Source: Bacteroidales bacterium (GTDB lineage: Bacteria > Bacteroidota > Bacteroidia > Bacteroidales > JAADGE01). From it: a stretch of 53,249 nt of DNA. Numbering within the stretch: position 1 is the first letter of the stretch; each line of letters opens with the position of its first letter. The stretch lies in assembly GCA_021108035.1 (NCBI GenBank), contig JAIORQ010000017.1, positions 1 to 53,249 on the forward strand, given 5' to 3'. The notes beneath the pieces are model-generated. The model saw only the letters and a program-made list of their open reading frames with translations, ran no database searches and had not been told where the DNA came from. A program made the translations under genes and the position numbers. Positions 1 to 53,249 of the stretch are shown here, piece by piece.

Positions 1-233
1 TTTTGCAGCTTGATTATTTTTAAAAGAACTTTTTTATTCTTAATTGCATCATAACATTTGTGTTAACATAACTCAATTTTCCTGTTACGCATATATCTGT
101 TATGTGCGTATTGTATTTTGATAATTTTAAATGCTTTTGTTCAAAACTAATATTTTGTTTAATAATATACAAAAGATATTTGGCTTATACAAAGGTATTT
201 AACTTATGAATAAACACTATTCAGGAATAAACG

Positions 234-265
234 CTCCGGATTCCGCTTAATGCGGAAGTCCGGAG
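234..265. repeat. REP-like hairpin 3' of clpX
   Basis: An inverted repeat with arms 234-246 and 252-265 (CTCCGGATTCCGC against GCGGAAGTCCGGAG, one bulged base) and a 5-base loop lies just past the clpX stop on the minus strand. No T-run follows, so it looks more like a dispersed palindrome or mRNA 3'-end stabiliser than a classical terminator. Bases 1-233 hold no gene that I can support; they are AT-rich. Confidence 0.6.
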
Positions 266-283
266 GTAATTTTGTTACAGAGC

Positions 284-1507
284 CTAAGCAACTTTCAGCT
301 TCTGAATATCAGCTTTTTCAAGTTTTGATTTTGCGTATTTTAAAGAAACAGTAAACTCTTTTATTTCTTTTGAAGGAAGTTCAAACATAGCATCGGTCAT
401 AACGGTTTCACATATTGATCTTAAACCTCTTGCTCCGATTTTATATTCAATTGCTTTGTCAACTATATATTCAAAAACATCCTCATCAATTTCTAATTTA
501 ATATCATCAATTTCAAATAATTTGATGTATTGTTTAACAATTGAGTTTTTGGGTTCTGTTAAAATTAGTCTTAACACTTTTCTGTCAAGCGGATTAAGAT
601 GGGTTAATACAGGTAAACGACCGATGATTTCCGGTATTAGTCCGAAAGCTTTCATATCCTGCGGTGCAACATATTGCAAGAAGTTTTCTTTATCGAACTT
701 TTCTCTTTCGGTTTTATCAAATCCTACAACTTGTGTATTTAATCGTCGGGCAATTTTCTTTTCTATTCCGTCGAATGCACCTCCGGCAATAAATAATATA
801 TTTTTTGTATTAACAGGAATAAGATTTTGTTCAGGATGCTTTCTTCCTCCTTTTGGCGGGACACTTACAATTGAACCTTCCAGAAGTTTCAGCAAGCCTT
901 GTTGTACACCTTCACCGGAAACATCTCTGGTTATTGAAGGATTATCGCTTTTTCTTGCTATCTTATCTATTTCATCAATAAATACGATTCCTTGTTCTGC
1001 CAATTCTACATTAAAATCGGCAGCTTGCAGTAATCTTGTTAAAAGACTTTCAATATCTTCTCCAACATAACCGGCTTCTGTTAAAACTGTTGCATCAACA
1101 ATTGTAAACGGCACTTGCAACATTTTTGCAATGGTTTTGGCAAGAAGAGTTTTCCCGGTTCCTGTCTCTCCCACCATCACAATATTTGACTTATCTATCT
1201 CAACTTCTTCTTGATCTGCTTCCGGAACCGATAATCTTTTATAATGATTGTAAACAGCAACAGACAGAACCTTTTTAGCTTCTTCCTGACCAATGACATA
1301 TTGATCCAGAAATTTTTTAATTTCAACAGGTTTTTTAAGTTGAACACTGTTAATATCAAACTTGTTATTCTTTTTTTTGTCCTTATTTTCTTCCTCTACA
1401 ATCTCATAAGCTCTGCTCGTACATTCGTCACAGATGAATCCCGTAGCTCCTGAAATTAAGAAATCAACTTCACTTCTTTTCCTTTCACAAAATGAACATT
1501 TATCCAT
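284..1507 (-). CDS. clpX: ClpX, ATP-dependent Clp protease unfoldase subunit
   Basis: This is the AAA+ unfoldase that recognises, unfolds and threads substrates into ClpP in the cytosol. The N-terminal zinc-binding domain has its four cysteines at C4, C7, C26 and C29. The Walker A motif GETGTGKT is at 113-120, followed by the GYVGED pore loop, the Walker B VFIDEID and the sensor/C-terminal domain. The length of 407 residues is normal for the family. It lies 40 bases downstream of clpP on the same strand, so co-transcription clpP-clpX is expected, with tig further upstream in the usual tig-clpP-clpX order. Identification is secure from the domain order and motifs. Confidence 0.97.
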
Positions 1508-1547
1508 TTTTTTAACAATTTTTATTCTTCAATAACAGCAAATAAAA

Positions 1548-2222
1548 TTACTTTTTCTCATTAGTTAAAACTTTGTCAATCATACCGTATTTCATTGCTT
1601 CTTCAGATCTCATCCAATAATCTCTGTCAGAATCTTTTTCAATTTGCTTGAAAGTTTTACCTGTATGTGTTGCAATAACTTTATATAATTCGTCTTTCAA
1701 TTTTTTTATCTCATTGAAAGTAATTTCAATATCAGAAACTTGTCCTTGTACACCACCCATCGGTTGATGTATCATAATACGAGAATGTTTTAATGCTGAA
1801 CGTTTTCCTTTTTCTCCGGCAGCAAGTAAAACCGCAGCCATTGATGCTGCAATCCCTGTACAAGTTGTAGAAACATCTGAACTTATGTATTGCATAGTGT
1901 CATAAATCCCCAGTCCGGCATAAACACCGCCACCCGGTGAATTTATATATATTTGCACATCTTTTGAAGGATCAGAAGATTCCAAGAATAATAATTGTGC
2001 TTGAATGATATTTGCAACGTAATCATCAATTGGTAATCCGAGAAAAATTATTCTGTCCATCATCAATCTTGAGAAAACATCCATTTGAGCAACATTCAAT
2101 TGACGCTCTTCAATAATTGTAGGAGAAATATAACTGCTTTGTACCGCTTGATAATATTTGTGAAGATTTAAACCGCTTATCCCTTTATGCTTTGTTGCAT
2201 ATTTATTAAATTCAGTATTCAT
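1548..2222 (-). CDS. clpP: ClpP, ATP-dependent Clp protease proteolytic subunit
   Basis: This is the serine peptidase that forms the tetradecameric barrel degrading proteins fed by ClpX (or ClpA/C). The catalytic triad is readable: Ser127 in GIAASMAA, His152 in MIHQPMGG and Asp201 in DRDYWM, with spacing matching the family. The 224 residues include an N-terminal extension of about 30 residues that probably contains the cleaved propeptide. The gene precedes clpX by 40 bases and follows tig after a 173-base gap that contains a long inverted repeat. Nothing about it is unusual. Confidence 0.97.
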   Translation of the reverse strand: MNTEFNKYATKHKGISGLNLHKYYQAVQSSYISPTIIEERQLNVAQMDVFSRLMMDRIIFLGLPIDDYVANIIQAQLLFLESSDPSKDVQIYINSPGGGVYAGLGIYDTMQYISSDVSTTCTGIAASMAAVLLAAGEKGKRSALKHSRIMIHQPMGGVQGQVSDIEITFNEIKKLKDELYKVIATHTGKTFKQIEKDSDRDYWMRSEEAMKYGMIDKVLTNEKK

Positions 2223-2300
2223 AGGTATTTATTTTTTTGTTATGCAATTTTTTAAAAACTTGTTTAATTTAACTATTTACAATTGTTCCTTAATGCATTG

Positions 2301-2372
2301 TTACATTGTTGCATTGCTTCATTGTTAAAATGCAAATAAACAATGTAATAATGAAGCAATTCAACAATGTAA
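2301..2372. repeat. Long inverted repeat of 8-base words between tig and clpP
   Basis: Arms 2301-2327 and 2346-2372 are inverted copies with 2 mismatches in 27, separated by 18 bases. Each arm is built from 8-base words of the form CATTGTTN. On the minus strand the structure lies 3' of tig and 5' of clpP, so it could fold as a large mRNA hairpin and weaken readthrough. The same word type recurs at 16075-16136 and 16644-16723. Confidence 0.75.
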
Positions 2373-2395
2373 TTAACAATCAATAATTATTAATA

Positions 2396-3769
2396 CTATT
2401 TTGATTCGCTTTGTTCGTATAATTTTTTAAAATCATCTAAAGATATTGTTTTTTTCTTTAATTTAACTTGATCTTTAACAAAAAATATAACCTTATTCTC
2501 TATAGCTCTTTCAGCAAATCTACTTCTGTCTTCTTCTTTTTCCAGATTTTTATCAATGAATGATGCCATTTGTTCTTCAGAAAGTGAATTTAAAGGTAAA
2601 CCGTATTGCATAAATTGAGCTTCAGTAAACTTTTTTGACTCGGTTCTTAATTCTTCATCTGTAATTTTAAAATCTTGCTCTTTTGCAATATGCCCTTTAA
2701 TTAACTGCCATTGAGTATCTTTTTCAAATATCGGATACTCTTTTTCAAGTATTTCGTCGTTTATTTTTTCTTCTCTGTCTGTTGCTTTTAACCATCTTTT
2801 CAGGAATTCGCCGGGAAGTTCAAGCTTTGCTTTTTCAAGAAGGATATCTTTAGCATCTATTCCGAATCTGTAATCTGATTCATCTTTATAAACCTTTTCA
2901 AAATTAGATTTGATTTTTTCTCTATATTCTTCTTCAGATTTCACTAAATCTTTACCATACACTTTATCAAACAATTCTTGATCAATTTCAGCAGGTATAT
3001 AATTGGTTATCTCTGAAATTATAAACTGAAAATTCGGTTCAATTTCATCAACTTTTTCTTTATCAATTTTTAAGATTCCGGCAATTTCTGTATTATTTGG
3101 AAATGCTTTTTTAATATCAAAATTAACTGCATTATTAATTTCAGCACCAATAAAATTAGCCTTTTCTTTTTCGTCTTTAATCACTTCTGTTGAAATCATT
3201 GTATCTTCAGAGAAAATACCTTCTTCAATCTTATTTCCTTGAGCATCAGTTTGAACTACATTACCTTTTACATAAGAATTATCTTCTACAGTATCACTTT
3301 GTTCAGCTTTAGCAAACTGCTTTTTATGCCTGTCAATCTCTTCTTCCGTAAGTTTATCATCAATTTTAATCATATAATAAGGTACAGAAATTTTATCATC
3401 AATTGTCAAAGATATTTCAGGTGCGAGAGCAATATCAAAAAGAAACTCATGTTCTTTTTCATTTTCAAGGTCGATTTGTTGTTGTTCTTCCGACGGAAGA
3501 GGTTGCCCCATAATACTCAGCTTCTCATCAATTAAATAATTTGTTAAACTTTCTGAAACCAATTTATCAATTTCTTGTACAACAATTTGATTTCCGACCA
3601 TTTTTTTTATTAATCCCATAGGAGCTTTTCCGGGACGAAAGCCTTTAATTTGGGCATTTTTTCTGTATTCCTTAAGTTCTTTGTCAACTTTAGGTTCATA
3701 ATCTTCAGCAGTTATTTTTAGAGATATTACTGCATTTAAATCGTCCTTTTCGGTTTTGATGATATTCAT
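2396..3769 (-). CDS. tig: Trigger factor, ribosome-associated chaperone
   Basis: This is the chaperone that binds ribosomal protein L23 at the exit tunnel and shields nascent chains. The N-terminal ribosome-binding domain has the signature loop GFRPGKAP at about 43-50. A divergent central PPIase-like domain and an alpha-helical C-terminal substrate-binding domain follow. The length of 457 residues is typical for Bacteroidota. Its position upstream of clpP-clpX on the same strand is the conserved tig-clpP-clpX arrangement. The central domain is poorly conserved, as usual in this phylum, so isomerase activity should not be assumed. Confidence 0.95.
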   Translation of the reverse strand: MNIIKTEKDDLNAVISLKITAEDYEPKVDKELKEYRKNAQIKGFRPGKAPMGLIKKMVGNQIVVQEIDKLVSESLTNYLIDEKLSIMGQPLPSEEQQQIDLENEKEHEFLFDIALAPEISLTIDDKISVPYYMIKIDDKLTEEEIDRHKKQFAKAEQSDTVEDNSYVKGNVVQTDAQGNKIEEGIFSEDTMISTEVIKDEKEKANFIGAEINNAVNFDIKKAFPNNTEIAGILKIDKEKVDEIEPNFQFIISEITNYIPAEIDQELFDKVYGKDLVKSEEEYREKIKSNFEKVYKDESDYRFGIDAKDILLEKAKLELPGEFLKRWLKATDREEKINDEILEKEYPIFEKDTQWQLIKGHIAKEQDFKITDEELRTESKKFTEAQFMQYGLPLNSLSEEQMASFIDKNLEKEEDRSRFAERAIENKVIFFVKDQVKLKKKTISLDDFKKLYEQSESK

Positions 3770-3831
3770 AAAAATATTTTATAATGTTTGTATGTAATTA
3801 TTTGGTTCTTTTATAATCTAAACATATGTAT

Positions 3832-3893
3832 TTGTTACAGGTTGCGGGTTACAGGTTGCATGATGTGAACCTGTAACTTGAAACATGTAACAA
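3832..3893. repeat. Nested palindrome upstream of tig
   Basis: A 62-base imperfect palindrome contains a perfect inner stem (GTTACAGGTT at 3848-3857 against 3868-3877, 10-base loop) and outer arms TTGTTACA/TGTAACAA. The left half is also a 14-base direct duplication (TTACAGGTTGC words). It sits between the tRNA-Leu terminator and the tig start, on the 5' side of tig. Confidence 0.65.
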
Positions 3894-3941
3894 CAAACAA
3901 ACTAAATTTTCAAATTAAAAGAACTGTTCTTTGTTTCTTAA

Positions 3942-3970
3942 ATAAAAAACCGCCTGCAAAATACAGGCGG
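3942..3970 (-). terminator. Rho-independent terminator of tRNA-Leu
   Basis: A perfect 7-base-pair GC-rich stem (3950-3956 CCGCCTG with 3964-3970 CAGGCGG) and a 7-base loop are followed, in the minus-strand direction, by a run of T (A-run 3942-3949 on the plus strand). It starts a few bases beyond the tRNA 3' end. Confidence 0.9.
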
Positions 3971-3974
3971 AATG

Positions 3975-4056
3975 TGCGGATGAAGGGACTCGAACCCCCA
4001 CACCTTGCGGCACAAGATCCTAAGTCTAGCGTGTCTACCAATTTCACCACATCCGC
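3975..4056 (-). tRNA. tRNA-Leu (anticodon UAG)
   Basis: The 82-base cloverleaf has a 7-base-pair acceptor stem GCGGATG/CATCCGC, a D-arm GGTGAAATTGGTAGAC, a long class II variable arm and a T-loop TTCGAGT. The anticodon loop CTTAGGA gives UAG. The anticodon stem CTAGA/TCTTG carries one U-U mismatch at its second pair. CCA is not encoded (the discriminator A is followed by CA). The variable arm and the D-loop are as expected for leucine tRNAs. Confidence 0.95.
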
Positions 4057-4260
4057 ATTTTGCGACTGCAAAAGTAAATTATTTTTTTATTACAAAAAAA
4101 TAATTTTACTCTGAAATGAAAATGTTGTTTTCATTATTACTTGTTGTGCTTATAAAAGTTAATGCTGTCGCATTAAAGTAGTTTGGGAACTACTGATATT
4201 GAGCGACGAAGACACAGTCTTCGCCGAGCGGAGGCCTGTTTATTATTGTATGTTTTCACA

Positions 4261-4884
4261 CTACCGGTGCTTAAAATCATTATATTTCTTTATTTTTTCC
4301 TTTTTAATTTTTGCTTTAAATTCTTTATATCTCTTTTCATCACACCAAAAAAATTTTTGCCTTTTTATCCAAAATTTATCTGTATTCGGGAGTTTTTCAA
4401 AAGGGACATATTTAGCCGTATCAACTCTGTAATAATCCTTTTTTCTAAAATCCTCAATATCTTTTGTTGTCATTTTTGTCCATGGTTTTTCATATAACCA
4501 TAAAATTCTATTTTTATCAATAATTTTAAACCAAACTTCATTTATTTCAGGATTAACAGGTGCCTGATCCAGAAACTGAGCTCTTATTGTATCATTACTC
4601 ACAATATATCGACCATACAGATTGAAATTATATAGAGAATCAAAACGATAAATAAATAAACCGTCATCATAAAATACAAAATTATATATATTATAACTTT
4701 TTGTTTTGTTTGGTTTAGAAAATATTTTGTTCATAGTGTAATACCCTTCAATATTTATCATGGTGTCTAGTCCTGTATTATTACCATCGTAACAATAGAT
4801 AAAAGCATCTTGTGTAATTTTCATAACTCTACAACCAGTAAAGACAATAATTAATATTATAGGAATTAAAAAAATATTTTTCAT
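4261..4884 (-). CDS. Predicted lipoprotein, candidate immunity protein for the type 23-like RHS tip
   Basis: I do not recognise a named family. The 207-residue product starts with a lipoprotein signal peptide ending in the lipobox FTGC (Cys18), so it should be anchored in the envelope. The body alternates short hydrophobic and aromatic beta-strand-like stretches (IYNFVFYDDGLFIYRF) and ends with a very lysine-rich tail. It begins 12 bases after the stop of the upstream RHS tip fragment and is co-directional. The two other RHS tips in this locus have the same arrangement. In polymorphic-toxin loci that position is normally held by the cognate immunity gene, so a protective periplasmic or outer-membrane role is inferred from context only. 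Confidence 0.6.
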   Translation of the reverse strand: MKNIFLIPIILIIVFTGCRVMKITQDAFIYCYDGNNTGLDTMINIEGYYTMNKIFSKPNKTKSYNIYNFVFYDDGLFIYRFDSLYNFNLYGRYIVSNDTIRAQFLDQAPVNPEINEVWFKIIDKNRILWLYEKPWTKMTTKDIEDFRKKDYYRVDTAKYVPFEKLPNTDKFWIKRQKFFWCDEKRYKEFKAKIKKEKIKKYNDFKHR

Positions 4885-5980
4885 AGTAATGTGTTTTTAT
4901 CTTCCCCAAATAGAATAAGGATTATACCATCCGGAATAACCCCATAAACCTGTGTACATCTTATCATAACTAAGGTATAAATGTTGACTAAAATCATTAT
5001 TTATTCCAAATCCATGACGATGGATCAGCCAATTTTGGAAAAATTGTTGTACATATCTGTGGCTGTAACCAATTTTTTCAATTCTGTTTCCAAAACGATA
5101 ACCTACATAAAAAGGTGAACTATATGTTTGTCCGTTATTCCAAACACCATATTTTGGATTCTTGTGCTTTTTTCCGTTAGGACCTAATGCCTCAAGATCA
5201 GCTCCTAATCCTTCACTTTTAGGATCATTTTGGTAAATATTAAATCCTGCAACAAAATCACCGACTTGCACTTCCATAGCTCCCGAACGCCATCTGTCAT
5301 TTCCGTCTCCTCCGGTAAATTTTGTGTCATTTTCTACTGTTATTGAATTATGGTTGAAATATAATGTCGGACCACCGACTATTTGACTGTTCGATTGTCC
5401 ATCCGGTCCTACTGCATTGCCATAGTATGTTTTATGAAAACCTCCGCCCCAGCCTTTATATTTAGCACTTCCCCCCCAAGCTTTATAATTGCTTCCTAAA
5501 CCACCACCAATACCAAATTGAAAATCTCCGGGAGAATATTGAACACTTGCGTTAACAAACCATTTACTGATTAATCCCCATCCGGCAGAAACATTTCCTG
5601 AAAAATCACCAGATTGAAAATTAAAATTTGCGGAAATACCGGCTGCAAATGGATCTGCCCCTGCTGTTATGCTGATATTGTCATTTTGATATATTGGAAA
5701 CTGAAATGCACTACCAAATTCATTTACAATATTCATACTGTTTGTAAATTCGTCTTTTAAAGAAACATTGTATCCGTTAAGTGCATTACTGGCAATGTTT
5801 GTTATATACACACCTGCAAAATAAAGCATCTGAATGAATTCCCCGCTCGGATCAGTATACTTCAAAGGATTATTCAAAACATAAGAATACCGATTAAAGT
5901 TTTGTGTGAAATCAGGCATTTGTATGTAGTTGTCGGGGGAGAGCATGCGGCCGAGGATTGGGTCGTATAATCTTCCGTTT

Positions 5981-6004
5981 CCCGAATCAAGTTCGGGACA
6001 AGCT
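5981..6004. repeat. 24-base palindromic insertion, copy 1 (RHS tip)
   Basis: Core CCGAATCAAGTTCGG. The same place in the full-length RHS gene (around 10726) lacks exactly these 24 bases, so this is an insertion. It adds the 8 residues ACPELDSG between NI and NGRLYDP without shifting the frame. Confidence 0.85.
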
Positions 6005-6036
6005 ATGTTTATAATGCCGAATTTGGGGAGCATTTT

Positions 6037-6060
6037 TCCGAAACAAGTTAGGAACAGGCT
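6037..6060. repeat. 24-base palindromic insertion, copy 2 (RHS tip)
   Basis: Core CCGAAACAAGTTAGG, related to copy 1. It is absent from the paralogous site near 10757 in the full-length gene. It expands RGYTGH..MLP by 8 residues in frame (GHSLFLTCFGKMLPKFG against GHEMLPQFG). Confidence 0.8.
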
Positions 6061-6230
6061 ATGTCCGGTGTAGCCTCTGTCGTTAATAACCCTCCAACCC
6101 CCTTTGAAAAGGGGGAGTTTAGCAGCTCCCATGTTTCGGGGTTGCGTATTCTGCCCCATGCATCGAAGCTTTGTTCATGTTCATCAAAAAAGTTACCTTG
6201 GTCATCTGTTATGTGTGTTATTGAGCCGAG

Positions 6231-6254
6231 AGCCTGTGCCGAACTTGATTCGGT
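6231..6254. repeat. 24-base palindromic insertion, copy 3 (RHS tip)
   Basis: It reads CCGAACTTGATTCGG on the plus strand, that is, the opposite orientation to copies 1 and 2. It is absent from the full-length gene near 10934. It inserts TESSSAQA in frame between TDH and LGSITH. Confidence 0.85.
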
Positions 6255-6414
6255 ATGGTCGGTATAGGTAAACAGCATTTCACCTACGCCGTCAACCTTT
6301 TTAAAAATCGCACCGCCGGGTAAATAATTATATTCCGTTACTTCTCCTGTAATATTATCAATTGTTTTTTCATAACTTCCGAAAAAGTATTTAGTTTTTA
6401 TTGTGTTTTGGCGG

Positions 6415-6447
6415 TGCATTTTGCAATTTTTTGCTTTGCTTATGCAA
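6415..6447. other. Shared 5' junction motif of orphan RHS tips, copy A
   Basis: Directly upstream of the RHS homology there is a segment (plus strand TGCATTTTGCA, then TTTTGCTTTGCTTATGCAA) that matches, with small indels, the segment upstream of the other orphan tip at 8865-8906. The full-length RHS gene has nothing like it at the homologous place. The rest of the gap 6448-6608 is AT-rich with no gene seen. Confidence 0.55.
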
Positions 6448-6608
6448 GTATAGGTATTTTTTGCCAGAAATAAAAGTTGTTGTTTATATTTTTTGTATTG
6501 TATTTGAAAAAGAAGATGTTAACGTATTTATATAGAGAACAGCCTATTATTTATATTTGACATAGCTTTGAAGTTATACCGAATATGGTAAAATTAATCT
6601 TTAATACA

Positions 6609-7301
6609 TTATTTCTCAAATAATGAATTAATAATTGAATAATTGCTATTATCATATATTAATTTGTGAGATAATGCATTTTTACCTATTTTTACTATTA
6701 TTGCATCTTCTTCCTCTTTTAATTTAAATATATGTTTCTCGTTTAAATGGGTTCCATAAGTATATTCAAAAGATATTTTTGATTTGATAGTATAATTATG
6801 GTATTTTTTTAATTTAATTTTCAATAATGCAACAAAGTCAATACGTGAGACTTCAATATATATGTATTTGGCAATTATTTTTTTTCTATATGGATTAATT
6901 TCAATTACTCCTTTTTCATTACTCATTCCTTTATAAATAATTACCCCACTTTTATTTCTTATTGTTATACCAGCTGTAGACAGAGGGGTATTATCATAAT
7001 TTTTAAAAGAAAAAATACAATTGCTGTCATTGTATTGCTTTTTGAATGATTTGATATCAGTTGTGTAATTGCTAAAGTTCATTGGAAAGAATTGAATTTT
7101 TCGTTTATTTTTTTGAGAAAACTGACCAATACCATAACAATATGAATTAAATGCTCCTCCATGGAATAGCCTTAATGAAATCGTATCATCTGAAATACAA
7201 ATTATATTTCCTTTTTCACCTCTGTATATGCCATCTTTAATTTGTCCTAAACAAAATTGAGATGTTATAAAAACTAAAATAATCACTAATAAATTTCGCA
7301 T
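6609..7301 (-). CDS. Exported protein, candidate immunity protein for the papain-like RHS tip
   Basis: I do not recognise a named family. The start chosen is the ATG at 7301, which gives a good signal peptide (MRNLLVIILVFITSQFCLGQ). An upstream ATG at 7325 would overlap the preceding gene and precede the signal with extra hydrophobic residues. About 230 residues follow. The middle (NTPLSTAGITIRNKSGVIIY with a following GVIEINPYRKK) resembles the carboxypeptidase-regulatory-like beta-sandwich common in Bacteroidota exported proteins. It begins 8 bases after the stop of the upstream RHS tip, which suggests translational linkage and an immunity role; this is inference from position. Confidence 0.6.
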   Translation of the reverse strand: MRNLLVIILVFITSQFCLGQIKDGIYRGEKGNIICISDDTISLRLFHGGAFNSYCYGIGQFSQKNKRKIQFFPMNFSNYTTDIKSFKKQYNDSNCIFSFKNYDNTPLSTAGITIRNKSGVIIYKGMSNEKGVIEINPYRKKIIAKYIYIEVSRIDFVALLKIKLKKYHNYTIKSKISFEYTYGTHLNEKHIFKLKEEEDAIIVKIGKNALSHKLIYDNSNYSIINSLFEK

Positions 7302-7309
7302 AATAATTA

Positions 7310-8869
7310 TTAATAAAATGACCAAAAATCAAATGAGTAAAATTGCTCTAAATTTTTTGTTCCAGACCTCGGAACTATCCATACGGGACTAGTTTCTCTA
7401 AACCAAATTTTATAAGTACCATCTGCTCTTATCCTGAGCTTTTTTACCATAACACTATGACCTCTACATTCTTTACAACTATATAGCGACATCATGACTC
7501 TTTCATCATTTGAAAGTGTTTGAGATACATTAATTAATTTTTCATTTGTTGTTTGTATTTGGCCTGTAAGTTTATTAGATTTAAATACACTTTTTTCAAC
7601 TAAATTTTCAATTTTATGTGTTTGTACTCCAAGTTTTCCATCATTTAACTCCAACCATTTTTTATAATTATATTCATCTCCGTAGCCATATGATTTGGAT
7701 AATCCCTCTAAAGTTTTCAATTGACATTGACCGCTTTCCGTTCCATAATTATTTTTTACAGGAGATTTATAAATCTCTTGAGGAATTCCTTTCCCAAAAC
7801 TTCTGTTATTTCTACGTGCATCAATTCCTCCAGCAATACCACCTAAAACATAACCCGAACCTGCACCGATAAGCCCTTGTATCGCACCATCTTCCAAAGA
7901 TTCACCAAATGAATTACCTTGTAATAAACTTGTGCCGGTGCCGTTTATAAAGCCTCCTGTTAAACCACTTGTTGCACCAATAATTGAACCTGTGTAAAAA
8001 CTTGTTGTTGCTGTGGCAGCAGCAGATGTTCCCATAAATCCTGCTCCAAATGAACCTCCCCCTAAAACAGAACTGACTCCGGCACCAACTCCGCCAGCAA
8101 TAGCACCGGCAACAGCTCCTACACCAATATATCCAACAAGATCCCCACCTGTTGCACCAGCCATATCTCCTGCCATATAACCCATGAATGCACCGACAGC
8201 TGCACCAACAATCAAAATCACAATTTCTCCATTCGGATCAACATATTTCAAAGGATTATTCAAAACATAAGAATAGCGATTAAAGTTCTGTGTAAAATCG
8301 GGCATTTGTATGTAGTTATCGGGGGAGAGCATGCGACCGAGAGCGGGGTCGTATAATCTGCCGTTCATGTTTATTATGCCGAATTGAGGTAGCATTTCGT
8401 GCCCTGTATAGCCTCTTCTGTTAATAATGCCGGATAATACGGCATCTTCATATGACCAATCATCTGCATTGCGTATTCTTCCCCATGCATCAAATGATTG
8501 TTCAGCTAATAAAGTTCCTTCATCATCGGTTATATGGGTTATTGAGCCAAGATGGTCGGTGTAGTTGAAGAGCATTTCTTCGTATACCGTGCCACGCTGC
8601 AGCGTGGCACGGGTTTTAAATGTTGCTCCGCCGGGTAAATAATTATATTCTGTTATTTCGCCTGTTAAATTGTTTATTGTTTTTTCGTAGCTTCCGAAAA
8701 AGTATTTTGTTTGTGCAATATTTCCGTTATTATTTGCTACAGTCTTTTTTCTTTGGTTGTTTAAACCATATGTAAAAGTAAGGTTAACACCGGGGATTCC
8801 TTTGTTAAATCCTTCGCTTATTTCTTTAACTTTGTTAAATGCTGTGTATGTTATATCTTGGTTTTGCAT
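7310..8869 (-). CDS. Orphan RHS tip with papain/C39-like C-terminal domain
   Basis: The 519-residue open frame begins in the middle of an RHS protein (ITYTAFNKVKEIS) and has no signal peptide, SpvB or FG-GAP parts. Residues 1-215 are the RHS core, ending in the motif NNPLKYVDPNGE. Then comes a Gly/Ala-rich membrane-seeking segment (about 216-330) and a unique C-terminal domain. There Cys382 in SGQCQL and His471 in RGHSVMV, with Asp483 behind, have the order and spacing of a C39-like or papain-fold cysteine peptidase. This is a displaced toxin module and probably a donor for tip exchange with the intact gene upstream. A 24-base perfect palindrome lies in frame at 8588-8611. The peptidase assignment is motif-based. 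Confidence 0.7.
   Translation of the reverse strand: MQNQDITYTAFNKVKEISEGFNKGIPGVNLTFTYGLNNQRKKTVANNNGNIAQTKYFFGSYEKTINNLTGEITEYNYLPGGATFKTRATLQRGTVYEEMLFNYTDHLGSITHITDDEGTLLAEQSFDAWGRIRNADDWSYEDAVLSGIINRRGYTGHEMLPQFGIINMNGRLYDPALGRMLSPDNYIQMPDFTQNFNRYSYVLNNPLKYVDPNGEIVILIVGAAVGAFMGYMAGDMAGATGGDLVGYIGVGAVAGAIAGGVGAGVSSVLGGGSFGAGFMGTSAAATATTSFYTGSIIGATSGLTGGFINGTGTSLLQGNSFGESLEDGAIQGLIGAGSGYVLGGIAGGIDARRNNRSFGKGIPQEIYKSPVKNNYGTESGQCQLKTLEGLSKSYGYGDEYNYKKWLELNDGKLGVQTHKIENLVEKSVFKSNKLTGQIQTTNEKLINVSQTLSNDERVMMSLYSCKECRGHSVMVKKLRIRADGTYKIWFRETSPVWIVPRSGTKNLEQFYSFDFWSFY
8588..8611. repeat. 24-base perfect palindrome inside RHS tip coding sequence
   Basis: Half-site CGTGCCACGCTG is followed by its exact reverse complement. 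It encodes RATLQRGT within FKT..VYEEMLF. Deleting the 24 bases would restore FKTVYEEML, consistent with a clean in-frame insertion. Its sequence is unrelated to the CCGAAnCAAGTTCGG elements. Confidence 0.75.
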
Positions 8870-8906
8870 TTTGCAGCAAATTGTTTTGTTTATGCAATAT
8901 TAGTGA
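8865..8906. other. Shared 5' junction motif of orphan RHS tips, copy B
   Basis: Plus-strand TGCATTTTGCA then TTGTTTTGTTTATGCAA, matching 6415-6447. The orphan frame starts inside it. The remaining gap 8907-9038 holds no gene; it has a short hairpin around 8971-8998 (CCTCAAT/ATTGGGG). Confidence 0.55.
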
Positions 8907-9038
8907 AAAATTGCAAATATTGCACAAACATATATTTTGATAAAACGATGGAGGCAAAACCGTCCGCCGGACTGTGCATAACCTCAATCGAATTGGGGTA
9001 CCTTTATATCTTACCAACCGGGCTACACTTAAAAGTTA

Positions 9039-9647
9039 TTATATAACATCAATAACCCTAGAATAATATTGATCATCTTGAATTATCCAAATTACTTCAT
9101 AACGTTCCTCCCCTTTTCCATTAAGCATATAAATATATACACGTCTTTTATCTTCTGACTGATATACTTTACAATCGCTTTTTATAGGTTTATTCCTTTT
9201 TGAATATTCATAACAAAAAACCGGATCATAAATATCATTGACAGCACTGTCAGGAAGTACAAAACCATATTTATACTTACCGTAATATATTGTTTTAATT
9301 CTTGATTTTTGATCAATATTTTCTGAAGAAATACCTACTACAATTTCATCAATATATATGTTCCCTTTTGAAAAGAAAGCAGTGCTGTCAGTACAACTTT
9401 TATGAGGTATTTTATTTACTTTTTTTTTAGCTATATATATAGAACTATCGGAAGATTTTAAATTGAAAAATGCAATTTCACTTTTTATTACACCGTCAGG
9501 CAGGTTTAAAAAGCTTTCATCTTTATTGTAAATAATTTTATTATCTTGATTTCTCTGTCCGTAACAAAATTGCTTACTAAAAGATGTTGAAATAACAGCA
9601 AAAATTATAATTATTAAAATCCTGTTTATTTGAATGTTTATTGTCAT
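9039..9647 (-). CDS. Exported protein, candidate immunity protein for the full-length RHS toxin
   Basis: I do not recognise a family. The 202-residue product has an N-terminal hydrophobic signal sequence (ILIIIIFAVISTSFS) with probable cleavage near FCYGQ. A mostly polar domain with several cysteines (KSCTDSTAFF, VFCYEYSK, SDCKVYQS) follows, which could form disulfides in the periplasm. It begins 11 bases after the stop of the intact RHS gene, the expected immunity position for the tip currently displayed. No independent evidence of function. Confidence 0.6.
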   Translation of the reverse strand: MTINIQINRILIIIIFAVISTSFSKQFCYGQRNQDNKIIYNKDESFLNLPDGVIKSEIAFFNLKSSDSSIYIAKKKVNKIPHKSCTDSTAFFSKGNIYIDEIVVGISSENIDQKSRIKTIYYGKYKYGFVLPDSAVNDIYDPVFCYEYSKRNKPIKSDCKVYQSEDKRRVYIYMLNGKGEERYEVIWIIQDDQYYSRVIDVI

Positions 9648-9658
9648 AATATTTAAGT

Positions 9659-12600
9659 CTAATTATAATCATTAATAAAATATGCCATATTATAAATTGT
9701 CATCTGTCTTGCAAACATTTCTGCATTTAACAGAAGCGGTGTAGTAACCGGCAAAAAAGCATTTATGTTTACCACACCTGAAAACAGAAGTGCTCTTGAA
9801 GTGTAATTTACGCACCCGTATAATAAACCATATTTCAAACGATTTGTATCAAAAAGATTTTGGACTTCAAAAAGTCGTTCTGTCATATTTGAAAGTATCT
9901 TGCCATTTACATTATTAAGTTTTACATTAGAATATTTACTCCAATAACGAAGTGAATTTTGACCTTCAACTGAGTGCCCTTGTAATGTTCTTTTTACATA
10001 TTCCATCTCCCATTTTAAGCCACCCTTGGCAGTACTCCCTATTGTACGGTCTTCAGGACCTACAGAAATTAAAATTTTCTTATAAACGGGATTATCTAAA
10101 TCATCATATTCGTAAAGATATTTACCCTCAACTTCGCTATGTCCTGCAATCTTCCATTTAGCCTTAACATCTACTGTTGTGCCATTAAAACCAGCAAAGA
10201 TATCTTGCACATTAGCTGATGCACCAACCACATACCCAGCATTTTCCATAAATGTATTATCTTTATATGCCCATATTCCGCTCCATTCATTCTGTGTTAT
10301 ATTATAAGAACCGGCACCAAACCCTACATTTACATCTGTCATACCGCTACTCAAGACTGCCATGCCGGTTGAATTCATATATGATCCTGCTACAATACTT
10401 GCAGTATTTGCCATAAAGCCACCAGCTGCTGCAAATTCAGCTGCAATACCGCCTGATACAGCACCTATCACTGCTCCTCCGGCTATATATCCTGCCATAC
10501 CCAAACCTGTAGCACCCATAGCTTTACCTATTTGATATCCTGAATATCCTCCGGCAACAGCACCAATAATAACCGGCATCCAAATAATTTCCCCATCCGG
10601 ATCAACATACTTCAACGGATTATTCAAAACATACGAATACCGATTAAAGTTTTGGGTAAAATCGGGCATTTGTATATAGTTGTCGGGGGAGAGCATGCGG
10701 CCGAGTATTGGGTCGTATAATCTTCCGTTCATGTTTATTAGGGCGAATTGGGGGAGCATTTCGTGGCCGGTATAGCCTCTGTCGTTAATAATCCCCCCAA
10801 CCCCCTTTGAAAAGGGGGAGTTTAGCAGCTCCCATGTTTCGGGGTTGCGTATTCTGCCCCATGCATCGAAGCTTTGTTCATGTTCATCAAAAAAGTTACC
10901 TTGGTCATCTGTTATGTGTGTTATTGAGCCGAGGTGGTCGGTGTAGGTGAAGAGCATTTCACCTACGCCGTCAACCTTTTTAAAAATCGCACCACCGGGT
11001 AAATAATTATATTCTGTTATTTCACCTGTTAAATTGTTTATTGTTTTTTCGTACGAACCGAAAAAGTATTTTGTTTGTGTAATATGTCCGTTTTCTTCTA
11101 ATACGGTTTTCTTTCTTTGATTGTTTAAGCCGTAGGTAAAGTATAATTTAATTCCGGGTATTGCTTTTATATCATTATTTTCGCTTATTTGTTTAACTTT
11201 GTTAAATGCTGTGTATGTAATACCTTGGTTATTTGAAGGTAAATATAGGTCTCCTTCAACTTGTGTTACTGCATGTATTTTATTTGCATCGTAGTTGTAT
11301 GTTCCGGCATCAGTCTTACTGCTTATATTACCTGTCGTATCATAATTTATTGTGTTTACAAGTGCAGGTGTATAGCCTTGCCATATTTTATGCAAGCGAT
11401 TATCATCGTATTCAAAACTTTCTTTATTGCTGTGTATTACATCTTCTCTGCTTAATAAATTTCCGGTTTCTTTTTCAAAATAATATTCAAAATGTTGAAA
11501 ATCGCCTGTTACAACAGCTTCAGGGCGATGATAGTCATCATAAGTTTTGTATGTTGTTATTTCGTTTACTCCTTTACAATATTGTGTAAGTTGTCCGAGA
11601 GCATTCATATCTTCTGCTTTCCAAATTAAATCTCCGTTATCTGCTCTGTTAATTTGTTCTAAATATCCGTTATCTGCCTTATAATGTTTTGTATAAGCAA
11701 AACCGGAAGGATATGTCATTCGGTTTATACGACTGAGATTATCGTAATTGTAGGAATATGTATAATCTTCGTTTTCAAATGTTTCTGTTACTGATGAGAG
11801 GCGGCTTAAGTTGTCGTATGTATAGACCTGCCTGTTGCCAACAGGCGTTACTTGTTCACTTGCAAGCATTCCCAAACCATTCAGAGCAACATCATAAACA
11901 TAAGTTGTTACTCCTTCGGGTCCTGATTTTTCTGTTAATCTGCCTGCTATGTCATATTCCATTTCATGCATATTTTGGTTTGCATCGGTTTGTTTTGTTA
12001 TATTTGAAAACGCATCATATTCATAATTTATTATACCGGCATCAGGGTCGGTGAGGCTTGTTTTATTACCGTAGTTATCATAAGCAATACTGACAACTGC
12101 ACCTCCCGGAGCTGTTATTGTCAAAGGTAAACCTGCAGAGTTGTAATCGTAGTTTATTTCGCCTCCGTTATCTTTGGCAATAACAACTTGTCCAAGGGAG
12201 TTTATTGTTTTTGAAGTTTGTTCTCCGTCGAATCCGGTTACTGTTGTTGTTTTACCTGTAAAATCGTATGATGTTGTACCTATTGGTGAAATTATGCTTG
12301 ATTGTCTGCCGTAATTATCATAATAAAACCATGTATAATTTCCGTCTTCACCTTCAAAATGAGGTTCATAAGTTTTATAAACATGTCCTTTGTTGCTGTA
12401 TCTAATAATTGATATTGTTTTTTCATTATTAAAACCGCTTGTTTCTGTTCTTATTTTTCTTCCGAGTTTATCGTAATATGTTGTTACCGGAGACACACCG
12501 TCAGCACTTACTGTTGAATATGTATGTGCATAAGTAATAATACCGCCCGGATACCAATTTATTGTTTGATATGCTTTTGTGCCGTCGGGCAGTTCGGTTT

Positions 12601-15600
12601 CAATAAGACTTCCGAATGCATTATATTTAAATTTTGTTATATGTCCGTTAATATCTGTTTCTGTTAAGATATTTCCGGTTTCTTCATCGTAGGTCTGTTC
12701 GCTTGTAAAACCGAGAGGGTCAGTTTGGTTAATTACAAAACGATTTTTGCTGTCGTATTCAAAATATGAGTCTTTATCTTCTTCATCCGGAGCAGAAACT
12801 TTTGTATGAGTTGTATTTCCGAAATTATTATACCAATATTCGCCGGTAATTGATTTATCATCGTTGGGGTCTTCTATGCTTTTTTTCAGAAATCCGTTGC
12901 TGTAATATTCAAATTCTGATGTTCTTGTATAAAGAGGTTTTCCTGTTGCTGTTTTTTTAATAATTGTTTTTTCCGGTTTTGTGGGCAACCAAGCACCTGC
13001 TGTTATATAATCTTGGTATAATGCTTCTGTATTGCCTTCATCGTCATAATTAATATAAGAACGTGTTAGATTTCCGTTGCTGTCATAATTAAAACTTGAA
13101 TTTATTGTTGTATTTGTTAAATGGTCTGTGCTTTCTGTTTCTTTGGGATATGTATAAATTCTTTTATCTCCCAAATGTTGGATATATTGATTTGTAACAG
13201 CACTTGATGAAATTAATGAATCTGTATTATAATAATATGTTCTTGTTGAAACAGGATATGTATTATAATAAGTAGTATTATAAATAAACTCTGTTTCGGA
13301 AAATATTTTATTTCTTGTATTTTCAGATGTAACTTTCATAAATCCGAGAAAACCTTTTCCTTGCCTGTGTATTTTCGCACTTTCGTATTTATAGTTTTGA
13401 GAAAGGAAACCTCCTACTCCGTCATTTGTATAAAGATTTTTCGTTACAAATAAAGCTCCTTGAAAATCTATTACAGGAAAATTTGCTCCACTGCCTTTTG
13501 TATAAACATCACTGCTTGTAATAGGTTTATATTCAAATTGAATTATATTATTGTAACCGTTAGTTATTGATTTTACAAGATTTTTTTGTTCGTGGGGGTG
13601 AAAGTAAATTACTTTCCTGTAATTAGTATAATGCCCTGTATTTAACAAACAGTCTTGTTTTCCGTCACCGTTAAAATCAGCATTAACTCTGAATTCTTGA
13701 ATATACGGATAAATATCTTCAATGTTATTTGCTTCTTTAATAAAAGAATTTCCTTGACTGTAAAAAATGTTAAATCTTGATTGATTTCCGCTTATATCAT
13801 ATTGTTCTAATACATCAGCTTTTCCGTCACCATTATAATCTGCAACAATATAATTATCATCATTATAAAATTGTTCCGGATCATTATTGTGATCAAAATT
13901 TATTTCCGGATTACCGGACCAAGCATAGGCATTGCCTTTTGAAAGATGTATTTCCCATGAAGCAGATTCACACCAAGTCAGAAGGTCAGATTTACCGTCA
14001 CCATTAAAATCTCCAGTGAATATACTATGCGCTTTAGTTGGGTATCCTCCGATGTAAAGTTCGTTTTCATGATAGCTTCCATCCTCAAGTTTTTCAATCT
14101 CTTTTATTCTACATGCATATCCATCCCATCTGTTATAAATAAACATTACATCTGATTTACCGTTTCCGTTAAAATCATTAACAACTACTTTTTTTATTAT
14201 GTTTCCTTCCGACGTAGAAGCAACTAATAAAGGATATGTGACATATTGCCAGTTCCAAGTTAAAATTTCATAATTACTTTTGTTACTTTTTTCTGTAACT
14301 ATAAGTATATCAGATTTACCGTCACCATTAAAATCAGCTATTTTAATTTCTCTTTTTTCGTAAGGGTTGTGGTCTTCAATATGAGCAAATAAATATTGAA
14401 AACTTTCACCTCTTGATCTTAACAAATAATAAAAGAATAAATCATCATCAGAATCATACCAAGCATATAAAATATCAGATTTTCCGTCACCGTTAAAATC
14501 AAGCGGATAACATTTAATATGACAATCTAAATCATGTTCTTCTTTTAAAATAAAGTTACCATTATTGTCAACAGTATAATATTGCCATTTTTCATATATT
14601 ACATTTCCGACTTCATCATACTGTAAGTATCCGTCTTCCAACAACTTAACTGCTACAAATAAATCTGTCTTTCCGTCACCGTTATAATCTCCGGGATAAT
14701 AATCATCAGCTCCTGTTATATTAATTTGGTCTAAATCATAGTTGTCTGTTTCATTTCCCCACTCAATTTTTGTAGTATTAATTGTTTTATTTTTGTCTTC
14801 ATAAAGTTGAATTTCGGAAAGACGGGAAAAAGAATTAAAATTATACTTAAATGTGTATTTTCGAATAAGATAATTGTTATTATAGATTTTAATGTCAGAT
14901 AACAAAACAGTATTTTTAAATTTAAAACCCTCAACATATGCAGAACTTTTATCGGTTTTACTTGTATAGAAAAATTTAACTGTGTTGTAGGACGACAGAC
15001 CGTTATCATTTTCTGTGTATTCAATTTGGAGAGGATAAAATTCGCCGTTTTCTTCTTTGTATGTAATTGTATAATAATTACCGAGAGCATCAGTAACTTT
15101 ATTTAGCAGATAATACATCACGAGATGTTCATATTGAGTTTGTATTCTGGAATCTTTGGTATAGCCATACTGCAAAGTCAATCCGGTTTTTGTTTTAACT
15201 TGAAACTCTGAAGGGCCATATCCTGTTTTATCGTATGATCTGACTTCTGAAAAATTTTCAATTTCGGTATGATAGACTTTTTCGTCCGGATATGATATAG
15301 TTTCAATAAGGCGTTGACCGTCTAAAGCAAAACGATCATTTTCATCAAAATCTACACCGTCAACCATATCATCGTGGTATAATGTAGAAGGGATTCTTGA
15401 TATTGCCGAAAAACCGCCTATTGTCCAACCTCTGCCCAACATTCCGTCGCCTGATTGGCTGTTGTAAACAATTGATAAACCGGGCATCATACCGGCTGTT
15501 CCGGGCGGTAATACAATCGGTATTTGATAAGTGGCTGCCCCGGTGGGGCTAACATTTACGCTTCCGGGCAAGCTGCCGACAGGTAAATTTGTACTGTGGG

Positions 15601-15862
15601 GAGTTTGTGTGCTTGTATAATTTGTATTAAAGATTAAATTTGGGTTGATTTTTCCGATAAACTTATTATCAACATCTGCCGTGTATTTAAAATCTTGCTT
15701 TAGTTTAATATAGTCACGAGCAATATAAGTATCATTTCTACCTGTATGATCTCCTCTCAATTCCCAATATTGACATATAAATGTAGCTTTATTATTTTGA
15801 GAAAAGCTTGTTAAGAAAAATATATTGAAAATGAGGATTGAAATAAATGTTAACTTTTTCAT
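9659..15862 (-). CDS. Giant SpvB/FG-GAP/RHS polymorphic toxin (fused Tc BC-like)
   Basis: A 2067-residue exported toxin-delivery protein. The start at 15862 is chosen because it gives a proper signal peptide (MKKLTFISILIFNIFFLTSFSQ); an upstream ATG adds 23 residues that spoil it. The order is: an SpvB/TcaC-type N-terminal domain from about 90 (GSVNVSPTGAATYQIPI, GMLGRGWTIGG), seven FG-GAP/VCBS calcium-binding repeats of form DxNGDGKxD at about 387-730, a TcdB mid-domain (SITNGYNNIIQFEYKPI), many RHS repeats (about 920-1600), and the RHS core ending NNPLKYVDPDGE at 1758. A 309-residue variable tip follows. The tip has a Gly/Ala-rich hydrophobic part, then His1963 (QGHSVEG) and Cys2017 (YGCVNYTSRAL), an order seen in permuted papain folds. 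The CCCCCTTT/AAAGGGGG palindrome at about 10801-10820 is read through in frame (LLNSPFSKGVGG). It heads a toxin-immunity array with two orphan tips downstream. Confidence 0.9.
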   Translation of the reverse strand: MKKLTFISILIFNIFFLTSFSQNNKATFICQYWELRGDHTGRNDTYIARDYIKLKQDFKYTADVDNKFIGKINPNLIFNTNYTSTQTPHSTNLPVGSLPGSVNVSPTGAATYQIPIVLPPGTAGMMPGLSIVYNSQSGDGMLGRGWTIGGFSAISRIPSTLYHDDMVDGVDFDENDRFALDGQRLIETISYPDEKVYHTEIENFSEVRSYDKTGYGPSEFQVKTKTGLTLQYGYTKDSRIQTQYEHLVMYYLLNKVTDALGNYYTITYKEENGEFYPLQIEYTENDNGLSSYNTVKFFYTSKTDKSSAYVEGFKFKNTVLLSDIKIYNNNYLIRKYTFKYNFNSFSRLSEIQLYEDKNKTINTTKIEWGNETDNYDLDQINITGADDYYPGDYNGDGKTDLFVAVKLLEDGYLQYDEVGNVIYEKWQYYTVDNNGNFILKEEHDLDCHIKCYPLDFNGDGKSDILYAWYDSDDDLFFYYLLRSRGESFQYLFAHIEDHNPYEKREIKIADFNGDGKSDILIVTEKSNKSNYEILTWNWQYVTYPLLVASTSEGNIIKKVVVNDFNGNGKSDVMFIYNRWDGYACRIKEIEKLEDGSYHENELYIGGYPTKAHSIFTGDFNGDGKSDLLTWCESASWEIHLSKGNAYAWSGNPEINFDHNNDPEQFYNDDNYIVADYNGDGKADVLEQYDISGNQSRFNIFYSQGNSFIKEANNIEDIYPYIQEFRVNADFNGDGKQDCLLNTGHYTNYRKVIYFHPHEQKNLVKSITNGYNNIIQFEYKPITSSDVYTKGSGANFPVIDFQGALFVTKNLYTNDGVGGFLSQNYKYESAKIHRQGKGFLGFMKVTSENTRNKIFSETEFIYNTTYYNTYPVSTRTYYYNTDSLISSSAVTNQYIQHLGDKRIYTYPKETESTDHLTNTTINSSFNYDSNGNLTRSYINYDDEGNTEALYQDYITAGAWLPTKPEKTIIKKTATGKPLYTRTSEFEYYSNGFLKKSIEDPNDDKSITGEYWYNNFGNTTHTKVSAPDEEDKDSYFEYDSKNRFVINQTDPLGFTSEQTYDEETGNILTETDINGHITKFKYNAFGSLIETELPDGTKAYQTINWYPGGIITYAHTYSTVSADGVSPVTTYYDKLGRKIRTETSGFNNEKTISIIRYSNKGHVYKTYEPHFEGEDGNYTWFYYDNYGRQSSIISPIGTTSYDFTGKTTTVTGFDGEQTSKTINSLGQVVIAKDNGGEINYDYNSAGLPLTITAPGGAVVSIAYDNYGNKTSLTDPDAGIINYEYDAFSNITKQTDANQNMHEMEYDIAGRLTEKSGPEGVTTYVYDVALNGLGMLASEQVTPVGNRQVYTYDNLSRLSSVTETFENEDYTYSYNYDNLSRINRMTYPSGFAYTKHYKADNGYLEQINRADNGDLIWKAEDMNALGQLTQYCKGVNEITTYKTYDDYHRPEAVVTGDFQHFEYYFEKETGNLLSREDVIHSNKESFEYDDNRLHKIWQGYTPALVNTINYDTTGNISSKTDAGTYNYDANKIHAVTQVEGDLYLPSNNQGITYTAFNKVKQISENNDIKAIPGIKLYFTYGLNNQRKKTVLEENGHITQTKYFFGSYEKTINNLTGEITEYNYLPGGAIFKKVDGVGEMLFTYTDHLGSITHITDDQGNFFDEHEQSFDAWGRIRNPETWELLNSPFSKGVGGIINDRGYTGHEMLPQFALINMNGRLYDPILGRMLSPDNYIQMPDFTQNFNRYSYVLNNPLKYVDPDGEIIWMPVIIGAVAGGYSGYQIGKAMGATGLGMAGYIAGGAVIGAVSGGIAAEFAAAGGFMANTASIVAGSYMNSTGMAVLSSGMTDVNVGFGAGSYNITQNEWSGIWAYKDNTFMENAGYVVGASANVQDIFAGFNGTTVDVKAKWKIAGHSEVEGKYLYEYDDLDNPVYKKILISVGPEDRTIGSTAKGGLKWEMEYVKRTLQGHSVEGQNSLRYWSKYSNVKLNNVNGKILSNMTERLFEVQNLFDTNRLKYGLLYGCVNYTSRALLFSGVVNINAFLPVTTPLLLNAEMFARQMTIYNMAYFINDYN

Positions 15863-16030
15863 GTGTCTTTTTTTATTGTTTTTAATTATCACATAGGAAC
15901 ACCTTATTAAGTATGTACAAGTAATTAACATTGTTTGTTAATCATGCTGTTTTGTGTAAAACTTGGTTCTCATGGGTGTTTCATAATTTATGCTGTTACT
16001 GAAAATTATAAACAAGTTGTCTATAATTTT

Positions 16031-16136
16031 GTTGTTTATATTTAAAGTTGTTTATATTTAAAGTTGTTCATATTACATTGTTTCATTGTTACATTGCCGG
16101 TTTTTAACAATTTAGCAATGAAACAATTTAACAATG
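16031..16136. repeat. Tandem 16-mer and inverted 8-base words upstream of the RHS gene
   Basis: Unit GTTGTTTATATTTAAA occurs at 16031-16046 and 16047-16062 with a partial third copy. Directly after it, 16075-16136 is an imperfect inverted repeat of CATTGTTN words (arms around 16075-16095 and 16113-16136). The whole gap 15863-16189 contains no gene that I can support and would form the RHS 5' leader. Confidence 0.65.
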
Positions 16137-16189
16137 TTTCGGTCATTTTTAATCCCGACATTTATCGGCTTTTTTGCCAAAGCAAAAAC

Positions 16190-16636
16190 CTATTCTTTTA
16201 TCACTGAATACTCAATTTTATCATTTCCGGATACTATTATTAAAATATATGTACCTGCCGGATTATTTGTTAAATCTAACTTTTCTCTGTTTGATTTCAC
16301 TTTTTGGCGTAAAACTGTTCTTCCCGAAATATCATATAAAGATATTACAGTGTTTTCGGCAAGTTCAATATTATTAAAACTGATGTATAAAGCTCCGGCT
16401 GTCGGATTAGGAGCAATTACAATATTGCCTTCTCCGAATATATTGTTTATTTCATTTGTTTTGTAATCATCATTATTTTTATCTTTATTTTTATCATCTT
16501 CATCCGGGCTTTTTAAAATTACTGTTTGCCGTGTTAATCTGTTTCCGGCACCATCGTAAGTATATGTTACATGCGATTGTGCTTGAATTAATTGTACTGT
16601 TAATATGATTGTTGTTAATAGTATAAATTGTTTCAT
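16190..16636 (-). CDS. Small T9SS-sorted protein with one RHS-like repeat
   Basis: The 148-residue product has a signal peptide (MKQFILLTTIILTVQLIQAQ), then a single RHS/YD-like repeat (VTYTYDGAGNRLTR). A charged Asp/Lys linker follows, then a type A T9SS C-terminal sorting domain (IVIAPNPTAGALYISF, LYDISGRTVL, NPAGTYILIIV). It should be exported by Sec and then passed through the outer membrane by T9SS. It is co-directional with the giant RHS gene 327 bases downstream; small sorted proteins with one YD motif are familiar neighbours of RHS genes in this phylum. Specific function unknown. Confidence 0.75.
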   Translation of the reverse strand: MKQFILLTTIILTVQLIQAQSHVTYTYDGAGNRLTRQTVILKSPDEDDKNKDKNNDDYKTNEINNIFGEGNIVIAPNPTAGALYISFNNIELAENTVISLYDISGRTVLRQKVKSNREKLDLTNNPAGTYILIIVSGNDKIEYSVIKE

Positions 16637-16643
16637 AACTTTA

Positions 16644-16723
16644 CATTGTTAAATTGTTGCATTGATGCATTGTTGAATTGTTGCATTGATGCATTGTTAT
16701 ATTGCTTTATTGTTTAATTGTTT
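16644..16723. repeat. Ten tandem 8-base words (NATTGTTN)
   Basis: From 16644 the sequence reads as ten consecutive octamers: CATTGTTA, AATTGTTG, CATTGATG, CATTGTTG, AATTGTTG, CATTGATG, CATTGTTA, TATTGCTT, TATTGTTT, AATTGTTT. A 24-base higher-order period is visible. It lies just upstream of the small T9SS gene on the minus strand. Confidence 0.8.
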
Positions 16724-16737
16724 ATTTTGACGCTGAT

Positions 16738-16761
16738 ACCGAAACAAGTTCGGCACAAGTT
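16738..16761. repeat. Dispersed CCGAAACAAGTTCGG element, intergenic copy
   Basis: An intergenic copy of the 24-base element that is inserted three times in the orphan RHS tip (5981, 6037, 6231). The core is CCGAAACAAGTTCGG followed by CACAAG. It shows that the element exists outside genes too. Confidence 0.75.
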
Positions 16762-16833
16762 TTACGCTGATTGTTATAATTTTTTTTGTTTAATTGTTTA
16801 TCTGTTTATTCACAGACCTGTTTGTTTGATGTC

Positions 16834-16911
16834 TGCTGACTGTGGACTGCCGACTGCCGACTGTAAAACTGCAGACTGTGGACTGCCTACTGCCGACCGC
16901 CCACTGCATCC
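16834..16911. repeat. Heptamer tandem array (TGCCGAC-type) running into a gene end
   Basis: Eleven consecutive units, nearly all 7 bases, of form TGnnnAC (TGTGGAC, TGCCGAC, TGCAGAC, TGCCTAC and similar). The array covers the stop codon and last residues of the neighbouring minus-strand gene (stop at 16887). Confidence 0.8.
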
Positions 16912-18239
16912 TCCAGTTTCTTAATCCTTTTATTTTGCTCAATAATATATAAGGTGAGCTCTTCAATTTTTTGCATTTGTAATTTTATCATTTCGCTTGT
17001 TTCTAATCCGTTTTTAATCATTTCTTTTTCGGAAGGTATATTCGGTAAATGCCCGTGTTCTGTTATGTAATTCTCTGTTTCTTCAATACTTAATAAGCTG
17101 TAATCTTTTTTGAATACATTGTCTTTCCATTCGCTTAATTCAATTATTACTTCTTCGGCTGATATTTTTCCGTTTACTGATAGTTTTGAGCTTGGATTTA
17201 TTGTACCTATACCGACATTTCCGCCGGTCGGATTAATAATTAAATTTGAATATCCTCCTGCTTTTTCATCTTTTGTTTTAAAGTAGTAACTTTTAATATA
17301 GCATGTATTTTCATCTGTTCCCATTACCAGTACTCTTTTATCTCCTGCAATTGCAAAAGGGTGCGGTATTGAAGACCACATACCGCCGTTTACATCTCCT
17401 TCTCGGTTAATTTGTAATCCGGCATAAGTGCCGTAACCGGAAGGTGTGCTTCCAATTTGAACATTACCTGTATTAAAATAAATATTATTTCCGTTTTCAT
17501 CCCAAGGTGATGATTCAAAAATTTGTCCGTTTTGCAACAAATTACCTGTGAAATTCAAATCACCGCTTACATCTAATTTTGCAGAAGGATTTGTTGTTCC
17601 TATGCCTACATTACCGCCGGTATAATAAATGCCGCCTAATCTTTCTGTCCAAGGCGAGTTTGAGAACTCTTGCCCGTTTTGTAACAAATTACCGCTGAAG
17701 TTCAAATCTCCGTTAACGTCTAATGTTGCAATCGGCTCTGTTGTTCCTATACCAACTTTCCCGAATGTTCCCTGCCCGCTGCTTGAACCTACGAAAAAAG
17801 TTGGTATATCACTTTGAAAACCTACCATAAAACTGCTTGAAATATTGTTTACAAGATGATAATTTGAGGTGCCTTCACCGATAACATAACTATAAGAATA
17901 AAGAGCATCCACTTGATTCCCTATGGCAATTGCTCCTGTTCCTAAAGCAGTTGAATGAGAACCAATAGCTGCAGACCAAAATCCTTGGGCATTTGCATTT
18001 AATCCTAAAGCTGTAGAATATCGCCCTGTAGCATCACAATCTTTACCGTTTGCAAAAGATGCGTAACCTGATGAAACAGAATTATAACCTGATACAAATG
18101 AATATGTTCCGCTTGATGTATTTTCTGTCCCTAATGCACTTGCATACTCTCCGTCAATTTTATTTTCTCCGTAGTTTACTTGTGCGTTTAGACCGAACAC
18201 AAACAGTATTGCCGGTATTATTATTGTCAATTTTTTCAT
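16887..18239 (-). CDS. Trimeric adhesin/tail-fibre-like protein with S74-type C-terminal chaperone domain
   Basis: The 450-residue product has a signal peptide (MKKLTIIIPAILFVFGLNAQ). It is followed by YadA-head-like left-handed repeats (SALGTENTSSG, FVSGYNS, TALGLNA, AIGSHSTALG) and GIGTTEP/LDVNGDLNF modules typical of phage-tail-like fibres. The C-terminal part (ISAEEVIIELSEW, HLPNIPSEKEM, and a heptad coiled coil to the end) matches the region found in tail-fibre proteins with an intramolecular chaperone (peptidase S74). It is probably a trimeric surface fibre. The last residues AVGGRQ are encoded by a heptamer tandem array, so the natural end has been altered. It forms a paralog pair with the next gene upstream. 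Confidence 0.75.
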   Translation of the reverse strand: MKKLTIIIPAILFVFGLNAQVNYGENKIDGEYASALGTENTSSGTYSFVSGYNSVSSGYASFANGKDCDATGRYSTALGLNANAQGFWSAAIGSHSTALGTGAIAIGNQVDALYSYSYVIGEGTSNYHLVNNISSSFMVGFQSDIPTFFVGSSSGQGTFGKVGIGTTEPIATLDVNGDLNFSGNLLQNGQEFSNSPWTERLGGIYYTGGNVGIGTTNPSAKLDVSGDLNFTGNLLQNGQIFESSPWDENGNNIYFNTGNVQIGSTPSGYGTYAGLQINREGDVNGGMWSSIPHPFAIAGDKRVLVMGTDENTCYIKSYYFKTKDEKAGGYSNLIINPTGGNVGIGTINPSSKLSVNGKISAEEVIIELSEWKDNVFKKDYSLLSIEETENYITEHGHLPNIPSEKEMIKNGLETSEMIKLQMQKIEELTLYIIEQNKRIKKLEDAVGGRQ

Positions 18240-18301
18240 GTTTTTGAAATTTGAAATTATATATTAGATGTTTGAAAATGCCTGATAATGTTGTAACAAG
18301 A

Positions 18302-19330
18302 TTATTGAAAAATTATGGTTTCAGAGAATACTTTATTTTTTTTAAATAATATTGATACTATATAAGTGCCACTTTTTATATTTCCAAGATTTAAATTAAT
18401 TTTTTCTGAATTAAAATCGTGATATTCAAAAATTAATTTACCGCTTATATCAGAAATCCATAAATTACTTATGTCAGAATAATTTTTGTAATAAATTTCA
18501 ATATAATCACTTGCAGGATTTGGTTTTATTATTGGATTTATTTCTTTTTCAGGCACTGCAACTTTTAATAAAGTATTGCAATCAATATTTTCAAAATTCA
18601 GTTGTCCGCTGTTATCGACTTTGCCTTTCCAACATTGCCCGTCCGGTGATTTCATAATAATACCTGAATTAATATCTTCCAAATAAATATCTCCTTCTGA
18701 AATATGCAGTTTTGTTTCCGGTGCATTTGTTCCTATTCCAACATTACCAAAATCATAATAAATGTTATCTCCTGTTTCTTCCCATTTTGAATTTACGAAA
18801 GGTTGACCATCTTGTAACAAGTTACCGGTAAAATTCAAATCACCGTTTACATCTAATGTTGCAATAGGTTCTGTTGTTCCTATACCTACTTTTCCGAAAG
18901 TGCCGTGTCCGCTGCTTGAGCCTACAAAAAATGTTGGTATGTCGCTTTCAAAACCAACCATAAAACTGCTTGAAATATTATTTATAAGATGATAACCGGA
19001 TTGTCCTTTACCGATAACAAAATTGTATGAACCTGTTGCATCTACTTTATTACCGATTGCAGTTGCACCGGCACTTGTTGCAGTTGAAAGTGTGCCCATT
19101 ACAAATGCTCCGTGAGCTGTTACCGTATTGCCGTATCCTAAAGATGAGGAATAATTGCCTGATACTTCTGAATTATAACCTGATACAAAAGAATTGGTTC
19201 CTGAAGAAGTGTTTTCTTCTCCGAGAGCACTGGCATTGCTGCCGGTTATAGTATTATTATAATAATTTACTTGTGCGTTTATGCTTAAAGTAAATATTAA
19301 TGCCGGTATTATTATTGTTAATTTTTTCAT
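18302..19330 (-). CDS. Head-repeat adhesin with T9SS C-terminal sorting domain
   Basis: The 342-residue product has almost the same signal peptide, YadA-like head repeats and GIGTTEPIATLDVNGDLNF module as the gene 62 bases downstream. Its C-terminus is different: a T9SS type A sorting domain (IIKPNPASDYIEIYY, WISDISGKLIF, NIKSGTYIVSILF) replaces the chaperone/coiled-coil region. It is predicted to be exported and attached to the cell surface by T9SS. The pair looks like a duplication followed by a swap of the C-terminal module. Confidence 0.75.
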   Translation of the reverse strand: MKKLTIIIPALIFTLSINAQVNYYNNTITGSNASALGEENTSSGTNSFVSGYNSEVSGNYSSSLGYGNTVTAHGAFVMGTLSTATSAGATAIGNKVDATGSYNFVIGKGQSGYHLINNISSSFMVGFESDIPTFFVGSSSGHGTFGKVGIGTTEPIATLDVNGDLNFTGNLLQDGQPFVNSKWEETGDNIYYDFGNVGIGTNAPETKLHISEGDIYLEDINSGIIMKSPDGQCWKGKVDNSGQLNFENIDCNTLLKVAVPEKEINPIIKPNPASDYIEIYYKNYSDISNLWISDISGKLIFEYHDFNSEKINLNLGNIKSGTYIVSILFKKNKVFSETIIFQ

Positions 19331-19384
19331 TTTTTTGAATTTAGATTATATATATCAAATATTGCGGCAAATCTTGTTTGTTTC

Positions 19385-19458
19385 TCCGGAGGTTGAGCGA
19401 AGGCGAAACCGGTTATCGTATTATGTAAGCCCGGTTTCGACACCGCTCAACCTCCGGA
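19385..19458. repeat. 74-base REP-like inverted repeat
   Basis: Perfect 15-base outer arms (TCCGGAGGTTGAGCG at 19385-19399 and its complement at 19444-19458), and inner arms GCGAAACCGG (19403-19412) against CCGGTTTCGA (19431-19440). It lies between two co-directional minus-strand genes and could act as a dispersed REP element or mRNA 3' stabiliser. Confidence 0.8.
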
Positions 19459-19464
19459 TTTACA

Positions 19465-21039
19465 TCACTGTCTGATAAATTTCCCGCTTGAAACAACCCG
19501 CTCATCATTCGTTATCTCATAAATATAAACACCCGAATTAAGATTACTGATATTTAATTGCAATGTGTTGCCTGCATTCGGTAAACGATAGTCGTATATC
19601 TTTTTGCCCGTGCTGTTATATAATTTTATTCTTGTTTGTCCTCTCGTCTGCTCCCACAACTGACGGGTTAACCCGTCAGTTATTTCGCCGGATACTTCAG
19701 TTATTTTGCTGATTGTTCCGTTGAAAGGTATGCGAATATTTACAATATCACATGCAGGGTTAGGATAAACAAGAGCATTATCTTCTTGCTCCTCAATATC
19801 AAAAACCTGTACAGGCGGTAAACCGAGTTCATCGCGGCTTACATAATATACAACCAAATTACCGTAGCAATCAGTTTCAGGTGAAGCGGCTTTTCCGTAT
19901 ATAATTGCACCCCCGTCTTTTGCAGTTAATACACCGAAAATATCATAACTCATATCTCCGCCGAGTGATTTATATGCAACTTGATTTAATGCAGTATCAA
20001 CAACATATAATTCTATACTGTCGGGGTTTTCACAATTGAAATAATCCCAAATATATCCCGTAATATAAATGCTGTTTTCATCTGCATAAGACATACATTG
20101 GCTGTAAGCATGTTGGTCAAAAGTATCAACTTTATTTAAAAATAAATATTCCGAAATATTTGCCAATGTATCACAACGGTAAACACCAAGGCCTTTATCT
20201 GTACTATTATCACTTATTCTCATACTGCTTCCCATCATAAATGTTTTATCGGGATACCAATATGCATGTGATAAATCTCCACTAACTATATAATCATATG
20301 AACTGTAATAATTAATACATTCAGCGGTTAAATCCGGTTTAAGTACATAACATTCAAAAAAACCGTATAATTGTGTTGTAAATTCAAGTATCAGATAATT
20401 ATCTGATTCGGGTATTTTTTCAAAATCATAAACATATACATTTCTTTGATAATGATAGAACCTTGTTTCAATTGTATCTCCTTCTTGTGTAAATCTGAAT
20501 AATCCCAAATCTGTTTTATTTGAACTGCTACCTGTGAACCTTTCAGCAGAAACAGCAAGTAAAATATTACCGTTTTCTTCTTGCAGTAAACCCGCAAAAC
20601 CTAAACTTTTATATGTGCTGTTATAATTATATTCTTTTTCTATAATTAGATTAAGGTTTTCATCAAAGATGTATGCTATTAGTTTATATTGCTCATTTGT
20701 TCCGTTAAAATCAGTAGGTCCTTTTCTGCCCAAAATAAAATAGTTACCGTTATCTAATTGTATTATATCATTGTAAACTGTATTTGTATCTTGTGGAGCT
20801 GATGTTCTTACATAAGAATAATCACCTTCCGGTGTCATTCTGAAAATAAATCCGTCAACTTCATTATTGTTTTGAGGTTTAATAATTTGTCCGACAATTA
20901 TAGTATTTCCATTATTATCAACAATTCCATGAATAGGAGTTAAATTATCCTCAATTTCCCATTCTGTGCGAAATGATTCTTGTGAGAATGCCGGAATGAC
21001 AGACAGAAATATGAATATTAATTTTAATATTGTTTTCAT
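19465..21039 (-). CDS. T9SS-sorted secreted protein with beta-propeller-like repeats
   Basis: The 524-residue product has a signal peptide (MKTILKLIFIFLSVIPAFSQ). A body of repeated blades with GNTIIVGQI, GNYFILGRK, GNILLAVSA and GGAIIYGKA signatures suggests a propeller of the kind common in T9SS cargo. The C-terminal type A sorting domain (VYPNPACDIVNIRI, LYNSTGKKIYDY, LNSGVYIYEIT) follows. Between the first two sorting-domain strands there is an unusual stretch (ITDGLTRQLWEQTRGQTR) that contains a perfect 24-base palindrome at 19658-19681 and looks inserted in frame. Cargo function is unknown. Confidence 0.75.
   Translation of the reverse strand: MKTILKLIFIFLSVIPAFSQESFRTEWEIEDNLTPIHGIVDNNGNTIIVGQIIKPQNNNEVDGFIFRMTPEGDYSYVRTSAPQDTNTVYNDIIQLDNGNYFILGRKGPTDFNGTNEQYKLIAYIFDENLNLIIEKEYNYNSTYKSLGFAGLLQEENGNILLAVSAERFTGSSSNKTDLGLFRFTQEGDTIETRFYHYQRNVYVYDFEKIPESDNYLILEFTTQLYGFFECYVLKPDLTAECINYYSSYDYIVSGDLSHAYWYPDKTFMMGSSMRISDNSTDKGLGVYRCDTLANISEYLFLNKVDTFDQHAYSQCMSYADENSIYITGYIWDYFNCENPDSIELYVVDTALNQVAYKSLGGDMSYDIFGVLTAKDGGAIIYGKAASPETDCYGNLVVYYVSRDELGLPPVQVFDIEEQEDNALVYPNPACDIVNIRIPFNGTISKITEVSGEITDGLTRQLWEQTRGQTRIKLYNSTGKKIYDYRLPNAGNTLQLNISNLNSGVYIYEITNDERVVSSGKFIRQ
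19658..19681. repeat. 24-base perfect palindrome inside a T9SS sorting domain gene
   Basis: Half-site AACTGACGGGTT is followed by its exact reverse complement. It encodes most of ITDGLTRQL. Its length is a multiple of 3, so removing it keeps the frame. There is no paralog in the window to prove insertion. Confidence 0.7.
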
Positions 21040-21055
21040 CTTATTGATTTATTAT

Positions 21056-21090
21056 AAGTTGCACAGCACCTTTGAGGTGCTTTGCAACTT
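21056..21090. repeat. 16-base-pair hairpin with AGGTGC core
   Basis: Arms 21056-21071 and 21075-21090 (AAGTTGCACAGCACCT, one mismatch) with a 3-base loop. It lies between two minus-strand genes, 3' of the lipoprotein gene. A related arm (AGGTGCAAAGCAACT) occurs at 35203. Confidence 0.75.
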
Positions 21091-21124
21091 AATTTAAAGT
21101 CATCGTATCAATTATTAAATGAAA

Positions 21125-22099
21125 TTATAAATCAATCGGAAGAGGATTATCAATAATACTTACTTGCACCCAATAACGATGTGCATAAGTTAGTACATTT
21201 TGATGTCGAAGTGCTGTATTGTCTATCCCACCCTGATTATATGTCCATGGTTCCCCATTAATTATACAATTTACAAGTACATAGGTTGCAAAAGGATAAT
21301 TATATTCTTGAGGTATTATTTCATATATCAGTTCATATTCATTATCATAATAATAATTCATATCTTCAGATTGTAATTGCATTTCTTCATCCGTAAAGTA
21401 GTCTCCTTCTTCATCGGGGTAAAAGAACATTAAATTATCGCCTTGTACATCTTGGTATTCGTTTCCTTCTAATGTTATCGGATCTTGGAATTCAAGTATA
21501 AGTCTCCAGCCCGGTCCGGGATGATCACACCAATCATATAAAGGATTATTTGCTGCTATTGTATTTGCAATGGTGTCGCCGCCGTCCATAATACCTTCAT
21601 ATTGTGTTCCTGTGCATTGACCCATATTTTCACCATAGTACCAGCAATTTGTAAAATTATCGGAGTCGGGTTCTCCGACTTTTCCGGTTGTAACATTTAC
21701 ATCTATGGTGCTTCCGCTTTTATCTTCTTCGTTAATGCTTAATGTTACAAGAATTAAACCTTTATCGGCAAAGCCAGTGTTAATATAGGCTTGTCTTACT
21801 TGGTTTATCATTTCGGCATATGCTGCATTTACTTCAGCCATGGTAACATTTCCGTTTTCATCTGCTTGTAATTGAAAACTTACAACATCATTTTGTCTTT
21901 CTCCGTATTCTTCAAAAGGAAAACCGTGTGATGCATTAATTAAAAGTTCCATGTTTTCGAGTGCATCTGCAAGAGGCATGTTTTCACCGCTTTTATTTAT
22001 CATATTTGCTTTAAAAGCAAGAATTTGTTCTGCAAGTGCGGTTCCGTCTTCGTAATCTTTTGTTTGTTCGTTTAATTCGTTTTTATTGCAGGAGTACAT
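21125..22099 (-). CDS. Predicted lipoprotein of unknown function, with damaged or non-ATG start
   Basis: I do not recognise the family. From the first ATG (22099) the product has 324 residues and begins MYSCNKNE. Reading further upstream in the same frame, codons from 22165 give IKKIKKLLLIITSIIAVAS and then IILMYSC, a textbook lipoprotein signal peptide with lipobox Cys. The codon where ATG is expected is ATA (22163-22165), and an in-frame stop lies just beyond it at 22175-22177. So the functional protein probably starts at an ATA/ATT codon, or the start has been mutated. The mature part is acidic, with Asn/Asp-rich loops. It is co-directional with the T9SS gene 85 bases downstream. Confidence 0.6.
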   Translation of the reverse strand: MYSCNKNELNEQTKDYEDGTALAEQILAFKANMINKSGENMPLADALENMELLINASHGFPFEEYGERQNDVVSFQLQADENGNVTMAEVNAAYAEMINQVRQAYINTGFADKGLILVTLSINEEDKSGSTIDVNVTTGKVGEPDSDNFTNCWYYGENMGQCTGTQYEGIMDGGDTIANTIAANNPLYDWCDHPGPGWRLILEFQDPITLEGNEYQDVQGDNLMFFYPDEEGDYFTDEEMQLQSEDMNYYYDNEYELIYEIIPQEYNYPFATYVLVNCIINGEPWTYNQGGIDNTALRHQNVLTYAHRYWVQVSIIDNPLPIDL

Positions 22100-22274
22100 T
22101 AAAATTATACTTGCAACTGCAATAATTGATGTAATGATTAATAATAACTTTTTTATTTTTTTTATGTTTAATTTTTAATTGTTTAGTGTTTAACTGTTTA
22201 GTGTTTAATTGTTAACTAAAGACTGACAACTGTCAATTCATTCAGTAAAAACAATGATTTTTAAGGAGGTTTAT

Positions 22275-22406
22275 ATGCTTGCTCTCTCTACAGCTGTTGG
22301 AGTTATGAGAATATTGTTTAGCAGTATTTTATTTTGTTTCGGCATTTTTTGGTTTTTTGGTAATACAACAATAAGAATATTTTATTTCTTAAAAAAATAT
22401 ATTTGA
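22275..22406 (+). CDS. Small hydrophobic ORF (43 residues) with a consensus ribosome-binding site
   Basis: A 43-codon frame starts at the ATG 22275, five bases after AAGGAGG (22263-22269), a perfect Shine-Dalgarno sequence that is unusual in this phylum. The product has a short N-terminus MLALSTAVGVMR, one strongly hydrophobic helix (ILFSSILFCFGIFWFF) and a basic end FLKKYI, so a single-span membrane peptide is plausible. No neighbour shares its operon. It could be a small membrane protein, a type I toxin-like peptide or chance. Confidence 0.35.
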   Translation: MLALSTAVGVMRILFSSILFCFGIFWFFGNTTIRIFYFLKKYI

Positions 22407-22521
22407 GTTTGAAAACAGTATTCTTAATTTTGATATTTGAATTTTTATACAAGCTTGTCCCGTTAGATTAATTGCAACAGCAATTACCATATTGGTAAAA
22501 AGGTTTAAGCTTGATTGGTTG

Positions 22522-22670
22522 CCGTGCCGTTAGGTACGGGATATTAATTTAAAAAATATCTTTTGTCTTAAAATATGGTTTTGTAAGTGTATGTTATATC
22601 CCGTACCTAACGGCACGGAGGATAAACGAATTGTTTTTTTTCCAATATTTAGTCCGTCATCTGACGGACT
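22522..22670. repeat. Repeat cluster: 23-base perfect inverted repeat and adjacent palindrome
   Basis: Arms 22522-22544 (begins CCGTGCCGTTAGGTACGG) and 22596-22618 are perfect inverted copies of 23 bases with a 51-base spacer. A second hairpin, AGTCCGTCA-TC-TGACGGACT, lies at 22651-22670. The gap 22407-22770 otherwise holds no gene; it provides the leader of the ClpB-like gene. Confidence 0.8.
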
Positions 22671-22770
22671 GAAATATATTTTTCACAGCACCTCAAAAAA
22701 AATTTAGCCTTCATACATGCTTTTTGGAAATTTGAATTTTAATAAATACTTTTACATTAAAACAAACAAA

Positions 22771-25527
22771 ATGGATTATAACGATTTTACTAAAGTTGCA
22801 CAAAATGCTTTAAGAAAAGGTACTGATATAGCAAAAGTCCTTAAGCATACACATATTGAGAACATCCACATCTTAAAAGGAATCATTGAAACGGATAATA
22901 ATGTAACTCCTTTTATTTTCAGAAGATTGGGAATAAAAATAAGTGAGTTTGAAAATAATTTGGTTGAAATCTATAAAAATTTTGATATACTGAAGGAAAA
23001 TGAAAAGCTTAAAATATCAAAAAATGTGGATAAATCTTTAAACAAAGCAAAACAAATCTCAAAATCTTTAAAAGATGATTATATTTCTATTGAGCATATA
23101 TTATCAGGAATACTGTTAACAGGAGATATATCTTCAAATCTTATGCTTAAAAAAGGTTTCAATCAAGAAATGATTGAAAGTGCTATAAAAGAACTTCGAA
23201 AAAATCCGATAAAAAAGGAAGATACTACTGAAAAGTTTGAAACTTTAAACAAGTATGCTGTTAACATGATTAATAAAATCAAAAGCGGCAAATCAGATCC
23301 TATAATCGGACGAATTGATGAAATAAGACGTGTATTACAAATTATTTCAAGGAAAACTAAAAATAACCCGATAATAATCGGCGAACCCGGAGTAGGCAAA
23401 ACAGCAATTGTAGAAGGTTTAGCTCAACGAATTGTAAAAGGAGATGTTCCCGAGAACCTAAAAAACAATATTATTTTTTCTTTAGACTTGGGGTCGATTA
23501 TTGCCGGAGCATCAAAACAAGGAGAATTAGAATCCCGTTTAAAATCCATTATTAAAGAAGTTAATGAATCAGCAGGTGAAGTTATATTATTTATTGATGA
23601 AATTCATTTGCTTGTAGGAACGGGTAAATCCGGAGGAAAACCGGGAGCTGCTGATATATTGAAACCGGCATTAGCAAGAGGAGAATTGAGAGCAATAGGT
23701 GCAACAACCATTAATGAATACAAAAAATACTTTGAAAAAGATAAAGCGCTTGACAGAAGATTTCAAAAAATTATTGTTGAAGAACCGTCAATTGATGACT
23801 GTATATCAATATTAAGAGGAATAAAAGAGAAATATCAAACTTTCCATAAAGTAAGAATAAAAGATGAAGCTGTTATTGCAGCCGTTGAGTTATCAGACAG
23901 ATATATAAGCGATCGCTTTTTACCGGATAAAGCAATAGACCTAATGGATGAAGCGTCTTCAAAATTAAGATTGGAGATAAATACTTTACCTTCTGAAATT
24001 GATGAACTTGAAAGAAAAATAATTATTCTGAAAACAGAAAAAGCTCAATTGAAAAAAGAAGATAATGAAACTGCCGTTAAAGAGCTTTCTAATAAGATTT
24101 CTGACCTAAGTGATAAATGTACAAATTACAGAGCAATTTGGGAATCGGAAAAAACTTTAATCAATGAGATAATCAGTAAAAGAAAATTAATTGCAGATTA
24201 TAAAATTCAAGCAGAAAAATCAAAAGAAGAAGGCGATTTTGAGACTGCAGCTAAAATAACATATAAAGATATTGAAGACGAAAAAAAGTTATTGGAAAAT
24301 TTAAATAATGAACTTGATAAAAACAGATCAGAAGTAATTTTATCAAAAGAATTTGTTGACAGAGAGCTGATAGCAGAACTGATATCTGATATTACAGGTA
24401 TTCCTGTCAGTAAAATGACAAAAAGTGAAAGTGAAAAGCTTATTAATTTAGAAAAAGAACTCGGCAAACGTGTAATCGGGCAAAAAGAAGCTATACGAGC
24501 CGTTTCTGAAGCTGTCAGAAGAAGCAGAGCCGGTTTACAGGATAAAGGTAAACCAATCGGTTCCTTTATTTTTCTCGGAACAACAGGTGTAGGGAAAACA
24601 GAATTAGCAAAAGCTCTTGCAGAATTCCTTTTTGATGATGAAAAAAATATAGTACGTATTGATATGTCTGAATATCAAGAAAAGCATACAGTTTCCAGAT
24701 TAATAGGCTCACCTCCGGGTTATGTAGGATATGATGAAGGTGGTCAACTGACTGAAGCTGTTCGGATGAAACCTTATTCAGTTGTACTGTTAGATGAAAT
24801 TGAAAAGGCTCATAAAGATATTTTCAATACTTTCCTTCAAGTTCTTGACGACGGTCATCTGACAGACAGCCAAGGGCGAACTGTAAATTTTAAAAACACA
24901 TTGATAATTATGACTTCTAATGCCGGTTCGGATAAGATCAATAAAAGTTTTGAAAAAATGACCTCTTCTAATTATAAGGAAGTTATTATTAAAACAAAAC
25001 AAGAAGTTTCACAAGTACTGAAAGAAACAATGCGACCGGAATTTCTGAATCGTATAGATGAAATTATAATGTTTATGCCGCTCTCTTTGAACAGTATAAG
25101 TAAAATTGTTGAACTTCAGCTTAACAGCTTAAAGAAAAAACTTAAAAAAGATGACATAAGAATAAATTTTACAAAAAAGGCTGTAAGTGTATTATCAAGA
25201 TTAAGTTATAATCCTCAATTCGGAGCAAGACCTGTTAAGAGAACTATTCAAAAACACATTTTGAATGAATTATCAGAACAAATACTAAAAAACGAGGTTG
25301 ATAAAAAAAAGATCATCAATATTGATCTGAAAGATTCAAAACTAATCTTCAATAATGTTACCGATCAAGAATTGGAAAAGATTCTTGCTGATCAGAAATT
25401 GGTAACTGATAAAAAGGAAAAACACGAAACAGAAACAGATACTGAAAATGAAACAACCATAAAAAAAGACAGCGGATTTTGGAAAAGATTCGGAAATTGG
25501 TTCAAAAATATTTTCGGAAATAAATAA
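22771..25527 (+). CDS. clpB: ClpB-like AAA+ disaggregase
   Basis: A cytosolic Hsp100 chaperone that extracts polypeptides from aggregates with DnaK. The start at 22771 ([17 protein letters not shown]) is chosen because the Clp N-domain begins there; an upstream ATG at 22717 adds 18 unrelated residues. The 918 residues comprise the N-domain, a first AAA module (Walker A GEPGVGKT near 204-211), a coiled-coil middle domain of ClpB length with the [11 protein letters not shown] motif, a second AAA module (GTTGVGKT near 604-611, [13 protein letters not shown]) and a C-terminal domain. After it come an acidic linker and an odd aromatic/basic tail, [18 protein letters not shown], not found in ordinary ClpB. 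The long middle domain argues against ClpC/ClpA. Confidence 0.85.
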
Positions 25528-25530
25528 AAA

Positions 25531-25548
25531 AACCGGCAACAGCCGGTT
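25531..25548. terminator. Bidirectional terminator between convergent genes
   Basis: AACCGGC (25531-25537), loop AACA, GCCGGTT (25542-25548), with A-rich sequence on the left and T-rich on the right. It can serve both the plus-strand clpB-like gene and the minus-strand OmpA-family gene that ends at 25554. Confidence 0.9.
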
Positions 25549-25553
25549 TTAAA

Positions 25554-27908
25554 TTATCGTTTATATTCATCATTATAATTTTTATCAAGGTATTCTCCGG
25601 GAACATCTTTAAACAGTAATACTTTCAATTTTGGATTACCTTGAACAAGTACAACAAATTCTATCCTTCTGTTATATTGTTTTGAAGGTTCATAATATTT
25701 ATTATCCTTTTTATTTAAGGTCAAAGGATTGTCTTCTCCATAGCCAAGTATTTGAATTTGCTCGTCTTTGGCTCCGTTTTTAACAAGTATATCTTTTATT
25801 AATTTTGCTCTTTTTACAGCCAATTTGTCATTATAAGCATTACTCCCGACTGCATCAGTATATCCAATCACTGCTATTTTAGCATCTTCGTTTTTAAATA
25901 AGTAATCAGCCACCTTTTTTAATTTTTCATCAGGCGTAATAACGAGATTTGATCTGTCAAACTTAAAGAATACATTTTCTATTTCAACAGTATAATATTC
26001 AGATTCTTCAATTGCCGTTATTTCTTCTTTATCTTCAATTTCTTTTTTAATATTCTCGGTATCGTAAATTGTATATTCTAAATTATTATCGGGAATACTT
26101 CTCGGAGAAAGATCAACATAAATCCTTTCCGGTGAAATCCCTTTGCTCTTAAGATAATCAACTGCTTTAGCTTTTCTTTCTTCTGACAGATTATTTGATT
26201 CTGTCATATAATCTTCAGTTGAAAAATTTACAACCAATTCGGGATATTTATCAAGGTTTTCAGCAATTAACTTTAATTCCGTTTCGGTAAAACCAATCAA
26301 ATCACTGCTGTTAGCTTCAAAGGACATCAATTTGTATTTTTCGGTCTTTCCCTCCTCAATTTTAACTAAGATTGGTTCTTTTTGAATCAATTCTTTACCT
26401 GTTACATTATCAATGTTTAAATCTTCAGTATCAAACACATAACCTTCTTTGTGATAATAAAACTTATGATCTTTATCCGGAATAATTACGGTTTTATATT
26501 TTCCTTTTTCCAAGTTTAATGTATATTCTTCAGCTTTCTTATCAGTATTAACAGATAATACATCAACTTTATCAATATTCATCGAATATAATTCTTTTTC
26601 AAACTCTTTACCTTTAACATCACTTTCTACTATTAGTGAATTATCAGGAAAAATAGTTTTAAAAATATCTGCATCAACTGATTTTCTTCTTGTGAAAAAA
26701 GCTGTTTCTTCATCAGAAAGAGGGAAAAAGAAAACATCATCTTCAACTGTATTGATTGGGAAACCAAGATTTTCAGGTTCATTGAAAGTTCCGTCACTGT
26801 TAATCAAACATTTAAAAATATCATAACCACCCATTCCGTTATATCCTTTAGAACTGAAATAAAAAGTTATTCCGTCAGAAAGCATATAAGGAGACTCTTC
26901 ATCGTATTCTGTATTGATATTTAAGCTAACCGGTTTACCCCATTCATTATCTTCTTGAAGTTCAGAAACCCAAATATCACGTTTGCCTTTGCCGTTTTTT
27001 CTGTTACTTGAAAAATACAACTTCTTTCCGTCGGGAGACAATGTTGCATGTCTTTCAACTGTCTTTCTTTTATTTATATTTTTATTTAATTTTTCAGGCT
27101 CTGTCCAGTTTCCGTTTTCTAATTTACTTGTGTATATATCGCCGAGTTTTTTATCAGATGCTTTATAAATAAAAATTGTATTTCCGTCCAGAGACAAGCC
27201 TCCTGTTGCATCATGTTTCTCAGTATTAATAGGGAGACCTATGTTTACGGGTTCTTTATCAGTTTCCCACATCCATATATCTTCAAAATATTTACCTTCT
27301 TCACTAATTTTTTTATCACTGATTCCTCCCGGTCTTTTAGAAGTAAAATAAAGTTTTTTACCGTCAGAAGTCGGAATTGGTGTATGATCGTCATATTCAG
27401 AATTTAGAATGTCTAATCTTGTAACAATAATCGGTTGAAAATTGAAAAATATTCCTTTTGCTTCATTTACATTTTTTATTGATTTTTCAATCTTTTCTTT
27501 TTCGGAATCATCTAAATCAAAGGAAGAAAGACTATTCAGCAACTCAATTTCTTCATCAAATTGATAAAGATTATGATAAGCATCTGCTTTGTAAAAAATG
27601 GAAGATTTTGTAAAATCACTTTCGTTTCCGGACTTTTTATAATCATCTATAACATAATCAAAATGTTCAATTGCTTGATCATACTCATCTGTATTTAATT
27701 CGCAAATTCCTGTATAAAAGTTATATTCTAAATTGGATTTGTCACCCTTTAAGAATTTCGAGAAAATCTTTTTTGCACTTTCATATCTATGATTAGCAAG
27801 AAGTTCTTTTGCTTTTGAATATTCCTTTTTTATTTGCCTTTTAGATTGAGCATCAGACAAATTAAAAGAGATACTCACAGCAATAAGCAGTAATAAAATT
27901 TTTCTCAT
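25554..27908 (-). CDS. OmpA-family envelope protein with TPR and PD40 repeats
   Basis: The 784-residue product has a signal peptide (MRKILLLLIAVSISFNLSDA). TPR-like helices lie at about 25-150, then PD40/WD40-like propeller blades (TSDGKKLYFTSKRPGG, LSPDGKKLYFSSNRKNGKG, LSDGITFYFSSKGYNGMGG) at about 170-400, and a beta-rich spacer. A degenerate OmpA-like domain (about 530-610) precedes a canonical C-terminal OmpA domain (VFFKFDRSNLV, IGYTDAVGSNAYNDKLAVKRA) that should bind peptidoglycan. The TPR-propeller-OmpA order resembles T9SS component PorE, but the signal peptide lacks a lipobox, so it may be a paralog with a structural envelope role. It is convergent with the clpB-like gene. Confidence 0.8.
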   Translation of the reverse strand: MRKILLLLIAVSISFNLSDAQSKRQIKKEYSKAKELLANHRYESAKKIFSKFLKGDKSNLEYNFYTGICELNTDEYDQAIEHFDYVIDDYKKSGNESDFTKSSIFYKADAYHNLYQFDEEIELLNSLSSFDLDDSEKEKIEKSIKNVNEAKGIFFNFQPIIVTRLDILNSEYDDHTPIPTSDGKKLYFTSKRPGGISDKKISEEGKYFEDIWMWETDKEPVNIGLPINTEKHDATGGLSLDGNTIFIYKASDKKLGDIYTSKLENGNWTEPEKLNKNINKRKTVERHATLSPDGKKLYFSSNRKNGKGKRDIWVSELQEDNEWGKPVSLNINTEYDEESPYMLSDGITFYFSSKGYNGMGGYDIFKCLINSDGTFNEPENLGFPINTVEDDVFFFPLSDEETAFFTRRKSVDADIFKTIFPDNSLIVESDVKGKEFEKELYSMNIDKVDVLSVNTDKKAEEYTLNLEKGKYKTVIIPDKDHKFYYHKEGYVFDTEDLNIDNVTGKELIQKEPILVKIEEGKTEKYKLMSFEANSSDLIGFTETELKLIAENLDKYPELVVNFSTEDYMTESNNLSEERKAKAVDYLKSKGISPERIYVDLSPRSIPDNNLEYTIYDTENIKKEIEDKEEITAIEESEYYTVEIENVFFKFDRSNLVITPDEKLKKVADYLFKNEDAKIAVIGYTDAVGSNAYNDKLAVKRAKLIKDILVKNGAKDEQIQILGYGEDNPLTLNKKDNKYYEPSKQYNRRIEFVVLVQGNPKLKVLLFKDVPGEYLDKNYNDEYKR

Positions 27909-27961
27909 GTGCTTAGAATAGTTTTGTATAATTTGACAAATATAAAATATAAATTAAAAAT

Positions 27962-29932
27962 TTACAAGTTTTTATTACCAATCATACTAAATGCTCTGTA
28001 AATGATATAAATATCATCAGTTAAATTATAATTTGAAGCATATCGAGCATTAATCCTATAAATTTCTTGTTCATCAAAAGAAGTATAATTTACAGGCCAA
28101 ATAATTCCTTTTTTTATTTCAGGAAGTTTAATATACTCAGTTTCTTCATAAGAAATATAACCTACCCATGAATATTTACCTCTTAAAACCAAAAAAATAT
28201 TATTGATAAAATTTAGTTTATTATCAATCAATAAGAGGATAAGAGGATAAAATAACAAAAACAACAAAGAAATAACAATGTCACTTATTCTTTTAATTCT
28301 TCTGTTTTCAGGTTTGGATATCTTATTCACTTCCGGCACATAAATTTCTCCCGGAGAATTAATTGAATTACTGCCAATAACAGAATTACTGCCGAGAATA
28401 GTTGTTTTAAACTCAATATTTTTTTTATTAAACTCTGAAATTATTTTAATAATATCAGAAGAACTTAATCTTTCATGACTTAATACAACTTCATCAATTT
28501 TATTATTAATAATTGTCTCAATAACATGCTCAATTGACATGTCTTCCGGTAATTCAAAATCTTTGAGAATAATATTTCCTTTATTAATTTCATCAGATTT
28601 TAAAATTAATTCTTTAATCTCTGAAGTTTCTTTACTACCGGCAACAATAATAATATCCTTTTTAAATTTGGGTTTAAAAGAAAATTCTTTAACATTTAAA
28701 AAATAAAAGACGACTCTCAGTAACCATGAAGTAATCATTGCCCATGCAGAACCTAACAAAAGTAAAGCACGTGAGTATCTGTATGATTCATTCAACAATG
28801 AATATATTATTAAGACCACAAATGTACCGAAGAGAATCCCTTTAAAAAGCCTTTTAGAATCTGTCGGGCGTTTGTAACCTTTAGATATAAAAATTGCAAA
28901 CAACCAAACTGAAATGTATAAAGGAACAACATAAAAAAGATATTCTTCAGGATAATGACCGCCGGCTTGAAATTTATAAGATTCCCAAATCGGTTTAATG
29001 AAATAAAATCCCATAAAAAAAATGATACTGTCCAAAACAGGTAAAAATAATGTTTTAAAAATCCTTTTAATAAGAGATAAGCCGGCTCTTAACCATACAG
29101 CTGATTTAATAAAAAAAGAAAAAAATCCGGCATTTTTTTTTGAAAAATGTTTTTTTGCAAATATAATCATTGCATTATAAAACATAAAAACATAGTTCAA
29201 ACTTCCTTTTTTGGTACTTTCTCCTTTATAATGTATTATCGTTGTGCCGGGATAATAAAAATTTTTGTAACCGGCTTTAATTATTCTGTATGAAAGGTCA
29301 ATATCTTCACCGTACATAAAGAAATCTTCATCAAGCATGCCTGCTTTATCTAAAGTTTTTTTTCTTAACAACATAAATGCACCTGACAATACATCAACCT
29401 CATGAGTTTCATTTTTATCTAAATATGATAAGTGATATTTCCCGAATTTTTCAGACTTAGGAAATAAAGAAGATAAACCAAATATCTTATAAAACGATAC
29501 AGTAGGAGTCGGTAACGAACGTTTTGATTCAGGTAAAAAATCACCCTTTCCGTCAATCATCTTCACACCGAGTCCGCCGGCATCAGGATGTGAATCCATA
29601 AAGTCAATAATTTTCAAAAAAGTATCCTCTGCAACAATCGTATCAGGGTTTAATAATAAAACATATTCTCCGCGAGATATTTTAATTGCTTGATTATTTG
29701 CTGTAGAGAACCCTACATTTTTTTTATTTTCAATTAAACTTATTTCGGAAAATTTTTCTCTAATCAAATCACACGATTGATCATGAGAATTATTATCAAC
29801 AACAAAAATCTCAAGAGAATTTTGTCCGAATCTTGATTCAAATTGTTCTTTAGCATTAATTACAGTGTATAAACATTGTTCAATAAAATATTTCACATTA
29901 TAATTAACTATTATTACAGATAACTTAACCAA
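27962..29932 (-). CDS. Family 2 glycosyltransferase fused to a degenerate polyprenyl sugar-transferase-like membrane domain
   Basis: Residues 1-240 form a GT-A family 2 transferase (LSVIIVNYNVKYFIEQCL, VVDNNSHDQS, LLLNPDTIV, EDIDLSYRI), like rhamnosyltransferases acting on cell-surface polysaccharide. Then follow several transmembrane helices (about 270-420), a Rossmann-like nucleotide-binding part, and a C-terminal region with RIKRISDIVISLLFLLFYP and NYNLTDDIYIIYRAF. These resemble the two ends of the bacterial sugar transferase (WbaP/PglC-type) domain, but with its centre shortened. The second part may be inactive and serve as a membrane anchor. It stands alone between the OmpA-family gene and recR. 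Confidence 0.75.
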   Translation of the reverse strand: MVKLSVIIVNYNVKYFIEQCLYTVINAKEQFESRFGQNSLEIFVVDNNSHDQSCDLIREKFSEISLIENKKNVGFSTANNQAIKISRGEYVLLLNPDTIVAEDTFLKIIDFMDSHPDAGGLGVKMIDGKGDFLPESKRSLPTPTVSFYKIFGLSSLFPKSEKFGKYHLSYLDKNETHEVDVLSGAFMLLRKKTLDKAGMLDEDFFMYGEDIDLSYRIIKAGYKNFYYPGTTIIHYKGESTKKGSLNYVFMFYNAMIIFAKKHFSKKNAGFFSFFIKSAVWLRAGLSLIKRIFKTLFLPVLDSIIFFMGFYFIKPIWESYKFQAGGHYPEEYLFYVVPLYISVWLFAIFISKGYKRPTDSKRLFKGILFGTFVVLIIYSLLNESYRYSRALLLLGSAWAMITSWLLRVVFYFLNVKEFSFKPKFKKDIIIVAGSKETSEIKELILKSDEINKGNIILKDFELPEDMSIEHVIETIINNKIDEVVLSHERLSSSDIIKIISEFNKKNIEFKTTILGSNSVIGSNSINSPGEIYVPEVNKISKPENRRIKRISDIVISLLFLLFYPLILLLIDNKLNFINNIFLVLRGKYSWVGYISYEETEYIKLPEIKKGIIWPVNYTSFDEQEIYRINARYASNYNLTDDIYIIYRAFSMIGNKNL

Positions 29933-30010
29933 AATAAGAATTTTTATATTTTATTATCAAACAAAATTATTAAACAGTTTCCTTTAAAAAAATAAAACTT
30001 TGTAAAATAA

Positions 30011-30057
30011 CAAGCCCTAATAATTAATTTCTTGATACAAATTAATTTTAGAGCTTG
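30011..30057 (-). terminator. Long AT-rich hairpin 3' of recR
   Basis: Arms 30011-30029 and about 30039-30057 (CAAGCCCTAATAATTAATT against its near-complement ending in AGAGCTTG). On the minus strand it follows the recR stop at 30067. The stem is long but AT-rich and no clear T-run follows, so it is a possible terminator or palindromic repeat. Confidence 0.5.
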
Positions 30058-30066
30058 CCATATATC

Positions 30067-30687
30067 TTAAATTTGAAAATTAATTCGGTTAATTAAAGAA
30101 CGACCTAAAGTTATTTCATCTGTGTATTGAAGTTCACTTCCTACAGAAACTCCTCTTGCAAGAATTGTAGTTGTTAAATCCAAATTGCGAGTTTTTTTAT
30201 AAATGTAAAAATTTGTTGTATCCCCTTCAGGAGTTGAGTTTAAAGCAAATATTATTTCATTTATTTTATTTTTATTGATTCTTTCAATTAATGAATCTAT
30301 TTCCAAATTATCCGGCCCGATACCATCCATAGGAGAAATTAATCCTCCCAAAACATGATACAACCCGTGATGTTGCCCTGTTTGTTCAATAGCTATTACA
30401 TCGTTAATATTTTCGACAATACACAATATTTGATTGTCTCTTTCTTTATCGGAACAAATATCACAAATATCATTATCAGAAACATTCTTACATACTTTAC
30501 ATTTTTTTATATTCTTTCTTAATTCAATTACAGCATTTCCGAATATATTTACATCTTCTTCAGATCTCTTCAACAAATGAAGAACAAGACGCAAAGCAGT
30601 TTTATTCCCGATTCCGGGCAATTTAGCAAACTCGGCAACTGCATTATTCAGTAATTGAGACGGGTATTTGTTTTCACTACCGGTCAT
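30067..30687 (-). CDS. recR: RecR, recombination mediator
   Basis: RecR works with RecO (and RecF) to load RecA on gapped DNA. The 206 residues show the helix-hairpin-helix (LAKLPGIGNKTALRLVLHLL type, with PGIGNKTA visible), the four-cysteine zinc finger (CKVCKNVSDNDICDIC) and the Toprim domain (LCIVENINDVIAIE, then HVLGGLISPMDGIGPDNL). Length and domain order are standard. It starts 10 bases after the stop of the upstream LOG-family gene and is probably co-transcribed with it. Confidence 0.96.
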   Translation of the reverse strand: MTGSENKYPSQLLNNAVAEFAKLPGIGNKTALRLVLHLLKRSEEDVNIFGNAVIELRKNIKKCKVCKNVSDNDICDICSDKERDNQILCIVENINDVIAIEQTGQHHGLYHVLGGLISPMDGIGPDNLEIDSLIERINKNKINEIIFALNSTPEGDTTNFYIYKKTRNLDLTTTILARGVSVGSELQYTDEITLGRSLINRINFQI

Positions 30688-30697
30688 ATTTATTTAA

Positions 30698-31279
30698 TTA
30701 TTTAGTAACAAACCATTTATTTACAGGACTTTCTTCTTTATATTTTTCAATATATTGAAATGTATCTTTTATACTGTCGGAAATATAATATAACTTTCTG
30801 TAATCTTCTTTTGCAAACTTTTGAGAATACAATTCTTCATAAAATTCAAACAACTTATCGTAAAAATTATTGATATTTAAAAAAATTATTGGTTTATTAT
30901 GATACCCCAATTGCTTTAAAGTTATAACTTCCGACAGCTCTTCTATAGTTCCAAAACCACCGGGTAAAGCAATAAATACATCAGCCAAAGATTCGAGTTT
31001 TGCTTTTCTGGAGTGCATATCAGGCATTACAATTAATTCATCAACAATTGTACAAGCAATATTATTATCAACAATTTTTTGCGGAATAACTCCGATACTA
31101 TATCCTTTATTTTCTTTAACAGTTTCAGCAAGTTGTTTCATTAATCCTACATTTGCTCCTCCAAACACCAACGTATAACCATAGTCAGAGATATAAGAAC
31201 CCAATTCATTTGCTGCTTCAAAATAAACTTCATCAGCAACATCACTTGAAGAACAAAATACACATATATATCTTTTCAT
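30698..31279 (-). CDS. LOG-family protein (TIGR00730), nucleotide phosphoribohydrolase-like
   Basis: The 193-residue Rossmann-fold protein has the family signature PGGFGTIEEL and the preceding lysine/arginine motif (MHSRKAKLESLADVFIALPGG type). Characterised members cleave the N-glycosidic bond of nucleoside 5'-monophosphates, including cytokinin riboside monophosphates. In bacteria the physiological substrate is often unclear. The N-terminus YICVFCSSSD fits the family start. Cytosolic. It precedes recR by 10 bases. Confidence 0.88.
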   Translation of the reverse strand: MKRYICVFCSSSDVADEVYFEAANELGSYISDYGYTLVFGGANVGLMKQLAETVKENKGYSIGVIPQKIVDNNIACTIVDELIVMPDMHSRKAKLESLADVFIALPGGFGTIEELSEVITLKQLGYHNKPIIFLNINNFYDKLFEFYEELYSQKFAKEDYRKLYYISDSIKDTFQYIEKYKEESPVNKWFVTK

Positions 31280-31465
31280 TCGAAAACAATTTAGTTAATA
31301 TGTTAATTATTATGGCATTACAAAAATAAAAATGTTTAGTGCTTATTTGTTTATCTGTTTATTTGTTTGTATGTTAATAATTATTTTTAACATACTTGTT
31401 TCATTATTTTTAAAATTATATCTTGCAAATTCTTTTCAAAGAACAAATTTATAAATATTTTTTAA

Positions 31466-31972
31466 ATGAATTCAAATTACAAATTTCCTATTAAAGTTTT
31501 TGTTTTCGGCACACTGCGGAAAGGCGGCAGACTTGACTACTATATGGACGGCAGTGAATATATGGGCATGTACTATACTGAAGGCCAATTAATGAAATCA
31601 GAGATAGGCAGTGCCTATATTAATTTTGATAAAAAAGGTGTTGCAACAATAGGAGAATTATTTTTTATGAACTTTGCCGGATTAATGAGAATTAATCATT
31701 TGGAAAGTACTTCAGGTGAATTTCCTAAAGGTTATGATTTACATCTTGCTCCTATTTGGAAAAATACTGATAATAAATTTTCTTTCAATGAAGAAAACAA
31801 GTCTTTTGCTTTTGTTTATAAAAGAAGAAATGAACCGCAAAAGATTCATTCAGGAGATTGGATAAACAGAAGTAAACCAATTGATGAAATAAAAAAATAT
31901 CTCAACAAAAATATCAATTCTGAAATTGGTCCTGAAGACTTAATAATATACATGCAAAAGTATTTAAGCTAA
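31466..31972 (+). CDS. Gamma-glutamylcyclotransferase-like (AIG2/GGCT fold) protein
   Basis: The 168-residue product opens with the substrate-loop signature VFVFGTLRKGGRLDYYM typical of the GGCT-like fold. An expected acidic residue in RINHLESTSGEFPKGYDLH may be the catalytic glutamate. Family members release 5-oxoproline from gamma-glutamyl compounds or peptides, but many bacterial homologs are uncharacterised. It is divergent from the LOG-family gene and 54 bases upstream of the Nramp-like gene on the same strand, though a promoter-like TATATTTG lies between them. Confidence 0.75.
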   Translation: MNSNYKFPIKVFVFGTLRKGGRLDYYMDGSEYMGMYYTEGQLMKSEIGSAYINFDKKGVATIGELFFMNFAGLMRINHLESTSGEFPKGYDLHLAPIWKNTDNKFSFNEENKSFAFVYKRRNEPQKIHSGDWINRSKPIDEIKKYLNKNINSEIGPEDLIIYMQKYLS

Positions 31973-32000
31973 GCTCTAAACTAAAAAAGAAATAAAGTTC

Positions 32001-32008
32001 TATATTTG
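32001..32008 (+). promoter_or_regulatory. Bacteroidota -7 promoter element (TATATTTG)
   Basis: TAnnTTTG match 19 bases before the ATG of the Nramp-like gene. No convincing -33 TTG partner is seen, so the element is tentative. Confidence 0.4.
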
Positions 32009-32026
32009 TATATTATTTAACATAGT

Positions 32027-33424
32027 ATGTTAAGAAAACGCATTTTAAGTATTCTTTTTTGGTCAGTTGTTTCGGCAGCATTTATTGGACCGGGAACTAT
32101 TACAACAGCTACAAAAGCAGGCGTATTCTATAACTTCCAACTTCTTTGGGCATTAGTATTTTCTACCTTTGCAACCCTCTTATTGCAAGAAGCAAGTGCA
32201 AGACTTACTATTAACAGCAAATTAAACTTAGGAGAGGCAATTTCTAAAAAGTTTGAAGGAAAATCAAGCAGAACATTAGTTTTATTTATCATAATTGTTG
32301 CAATTGTATTGGGTTGTGCAGCATATGAAACAGGAAATATACTTGGTGCAGTTGCCGGATTAAAAATGATATTTGACATTCCTGCATATTACTTCGTAGC
32401 CGGAATTGGTGCATTGGCAATTTTAATTTTTTTATTAGACTCTGTTCATACAATTGCCCGATTAATGGGTTTGGTTGTATTTTTAATGGGTGCGGCATTC
32501 TTTTTTACTTCAATTTCATTAAAACCTGACTGGTCTGAAGTTCTGAAAGGCAGTGTTATTCCTGTTATTCCTGACGGTCAAGGATCTGCTCTTATTATTA
32601 TGGCTTTAATCGGAACAACCGTAATTCCTTATGATTTATTTCTCGGTTCCGGAGCATTAGACAAAAAGCAATCTATTAAAGATATGCGGTTTGGTCTTGC
32701 ATTTGCCATTATTTTAGGAGGTATTATTTCTATGTCAATTATGGGAGTAGGAAATGCTGTTACTGAAGGAATGTCGGAAGCCAAAAAAGCAGATTTCTTA
32801 TCAGGTCTTAATTTTGATAAAGACGGCTATACTTTATTAACAAATCATCTCCAACAGAAAATTGGTATCTTTGCTGTGTATATCTTTGGTTTCGGAATGT
32901 TTGCAGCAGGCTTTTCATCTGCCGTAACTTCTCCTCTGGCATCAGCAATTACAGCAAAAAGTTTATTCGCAAATGAAAAAAATAAAAAGAAGTGGAGCCC
33001 GGGTAAATTGTATTTTAAATTAGTAATAGCAGGTGTTTTAGCCGTTGGTTTAATATTTGGATTTATGGAAGTTAAACCTATTCCGGCAATTATTATAGCA
33101 CAAGCATTTAACGGTTTAATTCTTCCGCTGATTGCAGTATTTTTAATTTATGTAGTAAATGATCCCGAAATAATCGGAAAAAATAATCTTAACGGTTGGG
33201 TATCAAATATATTTATGGGAATTGTATTGTGGGTTACAATGATATTAGGATTTACTAATATTTCACAATCTGTTGCAAAAACAATTGGTTTTGACCTTGC
33301 AAGTACTGATACTGTACTAATGATACCGGTTATTGCAATTTCTTTTATAATTTCAGCTGTTTTATTATGGAAAATTTATAAAAAAAGGATTAAGGGCTTG
33401 TCCGCAAATAACTTTAACATTTAA
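32027..33424 (+). CDS. Nramp-family divalent metal transporter, divergent metal site
   Basis: A 465-residue inner-membrane protein with about 11 transmembrane helices and the Nramp fold. In helix 1 the canonical DPGN is replaced by GPGTITTATKAG. In helix 6 the canonical MPHN region reads GTTVIPYDLFLGSG. The metal-binding Asp/Asn and Met are therefore not conserved, so its ion may differ from the Mn/Fe of MntH; the same variant occurs, to my memory, in other Bacteroidota. The last nine residues GLSANNFNI and the stop come from the left end of a MITE-like element at 33394-33550. Before insertion the protein would have ended KRIKLVEQRL. Confidence 0.8.
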   Translation: MLRKRILSILFWSVVSAAFIGPGTITTATKAGVFYNFQLLWALVFSTFATLLLQEASARLTINSKLNLGEAISKKFEGKSSRTLVLFIIIVAIVLGCAAYETGNILGAVAGLKMIFDIPAYYFVAGIGALAILIFLLDSVHTIARLMGLVVFLMGAAFFFTSISLKPDWSEVLKGSVIPVIPDGQGSALIIMALIGTTVIPYDLFLGSGALDKKQSIKDMRFGLAFAIILGGIISMSIMGVGNAVTEGMSEAKKADFLSGLNFDKDGYTLLTNHLQQKIGIFAVYIFGFGMFAAGFSSAVTSPLASAITAKSLFANEKNKKKWSPGKLYFKLVIAGVLAVGLIFGFMEVKPIPAIIIAQAFNGLILPLIAVFLIYVVNDPEIIGKNNLNGWVSNIFMGIVLWVTMILGFTNISQSVAKTIGFDLASTDTVLMIPVIAISFIISAVLLWKIYKKRIKGLSANNFNI

Positions 33425-33550
33425 ACTTGTTCTTTTAACCTTTAACTGCCTCAAAAAAAGCTCAAATATTCCCGATATTCTTACTGTTTTTGAATTGTTA
33501 AAGATTAAAATAACTTCGTTTCAATGTTAAAGTTATTTGCGGACAAGCCC
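33394..33550. mobile_element. MITE-like element, 157 bases, perfect 27-base terminal inverted repeats
   Basis: Left end 33394-33420 (starts GGGCTTGTCCGCAAATAAC) and right end 33524-33550 are exact inverted copies. Internal arms TTTTAACCTTTAAC/GTTAAAGATTAAAA extend the palindrome. It is flanked by TAA on both sides (33391-33393 and 33551-33553), consistent with a 3-base target duplication of the TNA type made by some IS5-group (IS1031-like) elements. It encodes no transposase. Confidence 0.8.
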
Positions 33551-34317
33551 TAAACTTGTAGAGCAGCGACTTTAAATTTCACTTTACGACCGCTGATATA
33601 ATTTCCTGACATATCAAAATCCCAGATCCATTCTTTCAAAGTTGCATTATGCAGTAATTCTGTTTTTAATCTCTTTTGTTCAGATAATAAATTGTCTTTG
33701 AAATCATATTCATATTGATAATAATCCGTTATGATACATGATTTGTCTTTAGGTAGAATTTCCAAATGCTTTTTTTCAATATATTCACCTAATTTATCGG
33801 CTTCTGCTCCAAATATATTCTTTTTATTTTGGAGGTATTTAATCGGGAAAAAAGCTATTTGACTTAAAATGTTTAAAGAAACTACAAAATCAGGTTTATT
33901 TTTTTTTATCAAATCAAAATTGAATGCATTATCAATCTCTGTCGGCAAATTTTCGGTTTTGTATAATTGTTTTTCTTGCATTACACCTAAAACTCCTGAA
34001 ATATCAGCAGTAACAAGTTTAACTTTAGGATATTTTTCAGCTTTCTTTTTTATTTGATTAGGGTGCGAAATATCAATAAAAATCAACTCATTGAATATCT
34101 CATGTAATTCATCAATCGGAATATCAAGCCACCATCCGCTTCCTAAAATCATGCAACACTCTTTTTTCTTATTTTTTGCAGAACTTATGATATATTTTTG
34201 GGTATTATCAATATGATACTTCCAATTTTCCGGCTCATTAAGATATCTGGTTATCAACCCCTCTCTGTCTTTGTTGAATCCGAATTTCCTGCTTATTTTT
34301 TTAATATTGTTTTTCAA
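33550..34317 (-). CDS. Class I SAM methyltransferase-like protein
   Basis: The 255-residue product has a Rossmann-like glycine motif CMILGSGWWLDIPIDEL, an acidic strand end (LIFIDISHPNQ) and a third strand KVKLVTADISG followed by DFVVSLNILSQ, in the order of a SAM-dependent methyltransferase. I cannot name a substrate. It begins 8 bases after the stop of the upstream coiled-coil gene, so the two are probably co-transcribed. Its stop codon TAG is formed at the junction with the MITE-like element (last element base plus TA of the duplicated target); before insertion it would have been TAA, with the same last residues. Confidence 0.65.
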   Translation of the reverse strand: MKNNIKKISRKFGFNKDREGLITRYLNEPENWKYHIDNTQKYIISSAKNKKKECCMILGSGWWLDIPIDELHEIFNELIFIDISHPNQIKKKAEKYPKVKLVTADISGVLGVMQEKQLYKTENLPTEIDNAFNFDLIKKNKPDFVVSLNILSQIAFFPIKYLQNKKNIFGAEADKLGEYIEKKHLEILPKDKSCIITDYYQYEYDFKDNLLSEQKRLKTELLHNATLKEWIWDFDMSGNYISGRKVKFKVAALQV

Positions 34318-34325
34318 GAGAAAAT

Positions 34326-35036
34326 TTATTGTTTTTTTATTTGTTTAGTTATTTTATCAATTTCTTTACGAATAGGCAAACTATTAATATTATCAATATC
34401 TTCTGCAAATTCTTTATCTAAATTTTCAATATACTTACCAACTTCAAGTTTAATGTTGAAATCTTCCTCAATCTTCTCAATATCATCGTTTAATATTTCT
34501 AATTTACTTGTTTTTTCGAAAATTTCTTCAAAATTGCCTGTGTCAGACCTTAAATCAGCCAAACGTTTCTTATGTCTTTTCAATAATTTAAATTGTTTTT
34601 CTTCTTTTGAAATACTGTTGATTTTTTTTACAGTTGTATCTAATCTCTTTAAAATATCATTATATTCATTAATTAAGGTGTTACAAAATTCAACTTTTGA
34701 TTCTGACAGTTTCATTTGTTCCCTGTATTCTTCAATAACTTTATCAGTTTTTTCAATTATTCTTTTACTTATTGATAAGTTGTTTTCATGATATTTAATA
34801 TTTTCATATTCATTAAGTTCATCATACCAATAAGCTGTCGGGACATCAAAAATCTCAAGAATCAAATCTTTACTCCATTTTTTAATATCATCAATTTTGT
34901 TTATTTCATCGTCCCTTTCTTTTATACATTTCGCATGCGCTGAAGAAATTTGATTTTTCAGTCCTGTATTTTCATCTTCTTCAGAATATTCTTCTGATTT
35001 TCTTGATTTAAACAGATTTTTAAAAAAATTTTTCAT
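34326..35036 (-). CDS. Coiled-coil protein of unknown function
   Basis: I do not recognise the family. The 236 residues start with a basic amphipathic stretch (MKNFFKNLFKSRKS) without a signal peptide, then an acidic patch (SEEDENTG). The rest is mostly charged heptad-rich helix (about 60-230), with a conserved-looking YWYDELNEY. It is probably cytosolic or peripherally bound to the membrane through the amphipathic N-terminus. It precedes the methyltransferase-like gene by 8 bases. Confidence 0.6.
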   Translation of the reverse strand: MKNFFKNLFKSRKSEEYSEEDENTGLKNQISSAHAKCIKERDDEINKIDDIKKWSKDLILEIFDVPTAYWYDELNEYENIKYHENNLSISKRIIEKTDKVIEEYREQMKLSESKVEFCNTLINEYNDILKRLDTTVKKINSISKEEKQFKLLKRHKKRLADLRSDTGNFEEIFEKTSKLEILNDDIEKIEEDFNIKLEVGKYIENLDKEFAEDIDNINSLPIRKEIDKITKQIKKQ

Positions 35037-35202
35037 ATAATTTTTTATAAATTCATTAATTTCACTGGTACAAAAATAAATAATAATTTAAAAACAGTAT
35101 ATTAAAGTTTTATTTATAATATGAATTAATAAATATGAAAGCAATAAACATTTGCATTTCTCTATATGTAAAAGTATTATATTACGAGAATGCCGTCTAA
35201 AA

Positions 35203-35284
35203 AGGTGCAAAGCAACTAATTTTGCAAACAACCCGAAATATAACAATCTTATAATCTGCAAATTAAGAAAGTTGCTATGCACCT
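35203..35284. repeat. Inverted repeat with AGGTGCAAAGCAACT arms
   Basis: Arms 35203-35217 and 35270-35284 match in 14 of 15 positions, with inner complementary AATTTTGCA/TGCAAATT. It is related to the hairpin at 21056-21090. The gap 35037-35489 contains no gene seen; it is the divergent control region of two genes. Confidence 0.7.
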
Positions 35285-35434
35285 GATTTTACGAAATTAA
35301 CCTTTTTATACCATACTCATTATAGTATATAAAACAGATATGTTTTAAAGCAAATAAATACATAAATTATTTTGATCTTATTCATTTAAAATAAAATTAA
35401 TAACAAAATTATTTTTTAAAAATAAAAACATTCT

Positions 35435-35442
35435 TACTTTTG
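35435..35442 (+). promoter_or_regulatory. Bacteroidota -7 promoter element (TACTTTTG)
   Basis: TAnnTTTG match 47 bases upstream of the TPR lipoprotein start, preceded by T/A-rich sequence at about -33. It is a plausible sigma-ABfr promoter. Confidence 0.55.
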
Positions 35443-35489
35443 CATTAAATGTGATTATATATAATATTAACAGTTTAATTTATAGAATT

Positions 35490-37271
35490 ATGAAGAAATT
35501 ATTAATTATTCTTTCATCTCTTATTATTGCAGCGGCAGTATTTACAGGATGTAACCCTTTAACCAAAATGGTTAAAAAAGCCGGTGAAGTTGACTATAAA
35601 ACAACTCCTAATCCTCTGGAAATGCATGCCGGCATGGTGCCGATTGATGTAAAAGTTACTTTTCCCGCAAAATATTTCGGTAAAAAAGTAAAATTGGTTA
35701 TTACACCTGCTTTAGTTTCAGATTACAATTCAGCTGACGAAGTTTTATTCAGTACTCAGACAGTAATCGGGGAAAAATTTGAAGACAATTATGAGCAAAT
35801 CAGTTATAAAGAAGGAGGTTCTTTTTCTTTTAAAGACACAATTGCTTATGATTCCAAATTCAGAGCATCAGATTTTAATTTAAGTTTTCAGATTTCGACT
35901 CAAAAAGGTAAATCTGCCAACGTAACTAAAGTAAAACTTTGTGACGGTATAATTACTACACCTGAATTAGTTGACGAAGGAATGACTGTTGACGGAAACT
36001 TAAAAAGAGGTATTGTATTAGGAAAAACTGTAGATGTTCCTGTTACAAAACCTGAAATAAGATTAGAAGCAAAAGACGCAATGATTTATTTTGATCTTCA
36101 AAAATCAATTGTAAAAAGAAATGAAATCAAAAAAGATGAAATTGACAGCTTAAAGTCTGCAATTGTCAGTGCTTCAGAAGATCCGGATAAAGAATTAAAA
36201 TCTATTAAAATCGGAAGTTATGCATCTCCCGACGGTCCTCAAGATTTAAATGAAAAATTAGTAAAAGACAGAGGTACAAGTTCAAAAAGTGCATTTGAAA
36301 AACTTCTTTCAAAAGAAGAAATCGAAGAAATGGAAAATGCTGAATTCTTAATGACTGAAACAACTCCTATTGAAGACTGGGAAGGTTTCAAAAAACTTGT
36401 TGAAGAATCAGACATGGAAGATAAAGATCTTGTATTAAGAGTTTTAAGCATGTACTCTGATCCTGATACAAGAGAGCAAGAAATTAAAAAATTAGCAGCT
36501 GTTTATGACAATTTAAGAAAAGATATTCTTCCTATGTTAAGACGTTCAATTATTAAATTTGAATATCAAGGAAAAGCAAAATCTGATAATGATCTTAAAA
36601 ATATGGCAACTAACAGCCCCGGAGACCTTTATCAAGAAGAATTTTTATATGCTGCATCTATATGTGATGACGCAAATAAAGAGCAAGCATACAAAAATTA
36701 TGTTTCTCAATATCCGGATGATTGGAAAGGATGGAACAATTTAGGATGTCTCCAAGCAAAACAAGGTAAATTTTCTGATGCAAAAACTAATTTTGAAAAA
36801 GTTCTTGCTAAAAACAGTGATAATCCTGCTGCATTAAATAACTTGGGTGCTGTTGCATTAGGTGAAGGCGACATTGATGCTGCATGGGATTACTTTGAAA
36901 GAGCTGAAAATGCCGGTTGTAAATCACCTAACTTAGGTTATAATAAAGGTGTTGTATTGATCAAGAGAGCAAAATACAGTTCAGCAGTTGCTCAATTCAA
37001 TAACGATTCTTTCAATAAAGCTTTAGCATTAACCCTGTCAGGAGATAACGACGGAGCTATAAGCACTTTAGGAAATCTCGGAAGCAGTGAATACGGCATA
37101 TTCTATTATTTAAAAGCTGTTACTGCTGCCAAAGCAAACAAAGTTGACGATGTTATTGAAAACTTAAGAATTGCTATATCAAAAGAAAGTAAATTAAAAG
37201 ATTATGCAAAGAAAGATATGGAATTTCTTAACTTTGTTGACAATTCAGCTTTCAGAGGCGTAATTGAATAA
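35490..37271 (+). CDS. TPR lipoprotein with OmpA-like domain
   Basis: A 593-residue lipoprotein. The start at 35490 is chosen because it gives MKKLLIILSSLIIAAAVFTGC with lipobox Cys21; an upstream ATG would prefix 13 residues. After an Ig-like N-terminal part, an OmpA-like segment is seen (MIYFDLQKSIV, then IKIGSYASPDGPQDLNEKL) at about 195-270, with a long helical insertion. C-terminal TPRs (GWNNLGCLQAKQGKFSDAKT, NNLGAVALGEGDIDAAWDYF) run from about 415. Such proteins are common outer-membrane-anchored envelope factors in Bacteroidales; the specific role is unknown. It is followed by a strong terminator, so it is probably monocistronic. Confidence 0.75.
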   Translation: MKKLLIILSSLIIAAAVFTGCNPLTKMVKKAGEVDYKTTPNPLEMHAGMVPIDVKVTFPAKYFGKKVKLVITPALVSDYNSADEVLFSTQTVIGEKFEDNYEQISYKEGGSFSFKDTIAYDSKFRASDFNLSFQISTQKGKSANVTKVKLCDGIITTPELVDEGMTVDGNLKRGIVLGKTVDVPVTKPEIRLEAKDAMIYFDLQKSIVKRNEIKKDEIDSLKSAIVSASEDPDKELKSIKIGSYASPDGPQDLNEKLVKDRGTSSKSAFEKLLSKEEIEEMENAEFLMTETTPIEDWEGFKKLVEESDMEDKDLVLRVLSMYSDPDTREQEIKKLAAVYDNLRKDILPMLRRSIIKFEYQGKAKSDNDLKNMATNSPGDLYQEEFLYAASICDDANKEQAYKNYVSQYPDDWKGWNNLGCLQAKQGKFSDAKTNFEKVLAKNSDNPAALNNLGAVALGEGDIDAAWDYFERAENAGCKSPNLGYNKGVVLIKRAKYSSAVAQFNNDSFNKALALTLSGDNDGAISTLGNLGSSEYGIFYYLKAVTAAKANKVDDVIENLRIAISKESKLKDYAKKDMEFLNFVDNSAFRGVIE

Positions 37272-37298
37272 AAAATATTTATTTTATAAAATACTAAA

Positions 37299-37327
37299 AC
37301 TCTCATCTTTCAGATGAGAGTTTTTTT
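37299..37327 (+). terminator. Rho-independent terminator of the TPR lipoprotein gene
   Basis: Perfect 10-base-pair stem (ACTCTCATCT at 37299-37308, loop TTC, AGATGAGAGT at 37312-37321) followed by a T-run. The rest of the gap to htpG (37328-37568) shows nothing recognisable. Confidence 0.93.
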
Positions 37328-37568
37328 ATGCCAAATAAGGACAAATGTATTATCAAACTGAAAAAATGTCATACAATATCATGCCATGATTTTTTATCCG
37401 AAAATACACAGCTAAATTCATAAGTTATCTGTAAAATCAATTGTTATAAGATGCCGATTTCCGATTACAAGTTATTTAAAAACTACAGTAGTCTTAACTA
37501 AATATATACCGGCACGACCTTTGAAAATATGCGTAAAAAAATATTAATTTAAAAAAATAAAATAAGAT

Positions 37569-39620
37569 ATGCAAAAAGGTAAAATTAATGTAACCGGCGA
37601 AGACATTTTCCCGATCATAAAAAAGTTTCTTTATTCCGATCATGAAATTTTTCTCAGAGAATTAATATCAAATGCAACAGATGCTACTCAAAAATTAAAT
37701 ATCCTTGCATCAAAAGGTGAATATAAAGATGAACCGGGAGATCTTACAATCAGAGTAACTGCTGATAAAGATGCCGGAACACTTACAATTTCTGATGCCG
37801 GAATTGGTATGAGTGCCGATGAAGTTAAAAAATATATAAATCAAATTGCTTTTTCAGGCGCCGAAGACTTTTTGGAAAAATACAAAGATGACAGAAACGC
37901 GATAATAGGTCATTTCGGACTTGGTTTTTACTCATCATTCATGGTTTCCGATAAAGTTGAGATTATTACAAAATCTTATAAAGATGAACCCGCAGTAAAA
38001 TGGGAATGTGACGGAAGTCCTGATTTCACTCTTGAAGAAACTGATAAACCAATCAGAGGTACTGACGTTATCCTGCATCTTGATGAAGATTCTAAAGAAT
38101 TCTTGGAAGACAATAAAATAAATGAACTGTTAAATAAATATTGTAAATTCTTACCGGTAGAAATTACATTTGGTAAAGAGCAAGAGTGGAAAGAAGATAA
38201 ATATATTGATACAGACAAAGATAAGATCATAAATAATACAACACCGGCTTGGACTAAAAAACCAAGCGATTTGAAAGATGAAGATTATAATAATTTCTAT
38301 AAAGAACTATACCCTGCAACATTTGACGATCCCTTATTTAATATTCATTTGAATGTTGATTATCCGTTTAACTTAACAGGAATCTTATATTTTCCTAAAT
38401 TTACGAACAATATTGAAGTTCAAAAGAATAAAATACAACTTTACCAACGTCAAGTTTTTGTTACTGATTCAGTAGAAGGTATAGTTCCTGAATTTCTTAC
38501 TTTATTGCACGGTGTTTTAGACTCTCCGGATATTCCATTGAATGTATCAAGAAGTTTTTTACAAAGCGACAGAAATGTTAAAAAAATTGCAAGTCATATA
38601 ACAAAAAAAGTTGCTGACAGATTAAAAGATATATTCACAAAAGAAAGAGAAGAGTTTGAAAAAAAATGGAATGACCTGAAAGTTTTTATTGAATACGGAA
38701 TGCTGTCAGATGAAAAGTTCCATGAAAAAGCAATGAACTTCTTTCTTCTTCAAAACACTGATAATAAGCATTTTACTTTTGAAGAATATGAAAAATTAGT
38801 TAAAGCTAATCAAACAGATAAAGATAACAATACTGTATATTTATATACAACTGATCCGGAAGGTCAATACAGTTTTATCGAAGAAGCAAAACAAAAAGGC
38901 TATGATGTATTAGTAATGGACGGGCAACTTGATGCACATTTTATTAATAATATTGAAACAAAACTACAAGGAAAAAAATTCTTAAGAGTAGATGCGGATA
39001 TTATTGAAAAGTTGATTGCTAAAGAAGACGGTTTTGAGTCAAAGCTCAGTTCAAATGATGAATCAAACTTAACATCTGTATTTCAAAGTCAGCTTCCTGA
39101 AGATTCTACTTTTTTTGTAAGTTTTGAAGCTATGGATGAGAATACAAATCCTACCGTAATAACACAAAATGAGTTTATGCGAAGAATGAAAGATATGTCA
39201 AAATTAGGAGGAGAAGCGGGTTATTACGGAAATTTACCTGACAGTTATAATCTTGTTATTAATTCAAATCATAAACTTATTACAGATTTAAAAGACAAAA
39301 TGTATAAGGCTGTAGGCAGTAAAATTGAAAAAATTCAAAAAGAAACAGATAAAACAGAATCTGACATTAATGCTCTTAAAAAGTTACAAGAAGGAAAGAA
39401 AGATGAAGAGATTCCGCAAGAAGAGAAAGATAAAAAAGAAGAACTTGACAAACAATCTAAAGAATTGAACGATAAGAAACGAGAAATTCTTTCCGGTTTC
39501 AGTGAAAAGAATAAACTTGTAAAACAACTTATCGACTTGGGATTACTGGCAAATAATATGCTGAAAGGTGAATCGTTAAGCAAATTTGTAAAAAGAAGTA
39601 TTGAATTGATTGAAGATTGA
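37569..39620 (+). CDS. htpG: HtpG, Hsp90 chaperone
   Basis: The 683-residue cytosolic Hsp90 homolog has the GHKL ATPase N-domain (FLRELISNATDATQKL, DAGIGMSADEV, HFGLGFYSSFMV), the middle domain with the catalytic-loop region (NVSRSFLQSDRNVKKI) and the C-terminal dimerisation domain. A lysine/glutamate-rich coiled segment (about 590-640) is inserted near the C-terminus, as often in Bacteroidota. The last codons, with the stop TGA, are the first unit of a 21-base tandem array that continues downstream. Confidence 0.96.
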   Translation: MQKGKINVTGEDIFPIIKKFLYSDHEIFLRELISNATDATQKLNILASKGEYKDEPGDLTIRVTADKDAGTLTISDAGIGMSADEVKKYINQIAFSGAEDFLEKYKDDRNAIIGHFGLGFYSSFMVSDKVEIITKSYKDEPAVKWECDGSPDFTLEETDKPIRGTDVILHLDEDSKEFLEDNKINELLNKYCKFLPVEITFGKEQEWKEDKYIDTDKDKIINNTTPAWTKKPSDLKDEDYNNFYKELYPATFDDPLFNIHLNVDYPFNLTGILYFPKFTNNIEVQKNKIQLYQRQVFVTDSVEGIVPEFLTLLHGVLDSPDIPLNVSRSFLQSDRNVKKIASHITKKVADRLKDIFTKEREEFEKKWNDLKVFIEYGMLSDEKFHEKAMNFFLLQNTDNKHFTFEEYEKLVKANQTDKDNNTVYLYTTDPEGQYSFIEEAKQKGYDVLVMDGQLDAHFINNIETKLQGKKFLRVDADIIEKLIAKEDGFESKLSSNDESNLTSVFQSQLPEDSTFFVSFEAMDENTNPTVITQNEFMRRMKDMSKLGGEAGYYGNLPDSYNLVINSNHKLITDLKDKMYKAVGSKIEKIQKETDKTESDINALKKLQEGKKDEEIPQEEKDKKEELDKQSKELNDKKREILSGFSEKNKLVKQLIDLGLLANNMLKGESLSKFVKRSIELIED

Positions 39621-39705
39621 GTTAGATTGATTAAAGATTGAGTTAGATTGATTAAAGATTGAGTTAGATTGATTAAAGATTGACTACTTCAATCTAACTC
39701 AATCT
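39614..39705. repeat. 21-base tandem array at the htpG 3' end, with an inverted copy
   Basis: Unit AGATTGAGTTAGATTGATTAA repeats at 39614, 39635 and 39656, with a partial fourth copy to 39683. An inverted piece CAATCTAACTCAATCT follows at 39690-39705, able to pair with the third unit. The first unit includes the htpG stop codon. It may act as a terminator-like structure. Confidence 0.8.
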
Positions 39706-39803
39706 GTTTCAATCTGTTTTGAGCGAATACAATTTTTGTTTGTAGCTTTGCTGCGTTAAGAATTATGTTTATTTATAAAATTCTTAATTATAAATATAAA
39801 TAA

Positions 39804-39837
39804 TTTTGAAAGTTTATAAATTTAATTTGTATATTTG
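39804..39837 (+). promoter_or_regulatory. Promoter of the SiaC-like gene
   Basis: TTTTG at 39804-39808 and TATATTTG at 39830-39837 with a 21-base spacer fit the Bacteroidota -33/-7 pattern. The -7 element ends 31 bases before the chosen ATG at 39869, which favours that start over the upstream ATG at 39806. Confidence 0.6.
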
Positions 39838-39868
39838 GGTTTCAATAAATTTTAACAAATTTTCTGTA

Positions 39869-40249
39869 ATGGAGAGTATTTATATTCAAAAAACAAAAAA
39901 AACTCCTTTAATTAATTTAAATATAAAAGATTCGATATTTCAGATAAAAGGTCCGTCATTTTCTGAAAATATTGTTGAAGTCCTGAACCCTATTATTGAT
40001 TGGATTGAAAATTGTATTCCGAATCTCGAAAATGAATTAATTTGCGAATTGTATTTTACTGTTTTAAACAGTGCTTCTCATAAAAAGATTTTTCAAATAC
40101 TGATAAAGTTAAATGCTTTTTTAGATAACGGAAAAGTTATAAAAGTTAAATGGTATTATGATGAAGATGATGAGGATATTATGGAAATGGGCGAAGATCT
40201 CGTTGAATTAATAAACATTCCGTTTGAATTAATACCTGTAAAATATTAA
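39869..40249 (+). CDS. SiaC-like (DUF1987) regulatory phosphoprotein
   Basis: The 126-residue protein fits the DUF1987/SiaC family: N-terminal KKTPLINLN, then IKGPSFSENIVEVLNPIIDWI, the NSASHKK segment, and the C-terminal WYYDEDDEDIMEMGED. In characterised SiaC a threonine in the NTxSSK segment is phosphorylated by SiaB and dephosphorylated by SiaA. Here Ser68 in LNSASHKK takes that place, as far as I can align by eye. The start at 39869 matches the family N-terminus and the promoter; an upstream ATG adds 21 residues. It is convergent with the SiaB-like gene, 8 bases apart, and is part of the inferred partner-switch system. Confidence 0.8.
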   Translation: MESIYIQKTKKTPLINLNIKDSIFQIKGPSFSENIVEVLNPIIDWIENCIPNLENELICELYFTVLNSASHKKIFQILIKLNAFLDNGKVIKVKWYYDEDDEDIMEMGEDLVELINIPFELIPVKY

Positions 40250-40257
40250 GGGCACTC

Positions 40258-41430
40258 CTAATTTTTATCAATAATTAACTGTATTATAAAATACGAAGTT
40301 TTTGAGTTAATCCTTTTAAACTTATAATAAATTAAACTTTTATTTTTCAGCCTCATATCTATCAAACTCAAATCCGGTTTGTTTTTTATATCGTATGCAA
40401 AAAATTGCTCTAAATAATCTTTTATCTTAATTAAACTTTTAAGATTCGTTTTATTCAAAATATTTATTTTATTGCCTAATATCAGAGCTTTAGTATTTGA
40501 TATTATATTACCGGCTGTCAATAACAATTTTTTGTCTTTTGTACTTAATAAATAAACCCCTCTGCTGTTCCCGAGATTTTCTGTTTCATCTTCCTGAAAT
40601 TCATCTGCAAAAGTTACAATATTTCGCAGCATTTTAACAGTAATGTCAAAAACCAATTGTTTAACATCTTTCCCTCCTATAGAATGAGATTCAATTATAG
40701 GTAATATACTTTCCAAATTTTCAAAAGCAAAAGAACCGTTAAAGTTTAATAAAATATTCTCTCTGTTTAATAAACTGTGAAATTTTGAGATTCGTTTTAT
40801 TGAAATAAGATCACTTTTAGGATCAGGGTCAAAATCTTCCTTTAAAGTTAATCTAATCTGAAAATAATAGTATGACCAATCGTTATTTATTTTTTTGAAA
40901 TTAAATTTTATTCTGCCGTCAGTCCTTCTGGCCATTGTAATAATACCCAGACCTCCTCCCCCTTTATCAGAAATCACTCCGTTCACTAATATCTTATGAT
41001 ATTCTTTCTTTAATTCTTTGGGAGACAGCTTTTTAATGGTATCCAGATATTTTTCTAATACAGGTATTTTTTCATTATTAATAACATTAGCTGTAGTTAA
41101 ATAAATAGAATCAGTAGTTTTTTGTATAACAAACAAACTTTCTCCGGAAAATTCTTCATCTATAGAAATATCATGATGTCTGATAACATTTTGTAAAGAC
41201 TCTATTAACAAATATGAAATTCGCTTTCTGCTGCTTACAGCATCTTCATCATTAATAAATTTAACTTCTGTTAATTTTAGAATATTTGATGTTATGCCGT
41301 CTGAAAAGTTACCTCTATATACATATTCGATATAATCCTCACTGACAGATTTAGTCATTTCAAATGCCAACTCCATTTGATTGGCATATTCACTAAGCTG
41401 AAGATTATCTATATTTGAATCTTTACTCAT
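40258..41430 (-). CDS. SiaB-like protein kinase (DUF6272) with a fused degenerate second copy
   Basis: The 390-residue cytosolic protein consists of two related halves. The first half (about 20-200) has the GHKL-type N-box in LIESLQNVIRHH and the G-box SDKGGGGLGIITMAR, as in SiaB kinases that phosphorylate SiaC. The second half (about 220-390) repeats the fold (FNGSFAFENLESI, VKMLRNIVTFADEF, YLLSTKDKKLLLTAGNII, FKRINSKTSYFIIQL). There the N-box Glu is replaced by Lys and the G-box glycines are gone (KNKPDLSLIDM), so it is likely a pseudokinase. It is the last gene of an operon with the MORN and PapD-like genes, 17 bases after the former. Confidence 0.75.
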   Translation of the reverse strand: MSKDSNIDNLQLSEYANQMELAFEMTKSVSEDYIEYVYRGNFSDGITSNILKLTEVKFINDEDAVSSRKRISYLLIESLQNVIRHHDISIDEEFSGESLFVIQKTTDSIYLTTANVINNEKIPVLEKYLDTIKKLSPKELKKEYHKILVNGVISDKGGGGLGIITMARRTDGRIKFNFKKINNDWSYYYFQIRLTLKEDFDPDPKSDLISIKRISKFHSLLNRENILLNFNGSFAFENLESILPIIESHSIGGKDVKQLVFDITVKMLRNIVTFADEFQEDETENLGNSRGVYLLSTKDKKLLLTAGNIISNTKALILGNKINILNKTNLKSLIKIKDYLEQFFAYDIKNKPDLSLIDMRLKNKSLIYYKFKRINSKTSYFIIQLIIDKN

Positions 41431-41447
41431 AATAATGAAATATAAAT

Positions 41448-42557
41448 TTAATCAATATTTTTAATATTGATAACTTCTCCGTTTTGATATTTTATTTTTT
41501 TTTCTTTCTTTCCTGTTTTATCAAAAATCTCCCAATCACCGGTTTTTTTATCATTTAAATAAACTCCTTCCTGACGAATTTGTCCGTTATCATGAAAAAA
41601 CTTCCAAGCTCCGGTTGATTTTCCGTTTTTAAATGACCCTTCTTGCTTAATTTTACCGTTAGGATAATAAACTTTCCACAACCCGCTGAACTCACCGCCG
41701 ATATAATTACCTTCAGAAAAAATACTGTCGTCGGGATAAAAAGACTTCCAATACCCTACTCTAATATCTTGAGAATATCCTCCGGATTCAGCAAGTGCAC
41801 CGTTTTTATGAAAAGATTTATACAATCCGTTCAAAATTCCGTCTGTATATTTATAATATGCCGACATTACTCCGGATTCATAATAAGCATAAAAGTCCCC
41901 GTTTAGTTCGGTATTTTTATAAAAACATTTTCTCTGTAAATTTCCTGATTTATAATATACATATAAAGTGTCAAAAAAAGCATCGCCTTCTTTCTTCCCG
42001 CTGTAGTTTAATTCACCGGTTTCATAAAACGACTCCCAAAGCCCTGTTAATTTGTTATTTGAATATGTATTAGTTTGTTCCCTTGTTCCGTTTTCTCTAA
42101 ATTTTTCAACTTTCCCGTTTAAAACACCGAGATAATACTCTCCTTTTACTTCAACATTTCCGTTCTCATAAAATGTTGTAACAATACCATGAGGCCGTCC
42201 GATCTTATATTCTCCGGATTGTTTTATATCGCCGCTTTCAAAAAAATGCTTAAACGGGCCGCTTCGCATGTTGTTAACAAAGAATATTTCAGATTTTATT
42301 GATCCGGTTTCGTAATATATTTTCCAAATACCTTGCAATAAATTATTTATATATTCTCCTTCTTGAATTATTGTTCCCGTTTTTGAAAAATATGAATATT
42401 TACCGTTTTTGAATGTATCAGTTTCAGTAATAAATGCATAATATTCCTCTTTAATACAATTTCCTGTATCAATATAATATGTTTTAATGACCTCTTGACC
42501 GAAAACATATACAGAGAAGCAAAATAAAAAAATAAATATTGCGATTTTTCTTATCAC
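41448..42557 (-). CDS. Exported MORN-repeat protein
   Basis: The 369-residue product has a signal peptide (MIRKIAIFIFLFCFSVYVFGQ). About a dozen MORN_2-type repeats of roughly 23 residues follow (pattern GxWKxYYxxGxIKxEGxYxNG; for example GLWKVYYPNGKIKQEGSFKNG split at its Gly). Such repeats form an elongated beta-hairpin ribbon and serve as structural or binding scaffolds; the precise role is unknown. Its ATG overlaps the stop of the PapD-like gene by 4 bases, so the two are translationally coupled, and the SiaB-like gene follows after 17 bases. Confidence 0.8.
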   Translation of the reverse strand: MIRKIAIFIFLFCFSVYVFGQEVIKTYYIDTGNCIKEEYYAFITETDTFKNGKYSYFSKTGTIIQEGEYINNLLQGIWKIYYETGSIKSEIFFVNNMRSGPFKHFFESGDIKQSGEYKIGRPHGIVTTFYENGNVEVKGEYYLGVLNGKVEKFRENGTREQTNTYSNNKLTGLWESFYETGELNYSGKKEGDAFFDTLYVYYKSGNLQRKCFYKNTELNGDFYAYYESGVMSAYYKYTDGILNGLYKSFHKNGALAESGGYSQDIRVGYWKSFYPDDSIFSEGNYIGGEFSGLWKVYYPNGKIKQEGSFKNGKSTGAWKFFHDNGQIRQEGVYLNDKKTGDWEIFDKTGKKEKKIKYQNGEVINIKNID

Positions 42558-43384
42558 TCTTTTTCTTCTTCTTTATCAAGTATTACTAATGTTTCTTTTA
42601 ATCTTGTACCTTTTATCGTAGTTTTTATTCCGTAATCTAATAAAGCAACTAAAGAATATTTACCCGAAGGTAATGTTTCAGGCAAAGTAAATTTTACTTC
42701 TCTCGGATATCCGGGAAATGATTCAATTAAAATCGGATCAAATTCAAATTCTTCTCCGGAATTTAAATCTGAAGCGATAAATATTACTTTACATTTTGTA
42801 ATTGCAGCTCCGGTGTTTTCAACAAATGCAGTAAATATTCGATCTTTACTTTCAGAATCATCTACTTCTTGAAGATGTTTAATATTCATTTTGGTTTCAT
42901 AATTAGTAACAGGCAGTCTGTAAATTTGTACAGCAATTCTTCCGGTCAAACTAACAGAAGCGCTTAACTCTTTATCTGCATCAAATCCTGTTTGGACACG
43001 TGCAGTTTGAATATACATAACTGCCCAACGTGCCGTGTAATCATCTTCAGGTGCCTGCATCGTAATCTTTATTGGAATCTGTTCATTCGGATTAATATCA
43101 AAAAATGTTTTTTCAGGAGTTATCCATTCTGTACATGAACTCTTAGAAGAATTTCGTTTCATTGATTGTTTATTTCCGTTTATATCAACTACAAAATCCT
43201 CAAAAGTAATTGTAAAAGGTGTTTTAAAATTGGAATGATTTGTAATAGAAAGTACTTCTGACTGAGATTCACCCGGATCAACCATAAAATACATTTTTAC
43301 CGGTGACACTTCAAAATCTTGTGCAAATAAAATTGCCGGAAAAAAAATTATTAGAAAAGTTAAAAATAAATTAATATTTCGCAT
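42554..43384 (-). CDS. PapD-like periplasmic chaperone or surface Ig-like protein
   Basis: The 276-residue exported product has a signal peptide (MRNINLFLTFLIIFFPAILFAQ). It is followed by an Ig-like N-terminal domain with FEVSPVKMYFMVDPGESQS and LSITNHSNFKTPFTI, and by FFDINPNEQIPIKITMQAP. This strand pattern is typical of PapD/COG3121 pilus chaperones and of DUF916-type proteins. A second beta domain (FTAFVENTGAAITKCKVIFI, LPSGKYSLVALLDYG) and an acidic end follow. Together with the subunit-like and barrel genes on the other side of the SiaA-like gene it suggests a chaperone-usher-type assembly. It is first gene of an operon with MORN and SiaB-like genes. No transmembrane C-terminus is seen. 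Confidence 0.65.
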   Translation of the reverse strand: MRNINLFLTFLIIFFPAILFAQDFEVSPVKMYFMVDPGESQSEVLSITNHSNFKTPFTITFEDFVVDINGNKQSMKRNSSKSSCTEWITPEKTFFDINPNEQIPIKITMQAPEDDYTARWAVMYIQTARVQTGFDADKELSASVSLTGRIAVQIYRLPVTNYETKMNIKHLQEVDDSESKDRIFTAFVENTGAAITKCKVIFIASDLNSGEEFEFDPILIESFPGYPREVKFTLPETLPSGKYSLVALLDYGIKTTIKGTRLKETLVILDKEEEKE

Positions 43385-43564
43385 ATTTTTACAGTTAATA
43401 AAAAAAATTAGGTTTTAATTTCCAAATTTAAAAATTATTTCTTAATTTACATAATTAATTAAATACAATATATTATAAAAAATTTGAAATAAAATTTCTT
43501 ATTGGTAAAATTCTCATTAATCTGCATAATTTTTGCAGTTTAGTTTTATGTATTTATTATTTAT

Positions 43565-43572
43565 TACTTTTG
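43565..43572 (+). promoter_or_regulatory. Promoter -7 element (TACTTTTG) of the SiaA-like operon
   Basis: TAnnTTTG match about 155 bases before the ATG at 43728, implying a long leader that contains the hairpin at 43623-43661. Confidence 0.5.
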
Positions 43573-43622
43573 CCGCATTCCTGCTTTCGTAAGACAGGGA
43601 ACAGCAAGTTAAAAAATAACTT

Positions 43623-43661
43623 CCTGTAAATAGGGATGATCTTTCCCTAACTTGTTACAGG
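43623..43661 (+). promoter_or_regulatory. Leader hairpin upstream of the SiaA-like gene
   Basis: CCTGTAA (43623-43629) pairs with TTACAGG (43655-43661), and inside it AGGGA pairs with TCCCT. It lies between the putative promoter and the start codon, so a role in mRNA stability or attenuation is possible. The gap 43385-43727 shows no other feature. Confidence 0.45.
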
Positions 43662-43727
43662 AAACTGTTAATTTGGATGTTAAGAATTATTTTAACTTGT
43701 TTGTTTTATTTTAAAAACACTAAAATT

Positions 43728-45653
43728 ATGAATAATTATAAATTTCATATTGTTCCTAAATTACTGTTAATAATAACGCTAATTTTTTTCAGTTCTTATT
43801 CTTTTTCTCAATTATCTGAAAAAGATCAAAAAAAATTAGATGAATTTCTTGAATCTGCTGCTGACTACACTAAAAATGAAGAAATTGAAAAAGCTGCTGT
43901 ATCTTATTATAAAGCGGGTATTTTTTGTATTGAAAAGAATAAAAATAAAGAAGCGATACCTTATATGAAAGAATCTGCTAAACTTTATGCTCAAATTAAG
44001 AATTATGAAAAAGTTATGAAGATATACAGTAATATCGGATTGCTGTTTGCAAACATTGATGATTATGATAAATCGCTGTTATATTTCCAAAGCAGTTTAA
44101 AAATAAGAAAAAATCTCGGTGAAGAAGCTCAAATTGCATCCGGATTATTAGACTTGGCTTATGTTTTATCTGTACAAAAAAAATATAAAGACGCAATATT
44201 AAATGTAATTAAAGCACTTGATATATCGTCTGAAATACAAAATTCTAAATTAATGTTGATCAGTTACAGAATGCTTGCCGAAAACTATCAAAAAATTGGA
44301 AATGAACAAAAAGCAGGTGAATATCTTAACAAATTTGTTTCATTCAGACAATATTATAAAAAAAATGTTACAGAAGAAATGGTAAGCGATGAGCGTGTAA
44401 AAACTATTGCCGAATTAAGCATTAAAGATGCAGAAGCAAGAGCAAAACAGTTGGAATACGAGTTAATGATGAAAGATAAAGAATTAGCAGAAGATACCTT
44501 AAAAAGTAAAATAAAAGCAAAAGAAGATTCTTTAGCAATATCAGAAGCAAGATTTTTAATGGCAAAAAGTGAAAAAGACCGCCTTGAAACAGAAAAAAAA
44601 TTGGCAAAAATTCAACAAGAACAAGACCAACTACAAGACCGAGCAAAACGAAGGCTGACATTTTCAATTTTTGCAGGTATAATTATAGTTATTGTATTAA
44701 TTTCTGTAGGATTATTACTTAATATTAGAAAAAGTAAGAAACACAATAAAATGCTTACTTCAACTAATAAAAAAATTGCTGAACAAAATAAAAATATTGA
44801 ATTGAAAAATGAAGAGCTTACTGATGCTTTTCAAAAAATTGATGAACAAAATAAGGACATTAACTCCAGTATTGATTATGCCGTAAATATTCAAAGTTCA
44901 CTATTACCTGCACAAGAAAATCTAAACAAATTTATTAAAGATTCTTTTATATTATTTAAACCGAGAGACAAAGTAAGTGGAGACTTCTATTGGTTTAAAG
45001 ATGCATATATTTCTAACGGAACAGGAGGTACTCACAGAAAAGTATATATATCGGCAATTGATTGTACCGGACACGGTGTTCCCGGTGCTTTTCTCTCAAT
45101 GATGAGTTATAACTTGTTGGACAATATAATTGACGAGAAACATGTTTATAAACCCGGAGAAATTTTAGACGAATTGCATAAAGGAGTAAGAAAAACTTTA
45201 AGACAAGAAGAAACTGCTAATCGAGACGGTATGGATATGGCATTATGCAGTTATGATCCCGAAAATAATATATTAGAATTTGCCGGAGCAAAAAACCCTT
45301 TAATCTATATGAAAGACGGCAAAATATATCGTTTAAAAGGAAATATTAAACCCATAGGAGGTATCATTCATCAAAAAAGTGAAGAAAAATATTTTAACAA
45401 TAATATAATTAAAATTGACAGCCCTACTACAGCTTATATGTTTTCTGACGGCTTTGCAGATCAAGTAGGAGAAGAAACCGGGCGTAAGCTCATGACCAAG
45501 TTTTTCAGGAACTTACTGGCAGAAATTCATGAAAAACCTATGGATGAACAACGAGAAATATTAGATTTATTTTTAAAAAAATGGCAAGGAAATACAGAAC
45601 AAATTGATGATATTATTGTTATAGGTTTCAAACTTTACCCAAATAAAATTTGA
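43728..45653 (+). CDS. TPR - transmembrane - SpoIIE/PP2C phosphatase (SiaA-like)
   Basis: A 641-residue signalling protein. The start at 43728 (MNNYKFHIVPKLLLIITLIFFSSYSFSQ) gives a signal peptide; an upstream ATG at 43677 adds 17 residues. Periplasmic TPRs (about 25-215) and a coiled coil precede one transmembrane helix (FAGIIIVIVLISVGLLL, about 314-331), then a second coiled coil. The cytosolic PP2C domain (about 400-641) has its metal-binding aspartates in SGDFYWFK, AIDCTGHGVPGAFLS, DGMDMAL, SDGFADQVG and DDIIVIGF. It is expected to dephosphorylate the SiaC-like protein in response to an envelope signal. It leads a run of four plus-strand genes to 50594. Confidence 0.85.
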   Translation: MNNYKFHIVPKLLLIITLIFFSSYSFSQLSEKDQKKLDEFLESAADYTKNEEIEKAAVSYYKAGIFCIEKNKNKEAIPYMKESAKLYAQIKNYEKVMKIYSNIGLLFANIDDYDKSLLYFQSSLKIRKNLGEEAQIASGLLDLAYVLSVQKKYKDAILNVIKALDISSEIQNSKLMLISYRMLAENYQKIGNEQKAGEYLNKFVSFRQYYKKNVTEEMVSDERVKTIAELSIKDAEARAKQLEYELMMKDKELAEDTLKSKIKAKEDSLAISEARFLMAKSEKDRLETEKKLAKIQQEQDQLQDRAKRRLTFSIFAGIIIVIVLISVGLLLNIRKSKKHNKMLTSTNKKIAEQNKNIELKNEELTDAFQKIDEQNKDINSSIDYAVNIQSSLLPAQENLNKFIKDSFILFKPRDKVSGDFYWFKDAYISNGTGGTHRKVYISAIDCTGHGVPGAFLSMMSYNLLDNIIDEKHVYKPGEILDELHKGVRKTLRQEETANRDGMDMALCSYDPENNILEFAGAKNPLIYMKDGKIYRLKGNIKPIGGIIHQKSEEKYFNNNIIKIDSPTTAYMFSDGFADQVGEETGRKLMTKFFRNLLAEIHEKPMDEQREILDLFLKKWQGNTEQIDDIIVIGFKLYPNKI

Positions 45654-45722
45654 TAATCAAATATTTATATATACTTTTACTTATTAATTCAGATTTTTTT
45701 AACTATTTAAAACTAAAGTATC

Positions 45723-46307
45723 ATGAAAAAACTAACTATTACTTTATTAGCAGTTATCTTTTCAATAGGAGCTGCTATTTCTCAGCCTATATCTGATATG
45801 GGTATTATACCTGTCGGTATAACTTTAAATTCAATATTAAGACTGAATATTACAAACGGCGGTAGTATTGAATATGTAGTTAATACAATGGACCAATATA
45901 CCAACGGTGTACCAAACGGACCTGAATATACTACCAGTTTTACAGTAGCTTCTTCTGTTGATTTTGATATTGATTTATCTACAGATGCTGCAGCATTTAC
46001 CGGAGTAGATAATGCCGCAGCTCCAAATACCATGGCTTTGGGTTATTTAGGTTATGGATTAACTTATGACGGTACAGGTGCAGCAGTTGATTATGCTTTT
46101 CTTCCTGCTATAGGTGCAGTAGCTCCTTTAGCAGCCGGTCCCGTTTCTATTATTACAGGTGGTGCCGGTGTTTCTGCAGGAGATATCAATAAAAATGCTT
46201 TTTCCATCTTATGGGAATTAGGTACTGTTAACACAACGAATCCGCTTCTCGGAATTACGTCTGACAGATATGTAGTTAACGTATTTCTTGAGTTACAAGG
46301 TAAATAA
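45723..46307 (+). CDS. Fimbrial-subunit-like secreted protein 1
   Basis: The 194-residue product has a signal peptide (MKKLTITLLAVIFSIGAAISQ). A small beta-rich domain follows with GGSIEYVVNTMDQYTNGV, low in charge and rich in Ala, Gly, Thr and Val, ending in DRYVVNVFLELQGK. The next-but-one element is a paralog with the same opening motif (GGSVNFYVNTFDKYQNGI). Size, composition and paired arrangement before a large barrel gene are as in chaperone-usher subunits, but I cannot place it in a named family. The final alternating hydrophobic strand could be the one presented to a chaperone. An mRNA hairpin follows its stop. Confidence 0.6.
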   Translation: MKKLTITLLAVIFSIGAAISQPISDMGIIPVGITLNSILRLNITNGGSIEYVVNTMDQYTNGVPNGPEYTTSFTVASSVDFDIDLSTDAAAFTGVDNAAAPNTMALGYLGYGLTYDGTGAAVDYAFLPAIGAVAPLAAGPVSIITGGAGVSAGDINKNAFSILWELGTVNTTNPLLGITSDRYVVNVFLELQGK

Positions 46308-46323
46308 TATATATATGTCAACT

Positions 46324-46356
46324 ATCCCAATTATTCAAATCAAGATTAATTGGGAT
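46324..46356 (+). other. Intercistronic hairpin between the two subunit-like genes
   Basis: Perfect 10-base-pair stem (ATCCCAATTA at 46324-46333, TAATTGGGAT at 46347-46356) with a 13-base loop and no following T-run, 16 bases after the first subunit stop. It could stabilise the upstream message or lower readthrough. Confidence 0.7.
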
Positions 46357-46403
46357 ATAACTATTTTTGAATATATATTTATTTATATAGTTATATTATA
46401 GCT

Positions 46404-46952
46404 ATGGTAAAATACTTGATTAGGATATTTATTGTTGTTGTTACTCTGTTAATTTTAAGATTGAGTATCCAAGGTCAACAAACTACCGCAAGATTAACGA
46501 TTAATTCCGGAGGCTCTGTTAATTTTTATGTTAATACATTTGATAAATATCAAAACGGTATTACTTATAATAATTGGACAACTGTTACAGTATATTTTAT
46601 TGACACTTTAGCCGGTGCCATACCAACCGGAATGCTTTGGAAATTAGATGTAAAAGCAATGGCCGGTAACATTAGCGGTACTCTCGGAAATTTGAACTTG
46701 AATACAGTTGAACTCGTTGCTACACACGGAGGGGGACCTGCTGCTACTTTCTCTCCTGTATTTGCATTAAGTGCAATAGATCAAAGTCTTGTAACTGCCG
46801 GTGCACAAACAAATGTTGCTGTTCCGGTTTTAACTACAGTAAATATTACATATCATTGCGGAAAAAGTATAACAGTTGCGGATAACTCCTTACTTGGGAA
46901 AATGCCTGATTATTATGCTGTTGATATACAATTAACACTTCGTGAAGATTAA
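46404..46952 (+). CDS. Fimbrial-subunit-like secreted protein 2
   Basis: The 182-residue product has a signal peptide (MVKYLIRIFIVVVTLLILRLSIQGQ) and a beta-rich domain paralogous to the preceding protein (GGSVNFYVNTFDKYQNGI, and a C-terminal YYAVDIQLTLRED strand). One or two cysteines are seen late in the domain (ITYHCGKSI). It lies 96 bases after the first subunit and 66 before the barrel gene, on the same strand. It may be a minor or tip subunit; this is inference from operon context. Confidence 0.6.
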   Translation: MVKYLIRIFIVVVTLLILRLSIQGQQTTARLTINSGGSVNFYVNTFDKYQNGITYNNWTTVTVYFIDTLAGAIPTGMLWKLDVKAMAGNISGTLGNLNLNTVELVATHGGGPAATFSPVFALSAIDQSLVTAGAQTNVAVPVLTTVNITYHCGKSITVADNSLLGKMPDYYAVDIQLTLRED

Positions 46953-47018
46953 CTTATTCCTAATCAGTTATTATATTATTGCTTAATCAATAATTATTAC
47001 AAATTATTAGGATTTTAA

Positions 47019-50000
47019 ATGGTAGTTTTGTTAAGATATTTGTTAATTTCTATTATCTTCATTATAATTAATACTGAAATTAAGGGTCAAACTGATTTCA
47101 GTAAGAATGATTTGGAAATTAGATTTTTTAAGGATAATGTGGAAATCAAACCGGGCAAATCCTTTTTCAATATACTTTCGATAAAAAACAAATCCGACAG
47201 AAACATTGAATTCAATGTTCAATTTAATACACCAAAGGGTTGGGAAATAATCGGAAATGCCTTTGAAAAATACTCCCTTCCGGCTCATGAAAATATCAAT
47301 CTTCCTGTAAGAGCAGCTGTTTCCAAGGATGCAAAAGGCGGAGTCGGATATGTAATAGTTGCATCTGTTACCGATAAAAAAGGGGCAACTGTTGCAACTG
47401 AATATAGTTTCTCAAATTTACCTGTTGAATCTGACGTTCAAGTAAAAACTTCCAAAAGTTCTTTATATTTCGATCATAAAGATTTGAGTTCTTCATTTAC
47501 TGTTAATTTTAATAATACCGGAAATATTGATGAAATTGTTAATGTTAAACTTGTTCCCGAGAATTCAATATCCGTTGAAGGTTCTCAAGATAATATACTT
47601 ATTGAAGATGTTACAGTTCCGGTTAGTGAGTCTAAGGAAGTTTCTTATAATATCAATCTTAAAGAGGATGTTGATTTTCAAAAATTTCAATTTCACAGAG
47701 TTAATCTTTTTTTCAATTTAACTGATACTGTGATTAATCGTACAGTTTGGTTCAAATATTTAGATTGGAAATTCGAAAATGTTTTTTCTAACAATGAAAA
47801 GCCTTTAAATCTTGAAGCTACTGCTTATAACCTTTTCAATAAAGGCAAAACTTTATATAGATTCAGAGTTTACGGGAAAATTCTTTTAAAGAATAAAAGA
47901 GACATCAGATATTCTTTTGAAAATATAAACAGGGACAGTTATAGTAATAGTTTATGGGTCAACAGTAGATTTCTTGTGCAATTAAATACACCCAAAACAA
48001 TGATATATATTGGTGATAATACAAGAAACTATGAACAGAATATGAATGGCAGAGGAATATCAATAGCTCAAAAGATCAAAAACAGAAGTGAGATTTCCGG
48101 TACTGTTACAAGAAGACTAACCCGAGATGTAAATAAGTTCGGAACTTCTTTCAATCATCGTTTTAAAATTCCTCTTTCTTTTGAATTGGGCGGAGCTTAT
48201 GTAGATGAACTTGATCAAAATATTAAATCCTATTTGGGCTATGGTGAAATCTCCGGAAAAGTTGCCAAAAACTATATATTTTCTATGTTATATGCAAACA
48301 GCCAAACAAATGATCAATCAAATAATTTGAATGAAACATACACCGGTTGGGGCTATCGTACTAATTTTATTAGTACTGTAAAAAAATTAAAATTGAGAGT
48401 ATCAAGTGAATATGGTTCTCCGAATTATACGGGATACACAAAAGGCAGATTTTTGTTAAACGGAACAGCTTCTATGCCTGTTTTTGAGAGAAGTAACATA
48501 CAAATGACATATTACAATCAAGCATACAGACCTTCATATAGGGTTAATGATATATATGTATCAGACAGATCAACAAAAAGTCAATTCCTGAATATTAGAT
48601 ATTTATCAAATATTATAAATAATGTCTTCTTATTCGCAGGTCCGGAAATTGAACAAAAAAGTACTAACAGTTATTTTTCCATGGCTCCGGAGAATCCTTT
48701 TTCTACATACTCCGCTAAGGGAGAAGTCGGTTTAATGGTTTTTCAGAAATATTCAGGCAATTCTGTTTCATTTTCCGGAAAATACGGATTCACTAATGTT
48801 TATCAATATCCGACTGAATTAAATGAAACACCTGCTACACTATTAGGAAATGACCAATTCAATATTGCTGAATTAACTTTCAACATGAAACGTAAATACT
48901 TTAATGTTAACCTTATTTACTATCACGGACCATATAGTATTTCTCAGGAGTTTGTCTATTTTTATACAAATTTCTTTTCAAGATCTCTCAATATTATGCC
49001 GACTTATGAAAGATTTTTATATAAAAAAGCTCTAAAAATGACATTAAGAGGGTCATATATTTACAATATCTCAACAAAAAATAACAGGATATATTTAAAT
49101 TCGAGTTTGGATTGGTATGCCAATAAAGGTTGGACTTTTAGATTTTTAAATACAACTTCATATCAAAAAACAAACAGTTCTTCAGATATTTCCTCTTATG
49201 CTACTACATATTTTGAATTTGCAATCAGAAAATCCTTTAACATTAATCAACCAAGATTAAAATACTTTAATTATAAAGCTGTATTTTACAAAGACCTCAA
49301 CGGAAACCGAAAACATGATGTAAATGAACCGGGTGTATCCCGAGTTTTATCTGATATTAAAAGAAATGATCCCATAAAGGATATCCAAGACCCAAACTAT
49401 AACGGAGAATTTATTAATAATGACCTTCTTTCAAATCAAGAAGGAAACATTGAATATATGAATATGCCCGAAGGCGAATATAAAATTAAATACACTCCTC
49501 AAAATATTAATTTGGGTACTTTTGAAACCGAAACCGTTGAGAAAGTTTTTCAAATCCACAGTGATACAGTAATGCATATCCCATTCCTTGAAAGAAATAA
49601 ACTTTTCGGAAAGGTAAATTTGAACAGAACAAAACATTCAGCTCTTGGTGAAATTCCTATTGATAATATCAAAATAACCGTAGAAGGAAATGAGAAAACT
49701 TATTCAAGCTTAACAGATAAAGCCGGTAATTTTGAGTTATATATCCCTGTTGCAGATTATTATAAAGTTAAAATTATAAATATTTTCAGAGAACATTTTA
49801 CATTAAGAAATGAATATTATATAGTAAAATTTAATGGTTATAAACATTTTGAATTAAGTTTTGACTTTGATGAAAAAGAAAGAACTATAGCTTTTGATGA
49901 AAGTGACTTCCTAATTGATGATGATGATGAAGTTGACGGTGATTTTACATTTGATGATATTAAAGTGATAAAGCAAACAAACTTAAAAGGAATAATAAAA

Positions 50001-50594
50001 GATGCTAACTCATTGATACCGATACATTCAACAATATCAGTATTTAACGGATCAGGAGAATTGATATCAGAAACAGCATCAAGTAACAGAACAGGGGTTT
50101 ATTTTACATCTTTCTTTGCAGGTGATAATTATTACTTAAAAGCTTATTCAAAAGGTTATTGGGTTTATACAGAAAATTTAAATATTCAGCAAGTTACAAC
50201 ATTTGAAAACATCAATCTTGATGTAATGTTAAAAAAGATAATCATAGATGAAGAAATAAAAGAGGATAAATTTAGATTTAAATCTGAAAGTGCTGAATTA
50301 ACACCTCTCGCTAAAGCCGAACTTGATAACATTTTGAAATTACTATTCTTAAATCCGAGTATTCATATAGAAATTTCAGGACATACTGATAATATTGAAA
50401 CATTACTTGTAAATGCTAAACAACTGTCCAAAGCCAGAGCTGGAGCTGTTGCTGCTTATTTGGTAAAAAACGGTATGAAAGAAAACCAAATAAAAATTAT
50501 AGCAAGGGGTAATTCTGACCCTAAAAGTAAAGAAGATTCTGAAGCCGGTCGGATACGTAACAGAAGAGTTGATATAAAAGTCGCAGGATTTTAA
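47019..50594 (+). CDS. Large outer-membrane barrel protein with Ig-like, SdrD-like and OmpA domains (usher-like)
   Basis: A 1191-residue protein with a signal peptide to about 24 (IIFIIINTEIKGQ). Residues 25-240 contain two Ig/CARDB-like domains (FFNILSIKNKSDRNIEFNVQ, FTVNFNNTGNIDEIVNV). About 250-745 is a long run of alternating aromatic amphipathic strands (LFAGPEIEQKS, FNVNLIYYHGPYSI), as in an outer-membrane beta-barrel. Then come an SdrD/Cna-B-like module (VFYKDLNGNRKHDVNEPGV), further beta-sandwich domains, an acidic stretch (about 961-980, IDDDDEVDGDF) and a carboxypeptidase-regulatory-like domain. A C-terminal OmpA domain (about 1084-1191, ISGHTDN, RIRNRRVDIKV) should tether it to peptidoglycan. 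Size and order suggest an usher-like export pore; barrel and usher role are inferred from composition and context. Confidence 0.6.
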   Translation: MVVLLRYLLISIIFIIINTEIKGQTDFSKNDLEIRFFKDNVEIKPGKSFFNILSIKNKSDRNIEFNVQFNTPKGWEIIGNAFEKYSLPAHENINLPVRAAVSKDAKGGVGYVIVASVTDKKGATVATEYSFSNLPVESDVQVKTSKSSLYFDHKDLSSSFTVNFNNTGNIDEIVNVKLVPENSISVEGSQDNILIEDVTVPVSESKEVSYNINLKEDVDFQKFQFHRVNLFFNLTDTVINRTVWFKYLDWKFENVFSNNEKPLNLEATAYNLFNKGKTLYRFRVYGKILLKNKRDIRYSFENINRDSYSNSLWVNSRFLVQLNTPKTMIYIGDNTRNYEQNMNGRGISIAQKIKNRSEISGTVTRRLTRDVNKFGTSFNHRFKIPLSFELGGAYVDELDQNIKSYLGYGEISGKVAKNYIFSMLYANSQTNDQSNNLNETYTGWGYRTNFISTVKKLKLRVSSEYGSPNYTGYTKGRFLLNGTASMPVFERSNIQMTYYNQAYRPSYRVNDIYVSDRSTKSQFLNIRYLSNIINNVFLFAGPEIEQKSTNSYFSMAPENPFSTYSAKGEVGLMVFQKYSGNSVSFSGKYGFTNVYQYPTELNETPATLLGNDQFNIAELTFNMKRKYFNVNLIYYHGPYSISQEFVYFYTNFFSRSLNIMPTYERFLYKKALKMTLRGSYIYNISTKNNRIYLNSSLDWYANKGWTFRFLNTTSYQKTNSSSDISSYATTYFEFAIRKSFNINQPRLKYFNYKAVFYKDLNGNRKHDVNEPGVSRVLSDIKRNDPIKDIQDPNYNGEFINNDLLSNQEGNIEYMNMPEGEYKIKYTPQNINLGTFETETVEKVFQIHSDTVMHIPFLERNKLFGKVNLNRTKHSALGEIPIDNIKITVEGNEKTYSSLTDKAGNFELYIPVADYYKVKIINIFREHFTLRNEYYIVKFNGYKHFELSFDFDEKERTIAFDESDFLIDDDDEVDGDFTFDDIKVIKQTNLKGIIKDANSLIPIHSTISVFNGSGELISETASSNRTGVYFTSFFAGDNYYLKAYSKGYWVYTENLNIQQVTTFENINLDVMLKKIIIDEEIKEDKFRFKSESAELTPLAKAELDNILKLLFLNPSIHIEISGHTDNIETLLVNAKQLSKARAGAVAAYLVKNGMKENQIKIIARGNSDPKSKEDSEAGRIRNRRVDIKVAGF

Positions 50595-51098
50595 TTATTT
50601 CAATTTTTCCTCATAAATTGCAAAATTTTCTTCATCAAATACAGTAAAAATCACTTTTTCTATTGAAGAATGTATTTTTAAAAATTCTTTTACGGTATTT
50701 ATTGCTGTTTCAGCAGCTTTATCTTTAGGAAAATGATAAACTCCCGTACTTATATTAGGAAATGCAATTGACTTCAAATTATTTTCCACAGCAATTTCAA
50801 GACTTCTTCTGTAACAACTTTCCAGTAATTCTGAATCGTTTCTTTTACCTCCGGACCAAACAGGGCCAACTGTATGGATAACATATTTTGCCGGCAAATT
50901 ATAGCCTTTTGTAATTTTTGCATCACCGGTTTCACATCCGTTTAATGTCTTACATTCATTTAATAACTCAATTCCTGCTGCTCTGTGAACAGCACCATCA
51001 ACCCCTCCGCCGCCAAGCAAAGAATTATTTGCGGCATTAACAATGGCATCAACTTCTAATATTGTAATGTCTCCTCTGTAAAGTTCAATTTTATGCAT
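50595..51098 (-). CDS. Macrodomain protein, O-acetyl-ADP-ribose deacetylase-like
   Basis: The 167-residue protein (start ATG 51098, [17 protein letters not shown], matching the family N-terminus) has the macrodomain motifs [20 protein letters not shown] and [12 protein letters not shown]. Relatives such as YmdB hydrolyse O-acetyl-ADP-ribose or remove ADP-ribose from proteins. An upstream ATG at 51125 overlaps the preceding gene and is less likely. It is convergent with the barrel gene, with no gap between the stops, and downstream of a small hypothetical gene. Confidence 0.93.
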
Positions 51099-51124
51099 AA
51101 TAGTCAATTTTATTAATATCTCCA

Positions 51125-51568
51125 CTAAAACATATCATTTATTATTTTATCATCAACATTTACAAATTCAGAATGATAATCCTTCTTCAGTTTTTTTGCA
51201 GTTTCCTTAAGGAAATCCGCAATAACATTTATTTCCCATTCAACAGGAGATAATATATCAGTCCAATCACCTCCGCCTTGAGGTGTTCTGCCTCTGAAAC
51301 TACCTTTTGCCACAGATGAATTGTCAAATGCTGCTTTAATTTTTTTATAAATTGAAAAAGTTAATATATCAGGATTTTGTTTAAGAAGTTCCATTATTTT
51401 TCGTGTTATTTTTACAAATTCATCCTCAATAGCTGTCTCTTTATATTGAGCAATGCCATCATCAAATTCAATCATAAAATCTACTCCTTCTTTTCCTGTT
51501 TTAAATTTTTCAGTTAAAAGAAAAAGTTCATTCGCTTTTTGTTCTAACAGATTTTCCATTTTTTGCAA
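51125..51568 (-). CDS. Small hypothetical cytosolic protein
   Basis: I do not recognise the family. The 147 residues have no signal peptide, a helix-rich charged N-terminal half, and a central conserved-looking loop [21 protein letters not shown]. The C-terminal region is helical. It lies 26 bases upstream of the macrodomain gene and 28 bases downstream of the RlpA-like gene on the same strand, so the three are probably one transcript. Nothing further can be said from the sequence. Confidence 0.55.
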
Positions 51569-51596
51569 TTTTATATATTAGGAAACAAGAAAAATA

Positions 51597-51986
51597 TTAT
51601 TTTTTAACCAGCTCAAGTTTAACAGGAATAACACCATCATTTATCATATCAACCGTTAATGCTGCTTTCTTTGAAAGATCAATAACTCTGCCTTTTTTGA
51701 AAGGGCCTCTGTCATTAATTCTTACAATTACACTTTTATTGTTATTCAAATTTGTTACTCTTACTAATGTACCAAACTTTAATGTTTTATGTGCTGCTGT
51801 AAGTTTATTCATATTAAATATCTCCCCGCTTGCTGTTTTCTTTCCGTTAAAACCCGGGCCGTACCAACTTGCTTTTCCTTTCTGATAAAAAACATAATTA
51901 GGGGATGCTTTTTTTTCTTTAGCAACAGAACAAGACATAAAATAAAGCAAAGTAAAAATTAAGGATAATTTCAATAGTTTTTTCAT
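51597..51986 (-). CDS. rlpA: RlpA-like septal-ring lipoprotein (double-psi beta-barrel)
   Basis: The 129-residue lipoprotein has a start at 51986 giving [19 protein letters not shown] (lipobox Cys19); a longer frame reaches 52070 but prefixes 28 residues. The double-psi beta-barrel domain has [33 protein letters not shown] and VRINDRGPF. Family members bind or cleave denuded peptidoglycan strands (lytic transglycosylase activity in some). There is no SPOR domain. It is divergent from the DAHP synthase gene, 110 bases apart. Confidence 0.88.
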
Positions 51987-52096
51987 TAAAATTTTATTTA
52001 AAATAATAAGTATATCTACAAAATTATTAAAAATATTCATTAACCGAATTTCTTTGCTTATTTTTGACAAAAAAATGATTTTGAGAAAAAGAATAA

Positions 52097-53176
52097 ATGA
52101 AACAAATTTTTAAAAATCGCAATAACGGAGAATTAATTATTATAGCAGGACCTTGCAGTGCAGAATCTGAAGATCAGGTTATTGATACTGCAAAGGAAAT
52201 TGCTCGCAGTAATAAAGTAAAAATCTTCAGAGCCGGAATATGGAAACCGCGAACAAAACCGGGAAATTTTGAAGGTGTAGGTGAAATTGGATTAGATTGG
52301 CTGAAAAAAGTTAAACAAATAACAGGACTCTTAACAACAACCGAAGCAGCAACACCCGAACATATTGAAACAATTCTAAAACACAGAGATGCTGTCGATA
52401 TTATTTGGATAGGAGCTCGAACTACTGCAAATCCTTTTTCTGTACAAGCATTAGCCGATGTTTTAACAGGGATTGATATACCTGTTATGGTAAAAAATCC
52501 GTTAAATCCGGATGTTAAATTATGGGCAGGAGCAATTGAACGTTTTGCAAAAGCAGGTATAAAAGATATAGCTGCTGTTCACAGAGGTTTTTATCCGTTC
52601 CAAGATACTAATCTAAGAAATCTTCCGAAATGGGAACTTGCAATTGAAATTAAAAGTATTTTTCCGAAAATTCCTATTATAAATGATCCCAGTCATATAT
52701 CAGGCAACAGAAAATATATTGCAGAAATTGCACAAAAAGCTTTGAATTTAAATTTTGACGGATTAATGATAGAAACTCATATAAATCCGTCGGCAGCATT
52801 AAGTGATTCAAATCAACAAATAACACCCGAAACTTTAATAAAACTTTTAGATAATTTACAGATCAGAAAAGCGACTTCAAATAATTCAGAGTTTTCTGAA
52901 CTTTTGGAGCGATACAGAGAACAGATAGACTCTATTGATTATCAACTTCTTGAACTCATCAGCAAACGAATGAAAATTGTTAAAGACATTGGTGAATATA
53001 AATTAAAAAATAATATAACTATTTTTCAACTAAAACGTTGGTTAGATATTATATTGACCAGAAAAGAATTCGGCCGATCAATAGGTTTAGATGAACAATT
53101 TATTAAAAAACTGCTTTCATTAGTACACAGAGAGTCAATCAGAAAGCAATCCGAAATAATGAATAAAAAAAAATAA
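52097..53176 (+). CDS. Bifunctional DAHP synthase / chorismate mutase
   Basis: The 359-residue fusion starts the shikimate pathway and commits chorismate to prephenate. Residues 1-260 form a type I-beta-like DAHP synthase ([51 protein letters not shown]), which condenses phosphoenolpyruvate and erythrose 4-phosphate. Residues 265-359 form an AroQ chorismate mutase ([21 protein letters not shown]). The fusion with the mutase at the C-terminus is characteristic of Bacteroidota. The remaining bases 53177-53249 hold nothing recognisable. Confidence 0.95.
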
Positions 53177-53249
53177 ATTTTTCAGTTAATCTTATCCTGC
53201 ATTATTCATGCGTTTTTTCTTTGTCGGAATTGAGGCGACAAACCTTGAA

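Follow-up and report, generated by a model that had tools for sequence, protein, structure and literature searches.

The barrel of the classical usher FimD comprises 24 strands and an inserted plug, and the subunits of Type V (Fim/Mfa) pili are lipoproteins. The WxLIP proteins of Gram-positive bacteria are described as having two Ig-like domains, mostly predicted to be perpendicular, which bind WxL, and as carrying a C-terminal transmembrane helix (PMC10599100). In Pseudomonas, SiaC is reported to be phosphorylated at Thr68, within the peptide LNTSS (PMC7647112), and unphosphorylated SiaC is described as activating the cyclase SiaD, an activation that is stopped by phosphorylation (PMC8457831).

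The window analyzed here (the whole stretch of 53,249 nt; contig C17 of a draft genome, probably Bacteroidota in the broad sense, that totals 4.96 Mb over 116 contigs and is 95% complete) contains a locus of eight intact ORFs that probably specifies a divergent chaperone-usher-like apparatus for surface-fibre assembly, with a SiaABC-type switch adjoining it. The system was not found in a search of the open literature, preprints excluded. The features of the locus are as follows.

39869..40249, plus strand: SiaC-family (DUF1987) regulatory protein (PF09345, E=5.5e-31)
40258..41430, minus strand: SiaB-family kinase with two DUF6272 domains (PF19788, E=3.5e-42)
41448..42557, minus strand: MORN_2-repeat protein, exported, accessory (Pfam; N-terminal hydrophobic segment)
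42554..43384, minus strand: probable periplasmic chaperone of the WxLIP/PapD superfamily (hhalign, PDB profile match)
43385..43727, no strand: divergent intergenic region (alignment with four relatives)
43728..45653, plus strand: SpoIIE/PP2C phosphatase with TPRs (SpoIIE, E=1.7e-16)
45723..46307, plus strand: subunit 1, secreted beta-sandwich protein (predicted fold; N-terminal segment as candidate donor strand)
46404..46952, plus strand: subunit 2, paralogue of subunit 1 (hhalign; spacing 8-12)
47019..50594, plus strand: outer-membrane barrel protein of 1191 aa (AF2 model, VIA, Pfam)

The ORF and Pfam check found all eight genes named in an earlier sequence-only reading present, open, and in place, and the measured distances agreed with its two transcription units. 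The chaperone, MORN, and kinase genes form a tight minus-strand unit (SiaB-MORN gap of 17 bp, MORN/chaperone overlap of 4 bp), and the phosphatase, subunit, and barrel genes form a divergent plus-strand group with gaps of 69 bp (SpoIIE-subunit 1), 96 bp (subunit 1-subunit 2), and 66 bp (subunit 2-barrel). The SiaC gene belongs to neither operon and converges on the kinase gene, from which 8 bp separate it. For the SpoIIE gene, the ATG at 43728 (residue 18 in a longer ORF) is the probable start, judged by that of the near relative L107. An A/T-rich block adjoining the chaperone gene in the intergenic region is common to the four aligned relatives, and the -33/-7 pattern of Bacteroidota promoters was not detected between the two operons. 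The MORN protein matched MORN_2 (E=7.8e-40) in 10 stretches.

The window chaperone gave weak Pfam matches, the best of which was to WxLIP_PGBD (E=0.005; 17.2 bits against a cut-off of 27.3), and no Pfam match to PapD_N. Some of its relatives exceeded the WxLIP cut-offs (L127 with 27.8 bits; L135 with 36.2 bits for HBD against a cut-off of 28.9). Chaperone relatives were detected in 26 and 60 of 296 phylum genomes using the profiles A1 (two rows) and A9 (18 rows), respectively, and the window clade and the wider chaperones constitute one family (hhalign 100%, E=1.5e-43). Profile A9 matched the EfmWxLIP1 chain in the PDB (E=5e-9, positions 39-260 of 266) and six WxLIP proteins of lactic acid bacteria (hhalign 98.1%, E=1.3e-13; 91.9% for the window clade alone). 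The hhalign value of the wider family against FimC, SfmC, YehC, YadV, and EcpB was 93.6% or 81.8%, depending on the alignment, and that of the window clade was 3.5%; reversed-profile controls in the chaperone pairs gave at most 0.4%. The only hydrophobic segment of the window chaperone is N-terminal, with none at the C-terminus. From its sequence, the protein is a probable periplasmic relative of WxLIP/PapD. Twenty chaperone regions were fetched and the chaperone ORF was recovered in 18 (the script did not recover it in L142 and L144); in 14 of the 18, a long ORF (at least 850 aa) lay within 4.5 kb, and no such partner was present within that distance in L137-L140, all of family f18. Small secreted genes stand beside the chaperone gene in many loci, and L134 has as many as five in a row.

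Subunits 1 and 2 had been read as two small paralogous beta proteins, and hhalign upheld this (99.2%, E=3e-19; reversed control 0.2%), although neither matched a Pfam family. The predicted fold of subunit 1 is nearest to TLP-1/TLP-2, which are 16-chain cryo-EM entries, and then weakly to donor-strand pilins; the comparison with the TLP subunits agreed in predicted fold as well as in N-terminal motif. The TLP motif was not detected in the phylum sample or in plasmids, and no paper on TLP-1/TLP-2 was found in the open literature, preprints excluded. Subunit 1 carries an N-terminal segment without secondary structure that is absent from subunit 2, and subunit 2 is a candidate for the tip (end) subunit. 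Regarding a lipoprotein feature, subunit 1 contains no Cys and subunit 2 contains one, and in the alignments a Cys by the end of the signal occurs solely in subunit 2 of L157. As a separate observation, Trp164-x-Leu in subunit 1 raises the idea of a WxL-domain mark.

The barrel protein consists of an Ig-like part (residues 32-250), a barrel of 26 strands (263-740), beta domains (749-952), CarboxypepD_reg (E=4.9e-7), and an OmpA domain at about 1080-1190 (E=3.9e-19). The strand number was counted from the DSSP elements of the AF2 model, in which the longest loop is of 18 residues and a plug insertion is absent; the barrel fold proposed earlier for residues 250-745 was thus recovered in the prediction. 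The window barrel did not match the usher model PF00577 at E<=1, and over its cut-off the model matched 0 of 296 phylum genomes, with three matches below it. As neither the usher domain nor the plug was found, we do not place the system in the classical chaperone-usher family. In fold comparison, ushers tied with other barrels; since these match equally well or better, the protein is a candidate usher at most. By hhalign, no link to FimD-type ushers could be established (0.2% for barrel alignment A3; for the wide set 40.8% or 0.4%, depending on the alignment), and EcpC alone gave 40.4% with one wide set. In family f24, four large proteins adjoin the chaperone family, three of them with sub-threshold PF00577. 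They and the wide barrels have their C-terminal part in common (98.2% against A8 and 96.9% against a further alignment), but their values were 1.2% against the K-12 ushers and 0.3% against A3 (reversed control 5.2%).

The distribution of the locus was examined with the barrel. The full 1191-aa query matched 142 of 296 phylum genomes, but among the matches listed outside its own genome all ran from residue 951 on; it was rejected as misleading, as the common C-terminal part was matched, and a trimmed profile was used afterwards. The profile of residues 1-985 found matches in 19 of 40 genomes, comprising its own genome, 12 of 13 other genus members, 2 of 7 from the family, and 4 of 19 from the order. 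The scan of species genomes yielded 22 loci, one from the isolate Perlabentimonas gracilis and 21 in records without a named isolate strain. The P. gracilis contig (L160) carries the phosphatase, the two subunits, and the barrel. In the synteny table (25 loci plus the window), two further genera of the family showed the same gene order, so that the grouping is far beyond chance, and the expectation of a conserved order in relatives held within the family. Subunit 2 was not recognized in L163 of this table.

The components of the switch were characterized as follows. Ser68 of SiaC, in LNSAS, occupies the place of Thr68 of the Pseudomonas protein, and Ser or Thr is found at this position in all 22 aligned sequences (19 from the same genome and 3 from relatives). 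The kinase exceeded the cut-off of subfamily NF038262 (160 bits against 85), whereas the equivalog NF038264 scored 62.6 against 225 bits; the second DUF6272 stretch matched with E=1.3e-13. Its domain 1 contains ESLQNVIRHH (77) and DKGGGGLGI (155), which we take to be N-box-like and G-box-like, respectively, and domain 2 looks degenerate. The phosphatase has hydrophobic segments at 5-23 and 305-323 (counted from base 43731), with the TPRs, which may be periplasmic, between them and the PP2C domain after. It contains DCTGHG, DGMD, FSDG, and QIDD, presumably PP2C-like motifs, and it matched the SiaA equivalog with 196.9 bits against a cut-off of 700, over residues 355-653 only. GGDEF (PF00990) had no match in this 95% complete genome, while the same search matched 8 of 14 control genomes. 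The output of SiaC must therefore differ unless a cyclase lies in the missing 5%, and the Pseudomonas output cannot be assumed.

In the proposed mechanism, Sec would export the two beta-sandwich subunits, as their signal segments suggest, and the WxLIP/PapD-type chaperone, judging by homology, would hold them in the periplasm and hand them to the 26-stranded outer-membrane barrel, an action suggested by its predicted architecture. The N-terminal Ig-like domains of the barrel would probably receive the chaperone-subunit complex, and its OmpA domain would tie the barrel to peptidoglycan. Subunit 1 may polymerize in such a way that each copy donates its N-terminal segment to the adjacent one, and subunit 2, without the segment, may end the fibre, probably at the tip. 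The TPR-SpoIIE phosphatase would read the periplasm, the SiaB kinase would phosphorylate SiaC on Ser68, and dephosphorylated SiaC would bind a partner promoting assembly or expression, probably not a diguanylate cyclase because no GGDEF match was found.

Other explanations of the assembly genes were considered. The subunits could coat or tie down the envelope in the manner of peptidoglycan-binding WxL proteins with WxLIP partners, the OmpA-barrel acting as an outer-membrane clamp with no fibre. The relation of the chaperone to WxLIP and the OmpA domain of the barrel fit this arrangement, as does the wide subunit set, which matched small WxL proteins with 83% (68.8-86.6% in 15 leave-one-out runs); the small WxL set consisted of six proteins, three annotated as WxL and three taken by position. 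Against the same set, subunit 1 alone gave 1.3% and subunit 2 alone 2.6%, and subunit alignment A10 reached 45% across 16 columns. However, the nearest fold of subunit 1 is that of the 16-chain entries, its N-terminal segment lacks secondary structure, the barrel gene remains with those of the subunits, and the WxL domain PF13731 was detected in 0 of 118 phylum genomes, its own included; we regard the coat as unlikely. It is far less probable still that the barrel serves an electron-transfer or other periplasmic partner as an MtrB-like conduit: none of the eight proteins has a CXXCH motif, nor does any of the kept window ORFs of at least 100 aa, and the barrel is accompanied by beta-sandwich subunits and a chaperone relative.

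The Sia genes and the phosphatase could also be mere neighbours that serve a general stress or envelope response, a reading that we doubt but to which we give appreciable weight. Across the genome, 19 SiaC matches and 11 DUF6272 stretches occur in numerous contexts, a second copy of the assembly genes on contig C58 (a DUF4842/DUF4114 protein, a subunit-like protein, an OmpA-less barrel, a chaperone, and a relative of the MORN protein) has no Sia genes, and the phosphatase is absent from three loci outside the family (L123, L124, and L167). In contrast, SiaB adjoins MORN in 11 of 11 family loci reached by the contig, the window included (one cut at the contig end), and SiaC adjoins SiaB in 8 of 10 family loci, the exceptions being L113 and L114. 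Outside the family, 7 of 10 loci have the phosphatase gene at the head of those for the subunits (partial in L122), SiaB adjoins MORN in 0 of the 4 loci that extend far enough (L124, L157, L159, and L163), and SiaC lies 1.4 and 1.8 kb beyond the barrel in L157 and L166, respectively. By these counts, the phosphatase accompanies the module more widely, and the presence of the kinase with SiaC is a trait of the family. Control of the assembly module by SiaABC is plausible from gene position. Of the earlier proposal that the switch controls fibre assembly, the assembly half was strengthened by the chaperone family, barrel prediction, subunit fold, and gene order, and the control half came out weaker, given the position of SiaB outside the family and the GGDEF result.

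The fibre machine may extend beyond this lineage. A Deinococcus deserti plasmid carries a trio of a small protein, a chaperone, and a large protein, detected by hmmsearch with 1.4e-40 (chaperone), 1.9e-14 (large), and 2e-32 (small), the last value not being independent because the subunit profile included the Deinococcus protein itself. Somewhat short of an even chance, there may be a separate chaperone-usher-like class, found in many Bacteroidota and on the Deinococcus plasmid, that shares the WxLIP chaperone, and perhaps the WxL subunits, with the Gram-positive WxL system. As the usher family exceeded its cut-off in none of the 296 phylum genomes, yet the chaperone family was present in 60, a class of fibre machines may be missed by annotation. 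If true, this would suggest how many Bacteroidota build fibres and would link pilus-like assembly with the Gram-positive WxL system, diderm fibres and monoderm WxL complexes being branches of one ancient assembly system. One branch would here be controlled by a SiaABC phospho-switch whose output is not c-di-GMP, which raises the question of what SiaC binds where no diguanylate cyclase was found.

Compared with known systems, the locus resembles classical chaperone-usher pili (FimC/FimD/FimA, PapD/PapC, Csu) in the chaperone superfamily, the beta-sandwich subunits, the large barrel followed by beta domains, and the N-terminal segment on one subunit. However, its chaperone is nearer to WxLIP, its subunits have no Pfam family, and its barrel differs from classical ushers in strand number, the missing plug insertion, the N-terminal Ig-like part, the OmpA domain, and the unmatched Pfam usher model. 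Unlike Type V (Fim/Mfa) pili, the window subunits have no lipoprotein feature. With Pseudomonas aeruginosa SiaABCD it shares the phosphatase, kinase, and SiaC families and the position of the phospho-site, but it has a TPR sensor, a two-domain kinase, and a genome without a GGDEF match. With the Gram-positive WxL/WxLIP system (DUF916/DUF3324) it shares a chaperone related over nearly its full length, whereas an outer-membrane barrel is added, the chaperone has no C-terminal hydrophobic segment, and PF13731 was not detected in the 118 phylum genomes searched. The gene order is also similar, as many Bacteroidota loci have the subunits ahead of the chaperone and 5 of the 6 WxLIP loci fetched have a small gene ahead of WxLIP (two of the five annotated as WxL; WxLIP is first in L177). 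Finally, subunit 1 resembles TLP-1/TLP-2 (PDB 9ikj and 9ikk) in predicted fold and N-terminal motif.

A genome-wide domain search revealed that SiaC is expanded in the source genome, with 19 SiaC and 11 DUF6272 (SiaB-family kinase domain) stretches, and a search of the same SiaC-rich genome, a 95% complete draft, gave zero matches to GGDEF. Two examples of the expansion were as follows:

L057 5576-7959 (contig C33), a two-domain SiaB followed by three SiaC in tandem
L060 7792-9330 (contig C55), a single 512-aa protein in which SiaB, SiaB and SiaC are naturally fused in that order

In two members of the genus (L113 and L114), SiaB has no adjoining SiaC, and in L114 a weakly SiaC-like gene adjoins the barrel gene instead of SiaB.

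Upstream of the phosphatase gene, the following element was located within an insertion of approximately 150 bp:

window 43621-43663, inverted repeat

The span holding it (window 43600-43680) gave a fold z-score of -3.6. The insertion was missing from all four aligned relatives, one of which is nearly identical, and a pattern search detected the inverted repeat only once in the source genome.

Elsewhere in the window lies a large protein, which we take to be of the RHS/YD-repeat type, and downstream of it are shorter partial copies that share its end region and differ in their C-termini:

window 4897-15931, RHS/YD-repeat-like protein of 2090 aa on the - strand, together with the partial copies

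A second copy of the assembly genes was found on another contig, where the Sia genes are absent and the barrel lacks OmpA:

G000:C58:1490-9104 (L050), second assembly-gene copy, first gene encoding a DUF4842/DUF4114 protein

The annotation 'FimB/Mfa2 family fimbrial subunit' given to the chaperone homologue on Deinococcus deserti plasmid 2 (L176/L191) seems to be a misnomer. In family f24 (L185-L187 and L189), the chaperone adjoins proteins of 994-1455 aa, three of the four showing sub-threshold similarity to the usher family PF00577; these large proteins are possibly nearer to true ushers.
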